Source: Diphasiastrum complanatum (Eukaryota; Streptophyta; Lycopodiopsida; Lycopodiales; Lycopodiaceae). From it: DNA of 64,000 nt. The notes below the pieces were generated by a model, which saw only the letters and a program-made list of their open reading frames with translations, made no database searches and was not told the DNA's origin. The stretch spans positions 26,563,864 to 26,627,863 of the forward strand of contig CM055112.1 of the NCBI GenBank assembly GCA_029204225.1, written 5' to 3'. Positions 1 through 64,000 of the stretch are shown one piece after another (position 1 is the first letter of the stretch; each line of letters begins with the position of its first letter). The translations under genes and the position numbers were made by a program.

Positions 1-225
1 TGCCAAAGCCAACCGTGATGTCAAAAATAAAAAATAATGACCTTCAATTTTTGGCTTACCAGGCCACCCGCCACTCTTTCACCAAATTGAAAGCCAAACT
101 GGCGTCGCTTAATGGAACGTCTGTATTGAATCAACCTAATTTTAGTTGGAGTACTAGGATTAAGGAGGGGTTGATTAAGTTATATGCAACAAAGGAAAAA
201 CCTGCTAGAAGTAAGAGATGATTCT
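1..225 (-). mobile_element. Fragment of copia 5' leader (copia-3 family)
   Basis: These bases resemble 53555-53700, the untranslated leader between the primer-binding site and gag of the copia-3 element. Shared stretches include the accaggcc...gcc block and the caattgaaagccaaa block. The fragment lies in the same orientation as copia-3, so its element would read on the minus strand. The small + strand ORF here is unlikely to be a gene. The family match was made by eye. Confidence 0.6.
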
Positions 226-1035
226 TGGACACTCCTTGGGACACATACTCACCAAGAAGTGTATGACCAGACTCTAAGGTACCCAAATGGTACGAGAAGA
301 TAATGAAAGATGCGAAGACGAATCAACTTGGATTTAGTTTGCAGGAAGAAGTGAGAAATCTCGACGATAAATGATGCAATTATTTACACTTGATCGAGAA
401 TGTTGTACTCCAAACAAATATCATATATCAACTTGAGATATCTCATGTGTACAAAAGCAATATTTGCTCTCATTTTGTGATAGAAGCTATTAAAAATGGC
501 ACATTTGTCACATTTCAATAGAGACATTGCCCTATCCTCATTTCTTCTTGAATTTGATATAAAAAATAATGTCAATTATTTCAAATCTTTATTTCGACCT
601 TTTGTACATATTTTTAAATAGCTCAGTAGAATGTTGAGGCTTCTTATGACCATTATATTAGATTTATAGATGCTTTGACTATTCCTATAATATCGTAAGG
701 TGCTCTCTCCTTCATGCACTTTAGTGACCTGTGCATTCTACTCCTTGTCACAGACTAAGATTAGAGAGGATGTATACCAAGCTTTTTGGACAATTTAAAA
801 ACTCCACATCCTATAGTATTTGCATATGAAATTATAGGTATCTCAAATACCAAAAAAAGTTTGTTTGTCTTTTTTTGTTATATTCTTCAAACTCCAAAAG
901 ATTTGGAGTCATTGAACTTCAAATAGTTTGAGACATCCACCTTTATTTCTCATTCGTCTCACATAGACGTAAGCCACTTTCTTATAGACACCCTTGAGAA
1001 AGATTATGACATCAATAATGTAGACACAAAGAAAC
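226..1035. other. No gene recognised
   Basis: AT-rich sequence with only short ORFs. It lies upstream of X remnant C and could contain the decayed 5' part of that gene, but I could not trace a convincing reading frame through it. Confidence 0.4.
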
Positions 1036-1700
1036 TGAGATAGACTTTTATTGGTTCCCATTTTTCTGTACATAAAGACACTTCTGATGTACAATCTAGG
1101 GACTTGTTCGATATGTCAAAATACTATGTCAATAATGATGTATATATTACTACTACAGACCTATGTAATTTTTTTGAATATCGTGAAGAAGAAATATTAT
1201 GTCTCCTATCTAGCACCGTTTTGAAATTCTTGAATATCACAACTTTTGAGACTAGTCATGATATGGTGCATGGTATCGAATATGAAAAAGATGAAGAATT
1301 TCTTAGTGGTGATATATTGCTTGTCTTCATAAAGCCCAATATATTTTTTTTTCTTATTTTGAAATTACATGTAATGTTGAATTCTTTATAAACATGGTTA
1401 CTTGATACCTCTTCCCGATGTATGCGAACTACTCTTATTATAGATGAATTTAATGTTCATTGAGGAAGTATCGAAAAGCACTGAAACTCATTCCATGGGG
1501 ACAATGAACTGGGCCATTACCTCAAGCATTTATAAATAAAATAAAATATGTAAGTTCAATCCAATTGGGGAGACATTGATTATGGTCGTAAAGGCATTGT
1601 CACATTACTTAGGAGGGCATAAGTTTATTAGAGCAAATATATCCATTTTCATTCAGAGATCTCATGTTTTGAATATTTTAGGCTATGGACAAGAGAATGT
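1036..1700 (+). pseudogene. Protein X, remnant C
   Basis: Third copy of the protein found at 7686-9135 and 60855-62380. The N-terminal core DVYITTTDLCNFFEYREEEI aligns with SYISFNDIEYVLILREDEI of copy B and EYVFIHDLQHILGLREDEM of copy A. Further on, HYLKHL and MVVKALSHYLGGHK (about 1510-1640) match HYLKKF and MAIKSLSICLGGHK of copy B. The reading frame has several stops, and the conserved DAFxMRxGGVR block is not visible. No transposase or histone piece was found next to it. Function unknown. Confidence 0.6.
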
Positions 1701-2282
1701 TTCTATCTTGTTATTCATTATATGGTTCATATATACAATTAAATGGTAATCAAGACAATCCTCATCTCCTAGATCCATTTTCAAGTAGAGAATTTTGTCA
1801 TGATAACACAACAATTGGACATGATGAGAATTCTGATGAACTAAAATGATTTTTTTTAAAATTATCAACAATGTAATTTTTACATCAAAAAAGACTACAA
1901 AGTCTTTTGTGAATATTTCTAGCTATTTTCTTGTTATATAAACTTGCATGATTTTCTAAACTTCTTATAATATGAAGATTTGGTTATTTGTCGAACTTGA
2001 ACTCTTCGATAGAAAAAATAATTGAGAAATGTAGCTTCTTTTGTCACTGGTTCCTCCATATCAGTGATGGAATCTTACTCGTGCTTGTGATATTCCATGA
2101 CTAGACACTCAGACTTCCATATGTATTTGCAAAGAATGTTGTATGATCTCTCAAGATATGTTGGACGAAAAGAAAATGTAGTGTTAGACATTACGATAAG
2201 TAATTCAAGAAAGAAAGTTTATTTATAATTATTGACCATGCAATGTGTGATGTAATCTAGCTCTCATGATTTTAATTCTACA
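1701..2282. other. No gene recognised
   Basis: AT-rich spacer between X remnant C and the copia fragment. No ORF of note and no repeat match recognised. Confidence 0.4.
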
Positions 2283-2734
2283 TCAAGAAACTCTACACAG
2301 GGTTGTTGTAGTGCTTGCTTGTAAATCTTTATAAATATGTCTTTTTTTAAGATTTGGCTTCTCCTTGGATCTTAATGATTCCCTTGGTGTGCTTGGTTGT
2401 AGAGATTGATGCTCTACACTTTCTTCTTCACTTGACTCCTCCTTGAGCCTTGCAGGATACTTGACACCAGCAACATTAGAGACACTTTCATCCACACTTG
2501 AAACAACATTCTTGACATTAAAAGCAAAACCAACATCCATGGATTTGAGATCTGGATGCTCCAATTTCTCCTCTTGAAAAACAAGCTCTTTCTTGGCTTC
2601 CATCACATCCAAATTGTGATTAGATCTAACACAAAGATCAAGCTTGAAAAGCCTACCATCTCTAATCCCTTTAGCAATGAAATTTACTTTCTTGATGACA
2701 AGGCAAGTATCGCAATCAAAATTGACATCACAGG
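2283..2734 (-). mobile_element. Ty1/copia pol fragment
   Basis: Reading on the minus strand from about 2734, the frame gives GIRDGRLFKLDLCV, like the segment between protease and GAG-pre-integrase in copia elements (compare GKLFKLDACV in the copia copies at 40.1 and 49.2 kb). It then runs into an acidic and serine-rich stretch (KEESSEEESVEHQSLQPS) of the kind that links integrase to reverse transcriptase. The pre-integrase and integrase core between these parts appear deleted. The fragment abuts an oppositely oriented gypsy fragment at about 2735. Confidence 0.5.
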
Positions 2735-3040
2735 ATAAGTCAACTGCTCACCCAATGTTTCATGTAAGCTGGTTAAAATTAAGTTTACATGAAGGTGATG
2801 TAGTTGGACCTAATGAGGATCTTACCCACTTGGAGGATTTATCACTTAGTGTATCTTTGGAACTTGAAAGAGTACTTAGAACCAGAGATAATCAATTGAG
2901 AAATTGTTCTATCTCTGAGTGCTTGATTAGGTGGAAGGGTCGGACTGAGGATGATAATTCGTGAGAAAGGGTTGAAAGCATAAAGAAGAATTTTCTTAGT
3001 TTCCACTTCTGAGGATAGAAGTAGTTCAAGGGGGGAAGAA
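2735..3040 (+). mobile_element. Ty3/gypsy chromovirus pol 3' end with chromodomain
   Basis: The translation contains HPMFHVSWLK, the typical end of a chromovirus integrase. It then gives ERVLRTRDNQLRN, SECLIRWKGRTEDDNS and ERVES, the pattern of a C-terminal chromodomain (x-L-I-R-W-K-G-x-x-E-D-x-x-x-W-E). The expected Trp after DDNS is a TGA stop (TGG to TGA). The frame ends just before a purine-rich tract (caaggggggaagaa, about 3027-3040), which fits the polypurine tract before a 3' LTR. All upstream pol and gag sequence is missing. The element belonged to the chromovirus branch, whose chromodomain is thought to guide integration into heterochromatin. Confidence 0.75.
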
Positions 3041-3390
3041 TGTTATGTCCATGTCCAATATGTGGGATTCAGCATAATTTGGCATGGATAGCCGGTACTC
3101 TAGTGTATAGGTTGTTAGTTAAGCCACGTCATTCTGGGCTTGGCCGATAATGTAATTAATAATCTTATGAGGGTCCATGTACTCCAATTGGACCTATGGA
3201 GATTTTGCATGGCGTTTGATGGCTTTTATGTCTATTTTCTTATTTTAACCATGCATTTTGATTTGTACAAGTCATGAGCAGATTGAGACCCAACCTCATG
3301 ATGACACTTGGCATGCCTCTACTTGACTAGCCTTTTCCAGTTTCACATTGCTTTGAGAAACAAGCTATTCTAAAGCACGAATTGGCTAAT
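3041..3390 (+). mobile_element. 3' LTR start of the chromovirus
   Basis: Directly after the polypurine tract the sequence begins TGTTATGTCC, a usual start for plant gypsy LTRs. The right boundary is uncertain. Either the LTR continues to about 4255 (the stretch 3430-4255 has U3/R/U5-like character but no clear end), or it is interrupted at 3391 by the terminal inverted repeat of copy A. No second LTR is present for comparison. Confidence 0.55.
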
Positions 3391-3428
3391 GCATTAGGGC
3401 CCTTTTTGGACTCAAAAAGGGCCTCTTC
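3391..3428 (+). repeat. Candidate left terminal inverted repeat, copy A
   Basis: Identical over 38 of 38 bases to the reverse complement of 12433-12470. The motif is itself nearly palindromic (ggccctttttggactcaaaa, then agggcc), so it could also fold into a hairpin. A related sequence (aactcaaaaagggccctac) lies at about 22861-22880, next to transposase remnant D. Confidence 0.5.
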
Positions 3429-3732
3429 ACTAATTATAATTAGTGTTAATGACGACACGTGTCCCAATAAAATATTGACAACTGAGAGGGAATGGTCCAT
3501 ATGACATGGCAAATTCAATGGTGCAGATTAAATCAAGCGTGGGCCCACAAAGTACACCTCTAACATTAACCCTAGATAAAGCAATAACTATGCCTACAAG
3601 TTAACATCAACTAGCCTGTCTATCTACTAGCAGCCATATCCTCTAAGTGAGCCTAGTCCTTATTTCAAATTTTGAATGTTCACAAGCTTGTATCTCTCAT
3701 CTCTCTCTCATTTTGTAGTCTCTCTCTAAACG

Positions 3733-3794
<62 letters not shown>

Positions 3795-4279
3795 GTATAC
3801 TCCACAAATATTCTATTTTTTTTTTATTTTGGTTCACCTTATCTGAAGATCTACACACTATTTCGCATATCCTACAATATCATTACATCATCCATTATGG
3901 CCTCTACTCAATCAAGGAAGCCCAAGAATCAACTAGCTTCCATTGTTGCACACATCAAAGTCCTAACTAGATGGATGCAAACACATCACAACCAACTGGA
4001 TGATGCATTTGACGGTCTAATTGCTTAGTATTAATAGCTATTCATATTCTACATCTCAAGGATGAAGATCAATCATCAAGTATTCAGTAGTTAGCGTTCT
4101 CTCTCAAGTTTGCGAGCTTGGACACTCTTGAGCATTCTAGCTAATTTCGTTAGAGTTGATTAGAGATTGCTATTGCGCTTACTGCTTATTAGCATTGTGC
4201 TTGATTCAGACTTATTTTTAGTCGCTCAGAGATAGCTTAGAGTACGCCCCATACATTTTCAACTTTTGACTGAGTTTAC
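3429..4279 (+). other. Noncoding lead region with CT microsatellite
   Basis: Contains a perfect 16-bp palindrome (actaattataattagt) at about 3429-3445, a long CT tract and a short ORF from about 3897 (MASTQSRKPKNQLAS...) that I do not recognise. It may be the 5' noncoding end of copy A or the continuation of the chromovirus LTR. Confidence 0.4.
3735..3789. repeat. (CT)n microsatellite
   Basis: Uninterrupted CT dinucleotide repeat of about 55 bases, preceded by shorter CT-rich stretches. The overlapping Ser-Leu ORF is a by-product of the repeat. Confidence 0.95.
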
Positions 4280-5820
4280 ATGCAACCATCGGGCAAAGGA
4301 ACTCACAAGGTTGCAAAGAGGAAGTGAAACAACCAAGACTACCATTGGAAAGGAAGGATCCACGAATTCAAGATCGACCAAAACGGCGAAAACCTTGCAA
4401 ATGTGCAACACGTATACATGCGTCGAGATATTTTATTGGATGTGGTTGTTGCTGATAGAACCATGCAGTCACATTGTAGGTCTCACCTCTTTTATTCTTG
4501 TGTTAACTATTATGTTTGAATTATTATTATGTCATTGTTATGGATAATAATGTTGCATTAATGCCTGGTGCAGATGTCTTTCCTTCAAATAGCTTCGACT
4601 GGCAAAACGTGAAGTCCTTCACTGGAAAATTCTCCGCCATACACGCCAAATATGGAGAACTAATATATGGTGGGTTGGCATCATCTGCCCTGATCAAAAT
4701 GGGCATTTTCTTTTACGATCACATGTACGAAGTTCCAAAAAAAAACTTTGGCCAAGGCAAATTAGCACCAATTTCTGAGCCTGCGATCGATTCTCACGAG
4801 TGGCCATATGTTGACTAACTGACTATTGAATTAACGCAGAGGCAACTTCTCAAAGAGATTACTAGTAATATGAAGCCAACATTCGAATCCAAACGAGTCT
4901 ACACTAGCATCTCTGTGCCAATCACCGTATTTGTTGCCATATTTAAGGTGGTCCCCTTTAGAAAAACAAACACGATGTGGGCATGGAAAGCAACAGAATC
5001 ATCACTATTGGATAACATATTTGTCGCATGAGATTCAAAGGAAATGGAGCATAAAGGAGATTTAATAAGGTGTAAGCTCTTTTGTGAAACAATGACCATA
5101 AGGTATCATATTTCACGTCAAACATGCTCCTTAAGTTTCATCTATAGGTGATATAAGTTTGGTCATGGCCGATGGGACCCTCTGGATGCGGAGACGAATC
5201 AACAAGAAGTGGAGATATCCATACATTTGCCCCATGATGAAATACGAGAAATTCAAATAAATAAGGAGTGCAGCCTAGAAGATCTTCGGCATATGCTTGG
5301 ATTGACTTTTGTTGATGTGCCAATAGATTTTGTCTTTACTCGTAATGGACAAAATGTGAGTCCCTAATTTCCATCAGATTCCTGAATTTTAAATAGTAAT
5401 GTTGAGTAAATATAGGATTATTAACTTTGTGTTTGGTTTTGCATATACGGAGACGAGCCAAAAAAGATCATGAATGTGTTTCATTTTTACAAACAGGGAC
5501 ATTAGGAGTCCAATGGGAATAAAGGATTTAATCTAATGAAAAATAGAAAACACAATTAGTTGGTTGCGTTTTGACTCTATTCTAAAATATTTGGTTATGT
5601 TTTGACTTTAATTTTGCGTTGTCACATTTTATATGCCTGTTACTACATTTGTGGATGTCCAAGGTTGAACCTTGTTAAGGTTTAAATCGTTTAGTGATAT
5701 GCATTTTAATACTATTACTGGTTTTCTTTGAAGGTTTCCGCTAACTGGCAATTAGGATTTTCACTCATGAGCATAGACAAGAACATACTATATTTGAAAA
5801 AGAGGCCAAAACTTTTATAG
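4280..5820 (+). pseudogene. Gene Y: unrecognised three-exon gene, decayed
   Basis: My model joins 4280-4475, 4574-5355 and 5734-5820, with introns gtaggt...gtgcag and gtgagt...ttgaag. The joined length (1065 nt) stays in frame and ends at TAG 5818. About 355 codons are broken by four in-frame stops (about 4325, 4816, 5029, 5153), each explicable as C-to-T change in CGA or CAA. Recognisable stretches are FTGKFSAIHAKYGELIYGG, AIDSHEWPYVD, LTQRQLLKEITSNMKPT, NTMWAWKATESSLLDNI and, at the C-terminus, CSLEDLRHMLGLTF followed by DFVFTRNGQNVSANW. The last part could be a ubiquitin-like fold, but that is a guess. It sits 150 bp upstream of the histone-like gene in the same orientation. I do not recognise the family, and there is no counterpart in copy B. 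Confidence 0.55.
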
Positions 5821-5847
5821 GGGAACTTACTAGAAATAAAACCCTTC

Positions 5848-5858
5848 ACTATATAAGG
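5848..5858 (+). promoter_or_regulatory. TATA box of the histone-like gene
   Basis: cactatataaggg is a strong plant TATA box, about 115-130 bp upstream of the candidate start codons at 5972 and 5987. A nearly identical box (ctctatataag) lies upstream of protein X of copy A on the other strand, suggesting a shared promoter style within the element. Confidence 0.6.
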
Positions 5859-5971
5859 GTGCTTGGGTCTTCATTTCTCCACTTCATCCCTTGAGTGTCA
5901 GAGTGTCAGTTTTTTTAAATTCTCTGTTTTTCATCTCTCGTGTTCTCTGATACGTTTTCAAAGGCTAACCA

Positions 5972-7219
5972 ATGTTGGAGGAAATGACACGGACGAAACA
6001 AACGGCTAGAGATCCCAGAGTGACTGCATTGCTCCATAGGGATGCACTAGCCACCCTCGATGAGAGAGAGAGACGGGAGAGCAGAAGCAGGAGTAGGAGT
6101 CGCAGCCCTATAGCGTCTCGGGAAGATCCGGCCACTCAGTGTGAAGCTGAGGAGGACATGGCCCATACAGCAGCTACACAGGAGGACCAGACTGAGCAGC
6201 AGTAGCAAGAAGACCAGCAGCAGCAGGAGGACCAGCAGCAGCAACAACCACCATGAGAAAGAAGCCCTCTCCCGACGGCAACTGAGCGGGAGGAAACAAT
6301 GAAGTTCCTAGATGAGGAGCTTGCGGCATCGGGTGAGTTGCCGGTTCTGAATGATTCTTTCTTCGACCCATTTCCACCAGCAATGGGCATGGACACATCA
6401 AATTTAGGCATATTGGGGGACACCACACCCACCGTGTCACCTCCAAGTCACGGCCCGGTGATGGGTCCGATGATGTCGTTGTTGGTGGGTGGTTCTGATG
6501 AGGGCACTCCGATGTCGCACACAACAAGGATGAAGCAGAAGGCGATCCATAGATGGTCAGAGAGAGGAGCACACGAGCGAAAGAGAAAGAATCCTCGCAA
6601 GGCAGGCTCTACATGAAAGCGACGGAACCTTGCAGCTCAGCAGCCATCACCACTGCCCACACCGCCAACATCGCCTCCACCACCTCCACCTCCACTGCCT
6701 CCGCCCCCACCACTTCCACCACCTCCTCCACCAACACCTCCACCACCACCACCTCCACCACCTCCACCACCACCACCTCCACCTCCACCACCTCCACCGC
6801 CTCCAAGTTCTGCCGTAGTTGGCCCAAGTAGGACCGTAGAGCGTGGCAAGGGTAGGCCGGCCCCTCGTGCAGCACCATGGGCTGGAAAGGAGCTCCGCAG
6901 GATGCAGCCACCACCTCATCGATTGCGTAGAAAGCGCAGGATCGCAAAGTGGCTCCAGGATATACAGAGCTATCAGAAGTCCGTAAAATTTTTGATCCCT
7001 AGGGCCCCTTTTGTGAGGCTTGTAAAAGAAATAGTCGATGAATTTTCCTTGGGGAACAGAGTTACGGCAGATGCGGTGTCTGCAATACAAGAGTCTGCGG
7101 AAATATACCTAATGCAGCTCTTTGAGGACTCATTTTTGTGTGCAGTGCACGGGAAGAGAGTCACAATACTCCCAAAGGATCTCCACCTAGCTAGAAGGCT
7201 AAGGAGAGAGCGCAATTAA
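5972..7219 (+). pseudogene. CENH3/H3-like histone-fold protein with long linker (copy A)
   Basis: One reading frame of about 415 codons, broken only by three stops (TAG 6203, TGA 6254, TGA 6614), all explicable as CAG or CGA C-to-T changes. The N-terminus from the second Met (5987) is MTRTKQTAR, matching the H3 tail ARTKQTAR except at position 1. It is followed by an Arg-Ser repeat (about 6080-6110), a Gln-rich and acidic stretch, a basic segment (ERKRKNPRK), a long polyproline tract (about 6665-6810) and a C-terminal histone fold (about 6945-7210). The fold contains WLQDIQSYQKS, FLIPRAPFVRLVKEI, NRVTADAVSAIQESAE, LFEDSFLCAVHGKRVTI and PKDLHLARRL. LIPxAPF is typical of plant CENH3 (canonical H3 has LIRKLPF), whereas LFED is shared with canonical H3. 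Ordinary H3 and CENH3 have about 136-180 residues, so the roughly 280-residue linker is exceptional. The ancestral protein presumably joined nucleosomes, and the polyproline block in the antisense direction gives meaningless polyglycine ORFs. Confidence 0.8.
6660..6812 (+). repeat. Polyproline-coding CCx minisatellite
   Basis: Tract of (cca/cct/ccg) codons giving about 50 prolines, interrupted by a few Leu, Thr and Ser, inside the linker of the histone-like protein. It is in frame with both the tail and the histone fold. Purity at the codon level suggests triplet slippage. Confidence 0.9.
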
Positions 7220-7463
7220 AAATATCATGTACATGATTTTATTTATGATATACTGAAGATTTGGTGTCAAGTATCTTGCAGAATTTCAGATTATGTGAAT
7301 GCAAATTGTTGTGATTGAGTTTAATATCTGATTTCAGTATTGTTTATGTGAATGCTGTCATTTGAAAATTTTAGTACCATCTATGTGAATGCAGTGATTT
7401 AAAATTTTCAGTACTATGGAAATGGTAGTTTCTTTAACCATGTTGTAGCTAAGATAGGTTTCC
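7220..7463. repeat. Degenerate tandem repeats downstream of the histone-like gene
   Basis: Three to four imperfect copies of a roughly 50-bp unit with the core tatgtgaatgcagt...atttgaaaattttagtac (about 7290-7425) lie between the convergent histone-like and X genes. No ORF. They probably form the 3' noncoding region. Confidence 0.55.
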
Positions 7464-7562
7464 ATGTCGTGGCATGAAAATCACGCCAGGGCGCGACCAG
7501 GGGCCGTTTGACCTGGTCAAATGGGCCCTGGTCGCGCCCTGGTGTGAAAATCACGCCACGGA
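7464..7562. repeat. GC-rich long hairpin between convergent genes
   Basis: Arms 7486-7505 and 7523-7542 are inverted repeats (ccagggcgcgaccagg...) with one mismatch in 20. The inner loop pairs again (tttgacc / ggtcaaa). Outside the arms, tgaaaatcacgcca is repeated directly, and the outermost cgtggc / gccacg pair again. It is strongly GC-rich in an AT-rich setting and sits in the tail-to-tail gap between the histone-like gene (ends 7219) and X (ends 7686). It could be a small nested foldback element or a structure at transcript ends. Confidence 0.85.
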
Positions 7563-7685
7563 AAAAAGAAAAGAAATCTTTATTAGAAAAAAAATTTAAA
7601 TTCTAAATTCAATGAATAAGCACATCATATAATTACAACAGAGAATTAGGAGAGTCCTCAAGAAAAAAAATGACAAAATCTTTAT

Positions 7686-9135
7686 TCACATTTGATCCAT
7701 TTCCTTCAGAGAGGACTTCAGCTTCTCTGATCGCTTCTCTGATGACAGTACTGGTTTTAACATTTCTAATGCTAATTTAGGAGCATCTCCCTCATCCTCA
7801 TAAGGGTCGATTAAACCCGAGAGAATGAGCCAGGTCTCGAATCCAGGGCAGAAATCATTCAAAATGGCTTTTCGGAGGACACAGTAAGCCTTTGGCGTTG
7901 ACGGTGACAAGTCCACCTCACCAATGTGCTTGAGAGTGCTTTGCATTTAAGAAGCTCTGTCGGTCCATCTGGGCTGTACTTGTTGCTGAAGCAGAAAATA
8001 AAGTTGTTGGGCAAGTTCCCAATGTAGTGGGCCATAGACCTGTCCAGAGTTCCTGCTTCAACTTTCTTCCGAACGCCACCCCTTCGCATTGCAAATGCAT
8101 CAAGCTCCATTGCGTCCTACATTTGGTTCAAATTATTGCAAAATGAGTATAATGAAGACAAACAAACATAACAAACACACACAAGTTGAATTGTTGGGTC
8201 AGACTTGCCTCGGTCCCTTCATCAATGTCTTCGGTTTGCGCAAGGTCAATTCCTTTGCCTTTGTACTTCACGTCAGCAGTTTTCCCTTCGAGTACCTTGA
8301 ATGGCCTCGTTTGAACTGGTGGTGGTTGAAGCATTTTCAATTGACAAAGCACTCTTGCCAGTGCTTGCTCGGTGGTGTCCGTGTCATGCCCGATCAGCTT
8401 CTCATACGTGTCGTCGGGCTGGGTGTGGTCGAAAGTGAAACTGCCATTCTACAAATTTACCAATGCTGTCAACATCTCATCTTCTCGCAAGCCGAGAATA
8501 TGTTGCAAGTCATGTATGAACACATACTCCTTTCCATCAATGATGATTGGAGCAAGGCCATGTATTCGAAGCACGACATCATCGGACTCATCTATATCTT
8601 TTGGCTCCGCTGATGTGGATGCACTTATTGCCTCTTGCTCTGCAGATAAATCTTCCTCTTCACCTAGGTCGTTCATCTCGTTCACCTGCTCACTAGGATT
8701 GTGTTTGTTGCTAGCCACAGTCGCTGGAAATTCATTAAGCAAAAAAATAACAGTAATCTCACCGGATAGAAACTTCTTTCCTACACTTTTAAGATCAAAA
8801 GTTTTCAGCTGATCCTTGGTCAGCTCCAAGTAATGATCGTTACCCAAGTGACTAATAAATCTGTTGAGACGAGCGATAAAGGGTCTATCTCCTTTTCATA
8901 TATAACTAAGCAAGTTATATGGAATCCACATGATAGTGGAGCCAGGAATTTGTAGGGCATAAGGCTTCAAAGTTTCATCTATATACTCACTCACGTACGT
9001 GAATGCATCTGTATTAGCCCGTAGAGTGGCAAGCGTGTCTATTCTACCGGTAAACATACAATAAATACGATCTAACTAATCTAAAAACTCTGTGGGGGCT
9101 AGCAGATTGGCCAACTCTATTTTAGAGGACGACAT
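7686..9135 (-). pseudogene. Protein X, copy A
   Basis: Starts at ATG 9135 (MSSSKIELANLL...). The frame runs through NRFISHLGNDHYLELTKDQL, an acidic Ser/Glu-rich segment (about 8610-8700) and the core EYVFIHDLQHILGLREDEM. A Pro-rich segment and KVLEGKTADVKYKGKGID follow. Then a probable intron (about 8116-8210, acceptor ccaaatgtag) leads to DAMELDAFAMRRGGVRKK and HYIGNLPNNFIF. A frameshift near 7930 precedes the C-terminus with LILSGLIDPYEDEGD. Three in-frame stops (about 9074, 8898 and 8449) are visible. Copy B at 60855-62380 has the same layout, including an intron at the matching place and its own stop shortly after the LREDE core. No known domain is recognised. The recurrent association with the transposase points to an accessory role such as DNA or chromatin binding, which is inference. 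Confidence 0.65.
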
Positions 9136-9259
9136 TGTTATGCAACTAAGAACACTAATTGACCAGCAAACTAGTAGTCTAATTGAACAAGACAAGCTAA
9201 ATTACGAGGAAAGAAATTTCAACAAAGCAAGAAGTGACAACAAAATGAAAACCCCCACT

Positions 9260-9270
9260 CTTATATAGAG
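9260..9270 (-). promoter_or_regulatory. TATA box of protein X, copy A
   Basis: On the minus strand, ctctatataagagtggggg lies about 125 bp upstream of the X start codon at 9135. It matches the box before the histone-like gene at 5848. Confidence 0.55.
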
Positions 9271-9381
9271 GGACGTGTTTTCAAAAATAGATAAACAATT
9301 TTTATTTATAACAACAATCCAGTTCGACAGTATTATTTATCACAAAGGAATATTCGAATTACAATTCAACATGAATTGTTT

Positions 9382-12098
9382 CTATTCCATCTCATCAGTT
9401 TCCGTAGCTTCTCTAGCGCTGTTTTCCAAAACATTGGATGTTGGTGTCCTCGGCATCCATCTCTTTCCAACTCGGACTCTAGACATCCTCCATTCTTGAT
9501 GCCTTGTTCTAGCATTAAAGGATTGCCATGCTGTCTTTCTGACTGAATTTGAATTGGGGATCATTGAACACAACTCTTCAGTTCTTGTGTTTTGAAAGTG
9601 TCCTCGGCCCAAAACTCCTCTGTAAAACCATTGGAATATCTCAACCAATGCATTGCTACGACCGTTTCCTCCGCCATGCTGTGAATTTTTGAAATATGTA
9701 GCCTTTGCCCTGTAATGACTCTTTTCCATGCCTTGCGTATTCCAAATAGTTAATGATCCATAGGTTTTCATAAACCAAGGTCCATGAGCATAGAAGATGT
9801 GCTATTAATAGAAATTTCATATTAATTTAAATCTTTACAAATACATAAATACAAAAGTAAAAAATATGAGACACACATACCATATAGTGAGTTATGTGTG
9901 TTTCTCTCCATGCATCGATCATCAATTCAGTAATAATTTGACTTCTCTTGCGTATCTATCCAAATCTTCATCTTTCACAATTTTTTTGTTGATAGTTTGT
10001 GACAAGACATTAAATGCTTGCCAAACCTTAGCACATGTACTTGCCATGCGAGGATCTGAGCCAATATTTGTTGTGCATTGACATATTTTCTTCCAGTACT
10101 CCCATTCAACACTGTTTTTACGTGCAGTATGATTTGACAATAGGTGTCTCGCTTTTGCACCACCCATTGAAACTTTTGCTGGAAGATCTTGCGTTTTTCC
10201 ACTCATCTCAACGTCTTTGGTAAGACTCACGTGGCCCCCGTGCAATCCCATATCGGATAAAATTATCTCTAGATTTTTAATGCTAACATCTGCTCTTGAT
10301 TTGGGCTGCATGTTCCATGCGCAACAACAATGCGAAAATAATAATTTGTCCAGTATTCGTAATTCACCAAGCATTGTGCAAAAATGGACTCTTTCGAGAG
10401 GAATGTTCAGCACAAGTTTCCAGGCTTTGTCTAGATTGTGCCTATTTGGTGCAAGACGTTGGTTGCAATTCAAAATGCTTTTGTTCTGCCCAGATTCAAA
10501 CATATCATATATACAAAAATTCGTTGCATTTGCACCGAGACCACAATCGTACATGCATTTCAAAGTCTTCAAATCAGCAGCTAGGTGCCATTCTACAGCA
10601 AAGCTTTCTCCTTCAACATTGAGCAATTTGCCTTCATTTTGTGCATGTATTATCTTAGATATACTGCATTTTTCAAATAGCCACTCCAGTACGTCGTGAG
10701 ACTCCTTAGGAACTTCAAATGCAGCTATCCACCATATGTGATTTTCGGATTGCACGCTAAATTCTTTACAATAACTTCCGCCAAACTGTTGCAATTCACG
10801 TATCATCAAGGTGATTGTGACATGTTCAAGTTTATGCCCTTTTACGATTTCTGCTTCGTCCAACTTAATAACAAATATAACTTTACCTCTGCAAATCTGT
10901 AAAACAGAAATTTCATTACAAAAACATATTAGTTGAAGAAAAGCATACAATTGAAAACCGAAATCCACAATAAATGTTCTTACCATTTGTTCTAACTTCG
11001 TAATGTCGGATCATTATCGCTTGGACCTTTTCCAGATCTAAGAATATATTATTGCCTTGATGATAATTGTTTTGTCGGAGGTCCTTTCTTCTTATTGGTT
11101 ACTGTAAAAGAATCCTCAATATGTTGAAACTCTCCTAATTCAGAGAGCAAAATCGAATTGCATTCTCGTTTGGCGGATTCAACAAGTTTATAAGTAGGTA
11201 TTATTTGATGGCGTTTTAACCCAATTTTGTCAGAGCGTTTCATATATTTCTTCAAAGCTCTATACCCCTTGCGACTCACACCTCCTTGGTCACATGCGTA
11301 CACTATCTCTTTAACATTTGGATTTGGCTTGAACTTGTCGACTAGCTTTTTTGCAATTCTCAAGTGAATTGAATCACTTGTTTCATCTTCCACAATCTTA
11401 ATCAAATCTTTACCCTTCAAAAAATGTTTCATATATTTTTCGGCAATAAAATCTTTTCCAACCGTCTTTCTCAAGAACTCTTTTGTGTCCCTCATACGTC
11501 TTTTACTGGCACCACCACCTGGTGCCAAAGCTTCTAGTTTGTGTCTCTTAGGGTTTTCATTTTCTGCTTGCTGATCCATCGAGACTCTACGCTTTCGTTG
11601 TAAGCCATATATTGTCCTCTGAAATATACTGATTGAAGATTGCAATTCTTCAATTTTTGCGATAGAACTGGCAAGCTCTATTTTCAAACCATTTATCTCT
11701 TGCTCCAATTTCATATTTATTCCATGCAATGACTTTAAATTGTCATTCATACTCAAGATACGAATGAATGTCGTATTTGCCAATGTCTCAGCTTGGATTC
11801 TTCGAGAATCCATTGCTTGACAATAGCCAAGCAGTCCATTCCGACCATCTCCAACGAACCTTAACAAACTATGTACATTAGAAAATTTAGGAGGAGCATC
11901 TACCAGTGGATTATGAGGGTATAAATCACCTCTTACCCATAGGTCAATATGTTTTTTTCCTTCTAATCTCTAACAATGCATGTCATACGGATTTAAGTTA
12001 ACACCCCATGCAGCTTTGGTGGTCGCATAATCCTTCTCTAACTTCACATGTAAGTGATACATGTAAGTGAATTTCCCAAAAGAATCTATGTAGAACAT
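9382..12098 (-). pseudogene. DDE-like transposase candidate, copy A
   Basis: Exons 12098-10984, 10896-9881 and 9801-9382, with introns 10983-10897 (gtaaga...ttacag) and 9880-9802 (gtatgt...aatag). The N-terminus is MFYIDSFGKFTYMYHLHVKL, followed by a coiled coil (about 11780-11640), a basic segment (KRRMRDTKEFLRK) and ACDQGGVSRKGYRALKKYMK. The middle exon carries IFVIKLDEAEIVKGHKLE, FSVQSENHIWWIAAF, FAVEWHLAADLKTLKCMY, IPLERVHFCTMLGELRI and MGGAKARHLLSNHT. The C-terminus has WNTQGMEKSHYRA. The DLKTLK Asp and the GMEKSH Glu are plausible catalytic acids of an RNase H-fold DDE enzyme. One stop (about 11972) and small frameshifts (near 11070 and 9925) are present. Copies at 62410-64000 and 23271-23790 are homologous. 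It is not hAT, Mutator, PIF or CACTA by its motifs. Confidence 0.65.
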
Positions 12099-12432
12099 TA
12101 CAATATACCTTAATCAAATGGTGTCAAAGCTCAATGTGAACTAACAATGATATAAGCTTTATTAGGCATATACTAGTTTCCATCCCTAGGGTCCTATTGT
12201 AGTTAGGACAATGAAAGGTCGTCCTATACTAACCCTACTCTAGTTGTAATTTGTAACTTACCTATTACTTGCCTATTATAGTCTATGCAAATAACCTACA
12301 ATAGTCTATGAAAAGGAGACCTACATTTAGGCCTTAACTCTTGCTCACCTTGTATGGTAACCCAAGGTAAAGGTGCCATGTAGGATTGATTAGCACTAAA
12401 TTAATTATGATTAGAAAACTTGTTTAGGCAAG
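12099..12432. other. Subterminal noncoding region, copy A right end
   Basis: AT-rich sequence between the transposase start and the right inverted repeat. Next to the repeat it shares a short block with the left end (ctaatcataattaatttagtgctaat on the minus strand). No ORF. Confidence 0.45.
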
Positions 12433-12470
12433 GAAGAGGCCCTTTTTGAGTCCAAAAAGGGCCCTAATGC
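12433..12470 (-). repeat. Candidate right terminal inverted repeat, copy A
   Basis: Exact reverse complement of 3391-3428. It lies 335 bp beyond the transposase start codon, a typical position for a transposon end. Confidence 0.5.
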
Positions 12471-12977
12471 AAATGTGATCTGCATATGTACATCAAAATG
12501 TATGTTCAAGATCCATTTTAGGGTTCTTCTATTTGTGTTAGTACTTTCATCATTCATGCAATAGTGCAAGTGCTCTTGTCAAACATTGTGTCATATGTGT
12601 TTATGCAATCACTTGGGTTGTAGATACTTCAAAGTAGATGAATGTTTTTCATTTTCTTTCACATTTATTACCCTGCACATTTATATCCTTAAATGAAAGC
12701 ATAATTTTTCTAGTACATTTGATGTTCCACATTCTAAACATGGAGTGTAGATATGATATATATGTCCGTCCTTTCAAAATATCCTCCATTGTTAATTAAG
12801 ATTCTTCACCCACAAATATACATCTTCAAAATTTACCTTTAAGATTAATCACCTGTATACTTTAGAGTTCAATGTATTAACTAAAACACTCAAACCTTAT
12901 GGTTATGTCATATTTCAAAATATCACTACGTATATTCCCTCCCTATGGCATATAGGTTTTCCTTGTCAAGGAAAAAT
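12471..12977. other. No gene recognised
   Basis: AT-rich noncoding sequence without notable ORFs or repeats. Confidence 0.45.
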
Positions 12978-13950
12978 TCAAATGTCACCTGTTAGGATCT
13001 CATCACATTCAGTCATTAATTCTACTAATGCTTTGCTAAGATGCTCCTTCTCAATAGTTTCCATATCCAATTGTTCATGTAGTAATGACACATGTTGTTG
13101 CACGCTTTGTACTACTTGGGAGACTTGACCACTGGCATCCATCAAACTTTTTTGTAATTGTTGTGCATAGGATCCCAGGTTGCCTCTGTTTCCTAGTTCT
13201 ATTCTAACTCCTTCTGAGTAACCCTTTCATGTTATTGTGCCACTTCCAATTCTTTTTTGACCTTTTGCAGCTCTTGGGCCTACATTGTCCCTTTTGAATT
13301 GAGTTTGTAGATGCAAGCTGACATGTTTGTTTTTCTTGCAGCAACTAGGTTAGCAGAATGCCAAGGTGTTGATAAATTTTTTGGATGTCTGTTAAATCCA
13401 ATAAGATTGTTGTGGAAGTACTGGCTGCTCTGAGCGATATTGAGACAACTATTGTTTCCACTACTTTAGGCTCTATATCCACAAAATTGTCTTCATAGTC
13501 ATAGCCTTCTGGGACTATGACATCCTTGGGACTGGGTCCTGATGGTGAAACACCAAAAAATGTGTCATCATTAGGGGCCAGGCCTGACTCTACATTTTGA
13601 GCAACTGTGGTAGCCTGCTCGCCTTGATATTCCAACAATTGGTCGAAGGATCTCTCTTGACCAAGGTCCATGTGTTCTTCAAAGGAGGGAGAGGACTGGG
13701 GGATAAAAAAGTCTAGCTGAGTTTGTAGAAGCTGAGAGGGGAAACCTGCTGGAGGCTTTCCCAAAAGATCAAGTACGAATTGTTCATTGTCTGGGGAAAG
13801 TTTAAAGGAATGGGTGTCTTTGGAGGCGAGGAAAGAGTCTGGGGTCGAGTTGGAGAAGTAGGTGGTGAAGAAGTGATGATGACAACACCCTTGATCACGC
13901 AACGTCCAATAGTAACCGATCTTCGACACATCCCCATCTCCGCCACCCAT
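12978..13950 (-). pseudogene. Unrecognised ORF with C-terminal coiled-coil segment
   Basis: An open frame of about 200 codons (13950-13345) has FKLSPDNEQFVLDLLGKPP, EEHMDLGQERSFDQLLEYQ and an acidic region (VPEGYDYEDNFVDIEPKVV). It continues in shifted frames to about 12978 with QKSLMDASGQVSQVVQSVQ, HEQLDMETIEKEHLSKAL and MTECDEILTGDI, a helix-forming and probably coiled-coil part. Frameshifts show that it is decayed. It may be an accessory ORF of a retroelement or a captured host fragment. I recognise no family. Confidence 0.35.
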
Positions 13951-14095
13951 CTTCGTCTATACGAGCCCTAGCCACACCTCCCCCATCACCATTACTGCAT
14001 CCCCTACCCATAGTCCAATCAGACCCTCCATTACTTCACCCATCCCATCATACGCCACAATTTCCACGTCTTCTCCGTTTATGACTCTTGCCATC

Positions 14096-14154
14096 ACAAG
14101 TTAAACATAGGAATGCATAAGTTAACATCTTATGCATTCCTATGTTTAACTTGT
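14096..14154. repeat. Perfect 26-bp hairpin
   Basis: acaagttaaacataggaatg... (14096-14121) and its exact reverse complement (14129-14154) flank a 7-base loop (ttaacat). The right arm contains the end of the small minus-strand ORF that stops at 14130, so the left arm looks like a snap-back copy of that ORF's last codons. Confidence 0.95.
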
Positions 14155-14475
14155 TTGTCTTTTCTCAAGTGATATAACCTTGGGATAGGGACTTTTTTTA
14201 GTTCAAACTTTCTTAAAAGCTTCTCTAATAGCTGAAATATTGTTGCATATGCTTCTCTGCCAATACCAACAAAATCATCGGCACCTTGGACTATAGTCTG
14301 ATCTAAAATTTTCTGAATGTCCACCATCAAAGACTCTGTAATTTTGCACTTAATATTAGAGCTCCTATTGTTCATCATAATGTATTCAATAGATTTTCTT
14401 GTCAATATTGAACCCGATGTCTTTCAAATTAAAGCATTGTCCTTAATATTATGAGGAGCAACTAATGTAGATCTG
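14130..14475 (-). pseudogene. Unrecognised exon-like ORF
   Basis: After a good splice acceptor (ttcttgcag, about 14474), the minus strand reads STLVAPHNIKDNALI, one TGA stop (CGA to TGA would restore Arg), then KTSGSILTRKSIEYIMMNN, SLMVDIQKILDQTIVQGAD and AYATIFQLLEKLLRKFELKK. It ends at TAA 14130, inside the hairpin. The composition is that of a normal globular protein. I do not recognise the family, and no further exon was traced upstream. Confidence 0.35.
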
Positions 14476-15555
14476 CAAGAAAAACCAGATAGTTAGTATA
14501 TAATCATAGTAGCTGAAATATATCTATATCTAATTGATCAAGTAACAAAAATCAATGCCTCCTCTTTTCTATAAAATGGACAAATCAGTAGGGATATCCA
14601 AATGTAGATGATATGTAATACCCTATTACATGCATATTTTTCTTGAATTACTACTTTGTGATGCAAAACCCCAATGAACCTACTCAATTGATAAAGATTA
14701 GCATTGAATATCTAATGGGCGTGGCAATGACAAGTTATTCAACGATATATTGAAGGCAAAAATACCTTAATAAATGAATCTAAAAGGACTACAACCCGAA
14801 GGGTAGTTATGAAATGACATGAACCTTAATGAGAAGACTAGCCATAAGAGCATAACTCTCCAGAAGAATCAGTTATTCACACCCCATGCAAACGTTGCAA
14901 CCTTCCACGTGCTTGCTTCTTATTGGAGCAAAGCTGCGTAATAAGGATGCCACCTAGGAATTGAACACTTGTAATTTTCCTATTGGATAGAATCAATTAA
15001 TTAAATTAAATAAGAAGCAACATATCGGTTGCTAAAGAGTTGCGCACTTTCACATTCGCTCCCTATATGTACTTCACATATGCTTCAATACAATTATCGA
15101 GTTTTTCAGGAGATCACAAAGAGAATTTGAGTCTACAAGTTTTCCCTACTCTTCGCTTTCATAAGCTTTCTGCTTGCTGAGTACTTCTGTAACAGTTGGT
15201 AAGCCTCAACCTGTCGGATGTGCCTGTGATGGTAAATTTGGTCAGACAACTCTTTAGCCTTGATATTGTTGTAAGTGTGCAATTGTAAATTCACTGCTAA
15301 AGTTGTCTTAAAACTCATTGGTTATTTGATTGTCTGTGTGATTGAATAATCGATTGTTTGGAACTTAATCGTGATGACAACATTCAAAATGATTGTTTCA
15401 TTACACTGACGTATACACATCCTAAAGTATGATCGACGTTGTTGTGAATCTATACTTTGAATCTTGCACATGGATACTCGTGCAGTCTAAATCTGTGGTC
15501 GATCGTTCTCTAAAATGAGCAACAATCCATTGTTGACAAATTTAATTAGGTGCAT
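14476..15555. other. No gene recognised
   Basis: AT-rich, with only short ORFs and no repeat identified. The part nearest the bHLH pseudogene could hold decayed 5' sequence of that gene. Confidence 0.4.
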
Positions 15556-16075
15556 AGTCCCCTTATTGTGTGATGCCCTATGGAGGTTCTTCTTTTGGTT
15601 TGATGCAATGTTGCTATTTAGGCTGGAGCGTCCTGCAGCATCCTTTTAAACAGGAGCCTGCTTCTCCACTGCCTAATTTTTCTACTCTCATCTCGTCCCT
15701 CCACCAGCTTTTTGATCTTTATGCCAATCTTCCAATGTTGTCCATCCTTTGCCATTCCAACAACTGGTGAAGAGCTGTTGCTGATTCTCTACGTTTCGAG
15801 AGCAACTCAGAGGAAAAAGCTCCAAGAAAGCATGACCTTTTCCATTACCAATTGGGCAAGACTTGTCTGCGGTGTGGGGCAACTATGGGGAGCTCATAGG
15901 CATGTCCAAAATGATTCCAAAGGAGATTTTGAATGCAAAATCTTTGGCTGCTTCCAAGAGCCATAGTGAGGCAGAAAGACGTCGGCGAGGGGAAACACTC
16001 AAGAGTCTCTATTCCAAGCACAACCAAGGTCTATAAATGTTTATTGTCTGACATCTGCCCTCAAGAAAGCTACCA
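15556..16075 (+). pseudogene. bHLH transcription factor pseudogene (bHLH30/AKS-like)
   Basis: Around 15880-16020 the frame reads NYGELIGMSKMIPKEI, then NAKSLAASKSHSEAERRRRG. This is close to the basic region of plant bHLH30/32/106-type factors (AKALAASKSHSEAERRRRERI). After a frameshift near 15995, SIPSTTKVYKCLLSDICPQE matches the loop and second helix (LIPSTTKTDKASLLAEVI). The basic region keeps the H-E-R DNA contacts (HSEAERRRR). Upstream, a short open segment (15570-15770) may be the N-terminal part. The sequence runs into a GT/GA microsatellite at 16099. It is the only clearly host-type coding sequence in the window, and it is broken. Confidence 0.75.
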
Positions 16076-16097
16076 GTTGCGATCCACACCCACAAAA

Positions 16098-16098
<1 letters not shown>

Positions 16099-16170
<72 letters not shown>
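16099..16170. repeat. (GT)n(GA)n microsatellite
   Basis: GT repeats followed by GA repeats. The same GT-then-GA order occurs at 20336-20386, and GA repeats precede the second foldback copy, so the microsatellite may travel with the foldback element. Confidence 0.95.
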
Positions 16171-16350
16171 CTTATGAATATGCATGCATGCATGGAGAGG
16201 AGGGCCATGCATCCTCCTCCCCATACATGCATCCTCTTTTTAAAAAAATTTAGTTCAAAAGACGTGCATGCATGGGTAAGGGGAGGAGGATGCATGGGGT
16301 CCCTCACCCATGCGCAAAACTATACGTAAATTTAAATATATCTATAGATT
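16171..16350 (+). repeat. Foldback element, copy 1
   Basis: Inverted arms ccatgcatcctcctcccc... (from about 16204) and ...ggggaggaggatgcatgg (about 16275-16298) flank a short AT-rich centre (tttagttcaaaagacg). Downstream, acccatgcgcaaaactatacgtaaatttaaatatat is repeated almost exactly after copy 2 (20070-20260). This is a small MITE-like repeat family. Confidence 0.7.
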
Positions 16351-16432
16351 GAGGCGATTTAAACCTGGACTCAATCCATTCTCGCCTGTCAGAAAATATT
16401 AATAAAGCTTCCATATTCACAGATCAACAATA

Positions 16433-16580
16433 GAGGGCTCAGGAGATACAGATTGGAGTTGCGATTAGTTATAGAGGACTCAAAAGATACATAAAGAAGC
16501 AATAGAGGACTCAGAAGATATAGAATGGAGTTGCGATTAGCTATAGAGGGCTAAGAAGATATAGAATGAAGCAATAGAGG
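16433..16580 (+). repeat. Tandem repeat, about 72-bp unit, two copies
   Basis: The unit begins gag(g/a)(g/a)ctcag(g/a)agatatag and contains ttggagttgcgattag. It occurs at 16433 and 16505, and a third copy begins at about 16576 before decaying. Confidence 0.75.
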
Positions 16581-16864
16581 AGTCAAAAAAAAGGCTCCAA
16601 GAGTCATCAAGAAAAGAATATAAACTTCAACGACAATCTTTCAAGTTGCTCTAACCTTCCAACTGCTCATCAAGGAAGGCTGAAGCCTTAGAAATAGCAA
16701 TGTTCACACCAACATAACCTCGTTAGAAGACTCTAGAGTCTGAATCCCGATTCATGGTCTTCGCTAAATTGGACAAAAGTGAAATGCTAGTGCTGAGCAA
16801 TGAGCAGATCGACAACCTTGAGAGCGTCATCAACACTACACTCCGCCCTCCAAAAACTTCGTCA

Positions 16865-16932
<68 letters not shown>
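16865..16932. repeat. (AT)n(GT)n microsatellite
   Basis: Short AT run followed by about 54 bases of GT. The overlapping ORFs on both strands are repeat artefacts. Confidence 0.95.
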
Positions 16933-16933
<1 letters not shown>

Positions 16934-16979
16934 ATAGAACCGTGGGTCTTGGGAACCGTGGGGTGAACCGTGCCACGGT

Positions 16980-17090
16980 TCATGTAATTAATTAATTAAT
17001 ACATATAATATGTATTGTGATATGCAAATCATGTAATTAATTAATCAATTAATTAATATATATAATATGTATTGTGATATGCAAAGTATG
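16980..17090. repeat. Tandem duplication of about 55 bp
   Basis: catgtaattaattaa...tataatatgtattgtgatatgcaa occurs twice in a row, with small changes. AT-rich, noncoding. Confidence 0.8.
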
Positions 17091-17325
17091 TTCTGGCATA
17101 TTTTTGTGATTTTGTGAATTGCACAATTAATGATAATGAATGAGGACATTGATGTAAGTTGGATATCCTTGAAGGTACTTATCATGTAATAAAACTGGTT
17201 TGTAAAATGGGAAATCAAAATATTTAGTAAGTGTGAGGTATGTATTTTTATTACTTTATGCGGGACAACTCTATGAGTAGTGTTGGTTCAATCTGTTCAC
17301 TGAATGCAGAATCCAAAAAAAAACG

Positions 17326-17667
17326 AAGATTATTATTAAAGTCCCGGTTCAGTCATCCACTACGCCTCCTGAGTTTCATGGGCCTATTGAAACTGATGTT
17401 GGCATGCGATCTGCAGCAATTACTACTCATGAAAGATCTCAACAATCGTGGATGATGAAGATTACTGGACCTACTATTCAAGCTCCAGATCTTATGAGTT
17501 TGGAACCTGCACTGAACCAATATCGGTGCAAATATCAACATCTCAGACCTCCATCTAAGATCTTAAGAAAATCAAACGACCATTCGTCAAGGAATCGTCG
17601 CAATGCTGCTAACGTTCGTATCATCAATATTGCAAATACTATCCTCCATGAACTGCTTCCTCCATGA
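17326..17667 (+). CDS. Unrecognised ORF fragment
   Basis: Open for about 113 codons in one frame: KVPVQSSTTPPEFHGPIETD at the start, HERSQQSWMMKITGPTIQAP in the middle and NAANVRIINIANTILHELLP at the end. There is no clear start codon and no domain that I recognise. The codon content is not repetitive, so it may be a decayed exon, but a chance ORF is possible. Confidence 0.25.
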   Translation, partial: KIIIKVPVQSSTTPPEFHGPIETDVGMRSAAITTHERSQQSWMMKITGPTIQAPDLMSLEPALNQYRCKYQHLRPPSKILRKSNDHSSRNRRNAANVRIINIANTILHELLPP

Positions 17668-17889
17668 TAGTTCTAGTCTGCTCGTGTGTGCTGCTACTGT
17701 GTCTGTGACCTGTTACAATGACAGCGGAATGTGTGCGTGTGTGTGAGAGAGAGAGAGATCACTTTCTGAAATGTGTGTGCTGTGAACAGATGCCATGAGA
17801 TTCTTTGAAATGTTACGGTTGGATTGAACAACCTCTACAATTCATGCTAAATTTACTTCAAAACCTGTAGTACCTCAATCTGTTTAAAA

Positions 17890-18380
17890 TGTGACTGTTT
17901 TCTACTGAATCCGACCGATTTCTGGCTCGACGGGGGCCTAGAATCCCAGAACTTCGTTTAGAGTTTCTGGTTTGGACGCACGTTTCGTTGTTGTGAGTAT
18001 TGAACCGTTTGGAGCCCGATTTAGACCTGTGGGTTCATCTTGACGTGCAACACAAGACGAAAATGATGACCTAGAAAATGGACTTCGTTCAACGACATTG
18101 GACCAGTTCTCGGGGATGTTAGAAAGTAGTCCATTTAGTGGCATTCTTCCAAACAATAAAGGTGTTTCCGGACAAACGACATCGGAATTGAGCTACAAAT
18201 GGTCCTGTGGGTTCGTGTTTAGCCCACAAACCTATGGACACCTCCTGTCCGAAGTTCTGATCGTTTTTTACTGAATCCGTTCAATTTCTGGCTCGATGGG
18301 CCTAGATTTCCAAAATTGCGTTTAGGGTTTCTGGTTCGGATGCATGTTTCGCTATGAGTATTGAACTGTTTAAAACCATG
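17890..18380 (+). repeat. Two direct repeats of about 105 bp
   Basis: 17893-18005 and about 18262-18372 share ctgaatccg...cc..tttctggctcga.ggg.cctaga...ttcgtttag.gtttctggtt.gga.gca.gtttcg...gagtattgaac.gttt, at roughly 85 percent by eye. Both are noncoding. They may be part of a larger unrecognised repeat. Confidence 0.7.
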
Positions 18381-20069
18381 CAATTCCTAAGTTGTGTGCT
18401 GGATTGTAGACCATACTAAAAATGCACCTCCATGTCAAGGATAGCAACTGAACAGATTCGAAGACCTGGAATCTGTCTGTCTGCCAAAATCAGTTTCAGC
18501 ATGTGCAGTGTGTACTGTAGGTGTCTACAATAGTTGGTAACTTCCAAACTATTTTGCTTAATTTAGGCCCCCCTATAGAAACTAAATGATCACTCATTTA
18601 GCTTTTAGGTGTCCTATATATGTTGAGAATCTATTTTCAGCTTTATGAATACTAAACAACCTGATTTTAGAGAGGTCAATGAGTCCTAAATCATGACGAT
18701 GTCTAGAACTCATGGCAATTTCTGAAAATACTTGTCCTGCATTTTATCTCTAAAATAGACTCTTTATTTCTAAAATGAATGTCCTGCTTATTTCCATTTG
18801 GGACAAAATGTTGAATGAGAGACACTATTGCTCATTTTTAACCAGGTGATAAATTTGGTTATTTGTGCTTTGCTAGTCTACAAACTACTCTCCCCTATAA
18901 TATTGAACATTCCAAGACAATCCTTTAAGTTCCAGCAATCAGATGTTCTCAATAGATTTTTTGTGCCCAAGAATGGGACACCAGCAAGCTTCTCCAAAAG
19001 TTAAAAGATTGGCACTCGTGACTGGCAAGGCGGAGTCATTTCTCATGAATAGTATTTCGTTTTGCAGCAGTAAAAAAAAAAACGTATTGAAGCAAAAGAG
19101 TTGTAAAATTTCATAGTTCTATTAATTATATACTGCTCGTTTCGTTCCCTACTATATGTTTCGACCAGAAATGGTCTAAACAGGTTTCTAAGGTATGATC
19201 CTAGGTACAACACCATGACCAAAGTATGCAAATGTTCTCTTTCCTTGGATTCTGAATTCTTGATTCGAGAGTGCTAGAGATTGAAATTTGACCATAACTG
19301 GCACAAATGCTTCTGTACATTCTATACATTCTGCAGGCAACGGTGAATAATCTCAAGCAAGCTATACACAAGAAAAGTTGTAAGTGCTGGTTTTACTATC
19401 ATCTATTTCAGCTACAGGTGTTGCTCCATCGTTGCTTGCCTATATCTATCTCCACCGCACCCCCTTCGTCAGCCTCCATCGCTACAGGTGCTACAGGTGT
19501 TGCGCTCTCAATAGAATCGCTTCTGTTCTTGGATCTTGGAAGTGAAACAAATATTTATTTTCTTTTAATTTCCAAACAAATAAAAAAGAACAAAGAAGCG
19601 TTACCTTCTTGTCTGCCTGCCCCCTGCGTGCCTTCTTGCTTGCGTGCCTGCCTTCTTGCTTTTGCTTTTGGATCTTGCTTTTTTTTTTTTGAGAGAGAGA
19701 TGTGGATCTTTGCTGTTGGAAGCGAAATAGTTCCTGTTTAATACCATACGTGCAATGATGCTACTTGTGAGTGCACATCAACTACCTTGCTTCCCTCACA
19801 ATTATTCCGAATAGACTTCACCATGGAATAAGCCTCTTCTATTCTGATATGCTTGCTTGCTTCCATCCGTGCAGGAGTAAACAGCTCTAACAAACAGGTC
19901 TTTCTGGAATCTGATATCTCTCAAGTATGGTCCGTATTGTGACAAGAAGGTGGAGATGTCCGATAAGCGGGCACACTGGTGAGATGGGGGCAAATTGAGC
20001 TTGTTCTGTGGAGGGGAAGTAATGTGTAATTCAGCTATTTTTGCCAAAGATTGATGTGGCAATGTGCCA
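18381..20069. other. No gene recognised
   Basis: AT-rich noncoding sequence. Small local repeats (gctacaggtg three times at about 19414-19500; cttgcttgcgtgcctgccttc) are present. No coding signal. Confidence 0.45.
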
Positions 20070-20280
20070 AAAAGGTAGAGAGAGAGAGAGAGAGAGCGCG
20101 CCGGGGGGGGGGGGGGGGGGGGCGGAATCCCCTCCCCATCATTTTTAGCTCAAAAATTGTGTATGCATGGGAATGATGGGAGAAGGATGCATGGGTGCAC
20201 CCATACACATGCGCAAAAATGTACATAAGTTTAAATATATATATAGATAGATAAGTTTAAATATATATATAGATAGATGC
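20070..20280 (+). repeat. Foldback element, copy 2, with poly-G tract
   Basis: GA repeat, then a run of about 20 G, then ggaatcccctccccatcatttttagctcaaaaattgtg and tatgcatgggaatgatgggagaaggatgcatggg, resembling copy 1 at 16171-16350. It ends in atgcgcaaaaatgtacataagtttaaatatatatatagatagat, and this last unit is itself tandemly repeated up to 20335. Confidence 0.65.
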
Positions 20281-20322
20281 GCAAAAATGTACATAAGTTT
20301 AAATATATATATAGATAGATAG

Positions 20323-20335
<13 letters not shown>

Positions 20336-20386
<51 letters not shown>
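20336..20386. repeat. (GT)n(GA)n microsatellite
   Basis: GT repeats followed by GA repeats, after the tatatatagatagat tandem units. Confidence 0.95.
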
Positions 20387-20389
<3 letters not shown>

Positions 20390-20801
20390 ATTTGAAAGAA
20401 AACTAGATAAAAGAAAGAGGAGCAAGAAAGAATGCCACATTTTTGTTTAAGATCCTTGTCAAGTGACACATGCTCAACTGGATTGCATTTGACACGACCC
20501 TTCAGTACTATTCAATATCAAATCTAACCTTATGAGCCGTGTGTCACTGGCCAACTTAAGTGGGGGGGAAGGCCTCCATTCGAGGGCCTTGCGCCCTGGG
20601 AGGTGGGTGTCTGAGGGCCCCACCGAGTAGGCGGAAGGCCCGAGGGCAAGGGCCTTCCACTGGGTAATGACACGTGTGAGGGTTTTTTTTTTCGAGTTGT
20701 TTTTTCAAAAGAAAAATTTCGATTTTTTTTTTGTTGCAGATTTCTATGTTTTTTGGTTTTTTCAATTTTTGATTTTTTTTTGTACATTTTTTAATTCTTT
20801 T
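20387..20801. other. No gene; GC-rich hairpin-prone patch and T-rich tract
   Basis: 20560-20665 is GC-rich with self-complementary pieces (gaaggccc...gggccttcc). It is followed by a T-rich tract. The ORFs across it are low-complexity. Confidence 0.4.
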
Positions 20802-20922
20802 TTGACGGAATATGCAGCCAATGACATACTGCCACATAACGCATGCACATTTCACATGTGCGGTGTGTGCATGCGCAATGTGGCAGCCCATCATTGGCTA
20901 TCCACATGCACATTCCGTCATG
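20802..20922. mobile_element. MITE-like foldback element of about 120 bp
   Basis: The outer ends pair as tgacggaatatgc (20803-20815) with gcacattccgtca (20909-20921). The inner arms 20816-20848 and 20867-20899 pair over agccaatga..ctgccaca..cgcatgcac. This is the structure of a short nonautonomous DNA element. A target duplication was not resolved. Confidence 0.6.
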
Positions 20923-21076
20923 ACTCTGTCCGCTTGAAAATTATAACACAAATAAATGTTTTTGGTTTTTAATGTACATGAACATTACACTTCTGGAGGT
21001 CCTCCAAATACAAAGAAAATCTAAGCACTTGGCATTACGTGAAGGACCGCAAGTTAGCTAGACATAGCATATGCCA

Positions 21077-21080
<4 letters not shown>

Positions 21081-21142
<62 letters not shown>
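21081..21142. repeat. (CT)n microsatellite
   Basis: About 62 bases of uninterrupted TC/CT. Confidence 0.95.
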
Positions 21143-21145
<3 letters not shown>

Positions 21146-22186
21146 GTGTGCAAATACAATTGTGTGGTGATGTTTGATACAAAATGTCATGATGATTTCC
21201 ACAAGTGATCCATCATCACATTTTGGTTTTGATAAGCACATAGGGAGGAGTTTAGAATGGAAATGTAGGTTGTAGCTTTGAACCTAGATGATGTGTTGTT
21301 GTACATGGTCACAATTTTCAACACAATCTTTTATGGGGGATAGTGCCATATATTTGCAATAAAAGTGCAATCCACGGGCTCCACACAAATCCAAAGGTGG
21401 TGGCTACTTGAGAGTTGCAAGAATGATCTTTGCATGATCCCAAAAGCTCTTCCAACCTTGGATGGGGGTGAGACCCTAATTTGATATTTGCTACTTGGTT
21501 TCTTGTATCCATAAATGGAATCTTTTGTGACTTTACCCTTTTTTGGAATAAAGCAATTATTGTAAAAATAGAATGATCTTCAAACTTGATGGAAAGGTCA
21601 TTGAAGATATCCTTTCTCGAGTACAATGAATGCCAAAGTCATCTCTTTCTTATTGTTGATTTTTTTTTATCGACCAAACATTATGAGATTTTGTGGGTTG
21701 TATTATGCTTGGAACTCTCCCTTTGTAATATGACTAGTTGTGTCATGTAGGTTTCTTTAGTCAGTAAAATATATTCATAACTTTTCAATGACTTACACGT
21801 GGAATTTGGGTAAATGTTCCGAACATGGTATTCACAACATTCTCCATACATTCCAAAGGAATACAAATTTATGCATGACTTAATGCACCATGTTTTTATC
21901 GATCTTAAAGCCTCCTTAATATGGTGTTCTTTCCCATAAAAATCACTAGCTTATTAAGGCATAAAGTTATCTACACTCATACTTTTTGGGTGTAGAGCAT
22001 CTTACTATCCAAAATTGTGGATTTTTTGCAAAAGCCCTGTCCAAATGGACACACCTTTAGTTCTTACATGTGAAAACTTGTTGAAATGAGCTTAGATAAT
22101 TTGAACATTTATTTTCAAGGTGGTGTAGCCGTGATATTAGCATAACATTACCAAATTCCATCATGTTGACTCATGAAGAAACATCC
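21143..22186. other. No gene recognised
   Basis: AT-rich noncoding sequence. The few ORFs near 100 codons show no recognisable motif. Confidence 0.4.
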
Positions 22187-22201
22187 TATCTTATTTTAAT
22201 G

Positions 22202-22287
22202 CTTCTTGGTTTCCAAGGGGAGGCTCGAACCTGGGACCAAAGAAACTTTGGATGCCAAGCCAACCAACTGAGCCAACCCCGTTGGGT
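22202..22287 (-). mobile_element. tRNA-derived SINE or retroposed tRNA with target duplication
   Basis: The minus strand has an A box (tggctcagttgg) and a B box (ggttcgagcct) at the spacing of an RNA polymerase III promoter. The insertion is 86 bp long. It is bordered by a perfect 15-bp direct repeat, tatcttattttaatg (22187-22201 and 22288-22302), the hallmark of L1-type target-primed integration. The 3' part is short and lacks a clear poly(A), so it could be a truncated SINE or a retroposed tRNA fragment. Confidence 0.85.
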
Positions 22288-22302
22288 TATCTTATTTTAA
22301 TG

Positions 22303-22841
22303 ATGCAAGGTTCTACTCAAAGCATAGTGGTATTTTTCTTCACTATCATTTTACCATACAAATTGTCAAAAGAAAGTACATGGATGACAAATTTCAACAA
22401 CTATGAATGGTACTTTAACCTCTTTTGAAAACATTGACCAAAACCAAAGTAAAGTAAAATGTTCATATAGTCCAACCATTTATTAAAACACACATTGGCT
22501 TTCTAACTTTGTACATATTTTTGGCCTTGTCTTGTATATTATCTTCAAGTGGCTAATGGAAGTTCGAGATTCCAATTAAAGTTAAGGGATATGTTTGAAA
22601 TTCTAGTGTATCTTGTTGAAGCCTTAAAGAAGATGGTGAGTACATGGAGCATGCCCCTATGCACATGTGCACAACCTTGTTGGCATACCCACCTATTCGA
22701 TATGAACAAAACAATAACCTTGAACATTGAATCCCATTACATGTTTAGGCCACAGTGGAATTGACCCAATAATGTAATTTATTTATTCTGCCTTGCAAAG
22801 AAAATGCTATGTGTTCATCTTGGTCAAGAAAGTTTGTCACG
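22303..22841. other. No gene recognised
   Basis: AT-rich, no convincing ORF. Confidence 0.4.
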
Positions 22842-22880
22842 TTAGGAAAAATCTCAACTCAAAAAGGGCCCTACAAGGAA
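22842..22880 (+). repeat. Sequence resembling the copy A terminal repeat
   Basis: ttaggaaaaatctcaactcaaaaagggccctac shares ttagg and ctcaaaaagggcc with the 38-bp inverted repeat of copy A. It lies about 400 bp outside the recognisable transposase part of remnant D. A chance match is possible. Confidence 0.3.
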
Positions 22881-23270
22881 CCCAAACTTAGTGAGAGAAT
22901 GATTAGAGAGAGAGAGAGTATAAACGCAAGATTTGTTGCCGTCTTTTTTTAGTTTCCGGTGTTGCCCACCGTCTAACTAGTTGTTAAGTGACTTTTAACT
23001 CAAACGAAATAAACACGTCAATTAAGCACATGGTCGACTATCCACACTGCCAAGAAGCTTTTATTCATACGTTTGTGAAGGAGTTTGGTTGCGCCATATC
23101 ACTAGCGGGAGGAGGAAAAGAGGATAAATTTTGGTTGAGCATGGTGTTCCCTCCAAAAATCTTTGAAAGCATTTGAAAGGTAGATTATATAACATCCATT
23201 GCTATTGCTTAATGATCTACATGCTTGTTGACGTTTTGTGTGAATCATTTTTCTCATTACATGATTTAGT

Positions 23271-23790
23271 TTGTCCAATTTTGAAATAATGGAAAAGTTT
23301 GATCTTCATATTGTACCACCAAAGCTAGTGAGAGTAATGAGACCTATAAGAAAGAATTACAAAATATTTGAAGGAGAAGTCCATGGAAACTTAATATTGG
23401 CTATTAAACTTGATGAGTCTGAAATTGTTAAGGGACAAAAATTGGAATGGGTAAATATCATCTTTATGAACAAAGCATTAAAAAATATTGAAAATGTTGC
23501 AGAGGATTCATCATTTAGTGTTCAATCAGAGAATGAAATATGGTGGTTAGCAGCATTTTAGGTATATTTCAATTTTATTTATTATTGTTTACCAGAATGC
23601 TATGATTTTTTTATCCCCTAAGTTTGCTAATGTCAATGTTCAGGTTTTAAAAGAAGACCATGCTATCTTGTCGTGGATTTTTTCGACAACAACTTATGCG
23701 AAGATTATTGAAGAGCACATGGGTGGAAACAAAATATTTGTGCCAAACTATGGCACGTTTCAAATTTTATGGCATCTTGCAAGTGATTAA
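23271..23790 (+). pseudogene. DDE-like transposase candidate, remnant D
   Basis: The first exon reads LILAIKLDESEIVKGQKLEW and FSVQSENEIWWLAAF. The intron is 23562-23643 (gtatat...gttcag). The next exon reads VLKEDHAILSWIF and FQILWHLASD, then stops just where copies A and B continue with LKTLKCMY. The intron sits exactly where copy B has one (63598-63691). The exon-end codon is TAG where copy B has CAG, a C-to-T nonsense change. The ORF at 22988-23176 upstream may be a further decayed part. The rest of the gene is cut off by an LTR element. Confidence 0.7.
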
Positions 23791-23799
23791 AAAACACTG

Positions 23800-24227
23800 A
23801 ATTATGCATCAATTTAATTTCATGTCAAGGCCAGTTTGTATCTAATAACCTTGAGAGGACCCAAACACTCCTATTGAGACATGTGGGGCAGTGCATGGCT
23901 TGTGACGGTCTTACACATGAAGATTGCATGGGATATGTGACCTATGGTTAGATGGATTGCATGGGAGGTTGCATGGGTGCATGCACAGGCTTCCTACCCC
24001 TATGTATACGGGTAGGGACACATCCTCCTCCATTCTAAGCTTTCAAGCTCTAGGTTTTTCTCTCCTCTCCTCATGTATTCAATTGCCATGGCTCGTGGGT
24101 GAGGTGTTTGGATACATCTCAATTGGTTGGGTGGTTTTTTTGGCTCCCACCAATCTCTTTATATGTTGCTCTTGTCCTCATACTAGTAGTTTTTCTGGTT
24201 GGTCCTTACATTGGTATTAGAGCTCGG
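23800..24227 (+). mobile_element. 5' LTR end and primer-binding site of an LTR retrotransposon
   Basis: tggtattagagctcgg (24212-24227) matches the plant initiator-Met tRNA primer-binding site (TGGTATCAGAGC) with one C-to-T change. It directly follows ...cctTACAt, a usual LTR end. The upstream 400 bp, containing cctcctcc- and ttctctcc-rich sequence, would be the LTR, whose start is not defined. It interrupts transposase remnant D. Confidence 0.6.
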
Positions 24228-25532
24228 CTAAGATGTAGTCTTGGATGGGTTTGAAAACAAGCTCTACATCTGATTAGAAAGGAATAATTGCTTGGATTTG
24301 TATCCCGAAATGGAGTGTTGATTTTCTCAAGAGAATTTCAAATATGGATTCACTAATTCTTGTTTTGAAGCATGCTTTTCGAAATTTGTGGTAAAGTGCT
24401 CTTCTACTTGTTCGATTTTGTGTAAAGATGCTGAGAATTAGTATGAATTTATTTGTAATTTCTTGCTCTTGAGAAGCTTTCAAATTGATGTAGACTGACC
24501 TGTTGTGGAAGATCTTGTTGTTTGTTTTATTGCTTAAATCTACTAGATGGAGTAACATGCATAGGACCATAGTATTCTATAGAGTTAGATTCATGTAGGA
24601 CTAGCTAAGTTGTTGATAGATTAATTTGGATTGATCTATCATGCTGAAATAACCAGCTAGTTGGTTGAACTCATAAATCTAATGATTGCATGTTGAGAAT
24701 TGAAAGTTTTTAGAAACTAATCCTCTACTGGAACATGCAACCTATAGAGCATAGATTGGTGATTGCAGTTAAGTTAATTTTTTTTTTTTCTGTTAGCAAA
24801 AAGTAAAGCTAGTAACATTTGAATGAGAGCGACCATCTCCTTGGATTTGTCGTTTCCTACAAATTAGATCTATATTAGTTTTTTGCTTTTATAGATCTTG
24901 TGAAAAAGCAAGGAGTGATCATGAGGAGGTAACTCTGTTTGAAGAGTTGTGAGGATTTACAAAGCTTTGAACTTCTGATTGCCAAAGGCCCTTCTCCTTT
25001 GACTATACTTCTACACTTTTGGAAGTGGTAGTACAATAAATTGTAAGTCACTCCATTCAATTGTTGCAGCTGTAGCGAATGTGGGAAAGGTTGTAACGAC
25101 CTAATTTTATGCTTTGAGAATCTGTGGTTAGGGCTTCATGTGGTACTTGCATGAATGAGTCCTCACCCTTTGTATGGGTCTTGGAAAATTTATTTTCATG
25201 CATTAGCATGGCTTTCTCAAAGGGGTATTGCATGTCGCATACCAATAAACCATGGTTTATGAAAATCTTAGCATCGTTAGAACGGTCTAATTCTGAGTGT
25301 AGATTTTTGTGAAATGCACTAAACGCATAGTTGTGAGTGGAATTATCAATCCTCCAGACCTTATCCAGGAAATTGTGAAAGGAATAATTTTACTATCCTA
25401 ACTGTTTGTTTATAAGATAGGTCCGTAGATTTAGGATTGACAGTAAAATATTTTTTTCATGGTGATTCCTCCTAGGTATCTGGTTGATTTTTAACGATTT
25501 AACTCTGAAGTAAGGTTCCTCCTAGTGAATTG
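24228..25532 (+). other. Noncoding internal region of the LTR element
   Basis: No gag or pol ORF is visible after the primer-binding site. The gag-only element was inserted at 25538. The sequence would continue at 33702, so the host element is nonautonomous or degraded. Confidence 0.45.
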
Positions 25533-25537
25533 AGTTA

Positions 25538-26729
25538 TGTTGGCTGATTCTGATGAATCCCCAAGATACTTGGACAGAGCAACTCAAGAGAACCTCTCAC
25601 TTTAGACCGAGGAGGTCTCTGAGAAGATGAGACTAATGAAGACTGAGAGCCGAGTATGAGAGCTACTAGCTAGGAAAGACATGCAAGAACTATGTAAGCC
25701 TCATGGTGAATCCCGAAAGATGAAATGACCATGTAGGAACTAGTATTTCTAAGCAAATGTAATAAATACAAGTAGACCTCTCTTAAAGAAAGTAGAGTGA
25801 GCCACCTTTTGATGGTGACCTCTAGTGGAGAGCATTATTCCACTTGTAATTTGTGAAATGTGGAAATTCCACTAGGATGCCACCTAAGGAGCTCTCTTGC
25901 TTATTTAAGAGACTCCCTCTTTGTGAAGAGGAGCTTTTTGTGTATTGTATCAACTCCATGCTAAAATGAGAAGAGCCTTCACGAGTTTGGTGCATCCATT
26001 GAGCTCCTTGATCATGCTTGTTCTTGAGTGATGCATTCATGATCCTACCCTTCCCTCCTTCGTGTGTGATTGTGGATTATAGGGTGGATTAGATTTGCTG
26101 CTTTCCTAGAGTGGATTAGATTTGCTGCTTTCCTAGAGTGGATTAGTTTTCTTTTCTTGTTTGTGGATTAATTTAGGAGCCAGCATTCAAGTAAACTAAA
26201 TAGGCTGGATTTGTGGTGTAGTTCTTGCATATCTTTTTACAATCTAGTTTGATGTTCTTGGGATGTCCAAGAATCAAAAGACTGGTTGGTTTCTTGATTC
26301 TTGGACTTCTAAATGCTGTAGATTAGATTTTGTTTCTTGTTTTGTCAATTTATACAAGTAAAGTAGTGTAGGATCTGATTTTAGTTCATTTTGCAGCAAA
26401 GTAGAAGTAGGAATCCATCGTTGTTCAACTGAGCAGTAACATAGATCATTTGTTGTCGCATTGGCTTGCATTTTGGTTGATTATGCATGTGCATTCAGTT
26501 CAAAAGTGACCCATCCAGATGTCCTCTGACAGACAGGACAATACTACAATGATTATCAACCTCTTTTGTCTAATTTGGGCCTTAAAACAAGAAAGATAAT
26601 CTCAAGAAGTGCCCACAGTCTCTGCTAACAGGCAGAATACCAAGTTGTCAAAGCTGTAAAACAAGCAGCAAAAGAAGTAACGAAACAAAGAACTAGTTAA
26701 CAGATTCTAAGACAGAGACCCTGTAAACA
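25538..26729 (+). repeat. 5' LTR of the TR-GAG element
   Basis: Matches 32515-33696. Contains a 26-bp tandem duplication (gtggattagatttgctgctttcctaga, about 26082-26140) shared with the other LTR. Confidence 0.93.
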
Positions 26730-26731
26730 TT

Positions 26732-26743
26732 TGACACCGTTGC
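26732..26743 (+). promoter_or_regulatory. Primer-binding site, decayed
   Basis: tgacaccgttgc lies 2 bp after the LTR. It equals the common gypsy site TGGCGCCGTTGC with two G-to-A changes. The gypsy element at 34.9-48 kb has a similar site (47251-47267). Confidence 0.6.
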
Positions 26744-26984
26744 AACTTAAACTCCACAACATTCTACATACATAAGCAACGCAGTCTTGTCCACATTCAG
26801 ATCCCTGCAAACAAACTCCGAATCTTTAAGCACATCTGAGTTTCTGCAACTGAACAGAGCCACATTAATGGCTATCTCCTCGCCCACAACTATGGGCTGC
26901 TAAATTTGCAAATTCGTTGTTCGCAAACACACTCACGAACCTGCATTCCCTTCTATCCAAGCTCTCGCTCCTCTAATTTTCTCA

Positions 26985-27670
26985 CGCTTCAAATCTCAAT
27001 CGAAGCCTAGCCTAAATCTCAACCGAAGGACCAGCTTACATCTCAACCGGAGTGCTCGTTCAGATCTCAACCGATGCACTGACTCCCATCTCAACCGGAG
27101 TAATCTATCAGATCTCAACCAACGTGCTACCTCACATCTCAACCGTCACCCCTCAGTTAAATCTCAATCGGAGTGAGCTTTTAAGTCTCAACTGACACAC
27201 ACTGTCCAATCTCAACCTACAGCCAGTGTCAGATCTCAACCAAAGCCAATTTGTCAGATCTCTACCGACGCATTGTATAAGATCTCAACCAGATTCGACA
27301 CCCATCATTCAAATCTCAACCAGAGCCGAAGTGCTCGCTGCCATCTCAACCAGGGTACTTGTTCAGACCTCAATCGCCACGATCCCTACAATTTTGATAG
27401 GCCTGAATGACCTATTCAGCAAACACTTGTTTGGATAGCTAGCCATTTCCCAAATCTCAGCCGGCACCCATCTGTTGAATCTCAACCGGAGGCCACAGTC
27501 AGATCTCAACCGACGGCCTGCTATCAAATCTCAATCGACAGACTTAGTGAGATCTCAACCGACGGCCATTCTATCAAATCTCAACCGACAGCCTCAGTGA
27601 AATCTCAACCAACAACCATTCAGTCCAATCTCATCCGACGACCTGTTTCAACCGGCCCAGATCCACGCTA
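26985..27670 (+). repeat. Degenerate minisatellite with atctcaaccg core
   Basis: The motif atctcaaccg(a/g) recurs more than 20 times at irregular spacings of about 25-35 bp across the leader of the TR-GAG element, with a few later copies up to about 27950. A CA-rich, G-poor zone with repeated accgca motifs follows (28670-28870). Confidence 0.85.
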
Positions 27671-29053
27671 GACCACAGACAGTTTCACACTAGTCCACCG
27701 TAGACATTGCAATCCACCGCAACACACAACTTAATCATACTCCATCGCATTCATTCATAAACACCTGCATCCCAACCAACCGTAACATGTAACCCCATCC
27801 TTCTCCCATATAGACCTGTACAATCACCCCCTAACAGCCTCACACTGCCTCAGCCGCAATCCACACTCCATCACTCCCCTCACACTTCCATCTTATCCGG
27901 AGCCAGAGCCAACATTAGATCTCGACCGAAGGGGTCCCTCACCATCTTAGCCGGACCACATCTACGCCAGACCATAACAATCTCAAACGACGATCACAAA
28001 CAGCGAGTACATCGGCCATCTGACATCGCATCCGCATATTCTTTGCATCCACCACCTCTTCCTTCGTTTGCATCTGATTCCGTCTATCTCCGTTTGCATC
28101 TGCTACACTCTGCCTTTGTTCGTCTTCCATGCCTCTACACCTGTTTTACTCAAACACCTAACCGCATCCACCTTAGAACGCAAACAGATTAGCAGTCGCA
28201 AACAGAACACATTCACCCATACTACACGCATTAGATTGCAACTGACCGCATTGCATCGTAGTAACCCAACCTTCCACCTCCATTGCAACCAGTACCGCAA
28301 TAGACGGCACTCCCACCCCATTCTCCCGCAAATATCACCTTACGCTTACACTCACATCGCCTCATGCCAGCACCCCCACAGCATTACACCCGCAAACAAG
28401 CCATCCTCTAACTATGCCCGCCTTGAACCGCAGACACATCACAGTCGTCCACAGACGCACACACCCGCACCCCATCTCCATTCACCCTCGCACTGTAGTA
28501 CCTCACCTTAGGCCGCATTCCATCCACAAACAACAACCCTCTAATTGCCTCCACATTATCACCGTGAACCACCGTTTTCACTCGTCCCAACCGCAATAGT
28601 CTGCCCTCGTCCCATCATGACTACACACCGGCTGCCTCCGCATAGCACCACCAGTGCTCGCTAACATTCGCTGAAACCACACTCACCCATCTCCATGGTA
28701 ATCGACCGCATCCCTTCGTAATCAACCGCAATCTACCGTAGCCATTGCAATCGCAATCAACCGCAGCTAAACGTAATCAAATGCAACTAACCGCAACCAT
28801 CCGTCAACAACATCAAATCGCAATCACCTGCACCCCACTGCAAATCGCAAACCGCATTCACCGTAAACCGTAGGACTGCCAAAAAAAAAAAAAAACTTTT
28901 TCAAAAACACCAAAATTTCGCAAAATAAAAAACAATAAAAAAAGCACACCAGTATCCAATGGACCACCAAAAGGACCCTAAAATCCTAGACGATTATCCA
29001 TATAAAGTCGGGTCCCTGTAGCTGAACAAATCAGACGTCATAGGTTCTACCGA
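27671..29053 (+). other. C/A-rich leader of the TR-GAG element
   Basis: Long stretch very poor in G on the + strand. Its ORFs on either strand are low-complexity and not convincing. It separates the primer-binding site region from gag by about 2.3 kb in total. Confidence 0.5.
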
Positions 29054-30231
29054 ATGAGGGCCGGACTACAAGACCAATCAACAAACCCATTCGAGGGACA
29101 AGAATCTGATAGAGCCGAGTCTTCACGAGCACGAGCCCATTTTTCTGGTGTTGAGCCCTCATGGGTCAGAACCAACCCTAATGGAATTTCTGCTACCCAC
29201 GGAGCTCATCTTGCGAGACGTACACCCAAGCTAGATCTACCCAAGTTTGATGGTAGTTCGGGCCCTCAAAAATTTTTGCAAATCTTTGAGAATGCATGTG
29301 ATGTGTATGGTGAAACATCTCCTATTGCTATGTTCCAAATATTTTCGATGACCATGATCACTAAAGCACGTGATTGGTTTTTCAACCTTGATCGTGAAGA
29401 AAAGACAGATTGGTCAATTTTAAAAGAGTCCTTTGTCAAGCGTTTTAAGCCATTTTGCTTGATCGAGAGCCCTTTCGTCAAATTGAGTAACATCAAAATG
29501 ACAAAAGAAGAACGAATACGACACTATATCGAGTGTTTCAAACGTCTCAAAAGTCAAGTACAAGAACAACCCTCTGAACAGATGCTCATCATCTGGTTCT
29601 TAGTCGGCCTTCCACGATGGATTAGACGCGAGCTTAAATCCAATGATGAATATACGAGCCTAAAGTTAGCTATGTCTGATGCCATCAAGGAAGAAGATGA
29701 AGAATCCGATATTGACGAATCCAAAGAAAGACGAGCACCACGTGCTCCTGTCCATGAGTCGAAGCCGATCAAGGACACCCGAGATCAGCTTTGGAAATCC
29801 CAGTTGGAGTTGCTTAATAAGCAACATCAACTATAGATGGAGAAACTCACCAATGACTTTCAAACTACCTTGAAGTCTATCCAAAGTAGTATGCCTGGTC
29901 AGCCAAACCCTGCACAGGTACCTTATAGACAGAAACAATATGGTGCCCACACTGCCGGGCTATGCATCCTATTGATGCTTGTCCTTCATATCAGCCTATC
30001 CAAGCACATACAGTCCAACAATATGAAGACCACCCATCACAATCTAGACATTCCTTGACTTATCATGAATATCCACCTGAAAGTCCAAAACCATTCAACA
30101 TACAAGATGGTTATGCTGTTATACAAGGGCCATTGCACACCAGATGTTTCATCTGTGGTGAAAATGGCCACTTCATGGCTGATTGTCCAGTCAAGGCCAA
30201 GTACCATGCTGAGTGTCCTGACTGTATCTGA
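29054..30231 (+). CDS. gag: gag polyprotein of the TR-GAG element (with frameshifts)
   Basis: The 260-codon ORF 29054-29836 has the plant retrotransposon gag core: LDLPKFDGSSGPQKFLQIFE, ARDWFFNL, WSILKESFVKRF and SEQMLIIWFLVGLP. After a stop at 29834 and a frame change, the Gln-rich spacer continues. The nucleocapsid zinc knuckle CFICGENGHFMADCP (CX2CX4HX4C, about 30145-30190) follows in another frame, then CPDC. The product packages the element RNA. Nothing of pol follows. The start Met at 29054 fits the domain. Confidence 0.85.
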
Positions 30232-32514
30232 AAACACAGTCTCAAAGATTGTCCAAAACAACCAACTAAGATCCTACCTGCCCGTTACGTCAGTTATGAA
30301 TCACGATAGGATCCTCACCACAACAACACGAGCACCATAGCAATGAACAGTTAAACCTGCTGCTCAATCGAGAAGTTTCTTGCAAACTTCTACATTATCG
30401 CACAATACACCAGCTCCATAATGCAAAAGACATTAATATGAAATGAGTCCTTGTCAAAAGAAAGTGAAACCGATCTTCCGTCATCTGCTACAATGTCCAA
30501 CCAAGGGCAACCTCCATAGAGAATTGACAGTTTTTCTCCACTTCTACAACCTCAAATCTATTTGTCTTTCCATATGCTGATAAAATTTCCAATATGCCAG
30601 TACACAACACATCTAGGATTTGGAAATCCAGATAGAGATTCGGTTCTGAATTTCTTGTTCACAGAGGTCCTTTAGACATAGTACCTCAACATACATGCAT
30701 CTCAAGCTATATCTTACAACATCTGCTATCAATGATGATAGATTTTTGTGTCACCAATCCTGTCTTGTTTTGACAAGGGCATATCAAAGTAAGTCACATT
30801 ACTCTACAGCACTGAAATATTGCAACTATCAAGGTAAATTATCAATGTTGATGAATGCAAGTTGTGTTCGACAAGTGCACTACAGTTCTCACTCTTTGTA
30901 CAGTTTGTTTATTTCCTTATTGCTCTTCATTCCTAGTGTGTGATTGATTTTTGCATGAGAAATACCTACTACACGAGAGTCTTCCATAGAGCATCTCAAG
31001 AATACATTTTCATTCATATATCCACCTTCAGATCACCTTGCACAGAGTTTACAATCTTTGGGCATACTGAAACTTTGAGAAATCTTTGTCACGTTAGAGT
31101 TGATTCCTGACTCTCATCGTCATATTCATCTGTGAGTCAACTACAGCAAGCTCGAAACAAATTTAGTTAAAATTTGTTCAGTCCAGTCCCATGTTCAACG
31201 TGTTTCAAATACGTGTTCCACACGTCGATCCAATCCTGAACATAAACAGTTACCAACAACAACATCCCCACCAACATATTTTGGGAGGGGGGGGGAGAGA
31301 GTGGATCCGCTTAGATCCACTAGAGCAGTCACGCTGCCAGCAACAACACCAGCAAGATCAACAGCCAAGGTCACAAACCCAAAGTCGACAACGACATGGC
31401 TAAGAAGACAGATGGGCAATTCAAAGATACTCAATCAGAAGAAGTACTCTAGTCATGACGAGGATCCTTTAGAAAGGGAAACACAAGCATTGGAAAATCA
31501 ATCTCTTTCTTCAACTGACCTCTTGCCATACTTCTGCGCCATTCTCATGCCTATCGTCCACACCATCTACCGATGTCACCACCTCCGCCCTACCTTCCAT
31601 CTGTTTGTTTATCATCTTCTTCTGAGAAATCCCTAGTTTTTTATAGTCCTACCGAAGTAGTTGAAAGATCATTGCAAGTGTCTTGCGAAGACTAACTGCC
31701 ACCTACAATGGATGATCAGCCAAAAGAAGACCTACAAAAGCAGGCGAAGCAGCTAGAAGACATAAAAAATTAAGCAAAGAAGCTGAGGAGGAAAGGACAA
31801 AACTTAAGCAACAGATGAGTCAGATCAACCTTGATCAAAAGAAACTCTCTGGAGCAATGATAGTTGAATCAAAGCGAGTTCCTCACCCAGCAAGTGGTGG
31901 TCGAAGCTCGGCATTGCAAGGGTCCAAGGCTGCAACTGTAGAACTATTAGTTCCTTCACCCTACCACCAAGCCTTCATCATTTTCCTTACCTTTACCAAA
32001 CCATCCACCCAAATCTGTTCCTACCACCAATTTTGATGGCTCCATCCCATGAGATTGATAATCGAGTTTGTGCAATCTGCAGATCAAAGGTTTTCCTTAA
32101 GGCTGGGACTTCGGCTGAGCAAAAAACTGCGGAAACACCCAGAAGCAAATGGAGGATACAGACCTCCCAAAAGTTAGAACCTACCAAGAAACCAAATATG
32201 AAACCGTCAATGGCAGATAAAAGTGGTAAAAAAGAAGACACACGAGAAGCACTCATGCATGCAGAGTTGTGAAGCTGCTGAAAGCTCTCCAAATTTTGAG
32301 AATGTCAACCCATTACAACAATAAGACATTCTGGTTAAATTGCGACAATTGCGAAAACAGTTTTTGATAAAGACTGACAACAATAAACACTTTATGCAAG
32401 CGAACAAGGATCTACGCTTTTCCAAGTGCCGATCGAAGACGCCAATGCGGAAGCGGAGCAACATCGTCCAATATGAGTTGCAGTGGGTCTTGCAACACAT
32501 TAGGGGTGGGATGA
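30232..32514 (+). other. Noncoding 3' interior of the TR-GAG element
   Basis: Short ORFs only, with none of the protease, RT, RNase H or integrase motifs. It ends in a purine tract before the 3' LTR. A short poly-G/GA run is at about 31281. Confidence 0.6.
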
Positions 32515-33696
32515 TGTTGGCTGATTCTGACGAATCCCCAAGATACTTGGACAGAGCAACTCAAGAGGACCTCTCACCTTAGACCAAGGAGGCCTCTGAG
32601 AAGACGAGACTAACAAAGACTGAGAGCTGAGAAATACTAGCTAAAAAGACATGCAAGAACTGTGTAAGCCTCATGGTGAATCTCAAAAGATGGAATGGCC
32701 ATGTAGAAACTAGTATTTCTAAGCAAATGTAATAAATGCGAGTACACCCCTCTTAAAGAAAGTAGAGTGAGACACCTTTTGATGGTGACCTCTAGTGGAG
32801 AGCATCATTCCACTTGTAATTTGTAAAATGTGGAAATTCCACTAGGATGCCACCTAAGGAGCTCTCTTGCTTATTTAAGAGACTCCCTCTTTGTGAAGAG
32901 GAGCTTTTTGTGTATTGTATCAACTCCATGCTAAAATGAGAAGATCCTTCACGAGTTTGGTGCATCCATTGAGCTCCTTGATCATGCTTGTTTATTGAGT
33001 GATGCATTCATGATCCTACCCTTTCCTCCTTCGTGTGTGGTTGTGGATTATAGGGTGGATAAGATTTGCTGCTTTCCTAGAGTGGATTAGATTTGTTGTT
33101 TTCCTAGAGTGGATTAGTTTTCTTTTCTTGTTTGTAGATTAATTTAGGAGCCAGCATTCAAGTAAACTAAATAGGCTGGATTTGTGGTGTAGTTCTTGCA
33201 TATCTCTTTACAGTTTGATGTTCTTGGGATGTCCAAGAATCAAAAGACTGGTTGGTTTCTTGATTCTTGGACTTCTAAGTGCTGTAGATTAGTTTTTGTT
33301 TTTTGTTTTATCAAATTATGCAAGTAAAGTAGTGTAGGATCTAATTTTAGTTCATTTTATAGCAAAGTAGAAGTAGGAATCCATCGTTGTTCAACTAAAC
33401 AGTAATGTAGATCATTTGTTGAACGCATTGGCTTGCATTTTGATTGATTATGCATGTGCATTCAGTTCAAGAGTGACCCATCCGGATGTCCTCTGACAGG
33501 CAAGACAATACTACAATGATTATCAACCCCTTCTGCCTAATCTGGGTCTTAAAACAAGAAAGATAATCTCAAGAAGTGCCCACAGTCTCTGTTGACAGGC
33601 AGAATACCAAGTTGTCAAAGCTGTAAAACAAACAGCAAAAGAAGTAACGAAACAAAGAACTAGTTAACAGATTCTAAGACAGAGACCTTGTAAACA
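32515..33696 (+). repeat. 3' LTR of the TR-GAG element
   Basis: Copy of 25538-26729, with the same TG...CA ends, followed by target duplication agtta. Confidence 0.93.
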
Positions 33697-33701
33697 AGTT
33701 A

Positions 33702-34381
33702 AATTGTGTTTGGGAGTTTTTTCTCCTTTTTGGTCGGTAAAATACCAATGGTTTTGTTATTGCATTCTAATTAATTTTGGTCGTTAGTAATTTGCATGCA
33801 AAAGCTTTTTGCAAGATACTCATTGAAGGTGAAATATAGTTGAACTAATAAAGTAAGTCATGATTGCTGAATGGAGGCAACTTCTTTATTCAACAAAATG
33901 GATTTTTGTTGAATACAGTAAGAGAAGTACTGGAATCCAAATTTTGTGGATTTTCTATTCGTGTACTTTCATTAGTTGCATTAAATTGATAGACCTTAAC
34001 GAAGTAATGCCAAAACCAGTGAAATGAAAATGAAAATCGACTTTTCATTATCATTTGCATATGTCTAAGGAAATTTCATGTACCTCAGTCGATGAAATTT
34101 TTTGAGGGACCGAAAATCTTAAGGGGGGACGAAATGGACATAAGGGATATTGAACGTGCTTGTATTATGTAATTTGGATTTTTGTGAATTCTGGTGGTAA
34201 AATTGCATAATACTGGTAGTTGAATTCGTTAGGTAGAATTCATATTGTATATGTATAGGACCATGAGTATGATCCTAATTTTGAATGGAAATTGTGATAT
34301 GAGAAGTGAGAATTGACACATTGATCACATTTGTACCTTTAGTACATGATAGAGACTTTTCCTAAGAGCTGCAACTCTCAG
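33702..34381 (+). other. No gene recognised; continuation of the pre-insertion locus
   Basis: AT-rich. Contains a polypurine-like tract (ttaaggggggacgaaa, about 34119-34134) followed by tggacataaggg, which could be the polypurine tract and 3' LTR start of the element whose primer-binding site is at 24212. Unproven. Confidence 0.35.
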
Positions 34382-34634
34382 TGTGAGAGTTTTCAACTAG
34401 TTTAGTCAATTTGGTCATATTTGTATATTGGCAATTGAGGCAATTTTCATATTGGACTTAGAGTTTGACTTTACAAAGTTATATTAGTCTAAAAGCATTT
34501 GAATAAACACTTCTGGAAAGTGTGAAAAACTATTAGATTCAAATTTGAGTAGTAGAGACATTGAATCTAGTCACAATAATAGTAGGGTTTTTATTATGGA
34601 GGGAAACCAAAGTTTAAATTTAGGTTTGGACCTG

Positions 34635-34644
34635 TTATAAAAGG
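34635..34644 (+). promoter_or_regulatory. LTR TATA box
   Basis: ttataaaagg, matching ctataaaagg (minus strand, 37571-37580) and ttataaaagg (minus strand, about 42070-42079) of the copia-1 LTRs. Confidence 0.7.
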
Positions 34645-34667
34645 ATGTAACTCATGGGAAGAGAAGA

Positions 34668-34812
<145 letters not shown>

Positions 34813-34951
34813 CTCATTCATGCTTATACATGGTGAGTCTTGGGTTCTACTATCCATTGGTGCACTATACTTGTGATATCTTGTAATTTTGTGTGTAGAA
34901 AGTTCATTAAATGCTATTTTCAGATCCACACGTGTGAAATACAGTAGCTTA

Positions 34952-36260
34952 CATTTGCAAAATGCATCGGAGATTGCATAGAGGTGGTTGTGACTGGTGT
35001 GGTGGAGAGTGGGAGTGTGTTTGTGGAGACAATAGGGGGTGTAGTGGTGAGGGTGAGTGTGATGGGTAGTGTGACAGTGATGGTTGATGTGATGGGAGTT
35101 GATGAGATGGTGGTTGGTGGGTCACTTACCACGAACGACACAGGTGGGACACCAGGTTCAGCCTCTGGCTCCTTTGCCTCAGAATGTCTCGTCGAAGGAT
35201 TTGATGTTGTAGTCAATTCTTCTTCAATGGCTTCCATGATTTTCACTGTTGAGGTGTCTTTAGGCATTGGATAAGGTGATTGTGTTGTGTCTCCCATTTC
35301 GTTGATATTTCCATGCCCTTGGCTAGTGGATTTGCACAAGTGTTGTTTGTTGTTACTGGATGAGTCTGTACCTTGTGTGTGGCCCTCTGAATGTTCTTTT
35401 GTGTGTTGGCTATGGGCATGCTCTTTTAACCGCTGTGACTCTAACTCTGCTTCCGTGCATTGTGTGAGTGACACTGGTGTGTTTCTACTAGTGATGTGGC
35501 ATCGTTTGTGTTATGGCTTTCTTGTTGCCTTTGCCTCTCCCCCTTTTATCCTCTTGGGGTGCTGAGCTCGTGTCGAGGTGGTATGTGGCACGTTTGGATA
35601 TTTCTCTTTCACTCGAGCGAGAATGCTAGAGAAGTCACCCAAGTAATGTTTGTTTACGAGCATATGTAGGAGATATCCGCACTTTGTGAGAGGTTTTCTT
35701 GCTTTGAGCGCTGCACATAATTTGATACTTATCTTTTCTGCCCACATGAAGTGACGGGTAATAGGTTCCTCCAAGCCAAATGATGGGGCAAATAAAGTGC
35801 TGTTCGGAATCTTGTCAATTCTTGACGATTGTACCTCAGTGAGTAATGCAAGAAGGTCCGCCATTGCCCTAAGTCCTGGATCCGAGATGAGTTTGAAAAC
35901 GTCATTGTCATTGTTATAGATGGAGGTGTCACCGTCTTCTGTACAAATATGCGTCAAATAATTTCTATCAAAAGATTGCCCTCTGCCGTGCATAGGCTCT
36001 CCTTCATTCGGGAACCCCAAGTGGCTTAGGATATGTGGTGAGATAGGAATTGGAACCTCATCGTTGCGTCTAGGAATCCTGAATGTATGGAGCTCGTCAT
36101 CAAATGTAGAATAAGCCTCACGCATCGGGCATTCATGTTGCACACCGGAGATAAGTTGTGTGTCAAAGTTTAGCCGCTCCAAGAAAGCCATTGCTAACTT
36201 TTGAAAAAAATCAGTAAATGAGACCAAGTGAATTTCTTGAGTGTACCTGCTAGGTTTCAT
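34952..36260 (-). CDS. Extra ORF after pol of gypsy-2 (aORF), one stop
   Basis: Minus-strand frame from ATG 36260 through a single TAA at 35511 (CAA to TAA) to the truncation at 34952, about 435 codons. The first part is globular (FFQKLAMAFLERLNF, ISPHILSHLGFPNEGEP, LRAMADLLALLTEVQSS, ITRHFMWAEKISIKLCAAL, GYLLHMLVNKHYLGDFSSIL). The second part is acidic, then a Thr/Pro-rich tail (TITVTLPITLTLTTTPPIVS). It lies downstream of integrase, where plant gypsy elements of the Tat/Athila group often carry additional ORFs. I see no signal peptide or clear membrane anchor, so an envelope role is not supported. Function unknown. Confidence 0.5.
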
Positions 36261-36684
36261 GTCTGATCAAGCACTTTGCTTAGTTCTGGGACTCCACAAT
36301 ATAGATAATATGCTGCCTGATAGCTTATGTGAGTGGTCTGTCCCTTTTTTTTTTTTTTAGAGAGAAAGATAAATTCCTTGCAATCGATTGCATAAATAAG
36401 TGATGCTAGCTCCAACCCGGAAGATAATTACTGTTTTGGGACATGATTGTCACTGGTCATGCATGCTGTTACCTGAAACCTATACAATAGTGATAGAAGT
36501 GAGGTAGATTTGCGAGAATTCGGACCTAAACTATCCTAAGTATTGATTGTTAAACATGCAGACAATTCAACAAAAAAGGGTGTAAAAAATGAATTAAAAA
36601 CAAAATGAACATTATCACAAAATGACAGAAATTATAGACATGCATGCACACACACACACACACACACACATAACACAGAATCAA
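36261..36684 (-). other. Spacer between integrase and extra ORF, with (CA)n
   Basis: Noncoding, with a short CA repeat at about 36646-36670 and a T run at about 36350. Confidence 0.5.
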
Positions 36685-37201
36685 TCAGTATATGTCTAAG
36701 GAATAGTAGGGCTCATGATATCGCCGTAATCTACTCTCGTTCACTACCGTGTCCAGCGGGATGCCTTTGAGGGTTTTAAATTTAGCGTAGCCCGAAGCAA
36801 AGATCTGATCAATGATATAGGGACCTTGGCCAGTAAACTTAAGTTTGCCCGTATGTACTTTCGTTTGATAGAGCTTATTGTGCATGCACACTAATGACTC
36901 TTGTTTTGCAAAGCTTATGGAGGTGGAATAGCCTATGGGCAAGGATCTGACTTTCGTCTAGTTTCAAATCGTAGGCTACCCGTAAAGACGGGACATAGAA
37001 TTCTACATGCATCATGGCCTCTTGTCCATACGTGAGTTGGAATGGTGTCGTGCCAATGGCCTTTTTGGGTGTTGTTCGATATGCCCATAAAGCGGCATAT
37101 AACTTGAACTCCCAATCTAACAGACTGGCTTCCACCGTCTTCATGAGGATTTCACACAGAACCTTATTCATGGACTCAGCCTGCCCGTTACATCTTGGGT
37201 A
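36685..37201 (-). CDS. pol: gypsy-2 integrase C-terminal part
   Basis: MNKVLCEILMKTVEASLLDW, AALWAYRTTPKKAIGTTPF and QLTYGQEAMMHVEF are the late integrase core (W-A-Y-R-T..., P-F-x-L-T-Y-G). FTGQGPYIIDQIFASGYAKF and VNESRLRRYH are the GPY/F module. The two ORFs (37171-36875 and 36942-36685) overlap in different frames, so a frameshift is present near 36900. It joins the upstream integrase piece at 42358 once the copia-1 insertion is removed. Confidence 0.8.
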
Positions 37202-37206
37202 ATATG

Positions 37207-37853
37207 TGTGAAAGGTTTCAGATCCTTAAGATCCAATATACTTGAATGATCTTTGGTTAGAAAGATAAATACACTACCAATCTCACCAATGTAGAAAAAT
37301 CAGCATCTACACACAATTGAGATGCAAACACTAATAGAACTTGATCAAACTTGAATGAAATGAATATGTACTATTGCTGTCCGTACAAAACCAGCAAGCT
37401 ACTATATTTCACACGTGTGGATCCAGAAATAGCAAATATAGATCACTCTACAAATAGAATTGCAAGCAATCACCAAGATAGTGCACCAATGGATAGTAGA
37501 ACCCAAGAGAACCATGTATAAGCATGAAATGAAATAGAGAAGAGAGAAGATCACTCTCTCCAAGTTACATCCTTTTATAGCAAGTCCAGACCCTATTTGG
37601 CCACTTGGATTTCCCACCAAAATGCTAACCCTACTAATTTTGGGTCTAGATTCAATGTACCCAACTTATTCAAATTGAATCTACTCAAACTCGCATTCTA
37701 TCTTTCCCACACTTTCAAAAAGTTTTTATTCAAATGAAATTTAGACTAATGAACTTTGAAAAGTCAACCTCTAAGTCTAAAACAAGTTTTGGCCTCAATA
37801 TGCCAAATATGAAAATATTGCAAAATGTGATGAAACTAGTTGAATCTTTCACA
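37207..37853 (-). repeat. 3' LTR of copia-1
   Basis: About 647 bp, pairs with 41703-42352. TATA box on the minus strand at 37571-37580 (ctataaaagg). Confidence 0.95.
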
Positions 37854-38830
37854 CTCCCTCTTCAACTAGTTTTAGCATAGACTTTGATAATACTCCAAGT
37901 GAAGTCCTATGCTTCATGAACAAGTCTTTTCCCAATGCTTTGGTGAAGATATCAGCTACACATTCCCTTGAAGACACATGTTGAAGCTCTACCTCCTTTG
38001 CAATGACTTGCTCTCTCACAAAATGATATTGTATCTCAATATGCTTGCTCCTAGCATAGTTTTTGACAATAGAACTTTGATCCATCATAAGAATGATCTT
38101 CTTCCTAAGAATAGATCTCCTTTCAATGATCATGTAATGCTCAAAATAGAAACAACCATAATTGATATAGAGAATAGTGTCCACTTGGGATGCTTCACTA
38201 TTTCTTACATCAATTTTACATATCAAGATGTAACTAGAACATGAAGAATCAATTAGAATGTAAATGAAATAATTCCACCATGCTTCCAACTTTGACCTCT
38301 CTGGAAAAATACAGCAAACAAACAATAAATGTGAGTGATCAACTTTTGCTTGCATGTCTCCTCCTTCTTTGTCCTTTGTTGCCATGTATCCACCATGATA
38401 CTCCATGAATGAGCTTCCATCTCCATCTTGCCAAAAGATGCCATCAAGCCTTGATGACTTGGCCATGAATGAGTGACATAATGAGCCTCCAATATCTTCA
38501 TTTTCATCAGCAAAACCAGCCAAGAATTCTAGTACTAACCCAACATCAAAACAATGCTCACCAATGTAGTTAGTTTTATCATATCTTGACAATTTGTTTA
38601 CATCCACATGAAATTGCTCAAACATGAGATAGAACAAGTAAAGTAAACTTGAACAACACTTCCTTGCTGCTCCTTTGACCTTACTTGAGTCTTCAGTATG
38701 CTGTAAAAATAGATCCATAATACCTTTGCCAATTACCTCTCCTTTGATGCTCTTGACTAGTTCCAAATTGCCAACTTCCCTTTTGACTAGTTGAAGCGCT
38801 TTGAGATCAACCTCTTGATCAACAACTTAA
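37854..38830 (-). CDS. copia-1 RNase H end fused to unrelated 0.8-kb segment
   Basis: One open frame of 305 codons. Its last part (about 38070-37858) is the copia RNase H C-terminus: ARSKHIEIQYHFVREQV, VADIFTKALGKDLF. The upstream 200 codons (for instance YIGEHCFDVGLVLEFLAGF, MATKDKEGGDMQAKVDHSHL) resemble no RT or RNase H. They occupy the place where the YVDD-containing RT should be. The fill-in could be captured gene sequence or scrambled retroelement DNA. Confidence 0.5.
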
Positions 38831-38834
38831 TCAT

Positions 38835-41102
38835 CAAAGTCATTGAACAAAATTTGTTTTCCAGATCCAATACTTGATTTCACAACAAGATAACATCCAC
38901 CCACTTGCATAGCTCCATGTACACAAGATGATCCTCCAAAAGATGTTCCACTCTTCATAAGAGCTTGATACTTGAGATGGCATTGCTTGGATCCACTCCT
39001 CTTCTTTCCTTGCTTGATCTACATTTGTAGGCTCATCCAAAGAGGTTAGGAAAGCAGCATAATTTTCAGAAACTACTTGCTTACCCTTTTGATCATATGT
39101 GAGCCTTGAAGGTAATTGTCTTTCTCTTGATGTTCTCCTTGGCTTTTGACTTGATGAAGGTCCATCATCACCACCATCCAAAGTATGATCCTTCTCATCA
39201 ACATCGAGAATGTTAGATCCATCCACTCTACCATCAATCATGCTTGAAGACACCTTTGGAATGTTCCCCTCATAAAAAATGACATCTCTATCAGCAATCA
39301 CTTTGTTAGTAGAAGGAATGTAAACCTTGTAGGCTTTACTCACCTCACTATATCCAACAAAAATACCTCTTCTTGAAGATGGATCCTCCTTGGTCCTATC
39401 ATCAAGAGTAATGTTGACATAGCATGTGCATCCAAAGGTTCTTAGAAAGTTGACACTCGGCCTCCTCTTGAATAGCATCTCAAAAGGTATCCTTCCATCC
39501 AAAATAGCACTCGACCACCTATTGCACAAGAAATTGGCACACAACAAAGCTTGATCCCAAAATGGTTTGTCAAGATTAGCACTTAACCTCATAGCTTTAG
39601 CACTTTCACATAAAGTCTTATTCTTCCTTTCAGCCACTCCATTTTGTTGTGGGGTCCTTGATATTGTATACTCCCTCTTGATCCCAAACTCATCACAAAA
39701 GGCCTTGAACTTGTTAGATATGTACTCACCACCATTGTCACCTCTCAAGCACTTGATCTTTGTGGAAAATTGGTTCTCCCTTGCATTCTTGAACTTGATA
39801 AAGACATCATTCACTTCATCCTTGCTATTTAGTCATGATAGATCCAACAAAATCTACTAAAATCATCAATGAATGTTACATACATATTAGCTCCACTATT
39901 GCTAATTGTAGTAAATCCATGAATATTCGAATGTACAAGTTGAGAAGGCTTTGTAGATTTAGATATAGATCTAGTATAGGGTACTCTATGTGACTTGGAC
40001 AAAGCACAAGACTCACAAACATGTTTGATGCCACTTAAGGAACTTGGAAGACCTATCACAATCTTCTTCCTAGCCATTACCTCCAATGACTTGAAGTTGA
40101 GGTGTCCCATCCTTTTATGCCAAACCTCTTGAATAGGTATTTGCTCCCTTGAGACACATCCAACTTGGTTAGCAATAACACAAGCATCTAGTTTGAACAA
40201 CTTCCCTTGACTTTTACCTTTTCCAACCAAGACATCCTTCCTTTTGATCAAACAAGCATCTCCATCAAACTCCAACTTGAGGCCTTGCTTAGCATTTGAC
40301 TCACACTAAGCAAATTCTTGGTAATAGATGGAATAAACAAGACTTCCTCCAAATAAAAATTCCTATTTTTAGAGAGAGCAATAGGAATTGTGCCAATCCC
40401 TTTGAGTGCACACTCACCATCATTGGCCGTGTAGATCACCCTCTTGTCATCTCCATATGCCAACAAAGAAGTGAAGTACTCTCTATGAAAGGTCATGTGT
40501 GAACTTACTCCACTATCAATCCACCAAGGATCTAGATCTCCATCATTAGCAAACATACATGAAGACATCACGAAAGCATCATTATTTGCATTTGAATAGA
40601 AATACTTGGAACAATGTTAGCATGGGCATCCAACAACCCATTAAGAATCACTTGAATAAGCTCTCCTTCCTTAATGTTTTCATCAATGCAAGCCAACTCA
40701 TCATTCAATGCTTTCATCCTCAAAACAAAAGTACTTGGACTTTCTTCATTCTTTTGCAAAAAAGAAAAAATTTGCCTTCTTAGAGTCAACACTCTAGAAG
40801 TAGACTTGGACTTTATAAAGCTTCTTCAATGAATTCCAAGCTTCCAAAGATGATGTGCACTTACCAACTTCCTTGCGAAGTTCATTGGTAACATTCATTT
40901 TTATCATGTGTAGAGCCTTCTTGGCCCTCTTGTCATACCTCAATTGATCTTGTTGTGTTGCTGGTCTCTCCTCCAAACCTACAACAATATCCAGAACATC
41001 ATTCATCTCAAGAAGTGACTCCATCCTCACTTTCCACAATGAATAGTTACTTGAGGTAAGCCTATCATTGGCTTCCAACATGACTCCAATTGAGGTTGCC
41101 AT
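38835..41102 (-). pseudogene. copia-1 gag-protease-integrase, frameshifted
   Basis: Gag begins MATSIGVMLEANDRLTSSNY (41102), with SLEAWNSLKKLY and FVLRMKALNDELACIDENIK. The gag end and zinc knuckle are deleted. Protease has DPWWIDSGVSSHMTF (D-S-G). GAG-pre-integrase has VWHKRMGHLNFKSLE and CESCALSKSHRVPY. The integrase core reads VHSNIHG (the usual catalytic Asp is Asn), FIDDFSRFCWIYHD (then a frameshift), RGDNGGEYIS and QNGVAERKNKTL. The C-terminal part has RTFGCTCYVNI and RRGIFVGYSE. The reading frame ends in a scrambled region near 38840. Confidence 0.85.
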
Positions 41103-41690
41103 CTAGCAATGACTTGATCTTCTCTTTCAACCTGCTTCAATGCACAAAGCACTCCTTTGAACAACAACAAATGCTTTCAAAAGAAATCACCAAGATTTGA
41201 AACTATCTCACAAATTCTCTTCTAGTACTTATCCAAGCAAATCAACACATAGAATCATGGAATCTTGATCAACCTATGATCTATCCTCAATCTAATGACT
41301 TTTGCCACTTCCTAAGATTGAAACACACTCAAATGAAGTCTAGAAACCTCACTATCTAGAGATCCAATCAAAATTAGGGTTTTGACAAAATCACAAAAAA
41401 TTGAGTATTCCAAATCTACATGCAAATGCTGAAAATTTGATATGCAATCTATAAGCCACCACTTAGGCTGAACCAATGATCCGAAAATCGGCCAAATCCA
41501 GTATGTGAATTCAAAAATCGGAATTGAACAAGTATATTGACCTATTTAGTGTTTTGATCTACAAAATATCCAATCTACAAAAGCAAAAAATCCGATTTTG
41601 GTGTAGAATCCTCTCTAGCATGCTCTAGACTCGATATCTTCACCAAATCATTGATAGATCTGATTTCCTCCTTCATAAACTGAAACACAA
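41103..41690 (-). other. copia-1 5' leader
   Basis: Noncoding leader between primer-binding site and gag. The same leader occurs in copia-2 (50437-50976). Confidence 0.7.
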
Positions 41691-41702
41691 GCTCTGATAC
41701 CA
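41691..41702 (-). promoter_or_regulatory. Primer-binding site of copia-1 (initiator-Met tRNA)
   Basis: Minus strand tggtatcagagc, immediately after the 5' LTR. Confidence 0.92.
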
Positions 41703-42352
41703 TGTGAAAGATTTTAGATCCTTAAGATCCAATCTACTTGAATGATCTTTGGTTAGAAAGAGAAATACACTACCAATCTCACCAATGTAGAAAAATCAGC
41801 ATCTACACACAATTTGAGATGCAAACACTAATAGAACTTGATCAAACTTGAATAAAATGATTATGTACTGTTGCTGTCCGTACAAAACCAGCAAGCTATT
41901 GTATTTCACACGTGTGAATCCAAAAATAGCACATATAGATCATTCTACACATAGAATTGCAAGCAATCACCAAGATAGTGCACCAATGGATAGTAGAACC
42001 CAAGAGAACCATGTATAAGCATGAAATGAAATAGAGAAGAGAGAAGATCACTCTCTCCACAAGTTACATCCTTTTATAACAGGTCCAAACCCTATTTGGC
42101 CACTTGGCTTTTCCACCAAAATGCTAACCCTACTAATTTTGGGTCTAGATTCAATGTACCCAACTTATTCAAATTGAATTTACTCAAACTCGCATTCTAT
42201 CTTTCCCACACTTTCAAAAAGTGTTTATTCAAATGAAATTTAGAATAATGAACTTTGAAAAGTCAACCTCTAAGTCTAAAGCAAGTTTTGGCCTCAATAT
42301 GCCAAATATGAAAATATTGCAAAATGTGATGAAACTAGTTGAATCTTTCACA
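41703..42352 (-). repeat. 5' LTR of copia-1
   Basis: About 650 bp, nearly identical to 37207-37853 apart from scattered substitutions, so the insertion is fairly young. TATA box on the minus strand at about 42070-42079. Confidence 0.95.
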
Positions 42353-42357
42353 ATATG

Positions 42358-45001
42358 GAGCACTTTTGCGATGAACAACTAGGAAGGTCGACAACAAGTG
42401 TTCAATTACTATGTTCAAAAAGTGTGTACCCCTATCGTTGACGATTTCGAGTGGGCAACCAAATCGTACAATGATTTGCTCATAAAGGAACCGAACAGTG
42501 GTTTTGGCATCGACGTTCTTTACCGCCTGAACCTCTGCCGACTTCGTGCAATAATCTGTCACCACGATAATATATCTTGCCTATGTGAATCGCGCGGCGG
42601 GACTGATTGGTCCTACATAATCAATACCCCATTTAAAAAAAGCTTGTTCAGATAAGATGGGGGTTAAAGGCATATAATCTGAAAATTGTGGCCTTTTGGC
42701 TCTTTGGTACACATCACAAGCCTTTACAAAGTTATGAGTGTCCTTAAATAGTGAAGGCCACCAATACCCAGCTAGTAAGATCTTCCTAGCTGTTTTTTCT
42801 GAGGCAAAGTGTCCACCACCAACTCCTTCGTGTAGCAAGGATATGATGGAAATAATCTCGCCCTCAGTCAAACATCGTCTAATCACACCGTCTGCACCCT
42901 TTTTTATAAAGTTGCCTTGTTATAAGTGTATAGGGTGCCACCTTGTCGATAAGTGCACATTGGGCAGGTTTCGACAACGTCGGATCTAGCACCCCCATCG
43001 TTAAAAACTCTGTGATGTGTTTGGCCCACATGGGAGTATAGTCAACTTGAAAAAGTATTGCATCGGGTAGGTCATCATTGATGTCCTCCGTTGGTTTCTC
43101 ATCACTCGATATTCTAGATAGATGATCAACAACAAAATGTTGCGATCCTTTGCCCACAACAATACAAAATTTGAATTCTTGTAGTAATAGCAACCAACAT
43201 GTGATTCTACCTGTTGTGCAAGTTTTGTTCATGAGGTAAAGTAACGCTTGATGATTTGTGAAAAATACAAAGGGTTTACCTTGAAGATAATGTCGAAACT
43301 TCTGGATGGCTTAAATCATCGCTAATGCTTCTCTCTCGGTTGTGGTGTAGTTCTTTTCCGCAGATGTTAAATGTCTACTAAGGAAACGAATTGGATAGTC
43401 CTTCTTGTACTCTCCGGGTTGAGTTAGCACTGCACCGATGAAAAACTTCGATGCATCAGTATGCACATGAAACTCCTTCATGTAATCTGGAGCTTGCAAG
43501 ATAGGAGCAGTTGTCAAGGCGTGTTTGAGTTTTTGGAAGGCCTTTCTCTATTCATCCGTCCACTTAGGATTTACGGTCACTCTGTATGTCCATCGTGCTT
43601 TACTAGCAAAATCGCGAATATGGCAACAATAGTGATTAGCATGACCCATAAAACAATAAGCGTCTCGGACCGTTTTAGGTTCTGGCCTCTCAACGATGAC
43701 TTTGATCTTCTCTGGGTCAGTGGCAATCCCATTGCGCGATACAATGTGACCAAGTACAACACCGTGGGTGACCCATATCTGAAATTTTTCAGGATAAAGA
43801 GAAATACCATACCTCTGGCATTGTATGAAAATACGTTCGAGTATGGTCAAGTGCGTGGATTCTTCCGAGTGCACCCCAATGTCATCAAGATAGATCTCAA
43901 GGTTGTCACCAATGAGATCATAAAATGCTGCTTGCATGACACGTTGGAAGGTACATGGCGCATTACACAATCCAAAGGGCATAACGCACCAGCAGAAGAT
44001 ACCCCATTCCGTAGCAAAAGCCATTTTGGGGTGGTCTTTTTCAGAGATAACAACTAAGTTGTATCCACTGAAGCCATTTAGGAAGGAGTAAACTTCATCC
44101 CCAGCTAGGTTTTCCAATATGGATTCGCCATACGAGATTGGAAAATGATCTCTTTTTGTGGAAGCGTTTAATTTGCGATAGTCAACACAGATATGAAGCT
44201 TCCCATTCTTCTTTGGGACCACAATGATAGGTGATACCCAATCTGTATGTTCCACCTCGTAGATGAAACCTGCCTCCAAGAGCTTTTGGAGTTTTTCTTT
44301 GATGCATGCTCTGTAGATCGGATGACAATGATAAGGTCTACTGGCATGGGGTTTAGCATCCTTCTTTAATGGGATTCTATGCACGACAACCGAGGGATCT
44401 ACCCCCTTCATGTCCTTGTAGTTCCATGCGAAGTTATGACGATATTTTCTAAGGAGCTTCTCTAAGGCCAGACGTTGTTCGGTGTTGAGGTGTGCTCCAA
44501 TATGGACAAACTTTTCCTCTGAGGCTCTTGAAGATTTAACTTTATGGTTTGAGCGGGGCCATCATATGGCTCATTCACTTTTGGCTCCCATTGAGCTTGA
44601 GGCAGGTGGATAGTTACATCTTCAATGGTGAAGTCCTTGAAATGGATGGACACATCAATTTTATCAGGGGCGTAGGGCTTCTTAGTCATAGCCTTAGGTG
44701 GATCCTTAGGGGTTCTAGCTGTGTGGCTTGTGGACCTAGAGGATTGTGCTTCGCCCGAGGTTTCTTGAGCTATCGTAAGATCGCGAGGAGGCTCCACCTC
44801 TATAATCTTTTTCATTTTCTCGCGGATAGCTTCCTCCCTAGTTGGTTTCGCATGCACCTTGTGAGCGGCGTTTTTGGTTGGCTTGGATGCTTGAGGGACT
44901 TCGGTTAAGCGCGTAGATAGATTCAGTATCAGGTATCTCCCATTCGTATACCGGTCATTTGACACGATATAGTTTACTTTGGTCCAGTTTGGCTGCAGCA
45001 A
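42358..45001 (-). pseudogene. gypsy-2 reverse transcriptase, RNase H and integrase core
   Basis: The linker ORF 45001-44462 precedes RT (44411-43548) with HTDWVSPIIVVPKKNGKLHI, CVDYRKLNAST, MPFGLCNAPCTFQRVM and YLDD in the active site. RNase H (43517-43311) has EFHVHTDASKFFIGAVLTQ and REALAMI. The integrase zinc-binding part is GYWWPSLFKDTHNFVKACDV (42886-42581). The core has WGIDYVGPI and, after a frameshift, VNDRGTHF. The RT catalytic residues look intact, but four or more frame breaks separate the domains. A protease was not recognised. RT wording (KKDAKPHASRPY, VVPKKNGKL) is of the plant Tat/Athila side of Ty3/gypsy. Confidence 0.85.
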
Positions 45002-47250
45002 TGCTAGTCTTAGGCTCTATCTCTCGGACCTTCTCAGGGAGTAGTCGTGGGGGAATGGCGTCCATGAAGCGCAGAATAGCTACATCTGATGAGATTCGTG
45101 GACGGAAACGTACTACTCGCAGATGACTTGCAAAAAAAGTGACTAGTGCAAGGGTGGGAGATGACTCGTGGACGGAAACGTACTACACGTAGAGGTGTGG
45201 AAAGTGCAAAAAATGACTCGTTGACGGGTAACTTACCACTCGCATATGACTCGTACAGAAGATGACTTGCAAAAAATGACTCGTGCAACCCTGTACCCGT
45301 GGATCTAGAAACCGTGGGGTACTTGCACATGAAGTACTCGCACATAAGATCCAACCGTGGGCTCGCTAGAAACCATGGGGTACTCGCACAGAAGATGACT
45401 CGCACAGGAATCTGACTCGTACACGACTCAGAAGGTGACAAACTAATTGTAAACGACTATGAACACTAATGAAAAACGTGTAGTAAAAATCAGTCGGAAA
45501 CCCACTGAAAAATGGCTAGAAATGGCGGAAGTACGGATGACAAAAGCCTCTAAAATCGGAAAAGCAGCCAGAAAACTATGCGCAAAACCGATGAAGTACT
45601 GAAAAACTGCCGGGAAAATGTCTATGAAAACCGTTGAAAATGTCTAAAACATGTCGATGAACGCCACTTAAGTGCACAGGGCTGAGGGAGGATGCAAGCA
45701 TGAAAACACTATGAAAAAATTACAAGAAGTGCTATAGATGCAAGTATGCATGAAGCATCTAACAAACTAAACTAGGCTGAAAAACGCAGATGTAAGCGAT
45801 CAATCAAAAACAAACAAATGACTAAAATTGAAAGCTAGCTGTGCAGAAAGCAGCTTAATCTCTTCTGTCCACATTACACCAATCTCAATCAGCAGAGGAA
45901 TTTGTAGTAAAGTTCGGCTATGTAGAACCTGATGGTGTTGCAGCTTTGGCGATTGCACATGCAACCATATCGAAGGCAACAGAAAAGGACGCAAAACTGA
46001 AAACGGACTAATGGTGTGCTGCTATGTGGGTTGGTAGTCCTGCAAGCAAAAAAATGGGCTGTTGGTGTGCTCAAAATGAGTGGAAGACGTGTTCAAAACG
46101 GAGAAGGTTGTATTAGAAGGGAACTCCAGCGCTGCAGAGCACACCAAACTAAACGTTGATGAAGAGAACTCTAGTAGGTGGTGGGATACAGATAGAACAC
46201 TGGCATGGACTGAAAAAAAAAACACTGATGAAGCGCTATCGACTGCCTGTTCTTCATTGAGAGCCTACTTGCCTGGTTACTGCACTCCCAAAATTCACTT
46301 GCAATCCTGAAGTTTCACAAACCATGAGGGAGTTTCACAAATCGTGAGGGAGTTCCACAAACTGTGAGGGAGTTGATGTGCAAATTTGATTTGAGAAAGG
46401 ATAGCGTGGATGAGGGCTTGCTCCAAGATGCGGCTGGTGTGCCCTCTGATGGCCGTTGAAAACCTGATGGATGCTAAAAGTGAGTTGCAGATGAAATGTC
46501 CCCTTCACGCCTGATGCAGCTGTAGATGAAGAAGACCACAGATGAAGAAAAAGTGTCCCCGTCACACGCTAGAGAAGCTGCAGATGCAACGTCCCCTTCA
46601 TGCCTTCAAAGACAGACAACACATGGCATGCTCCTCTTGTTCAAAAACACGTTGTAGGCAAAACAACACTATGCTTTGAAGAAGCAGCAGAGGGCAGGTC
46701 ATCAGATGGATGTTGCTCTTACGAAATCACCTGATGGAAGTGCGATTAGTGATGGGTCACCCTGCTGACACCTTCAGATGCCAGGCAATTCGAGGAGTTG
46801 CTCACGTGTGGGCAATAAGCAGATGAACCTCTGAGCAAAAGATTCATCCATAAAGCGCTGATGGGCTTTGATCTGCCGTTTCACTGGGACATGCGAAGGT
46901 AGAAAATGGATTGAAAACAGGCAAAACGAGCTGCTGAACGAGCTAAAAATGTGAGAGTTCAAGATCTTAGATGCGCCCCCTTCTAAAAACGTGATAGGGC
47001 TTTGCATAAGCCCTCGAGTGTGGCTTGAGGATGGCTGCTAAATCTACTCCATAAACCCTCTTTGTTAAAAAAAAACACGCTTTGAGATTTCTTGAAGGAA
47101 AGCAAGCAAGGAAGGATGCTTGAAAAAAAGCAAAAAGCAAAAAACAAAAAACCAGTAAGCATTAAAAAAAACAGCAACAAGCAAAAAGCACCAAGCAAGA
47201 AATAGCTTGAAAACAGGAAGAGTAGCGAGAAAGTAGAGAAAGCGAAAATA
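45002..47250 (-). other. gypsy-2 leader or gag region, no recognisable gag
   Basis: Contains local repeats (cgtggacggaaacgtacta at about 45099 and 45169; gactcg- and agatgactcgcac-type motifs to about 45430; gtttcacaaa.c.tgagggag about three times near 46310-46370). ORFs are short and no gag core was found, so gag is deleted or highly diverged. Confidence 0.5.
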
Positions 47251-47267
47251 GAGCGGCAACGACGCCA
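47251..47267 (-). promoter_or_regulatory. gypsy-2 primer-binding site
   Basis: Minus strand tggcgtcgttgccgctc, one base from the common gypsy site TGGCGCCGTTGCCG, one base after LTR end ...ccaaca. Confidence 0.7.
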
Positions 47268-47268
47268 A

Positions 47269-48005
47269 TGTTGGCTGTTCGCATCCCTCAACTCTGGCTA
47301 TGGCTCCAACTAATGAGTGCTATGGCAAATTCCCAACTAAAACATGTTATGGCTCCGACTAGGCATTGTGGCTTTCCCAACCAATGGCTATGGCTTCCAA
47401 CTAACCGAGAGGTTGAAGGATGAGAAGATCTACAGTGAGTGGGTGAGTATTTCGGGCAAGATCCACTCTTCTCTTGTTTCTCTACTTCAGAACTGACTCA
47501 AATGACGGCTTAACCTAATAATCTCCTCCTCTAAGGCTTACCCTACTAGAGAATGGATGGCCTAGATTAACTTAACTTGTTGCTAGATGAATAATATACA
47601 ATACAATGTGAAGTAAGACAATACATGAAACCACACAAGGGAGAACACTCAGAGAGAAAGATAGGCATGTATTGCAAATGAGGCTCTTCCACAAAGTGGA
47701 CTCTTCCACTCCTATATATATACTTGGATTGGTGGTCACTTACAAAAAGGCATTATGGGACAAATAGACCACATAGGCTTAACTTGGTACCATGAGACAA
47801 ACTCCCAATGGACCATAAACAACTGAACTAACTTAAGTTGAACTTATTCAGACTAGTTTAAGTTTCAATCTTCTAGACTTAGGCTTAGAACTAAACAACT
47901 TTTAAGCCGTTACGACATGGCGCAAAGGCCTAAACTTGACTGATCCAGTTCTAGGCTTAAGTTTGTATCTTTTTCAAGATGGCTCGAATATTCCTTAGAA
48001 TATCA
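47269..48005 (-). repeat. gypsy-2 5' LTR
   Basis: The end (minus ...cagccaaca) is fixed by the primer-binding site. The start near tgatattc (48005) is inferred from the junction with copia-2. A TATA-like tatatatata is at about 47713-47722. No partner LTR is present. Confidence 0.6.
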
Positions 48006-51000
48006 GCCTACAATCCTCTTGATCCATACCATCTCCTTTGTGCAATGTGCAAGAGCTTTGTACTCGGCCTCACTAGATGACAATGAGATAGTGGCTTGTT
48101 TCTTCGACATCCATGATATAGCTCCATCACCTATGAAAATACAATGAGCACTAATGGATTTCCTATCCATGACATCTCCAGAATAGTTCGAATCTGAAAA
48201 TTCAAAAAGATTAGGTGATGATCCCTCATACAATATGCCAAAATCTCGAGTTCCAATGATGTACCTCAAAACTCGCTTTCCTAGCTTCTAATGCTCCTCA
48301 CTAGGATCTTGCATGAATTGACTCAATCTTCCAGCATAATAGCTTAGATCTGGTCTAGTAATGGTTAGATAGATGAGTGAACCAACTAGCTTCCTATAGA
48401 GAGTAATGTCCTCGAAGGATCTTTCATTACCTCTTATAGTTAGCTTTACATGAGACTCCATAGGTGTATCACTAGCTTTTGCATCTACCACATAAAATCT
48501 TTCTAGAATAGAATTAGCATACTTCTCTTGACAAATGAAAGAAGATTGAGAAGATGTAATGACTTCTAGCTTGATCCCAAAATGGTTTGTCAAGATTAGC
48601 ACTTAATCTCATAGCTTTAGCACTTTCAGATAAAGTCCTATTCTTCCTTTCAGCCACTCCATTTTGTTGTGGAGTCCTTGATGTTGTATACTCCCTCTTG
48701 ATCCCATGCTCATCACAAAAGGCCTTAAACTTGGAAGATATGTATTCACCACCATTGTCACTCCTCAAGCACTTGATCTTTGTGGAAAATTGGTTCTCCC
48801 TTGCATTCTTGAACTTGATAAAGACATCATTCACTTCATCCTTGCTATTTAGTCATGATAGATCCAACAAAATCTACTAAAATCATCAATGAATGTTACA
48901 TACATATTAGTTCCACTATTGCTAATTGTAGTAAATCCATGAATATTCGAATGTACAAGTTGATGAGGCTTTGTAGATTTAGATATAGATCTAGTATAGG
49001 GTACTCTATGTGACTTGGACAAAGCACAAAACTCACAAACATGTTTGATGCCACTTAAGGAACTTGGAAGACCTATCACAATCTTCTTCCTAGCCATTAC
49101 CTCCAATGACTTGAAGTTGAGGTGTCCCATCCTTTTATGCCAAACCTCTTGAATAGGTATTTGCTCCCTTGCAACACATCCAACTCGGTTATCAATAACA
49201 CAAGCATCTAGTTTGAACAACTTCCCTTGAATTTTACCTTTTCCAACCAAGACATCCTTCATTTTGATCAAACAAGCATCTCCATCAAACTCCAACTTGA
49301 GGCCTTGCTTAGCATTTGACTCACACTAAGCAAATTCTTGGTAATACATAGAATAAACAAGACATCCTCCAAATGAAAATTCTTATTTTTAGAGAGAGAA
49401 ATAGGAATTGTGCCAATCCCTTTGATTGCACACTCACCATCATTGGCGTGTAGATCACCCTCTTGTCATCTCTATATGCCAACAAAGAAGTGAAGTAATC
49501 TTTGTGAAAGGTCATGTGTGAACTTGCTCCACTATCAATCCACCAAGGATCTAGATCTCCATCATTAGCAAGCATCACAAAAGCATCATCATTTGTATCT
49601 TGAACATCCAAACCATCCTCATCAAGAGTAAGATTACCTTGCTTGTCTCCTTGATCTCTCTTCTTCTTGTAGCACTCACTTGCAAAGTGTCCTTTGATGC
49701 CACAATAGAATTACTTGAGCTTTGATATATCCTTCTTTTTGCCACTTGAAGAAGCATCCATTTGATCTTGCCCTTTAGACCACTTACTTTTGGTTTTGCC
49801 CTTGAATTTGCCCTTTGTGAACATAGCATCTTCTTGAAGTGTCGATGTAGATCCACCTCTTGCTTGAAGCCTATATTCCTCATTGATCAAGATCTCTTGA
49901 AGATCCATCAAACTTAGTAAAGTCTTTTGAATAGCAATACTTTGAACAATGTTAGCATGAGCATCCAACAAGCCATTAAGAACTACTTGAATAAGCTCTC
50001 CTTCCTTAATGCTTTCATCAATGCAAGCCAACTCATCATTCAATGCTTTCATCCTCAAAACAAAAGTACTTGGACATTCTTCATTATTTTGCAAACAAGA
50101 AAATATTTTCCTTCTTAGAGTCAACACTCTAGAAGTAGACTTGGATTCATAAAGCTTCTTCAATGAATTCCAAGCTTCCAAAGATGATGTACACTTACCA
50201 ACTTCCTTGAGAAGCTCATTGGTAACATTCATCTTTATCATGTGTAGAGCCTTCTTGGACCTCTTGTCATACCTCATTTGATCTTGTTGTATTGCTGGTC
50301 TCTCCTCCAAACCTACAACAATATCCAAAACATCATTCATCTCAAGAAGTGACTCCATCCCCACTTTCCACAATGAATAGTTACTTGAGGTAAGCCTATC
50401 ATTGGCTTCCAACATGACTCCAATTGAGGTTGCCATGTAGCAATGACCAGATCTTCTCTTTCAACCTATTTCAATGCACAAAGCACTCCTTTGAACAACA
50501 AAAAATGATTTCAAAAGAAATTACCAAGATTTGAAACTATCTCACAAATTCTCTTCTAGCACTTATATCAAGCAAATCAACACATAGAATCATGGAATCT
50601 TGATCAACCTATGATCTATCCTCAATCTAATGACTTTTTGCCTCTTCCTAAGATTGAAACACACTTAAATGAAGTCCAACAACCTCACTATCTAGAGATC
50701 CAATCAAAATTAGGGTTTTGACAAAATCACAAAAATTTGACTATTCCAAATCTACTTGCAAATGCTGAAAATTTGATATGCAATCTATTAGCCACCACTT
50801 GGGCTGATCTAATGATCCAAAAATGGGCCAAATCCAGTATGTGAAATGAAAAATCGAAATTGATCAAGTTTATAGACCTATATAGGATTTTGATCTACAA
50901 AAGATCCAATCTACAAAAGCTAAAAACTCAATTTTGATGTAGAATCCCTTCTACCATGCTCTAGACTTGATATCTTCATGAGATACAAACACCAATAGAA

Positions 51001-51187
51001 CTTGATCAAACTTGAACGAAATGATTATGTACTGTTGCTGTCCATTCAAAACTAGCAAGCTACTGTCATTCACACGTGTGAAACCAAAAATAGCATTTAT
51101 GAATCATTCTACACATAAATTTGCATACAATCACCAATATAGTGCACCAATGGATAGTAGAACCCAAGGAGAACCATGTATAAGCAT
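48003..51187 (-). mobile_element. copia-2: internally deleted copia element
   Basis: Same family as copia-1. Gag 50436-49711 (MATSIGVMLEANDRLTSSNY) is more complete. The knuckle region follows (49883-49575). Protease is DPWWIDSGASSHMTFHKDYF. Pre-integrase and integrase 49295-48514 carry the same VHSNIHG and the same frameshift after CWIYHD as copia-1. A deletion joins integrase (KPFWDQAR) to late RT. The RT end is ANSILERFYVVDAKASDTPM and LVGSLIYLTITRPDLSYYAG. RNase H is FSDSNYSGDVMDRKSIS, then LSSSEAEYKALAHCTKE (48269-48003). On the 5' side the leader and about 210 bp of LTR remain (50977-51187), joined by a deletion that removed the primer-binding site. Confidence 0.85.
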
Positions 51188-53539
51188 TGTGAATGCTTCC
51201 TCAGGTGTTATCTTTGGTATGGCAATGGTAGGATTTCTATTTTGAAGATAGACTGCCGTGCTACATGCTTCTGACCAAAAATCTTTTGGTAGTTTCTTCT
51301 CAGCTAGCATAGATCTAGCACTTTCCACAATCGTACGATTCTTCCTCTTAGCTACACCATTGAGAGCAAGAGTATGAGCTTGCGTAAATCGTCTTTTAAT
51401 CCCACATTGATCACAAAGATCATTGAAGTCATTAGACTTGTACTCACCTCCACTATCTGATCTTAGGACTTTGATCTTTCTACCTGTCTGATTTTCGACC
51501 AATGCTTTGAAGCTCTTGAAGTTATCAAATGCATCTGATTTCTTCTTCAAGAAGTAAATCCACGTCTTATGTGACATATCATCAATAAAGGTCATGAAAT
51601 AGAAGGCTTTACCTAAGGACATGGTCCTCATAGGCCCGCATAAATATGTGTGGATTAAATCCAGGATGTTCTTTGCTCTTGCAACACCCGCTTTATTGAA
51701 CTTCTCTTGATGCTGCTTCCCATATATACAAGATTTGCACATCGATTTCAAGTGATCTTCTATGGTAGGCAATCTTGTTACCATTTCCAATTTTCTCATC
51801 AAACTGAGGCTTCCCAAGTTCAAGTGACCAAGCCTCTTATGCCACAACCTAGTTTGCGATGGAATGGACGATATAAGTCCATGCTGTCCCTTAATTGTAG
51901 CATTCAACTTGTACAATTTTGTATTGGGCTCTCTTACTCCATCCACAATAACTTGAACTTTTGGTTCACATCCTTCACACAGCAACCATTAGGAGAGTTT
52001 TGAACTCCAAAAAGACTCTTTAAGAATTCGTGCAAGATGTCTGTTATATTATTAAAATATTATAACACTAATACCTTTGATTTGCCATATCGTTTTAAAT
52101 CATATCTCATAAGTATGTCATCTAATATATCATTGAAAAGCCGTTGTTGAGCGCTTTCCAATGCACCAAAACTTTGCTAAATTTGGACTTACCACTAAAA
52201 AGTTATGCCATTTTTAGTGTGGACTCAGAAAGTTACGTAACGTAGATTTCAAATTTGAGTGTTTTGATTGGTCCATGTGTAAGAAAAAATAAGAAAAAAT
52301 ATAAAAAGAATCTTTACAAAGGTCTTTTTTGGATTTAGAACTTCTGTAATGGATCATGGACGAATTCTACTTTCAACTTTTGATCAGTAATGACTCCAAC
52401 AGAAAGTAGATTTTTCTTTAAACCTGGTACGTAAGTACCTCCCTGATCATCCTGCTTTTGCCATCAGGTAGTTGGATTGAAACGTGCCTATCCCCTTGAT
52501 CTTGCACACCTCACCATTTGCTTGTGAAACAGATGTTCCATTATCCAACACCCTTCAAACTACTGAACCCATTCTTGTACCTGTCATGTGTCCTTGTGGC
52601 TCCCGCGTCAATATACCATGCTTGATCATCTTGATTAGATGACAATGCAGATATGAAGATGCTAGAGTCTTCAATCTCACCCTCATCGACAAGGTTACCT
52701 GCTTGTTTTGGTTTCCCCTTGCCTTGTTCCGCCAGGAATTTGCGACATTCACTCTTCCAATGGCTTTTTTTTACCAACAAGGAAGCACTTGTCTTTATTC
52801 TTTTACCGGAAGATCCCTCGTCCTCCTGAGACTTGGCAAATTGTTGCTTAGACTTCTTCTTGCCCTTGCCCTTGCCTTGTTTTTGGCGTGTCGCAAGTGC
52901 CTGATCGTCAATATTTTGACGTCTAGCTTTCACCATTTCTCGTCATTGCTCTTCCTGCATCAAGATTCCTGTGAGCTCGTCAAGGTTGGCAATCTTTCTC
53001 TTCATGTTATTCCGCTCACAAACGTCTGATAGGGTTCTGCAATGTCGCACAATGCATTGTGCACCAGCTCCACATCACGTACGCATTCACCAATAGAATG
53101 TAGTTCATCTCTCATTGTCTGATTTTGGTCATGTATGTCTGATGTGCTCTCCTTGCTCCATGCGGGCACTATTCAACTTTGACTTCAGAAACATGATTCT
53201 TGACGGATTTGACGTCTCGAACTGCTCCTTTAGCACATCCCATGCCTGTTTGGGTGTCACAGCATCACAAATGTGGGTAATGATGTGATCCTTCACTGAC
53301 AAGTTAATGAAGCGTCAAAGCTTTCCTCATCTTTTTGTCGAACACTTTGATATCTGCTTCATTTGGGGCGGCCTTCTCTCATCACCTGTGACGACTTCCC
53401 ACACGTCTTTCTCCATCAGTATGCTTTTCATTTTGAATTTCCACACTGCATAGTTAGAAATCGCGTCCAATTTGCTACTTTCACTCAAAATGTACTCTCC
53501 CATGTTTGCCATCGCAAAACTGCTTGAAACTTCTGCCAT
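51188..53539 (-). pseudogene. copia-3 gag, protease and integrase (truncated)
   Basis: Gag starts at 53539 (MAEVSSSFAMANMGEYILSE, then YAVWKFKMKSILMEKDVWEV), but most of gag is broken. 52936-52541 holds a basic segment and the protease approach (DDQAWYIDAGATRTHDRY; the usual DSG is DAG). Integrase 51985-51131 has LWHKRLGHLNLGSLSLMRKL, CKSCIYGKQHQEKF, HTYLCGPM (usual Asp replaced by Tyr), FIDDMSHKTWIYFLKKKSDA, RSDSGGEYKSNDF and KRKNRTIVESARSMLAEKKL. It stops at TPEEAF, where it meets the copia-2 LTR fragment at 51187. RT and RNase H are missing. Different family from copia-1/2. Confidence 0.85.
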
Positions 53540-54830
53540 AGGCTAAAAACAGTATGCCGAGGCCAACAATGATGTCAGAAAGTTGAAAATAATGACATGC
53601 ACTTTTTCCCTTACCAGGCCCACTCGTCGCCTATTCCACCAATTGAAAGCCAAATCGGCGTCGCCCTTCCGAAATGCACTCAGTCGTCCAACTCCCAACA
53701 ACGTGCCCAGTGGAATGGTGAAATCACTTCTGGCGTACTCCGAACACTTTTTTCCACTGCAATCACTCTATTTTGGTGCACCGTACTTGTAGGTACAGTC
53801 CGGGTGCCCTTCGTTTGGAGGTTATAGCCTTTCGTTTGGGTCAAAATGGGCGAAGGACCCAAAAAATAGGGACTTTTCCTAGTTTTTGAACTGTTTCTTC
53901 ACCTTGAAGTAATACTTCACTCTTCACCCTAGGGCCCCAACTCACTTTTAAGTATGAACATTTTTAATGAAGTTGAAGGCACCTAGATGCTCTTCACTTC
54001 TTCATGCCCCTCTTCAACAACCCTTTAGACTCCATCCAATGGTTGAATCTGATCCAACTGTGGATATCCCTTCTGTGTAGCACAATTTGAGACGTCGATC
54101 TTGTAACTCCTCTATCCAACGGATCTGAACACTTCTGTGTACCAATGGAGAGTCTTGTAGACATTGTCCACTTTGAAACGCTACGCTCTCACCCTGGTTC
54201 CAAGCGCGAACTGTCCGCGACCTCCCTGTCTGGGCCGCGACTCCCCACACTGATTTTTGTTTGATCTAACTCGCATGTCGATCAATTTGACCATGATCTG
54301 AGGCCTAGATCAAGGTCGCCCTACTGATTCCAAGACTGTAGAGTGCTCACTCAAGAAATTCCGTGGAGAAACGGTGATTTTAGCTCAACTTGACAAAGTG
54401 GCTTTTTTTTTATCTTTTACCGCAAATCTGCTAGGTTAACTGTCTGGAGACAAATCTCTGACATAAACCTCACAATATCTTCATGGCTGGTTGACAATGT
54501 GATTAACTTCCTTCTTTTCCTTAAGGCATCCAAAACGGTGCACAAACAGCGAAGAAATCACCAGTTATGTATAAAAACCGTAACCCAAACCCGGTTTCAA
54601 TTTTCAGCTGGCTTCAAAATTATCAATTTTTCACTAATTTTTTCCCTGTCTGATGCTATGCACAGGCTAATAATCCCTCTGCTAAGCTTAGCAATCCATT
54701 ATAAACTAGAAAACCATGCACCATTGCTTCTCTTTCTGTCTTCAACCCGCTGTAAACCTCGAACTCTCAGAAGACAGTTTTTCCGAAGCTCTCTTCAACG
54801 ACGATGATGTACTGTGTACACTCCCTGTAC
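53540..54830 (-). other. copia-3 5' leader
   Basis: Long noncoding region between primer-binding site and gag. Its gag-proximal part (53555-53700) is the relative of window positions 1-130. Confidence 0.6.
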
Positions 54831-54843
54831 GGCTCTGATACCA
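54831..54843 (-). promoter_or_regulatory. copia-3 primer-binding site (initiator-Met tRNA)
   Basis: Minus strand tggtatcagagcc, a perfect match to the usual site. Confidence 0.9.
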
Positions 54844-55092
54844 ACTTAGAATTGGCTTTGCACAGGAACACAGATCATGCTACACAGTAACACAGACAGA
54901 AGACACTCTTTATAGCAAGCTCACATAACAACTATATTTCTCAAAATGAAATTACACTGTACATATAGTTGTTCACTCAGGCAACCCATGCATGACCCAG
55001 GTTGCCATTGGCGGGACGTGTGTCCCGTCGACTTGCCTCGTGGCGAGGCCAACTGATCCTTATCCACTGATAGGACCCACAGTACAGTAACA
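54844..55092 (-). repeat. copia-3 5' LTR, boundaries approximate
   Basis: Lies beyond the primer-binding site. Contains a TATA box on the minus strand (gctataaagagtg, about 54905-54917) and a GC-richer block (ggcgggacgtgtgtcccgtcgac, about 55013-55035) with an inverted repeat gggac...gtccc. Ends near gtaaca. Confidence 0.5.
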
Positions 55093-55975
55093 CAATGATT
55101 CTACTTTAATTCAAACTTTGTTGATAGGGCCAGCCATTCTTTTACACATTTGAGCAAATATAGAGTTGAACAGTGAGGAAAAAATGAAATTGAATGAACT
55201 CGCAAACTAGTTTCTACTGTTTTATGACAAAAATATTGGTGCCTCTTAAGACAAAATCCATGTATCAATCTTTTTCTTTTTAATATATAAAATCACCTTC
55301 CGGCATCAAAAGGTGCATGTTAAAGAAAGATACCTTTTTTTTGTGTAAAAAAATTACAAGAACAGTATGTGATAAAACGAAGTGAAAATTGTTTTCATGG
55401 TGGAGAAGGTCCACCTCCTTGACTAAAGGGCTAATAGAATAATTTTAACTATTTTGCAAGCAATTGATGCTCTTTTTAGCAAACTCCAATGATAAGGAAT
55501 AATGATCTTGTAAAGGAAGGAATTAGCATTGAGATACTGATTTTTATCTTAGTTTCATGAAACATAAAAAATCTAAAATTTTAAGCTCCCAACCTAATCA
55601 CTCTTCAAAATAGTTGACAACACAACACAAACCAATTGGTTCAATCACCATAGTATAGCATCAAGTACTTCGAGACTAGACAAATAGAATTGCTCACCAA
55701 CAACTGTATATACACACTTTATCATCACAAGTACAAAGAAATGCAACTTAAGTGCTCAACATGGGCTCATAAAAGAATTGGCCCGATAATTCTAGCACTA
55801 AGTATAATATGTCATCGTCAAACTTAGAAAGTAGCCATAAAGAAATCACATGTCAATTATTGCTAATTTAACTCTCTCCCTCAATAATCGACGTCTCGCT
55901 TGATCTAAGACTTATTCTATTCATGGAACATACCTCCATGATAGTATTATACTTCAGTATTGACAAAGAAAAAAT
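55093..55975. other. No gene recognised
   Basis: AT-rich sequence next to the copia-4 RNase H end. It may include the 3' noncoding end or LTR of copia-4, but no partner LTR is available. Confidence 0.4.
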
Positions 55976-55977
55976 TT

Positions 55978-57560
55978 TTACATAACCATTTCTATGCCAA
56001 GCTTAGTTCTAAAAGTCTCAAACTTGTCTTTCCATAAGGCTTTTGTGAATATATCAACAAGTTGCAACATTGTAGAGCATTGTGTAACACTAATATCTTC
56101 AGATTGTAACTTTTCACGCACAAAATGATATTTTATTTCAATGTGTTTAGTTCTTGCATGAAAGATTATATTTTTGGCCAACTGTATCTCGCTTTAACTA
56201 TCACTGAAGATAATAGTTGGGTGTGTTTGCTTTATACGAATCTCACTCAATAATCTTTGTAGCCAGGCAGCTTCTTGAGTAGCAAAATTTAACGCTTTAT
56301 ACTCAGCTTCTGTCGATGAAAGAGAAATGGTGTCATGCTTCTTATTAGGCCATGAAAAATAGCCATTTCCAAAGTTTAAAGCATAACCATGAATTGACTT
56401 TCTATCATCTATATTGCCAGCCGAATCAATGTCAACATAACCTTGTAACCTAGGTAAAGTATTTTGCTTCCTATAAACCAAGCCAAGGTTAGGTGTGCCC
56501 TTCATGTACCTCAAGATCATTTTCACGGCTTTCCAATGATCCAAAGTGGGTGATGACATAAATTGACTAATCAAGCTCACAACATAGCAAACATCAAGAT
56601 GAGTAGTCGTAAGATAAATCAAACTTCCAACTAGTTGAAGAAATAGTGTAGTGTCAACTTGACCACTATAATCAATACAAGACAACTTCTTACTAGCTTT
56701 GCATGGAGTGATGAAAAGTTTGCACTCTATCATGTGGAATCTCTCTATAATATCGCGAACATACTTGCTTTGACATAGCCTGATGTCATTGCCATTATGC
56801 CATACTTCAACCCCCAAGCAATAATGCACATGATCTAAATATGTCATCTCAAATTGCTTGCACAAGTTGGCTTTGATGGAGTGAATGAGATTCTCGTCAT
56901 TGCCTGTGATAATTATATCATCAACATAAAGCACAACCTAGGCAATGCTATCATTGTTTATAAGAAGATAAAGATTTGGATCTGAACTTCTTCTCATAAA
57001 CTCGTGAGAGAGAAAGTAATGATCAATACGTCCATACCATGCATGTGGTGCTTGCTTCAAACCATAGAGTGCTTTGTGTAGCTTGCATATGTTATGTTAT
57101 TGTCCCTTCAAAACAAAGCCTTATGGTTGGAGCATGTATACTTCCTCTTCTAAGTCACCATTTAAAAGTGCAGATTTCACATCCATTTGATGAATCTTCC
57201 ACCCAAAATGGGATGTTAAGACAATGATTAGGTGTAGCGTAGTCCACTTAGCCGCTGGAGCAAATGTCTCCTCATAGTCAATCCTTTTACTTTGCTCATA
57301 GCCTTTCACACCACTAAGTGTGCCTTATGCTTTGCGATTGTGCCATTCGCATAAAACTTTGTTTTATATACCCATTTGTTGTCAATGGGTTTCTTTCCAT
57401 GTGCTATATCAACCAACTCCCATGTACCATGATTCCATCTCCTCTTCCATTTCACTTTGCCACTCTTTGAAATCCTTTGACTCATCAAAAGTTAATGGCT
57501 CTCGACACTCCAAAATGTCGCTCATTAGGGCATAGTTCACATGATAATGATCAGGAGCTT
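55978..57560 (-). mobile_element. copia-4: RT and RNase H fragment
   Basis: Minus strand: WELVDIAHGKKPIDNKWVYK (57488-57306), YEETFAPAAKWTTLHLIIVL and KIHQMDVKSALLNGDLEEEV (57309-57121), the YVDD box LYVDDIIITGNDENL (56934), GVEVWHNGNDIRLCQSKYV, DSAGNIDDRKSIHGYALNF and LSSTEAEYKALNFATQEAAW. The end is ARTKHIEIKYHFVREKL with VDIFTKALWKDKFET (56181-55978). RT and RNase H motifs are well kept, with three or four frame breaks. Gag, protease, integrase and LTRs are absent. Confidence 0.85.
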
Positions 57561-57890
57561 TCCTTTCTCGCATTAAGGGTATATGGTGCCACCTAATAAA
57601 TTGCCTTGCTCAGAAGCATGATGGACTCCAAATGGTCCAAGTTTTGCTATAGAGTCCATTTGGAGATTTAAGTAATCATCGGAATACATGGCCAAGATTG
57701 ATAATGAATTATAGCATGCCACCTTGTTTTATACCAAAAAGTTTTTAATATTGCTCTTTGATTATTTTGCACCAAAGTAAAGCTTGAAAATATTAATGTC
57801 TACTTATAGGTTGTGTGGACTCACTCTAAACTCACTTGAGTTTTTATGTTATTAGCTAAATCAATCAACAATAATTGCATGAAGTGTGAT
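57561..57890. other. No gene recognised
   Basis: AT-rich. A short inverted repeat (ctccaaatgg ... ccatttggag) at about 57627-57664. Confidence 0.4.
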
Positions 57891-57899
57891 GTTTGATAT

Positions 57900-58345
57900 T
57901 TTTTGTGAATGAGTCAAGTCATTATTGAACAATTGGAGTATTTGTGGCATAGTTTATTGGCTTATGAGGTTACCAAAGATTTGTATCATTGCAAAGGGGT
58001 TTTACATTGAGGGGCATCCTTCAATGGAAATTTCATGATTTTTTAGCATACAACTTGCTTGCTAGCGACTCAATGAAAGAGTATGTGAGATGCCTTGAAT
58101 GTGGAGCCAACAACAACAAAAATACGGTTAATTCACTACCAACAATTATTTATTGTGGGGATAAACATTGTTTACCTATGAATAGAAGATTGACGTGGAA
58201 GAGAGAGCACCACCTTATCAAAAAACATCATAAAAAATCATGCAAGTTTGTGATTAAAAAAGAAATGGCTAATGGATCCCAGAAAAAAGTGAGTGGAAGA
58301 TGCATCAAAGTACACGAGCTGGAAGAGGCTAAGCACCCTCTATAC
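57900..58345 (+). pseudogene. CACTA (En/Spm) TNP2-type transposase fragment
   Basis: Reading + with one frameshift near 57995: QLEYLWHSLLAYEVTKDLYH, then FTLRGILQWKFHDFLAYNLL, VRCLECGANNNKN, and CGDKHCLPMNRRLTWKREHH. This follows the plant TNP2 pattern: L..LW..G...YD, F.LRA.L.WTI.DFPAYG.LSG, C..C, then H.RFLP..H..R. The fragment covers only about 150 residues of a 700-plus residue protein. The HDFLAYN stretch holds the Asp position (DFPAYG in the family). Its closeness to copy B is probably chance nesting. Confidence 0.65.
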
Positions 58346-58455
58346 TCTACCATATTGGAAAGTGAGTAGTAAGTATGTTGAAGCTTTGATTCATTTTCGT
58401 TTCATGTTTTTTGACCAAGGATGATTGCATTATAAAACCAAACTTTTTTACTCCA

Positions 58456-58701
58456 TTATGTTTTTATTTGAAATTCTGGGGAACTCATATTTATAGGGGT
58501 AGGAGGAGACAAAGATTTTGAAGGAGGAGGAGATTTATTAGGAGAGGAAGAATTAGCAGGAGAAGATAAAAATGGAGTTCTGGGAGGAGAAGAAGGAGAC
58601 TTAGGAGAAGACATGGGAGGAGATTGTCTGGCAGATAGAATCTCATCTAGAGGAGATGGCTTTGAAAAATCCCTCGCTTTATTAGGAGAGTCATGAGACA
58701 T
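58456..58701 (-). CDS. Small Ser/Pro-rich ORF next to the histone fold
   Basis: 81 codons from ATG 58701: SPNKARDFSKPSPLDEIL, then repeated SPPxSPxSPP-type and KSP motifs. A TATA-like catatatagagtggg lies only about 20-35 bp upstream on the minus strand, similar in wording to the X promoter of copy A. It follows the histone fold of copy B (stop at 58723). It may be a separate product, or the displaced counterpart of the proline-rich linker in copy A. No membrane or signal sequence. Low complexity makes homology judgement unreliable. Confidence 0.4.
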   Translation of the reverse strand: MSHDSPNKARDFSKPSPLDEILSARQSPPMSSPKSPSSPPRTPFLSSPANSSSPNKSPPPSKSLSPPTPINMSSPEFQIKT

Positions 58702-58722
58702 CTTCTTTGAAACACTCCCACT

Positions 58723-59120
58723 CTATATATGAAAAACAAGCCGGGATGGTTGATTTTGCTTTTGTTTTCTCCTCTCAAAATCTTGTTTAGGAGGAGAGGA
58801 AGGAGCAGGTCTAAAGTACTCTGCAAATTTGTCATATGTGTCCCGTAGCCTGAACACAATGTTGAAATCCTTAAGCATGATGGTCACCCTTTTGGCATGG
58901 ACAGCTGCAACAATAGTATCTGAAAACAATTTCACTTGGAAATCTTCATATGCAGTGTGCAACGCCTCTATTGCCGTTACAGTCCATCTCACAACTTTTT
59001 GTAACCTGTCTGATGGATCTCTGTATGTGAGCTTTCGGAATCAGAAGATTATTGGTCTTCTCTAGCTTCCGAATATCCTTGAGCCAAGGTGGGTCTCTTC
59101 TCCAATGCCCCTTGGCCTTT
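58723..59120 (-). pseudogene. CENH3-like histone fold, copy B
   Basis: Minus strand: PPWLKDIRKLEKTNN, LLIPKAHIQRSIRQV, then after a one-base frameshift near 59000 VVRWTVTAIEALHTAYEDF, QVKLFSDTIVAAVHAKRVTI and LKDFNIVFRLRD. This covers helix N, loop 1 and helices 1-3 of an H3 fold. LLIPxA, RWT at the start of helix 2, LFSD and KDF are CENH3-type choices; canonical H3 has LLIRKLP, RFQ, LFED and KDI. A C-terminal extension (YDKFAEYFRPAPSSPPKQDF, then ERRKQKQNQPSR) follows the fold. The H3-like tail and polyproline linker of copy A were not found upstream. It diverges strongly from copy A, so the two copies are old relatives. Decayed, with at least one stop or frameshift. Confidence 0.75.
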
Positions 59121-60568
59121 CAAAAAGATACTTTTTATATTTTTCAACGCGCATATACTGCATGTGAAAACCTGAGAGGCTATTCTCGCGCATTGAACTG
59201 ATATTAGAAGATAATATGAATGATCAAAGCTTGACTCAATAAATTCTCCTTAGCTTTGGACAATATGAAGAGTCTATCGAATCAAGCTTTGATCATGCAA
59301 AATACCTGTTGGAGGGTTTGCGGATCCCAAGGCAACCCTAACCCTAGTTAATAAGTGAGGGGGATTTGGCACCCTGCGTGTGTAAGTCCAACCCAATGAT
59401 CACATAGTTATTTGATTAATTAGAATGTTAATAAAAGGACTTTAGGCCTTTTTGCGGGACTTTTAATGTCGCAGGGCCTAAATGTCAAGTTAGTGAATAA
59501 AGTTGGGTTTCCCTCCAATTTTGATGGTTCCCACACTTTTTTAAATTTGGATAAAAAGATAGACAAGATTGGACCAACAGGATTCAGAGGCCAGGGTCCT
59601 CCTCTCTACTATAAAAAGAGACCAACTCGAGTTGGTCCTCATGTTCATTTTCTCATTTTAATAAAGCAGATTGGTTCTCTTAAAAAATGGATTGATGAAT
59701 GTCCTTGCTCTCCTTTCTTCTCCTCCATTTCTCATGTTTTCTTTGGATTTTGCTAATTGTTGGATTTGATCATTATTGGGATTGCTATTTCTTATGCTTT
59801 TTGTGAGAGAGAAAGGGAGAGAGAGAAGAGTAAGTTTCTATCATTGTTGTGGATTTAGGGTTAATGGATGTAGTGTTAATGCTTAGTGTTAATGGATGTT
59901 AGTGTTAGATCCTCCATTCATGTTGAAATCTGAACTGTACTATCGCTCTCATGGGAACAAACCTACGCGTGACAACTAACTTCGTCTCTTTGATGCTAAA
60001 TTGACTAGATCTTGGATTCAGGTTAGACAAGGAAAGAAACCCACTACAATACCCTCCAATAATTTCAAAAAATCTCCAAAATTTTTTTTCCTACAATAGC
60101 GATTTGACGTGCGCAGTCCAAGTGAAAAATCATTGTCTTCTCCAACGGCACGCTGATCCGATATCTGAGACGCATTGAAAATATATTGAAACGCATTATG
60201 AACACCTTATGAAAATGTTCTGAATGAACATTATTTCAAAAGAAAAAATCTCGTCTTTACGGTGCTTAAATAAGACGAGAGTCTGTAATAATTCTCCTCG
60301 TACACATTTTTCGATATTATTCATTTAATATTTATTTATTATTTGTTTAATGGTGATTCAAGGCTAGTGATGGACTATTCAATGAATTACGGCGCAGGTA
60401 TAGATTCTAGGATCAGGGCTAATGATAATTCGTAGAATCTAGTGATAGACTACTTAATGTATTCCGGCGTAGGTACAAATTTGTCTCACTATGATTGGTG
60501 GATAAATATAGGTTGTGTTCCTCAATTCATTATTTGACAAATGTATGGCTGTGATCAGCAAAAATTGG
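59121..60568. other. No gene recognised
   Basis: Divergent gap between the histone-like (-) and X (+) genes of copy B. AT-rich. A short repeated phrase (gtgatgga/gtgatagactattcaatgaattacggcgcaggta, about 60367-60400 and 60450-60475) and a GA-rich patch (59800-59830) are present. The ORF 59466-59756 shows no motif. Confidence 0.4.
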
Positions 60569-60581
60569 CTATAAATATGGG
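60569..60581 (+). promoter_or_regulatory. TATA box upstream of X, copy B
   Basis: ctataaatatggg lies about 280 bp upstream of the inferred X start at 60855. Confidence 0.4.
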
Positions 60582-60854
60582 CACCACTTTCCATAATTCG
60601 ATTCCGTGATCTTTTATTCTGAACTCACTAGTTATTTTATTTTCTTTCTTTCTTGCGATATCGAATCGACGCGTGCCTTCCCATACGATGCACGATCGGA
60701 TTCATTCAGGTGTGCTAAATCGATATCATCATCTTCTGATGTGTGCTTGTGAAAAATTTCAGTCGTGTCCTAACGGTATTGGATCAATGCGCGCACTGTT
60801 GTTCATTCCTCTACTGATATCATTTGGTCGCGTTGAACCGATATCAGGTTTAAT

Positions 60855-62380
60855 ATGGCTAGTTCCTCCATGTCCTCAAATAACAAACTTCTGGATTTTT
60901 TGAATGCTAATGACATTCCATTTGAGAAATTAGAGTATTTTGTGAGAATTTTTTTGCTCCCTTCGATATCGATAAGCTAATTTATGAAAATCGTTATAAT
61001 TTATTTTCTTATCTTGATCATTTTTCTCAGATTATTAGTACTCTTGTTTTGGATATAAATAGTTTTTGTTTCGTTCATTTTCAGGATCTTGTGCATTCTA
61101 AACCATCTTCTAAGCATAAACACAATAGAAATTACTCTAACCTGCATGACCATTTCAAAAGAAATATATATTGTGATATCCACAAAAGAATATGTCGCCT
61201 TCTCATCAAAGGAATGGCTTTTGTCTTTTACATATCTGCTGAAATTCCAGATGATGAATCTGTTAAATCTTCAACTGTTCCATTGATCGAAGCATCTGCA
61301 CCTGTTCCAATTGATGTAGATGATGCAGATACTGATAGCATCTATGGCTTCATATTATCAAAAAACTCTCCCGCGTTCTATAATCCTCTTTGATTCTCTT
61401 CCATCTGCATCTCATGTTAATCAATTAACTCTACTCAATGTTCCCTTATATTTTATAAATAATGAAAGTTATATTTCATTTAATGATATAGAATATGTTT
61501 TGATTTTGAGAGAGGATGAAATCCTCTCAATTTTTGCTCAAAATTTATCAGAATTTTCTGGCATTGTTGATTACACATATGATGACCTTGAAATTGAGAT
61601 AGATTATGATAAAGATGGCAATTGAAAATCTGGCAATGAGGCCTTGGAGGTCATGATTGAAAAATCTAAAGCCTATGAAAAAACTTTGCCTACAGAAGAG
61701 GAATTTTTGGAATTCCAAAAAAAATATCCCCCAAGGCCTAGATATATTTCCTCCAGAAATGTAGAGGCCATTGGAGGACATGACATTAGTAGAGCAAACA
61801 TCGTTGAATATAATGATTATAATCCGGTACGTAAATATTATATTGGTATTGATATTGCTTAGTTTTCTTATTTCAAACACTGCGTTAAAGTATGAGTTTA
61901 CAGTGTTATGTATCATTCTAAATTTTTTTTTTTTTTTGTACAAGATGCTATTGAAATAGATGCCTTTGGTATGAGACATGGAGGCGTCCGAGGTGTATCA
62001 GTCGGGAGAAAGGATGTGTCTGTATCTCATTATTTGAAAAAATTTCAAAATAATGAGATTTGTATATATCATTCATCTTTTAATCCATATGCAACCACTG
62101 TCATTATGGCCATCAAATCATTATCAATTTGTTTAGGAGGCCATAAGTACGCAAAAGGAACATATAAAATAATTTTTGTAAAAGGGATTTGGCTATTAAA
62201 ATATTCGGTTATACTCCCAATGAGACTACAAAAAGATCATCTGCAATGGCCCTTTATTTGGGTTACATTGATATGAGCAAAAGGAAAAATTTAGAATTTT
62301 TGGATCCATATGAAAGGAGATTATTCCTTCATGACAATACCATTCGTCTGAATCTTGAAGAGGATGATGGTGATAAATAG
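60855..62380 (+). pseudogene. Protein X, copy B
   Basis: ATG 60855 gives MASSSMSSNNKLLDFLNAND, parallel to MSSSKIELANLL of copy A. A frameshift in a T run (about 60950) leads to FAPFDIDKLIYENRYNLFSY. Later come the acidic stretch, SYISFNDIEYVLILREDEI (about 61465-61525) and FSGIVDYTYDDLEIEIDYD, then a TGA stop. Next are EEFLEFQKKYPPRPRYISSR and an intron (61828-61943, gtacgt...tacaag). Then IEIDAFGMRHGGVRGVSVGR, HYLKKFQNNEICIYH and MAIKSLSICLGGHKYAKGTY follow. After a frameshift, IFGYTPNETTKRSSAMALYL and EFLDPYERRLFLHDNT end at TAG 62378. It is convergent with the transposase, whose stop lies about 30 bp away. The conserved blocks are those listed for copy A. Function unknown. Confidence 0.65.
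61828..61943 (+). other. Intron of protein X, copy B
   Basis: Donor gtacgt, acceptor after a T-rich tract (tttttgtacaag), just before the codons for DAIEIDAFG. Copy A has an acceptor (ccaaatgtag) before DAMELDAFA at the same protein position, showing a conserved intron. Confidence 0.65.
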
Positions 62381-62409
62381 ACAATCTTTTGTAATAGATT
62401 TTTGATATA

Positions 62410-64000
62410 TTACAAGGATCTCTCTTTTGTTATGAATTTGAATGCCTTTCGAAATATCGTAATACTTGGCAAGTTTTTAGCTTGATATCTAAATTGTGCT
62501 CTTCTATAAAACCACTGAAAAAGTTGAACTAAATATTTATTTCTTGAATTGTGTCCTACATGATTTGTTGCTCTATGAAATGCTCCCCTTGCTTGCCAAT
62601 GAGATTTTTCTATGTCTTGTGATGACCAGATACTTAAGCTCTCATATTCCTTTGAAAAATAAGTTGCATGATGAAGAAGGATGTGTTGCAAACAATAGTT
62701 TTGATTAGTTACATCAGTAGAAAAAATATAAGCCTGAATGAGAAAAGTACCAGATAATGATATAGATTAGCAGCATGTAAAGAGTAACGTTGTCTTTTCC
62801 CCAACAATCATGTACAAATTTTACAAATGTGGAGCAATGATTTTGCAAAGTCCTCATGTCTTCTGATGATAGGTTTTCTTTCTTGATAACACCTATGAGT
62901 TTGTCTAAGTTGGTCCACACTTGTTCCTTTTCCACTCGATTACTTCCTTCCAGTGTTCGTGTGACTTGAACAATTTCTCTCCAAATTTCGTATCTGACAC
63001 TTGATTCTTTGCATGTGTGATTGGATAAGAATCTTCTTGCTTTAGCACCTCCAATTGATGGGTTATTAGGAACGTTTCCTTTTTTCTCGGAAAGTCTATC
63101 ACTTTTTTCAATCATGGCATTCCCTTTATGTAGTCCTGCATTTGACAGAACTATTTTCAACCTCCTAATTGTTGCTTTAGCCACAGACTCCGGTTTATGA
63201 TTCCATGCTAGTAGAATATGTAGGTAAATAAGTTTTTCAATAATACGAACATCATCATGCAATGTGCATATGTGAACATTTTTTAATGGAATTGGCAGAA
63301 CACTTTTCATATTTGGATCTTTAGCTTCTCGTGTTGGGCCAGTGTTTGTTGATTGTCCCGAATTCATATTGTAGCAATCCTTCATGCAATAAAGACATGG
63401 ATGCTTTGATGTTGCCCCATGAGAAACATTATACATACATTTTAATGTTTTCAAATCCCCTGCAAGGTGCCATTGAATTTGAAAACTTCCATGGTTTTCA
63501 ACTGTAAATTTCTCACCCTCCAATGTCACTTTATAATCTCGCCATAATTTGTTCTTGAAAATATCCATGTAAGCATTTTATGGTCCTCTTTCAAGAGCTG
63601 TAGAGAAGCAAGTAATGCATGACATGTCAATAAAACTGGCAAGGTATAAATTGTTAATAACGACATTCTAAATGAAAATTGAAATGTATACCTGGAATGC
63701 CGCCAACCACCATATGTGATTTTTCGATTGAACACTAAATCTTCGATCATTTGTATATGAAATTTTGTTCATCAAAGTGACACTCACTTGTTCCAACTTT
63801 TGACCCTTGATGATTTCAGATTCATCCAATTTTATTACAATAATGATCTTTCCATCTACTTGATGTTCGTCTAGTTTATAAAATCGAATAATGTATTTTA
63901 GAACATTTTCAATTTCAAGAAAAATATAATTGCAATCGTTGTAATTGAGCTCACCATATTCTAATTTGTATAATTCAGTTATATGAAGTGGTTGGCCAAC
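62410..64000 (-). pseudogene. DDE-like transposase candidate, copy B (runs off window)
   Basis: Minus strand from the window edge: LNYNDCNYIFLEIENVLKYI, IIIVIKLDESEIIKGQKLEQ and FSVQSKNHIWWLAAFQ. Then intron 63691-63598 (gtatac...ctacag), LLKEDHKMLTWIF, FQIQWHLAGDLKTLKCMY, CLYCMKDCYNMNSGQS, IPLKNVHICTLHDDVRIIEK and IGGAKARRFLSNHTCKES. After a degenerate intron near 62700, YESLSIWSSQDIEKSHWQAR and YLVQLFQWFYRRAQF follow. CLYC suggests a zinc-binding pair after the DLKTLK Asp. The last intron lacks GT and AG here but is intact in copy A. The N-terminal coiled-coil part lies beyond the window. Confidence 0.68.
63598..63691 (-). other. Transposase intron, copy B
   Basis: gtatac...ctacag between AAFQ and LLKEDH. 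Present at the same place in remnant D (23562-23643), absent in copy A, which instead has an intron at 10897-10983 that copy B lacks. Confidence 0.7.

Follow-up and report, generated by a model that had tools for sequence, protein, structure and literature searches.

Results

A decayed four-gene transposon in a 64-kb window

The window, a 64-kb stretch of Diphasiastrum complanatum DNA, contains a 9,078-bp transposon at positions 3392 to 12469, which we call copy A. It is flanked by perfect 39-nt inverted repeats (3390-3428 and 12433-12471), and its outer boundary was placed at the CA dinucleotide common to the ends of other copies. This gives terminal inverted repeats (TIRs) at 3392-3428 (plus strand, histone side) and 12433-12469 (minus strand, transposase side), with termini reading 5'-CATTAGGGCCC...GGGCCCTAATG-3'. 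In a set of ends picked for the exact end pattern, both CA and CATTAGGG were read at 20/20 ends; in a second set of copies, CA was found at 11 of 12 ends, the remaining one being TA. The histone-side TIR of copy A also holds a hairpin, GGCCCTTTTTG/CAAAAAGGGCC, with 11-bp arms.

From one end of copy A run gene N and the gene for an H3-like histone, and from the opposite end a transposase gene and gene X. The histone gene (5972-7219, plus strand) is a single 415-codon frame encoding an H3-type tail, a long linker, and an H3 fold, and carries three in-frame stops (at 6203, 6254, and 6614). The transposase gene (9382-12062, minus strand) contains introns and is interrupted by a single stop and two changes of frame, and gene X (approximately 7680-9134, minus strand) has two exons and is likewise broken by stops. 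Protein X had no Pfam match above the cut-off and nothing at an E value of 0.01 or below in the protein database. The fourth gene, N, was delimited by frame translation (approximately 4510-5368, plus strand, the direction of the histone). It contains stops in copy A and an open stretch of 212 codons in another copy, L069; it matched nothing in the PDB and no Pfam family above the cut-off. Copy A, now decayed, belongs to a large family of four-gene TIR DNA transposons.

Parts of three further copies lie in the same window. Copy B comprises a CENH3/H3-like histone fold with one frame change and a Pro/Ser-rich C-terminal tail (58495-59101, minus strand), gene X (60857-62380, plus strand), and a transposase gene cut by the window end (62413-64000, minus strand). 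Copy C is represented by remnants of gene X (1083-1647, plus strand; E values of 9e-8 and 2e-6) and of the transposase C terminus (1922-2166, minus strand; E value of 1e-4), and copy D by a transposase remnant (23301-23799, plus strand; E values of 1.6e-21 and 3.5e-5). A preliminary description of this DNA had reported that a histone fold, protein X, and a transposase cluster twice within 64 kb, in copies that are strongly diverged and differently arranged. Matches to all three in copies A and B bear this out: the transposases share 40% identity over 226 aa (E value of 8e-49), with 46% over 61 aa in the C-terminal part, the X proteins share 42% over 65 aa (E value of 3e-11), and the two histones differ in strand and position relative to X and the transposase.

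Recurrence of the gene order across the genome

Allowing up to three mismatches, the 30-base end pattern had 1000 + 991 matches in the 1.74-Gb host assembly, an abundance on which work on the age, expression, and insertion of the copies can draw. Co-occurrence of the genes was counted from the best-scored places listed, which favour close relatives of copy A. Among the matches listed, X lay ~1.5 to 2.1 kb downstream of the transposase on the same strand at 67 of 113 scored transposase places, and the histone lay 2.0 to 8.1 kb downstream on the opposite strand at 47 of the 113; both were present at 32. The random expectation is ~0.17 transposase-histone neighbours within 8.5 kb. The histone was also listed alongside X at 79 of 150 X places, with a spacing near 1.75 kb in 62 of these 79. 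At 54 of the 150 listed histone places, neither X nor a transposase was listed within 9 kb, but because the matches listed are skewed toward close relatives of copy A, absent neighbours are no proof of solitary histones. Listed transposase places occurred on every contig from C1 to C24.

The transposase, X, and histone genes recur in a fixed order, far above chance. The preliminary description had explained their clustering by one mobile element family, and the genome-wide recurrence of this geometry, together with ends common to the copies, agrees with that explanation. Scattering of the three gene families, with clustering at two loci only, was not what we found, as all three stand together at 32 of the 113 listed transposase places. 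The terminal pattern is shared between loci (CA in all 20 chosen ends), and the histone gene has open frames of 417 and 440 codons in relatives L042 and L068.

Target-site duplications were read by eye at eight end pairs: copy A, L010/L070, L024/L072, L076/77, L078/79, L080/81, L082/83, and L084/85. A 3-bp duplication (AAT) was seen in L076/77 alone and a 2-bp duplication (TC) in L084/85 alone; the other six pairs had no duplication of at least 2 bp, and neither a 5-bp nor a TA duplication was found at any of the eight. TGCA was considered as a 4-bp duplication at copy A and dropped, since its CA is part of the element itself. Some distinct elements share a flank (copy A and L002, L083 and L092, L088 and L089), so that duplication and recombination between copies interfere with this kind of test. 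No element end was seen near the expected place in L071, L073, L074, L075, or L069, the last of which has a copia-like stretch near its expected transposase-side end.

The transposase is predicted to share the RAG1/Transib fold

No Pfam transposase matched the open reading frames of the window or seven relatives at an E value of 1 or below, NCBIfam gave nothing near a curated cut-off, and none of 14 transposase relatives carried a precomputed domain. The transposase was absent from phage records, and no occurrence in IMG/VR viral contigs was confirmed. For two AlphaFold models of transposase relatives, the PDB matches with an E value of 0.001 or below were confined to RAG1, BbRAGL, and Transib. 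The link to RAG1 rests on these models, of mean pLDDT 58, since the sequence profile of the transposase found no RAG1 in the PDB.

The motifs point in the same direction. The first two catalytic Asp residues were present in 14/14 transposase sequences and a C-x2-C motif in 13 (the exception is P0013), while H-x4-H and the catalytic Glu were present in 3 of the 14, those in which the C-terminal part is present. Both C-x2-C and H-x4-H lie between the second Asp and the Glu. These are present in copy B; in copy A, C-x2-C reads CIYD, without its second Cys, and the VHxCTLH motif reads VHFCTML, without its final His. Models and motifs together identify the protein as a predicted RAG1/Transib-fold DDE enzyme. 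A lineage that lacks a Pfam family and whose relatives' models match RAG1 and Transib directly would form a further branch close to the origin of the antibody recombinase.

An H3-type histone with a modified tail

The histone fold of copy A (6617-7216, plus strand) matched Pfam Histone with an E value of 1.6e-28. Its top PDB match was plant H3.1 (4.5e-28), and the best 60 of its 178 PDB matches were all labelled H3 or H3 variants. The majority fold of A-type copies aligned to H3.1 at 57% with canonical length and no loop-1 insertion, and, of the two references compared, scored 255 against H3.1 and 240 against P0015. P0015 is the sole long database relative of the copy A fold, and its loop 1 is longer and CENH3-like. 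The fold of copy B (58726-59040, minus strand; Pfam Histone, 1.4e-10) matched fission-yeast Cnp1 first in the PDB (2.3e-9), with H3 variants close behind (6.7e-9 and 1.2e-8). By its sequence, the copy A histone is H3-type and not CENH3-type; the preliminary description of a centromere-type histone is not supported for this copy, for which plant H3.1 comes first and the loop-1 insertion is absent.

The majority tail reads ARTKQTAR followed by D-P in place of K9-S10, with variation among individual copies; that of copy A reads TRTKQTARD. K4 and R8 were each retained in 25 of 26 copies. The histone has no K9 context, with Asp at position 9, and no K27 segment, and a linker of ~300 residues joins the tail to the fold.

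Selection on the fold was assessed against diverged histones, six of which were usable (L096, L098, L099, L101, L102, and L103). In five of these six comparisons dN/dS was 0.10 to 0.17, at dS of 0.49 to 1.23. X was listed beside L101 alone (dN/dS of 0.13), and neither X nor a transposase was listed within 9 kb of the other five. Four further diverged copies with indels in the compared stretch (L097, L100, L104, and L105) gave 0.41 to 1.05, and five close copies gave 0.27 to 0.58 at dS of 0.06 to 0.12. Within the young family, shared versus single values did not differ significantly for the fold (0.40/0.68, p = 0.28), the linker (0.60/1.01, p = 0.053), or the tail (0.80/0.63, p = 0.54). These comparisons, in which an X neighbour is listed for one of the six diverged histones, support without settling purifying selection on the fold while inside the element.

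Discussion

We somewhat favour the view that these loci form a family of TIR elements with a RAG1/Transib-fold transposase, X, N, and an H3 variant of their own that would act as an anti-silencing nucleosome protein. In plants, transposons are silenced by a loop between H3K9 methylation and DNA methylation. The element-encoded H3 would pair with host H4 and be laid on element DNA; with Asp at position 9 and the K27 segment absent, it would offer neither residue for methylation and would keep K4. Element chromatin might thereby resist the silencing loop, a proposal that we draw from the Asp at K9 and the missing K27 segment. That the histone in fact covers element DNA with host H4 and so evades K9 and K27 methylation is a tentative suggestion from its sequence, somewhat less probable than its alternatives taken together. 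Slightly less likely is a new RAG1-fold lineage whose dedicated H3, keeping K4 but unable to carry K9 or K27 methylation, would coat its DNA or its transposition complex, so that the element would defeat silencing by providing the nucleosome.

It is also conceivable, though unlikely, that the histone serves transposition itself. RAG2, the partner of RAG1, reads H3K4me3 through a PHD finger, and by analogy an H3 tail mimic on a flexible linker might tether the complex to K4-methyl readers or shape the DNA of the synaptic complex. The RAG1-type transposase fold, the retention of tail K4 and R8, and the fact that the histone travels with the transposase would suit such a role, but a RAG2-like partner was not found, and X and N had no Pfam match above the cut-off. 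We give similarly low credence to repeated pick-up of an unusual host H3 gene under selection, in which case the low dN/dS would belong to the host gene. Of the six low-dN/dS partners, five lack a listed X or transposase neighbour up to 9 kb away, and the different placement of the histones of copies A and B is compatible with two captures. However, the X-histone spacing is nearly constant among the matches listed, which makes a single gain simpler for the A-type family, and L101 combines a listed X with a low dN/dS.

A histone captured as a passenger, of no use to the element and amplified by sitting inside an active copy, seems improbable to us. A Helentron that has taken up pieces of histone genes is described in the available part of PMC4067079, and the selection signal in the young family is weak and non-significant; against this reading stand the low dN/dS in five diverged comparisons (X being listed beside L101 only), the long open histone frames, and the presence of a histone in the diverged copy B as well. 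We consider it equally improbable that a CENH3-type histone enables the element to insert into centromeric chromatin or to persist there. The Cnp1 match of copy B and the longer, CENH3-like loop 1 of P0015 would fit, but the H3.1-like fold of copy A without a loop-1 insertion, its H3-type tail, and the listed transposase places on each of the contigs C1 to C24 argue otherwise.

As far as our searches reach, a DNA transposon family with this histone, X, and transposase is undescribed. In the searchable, mostly non-subscription literature, we found no report of a transposon whose histone gene is intact, the only cases being Helentron fragments, and no plant RAG1-like or Transib element; the word "histone" does not occur in a review of plant transposon gene capture (PMC13317346).

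Comparison with known systems

The element resembles Transib, ProtoRAG, and RAG1 in transposase fold, in the D-D-E residues, and in C-x2-C and H-x4-H, and it shares with RAG-like transposons a TIR structure with convergent genes, as described for RAG1L-RAG2L in the accessible part of PMC7204232. It differs from these systems in that its ends lack a CAC-type heptamer (CATTAGGG instead), none of the eight end pairs has a 5-bp duplication, its partner genes are X, N, and the histone, and there is no sequence-profile match to RAG1. It also has the CA..TG termini and the two motifs, C(2)C and H(3-4)H, of the broad CMCT group. Of the 2-5 bp duplication expected in that group, reading by eye gave 3 bp in one pair, 2 bp in one, and nothing in six. 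With plant CACTA/EnSpm it shares the broad DDE group, by motifs, and the CA..TG ends, but these ends are not CACTA, there is no Pfam transposase match, and a 3-bp duplication occurs in one of eight pairs. ESTA elements, in the portion of Kojima 2025 available (PMC12730594), likewise have C(2)C and H(3-4)H, similarity to RAG1, 5'-CA..TG-3' termini, and, in some members, epigenetic cargo genes. The families described there come from fungi, and differ in their TA duplication (0/8 pairs here) and in a TET/JBP rather than a histone cargo. The ends and target duplications seen here do not agree with those of Transib, CACTA/EnSpm, or ESTA.

As for the histone, Helentron-Cq-32A of Culex is likewise a mobile element with histone sequence, but it is a rolling-circle element in eight copies with broken H4 and H1-type fragments and, in the part of PMC4067079 available, no functional sign. 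Arabidopsis VANDAL is a plant DNA transposon with a protein that acts against silencing, as we propose for our element, but this protein, VANC, is a sequence-specific anti-silencing factor and not a histone (available parts of PMC5735166 and PMC10398659). Other transposons carry writers or erasers of epigenetic marks (SET, TET/JBP) or anti-silencing factors such as VANC, according to the accessible text of PMC12730594. A conserved private histone, if true, would be a different strategy, acting directly on the nucleosome, and whether a selfish element can alter its own chromatin in this way would become a question open to testing in one plant.

Extent and gene content of copy A

Copy A is bounded by perfectly matching 39-nt inverted repeats (3390-3428 and 12433-12471), and its terminal repeat contains a hairpin. 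The preliminary description had called for whole-locus alignments to find shared ends, and a common end does exist: it starts CATTAGGGCCC in 20/20 element ends read, all preselected by exact match to a 30-base end pattern, and CA is present at 11 of 12 loci with a recognizable end, the remaining one (L021) having TA. The flanking DNA outside the ends varies among copies, except in three shared-flank cases (A/L002, L083/L092, and L088/L089). As CA is common to the copies and the sequence outside it is variable, we delimit copy A at 3392-12469, with termini 5'-CA..TG-3'. L002 is a second copy, in inverted orientation 139 kb from copy A (G000 C21:26713111 in the host assembly); the two carry an identical 15-base sequence beyond the transposase-side end, so duplication of the element included its flank. 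Elsewhere in the host genome, two facing ends 1.1 kb apart (G000 C1:67871298-67872433), the sole one of eight end pairs with a 3-bp duplication (AAT), are probably a nonautonomous relative.

Gene N (about 4510-5368, plus strand) reads inward from the left end, followed in the same direction by the histone gene (5972-7219). The transposase gene, which has introns (12062-9382, minus strand), reads inward from the right end, and the two-exon gene X (about 9134-7680) has the same direction. Between the histone and X gene ends lies a near-perfect palindrome with 46-bp arms (85%; 7468-7560). All four genes of copy A are broken. The preliminary description proposed to look for intact, expressed copies; elsewhere in the genome, individual genes have open frames. 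N is open over 212 codons in L069; counted from stop to stop, X is open over 364 codons in L033 and the histone over 417 in L042 and 440 in L068; and long transposase pieces are open in other copies.

The window holds three further copies. Copy B (58.4-64 kb) has a gene arrangement unlike that of A, with histone (minus), X (plus), and transposase (minus); the fold of its histone is CENH3- or H3-like, and the C-tail is rich in Pro and Ser. Copy C (1.1-2.2 kb), with X (plus) and a transposase end (minus), is arranged like B, and copy D (23.3-23.8 kb) is a transposase remnant. Several decayed copia- and gypsy-like frames occupy 38000-52000, including, on the minus strand, a pair of copia-like copies that resemble each other closely (about 38.8-41.1 and 48.3-50.4 kb).

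Co-occurrence of the genes across the host genome

When up to 3 mismatches are allowed, the host assembly (1,744,706,496 bases, 5176 contigs) contains 1000 + 991 occurrences of the 30-base end pattern and 0 + 0 of its reversed control. We scored at least 113 transposase, at least 150 X, and at least 150 histone loci, and further histone matches exist. Among the matches listed, X lies downstream on the same strand at 67/113 transposases, the histone lies downstream on the opposite strand at 47/113 transposases and 79/150 X loci, both are present at 32/113 transposases, and the remaining relative placements number 0 or 1 each. The preliminary description proposed to test whether these families cluster beyond chance; by chance, 0.17 transposase-histone neighbors are expected.

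The element histone

The copy A fold matches both Pfam Histone (1.6e-28) and plant H3.1 (4.5e-28), and the majority fold shares 57% identity with plant H3.1, the alignment running ungapped through loop 1. An H3-type tail opens the 415-codon frame, and a linker of ~300 residues (acidic, Gln-, Ser/Arg-, and Pro-rich) separates tail from fold. Among 26 copies with a readable tail (from 30 loci, near-duplicates counted), 25 have K4 and 25 have R8, while at position 9 there is a D in 24 copies and a G in the other 2. R2, T3, and A7 are less constant (18, 21, and 20 of 26). In a search of 5.8 billion proteins, the only long relative was the database protein P0015 (252 aa, E 1.4e-20), ordinary 136-residue H3s being no candidates because of the length filter. 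P0015 is an uninterrupted histone with a Ser/Arg-rich tail that has LIPR, HGxRVT, and KDLHLARRLR in common with the element histone; its loop 1 is longer.

The retained fold, together with a tail lacking K9 and K27, suggests a nucleosome component that could not be marked for silencing. The main rival explanations are that the histone is a cofactor of transposition and that a host gene has been captured repeatedly. In comparisons with six diverged copies whose match spans the full 97-codon fold (dS 0.43-1.23), dN/dS falls at 0.10-0.17 for five of them and at 0.27 for L103. Among the loci listed, L101 alone of these adjoins an X; for the others (L096, L098, L099, L102, and L103) the lists show neither a transposase nor an X within 9 kb, as is the case for 54/150 listed histone places overall. 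Four copies in which the frame match is lost within the stretch (L097, L100, L104, and L105) give 0.41-1.05, values from which we draw no conclusion, and five close copies give 0.27-0.58.

In the young family (30 loci, median difference 4.5%), the fold gave a contrast of shared with single changes of 0.40/0.68, the linker one of 0.60/1.01, and the tail one of 0.80/0.63; two transposase pieces gave 0.24/0.75 and 1.04/0.75, an X piece gave 0.19/0.52, and none of these contrasts reached significance at 0.05. C>T or G>A made up 159 of 222 changes from the majority.

Relation to known transposons

A DDE transposase of RAG1 type, as the fold is usually read, would move the element by cut and paste. 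On its motif set and CA..TG termini, the transposase falls in CMCT, the broad group so named by Kojima (PMC12730594). The terminal sequence and the lack of a constant target duplication are at odds with the descriptions of Transib, EnSpm/CACTA, and ESTA in PMC12730594, PMC4411706, and PMC7204232. Because of this misfit in ends and target duplication, we call it a new lineage with a RAG1-type fold, set apart from Transib, EnSpm/CACTA, and ESTA as those accounts present them.
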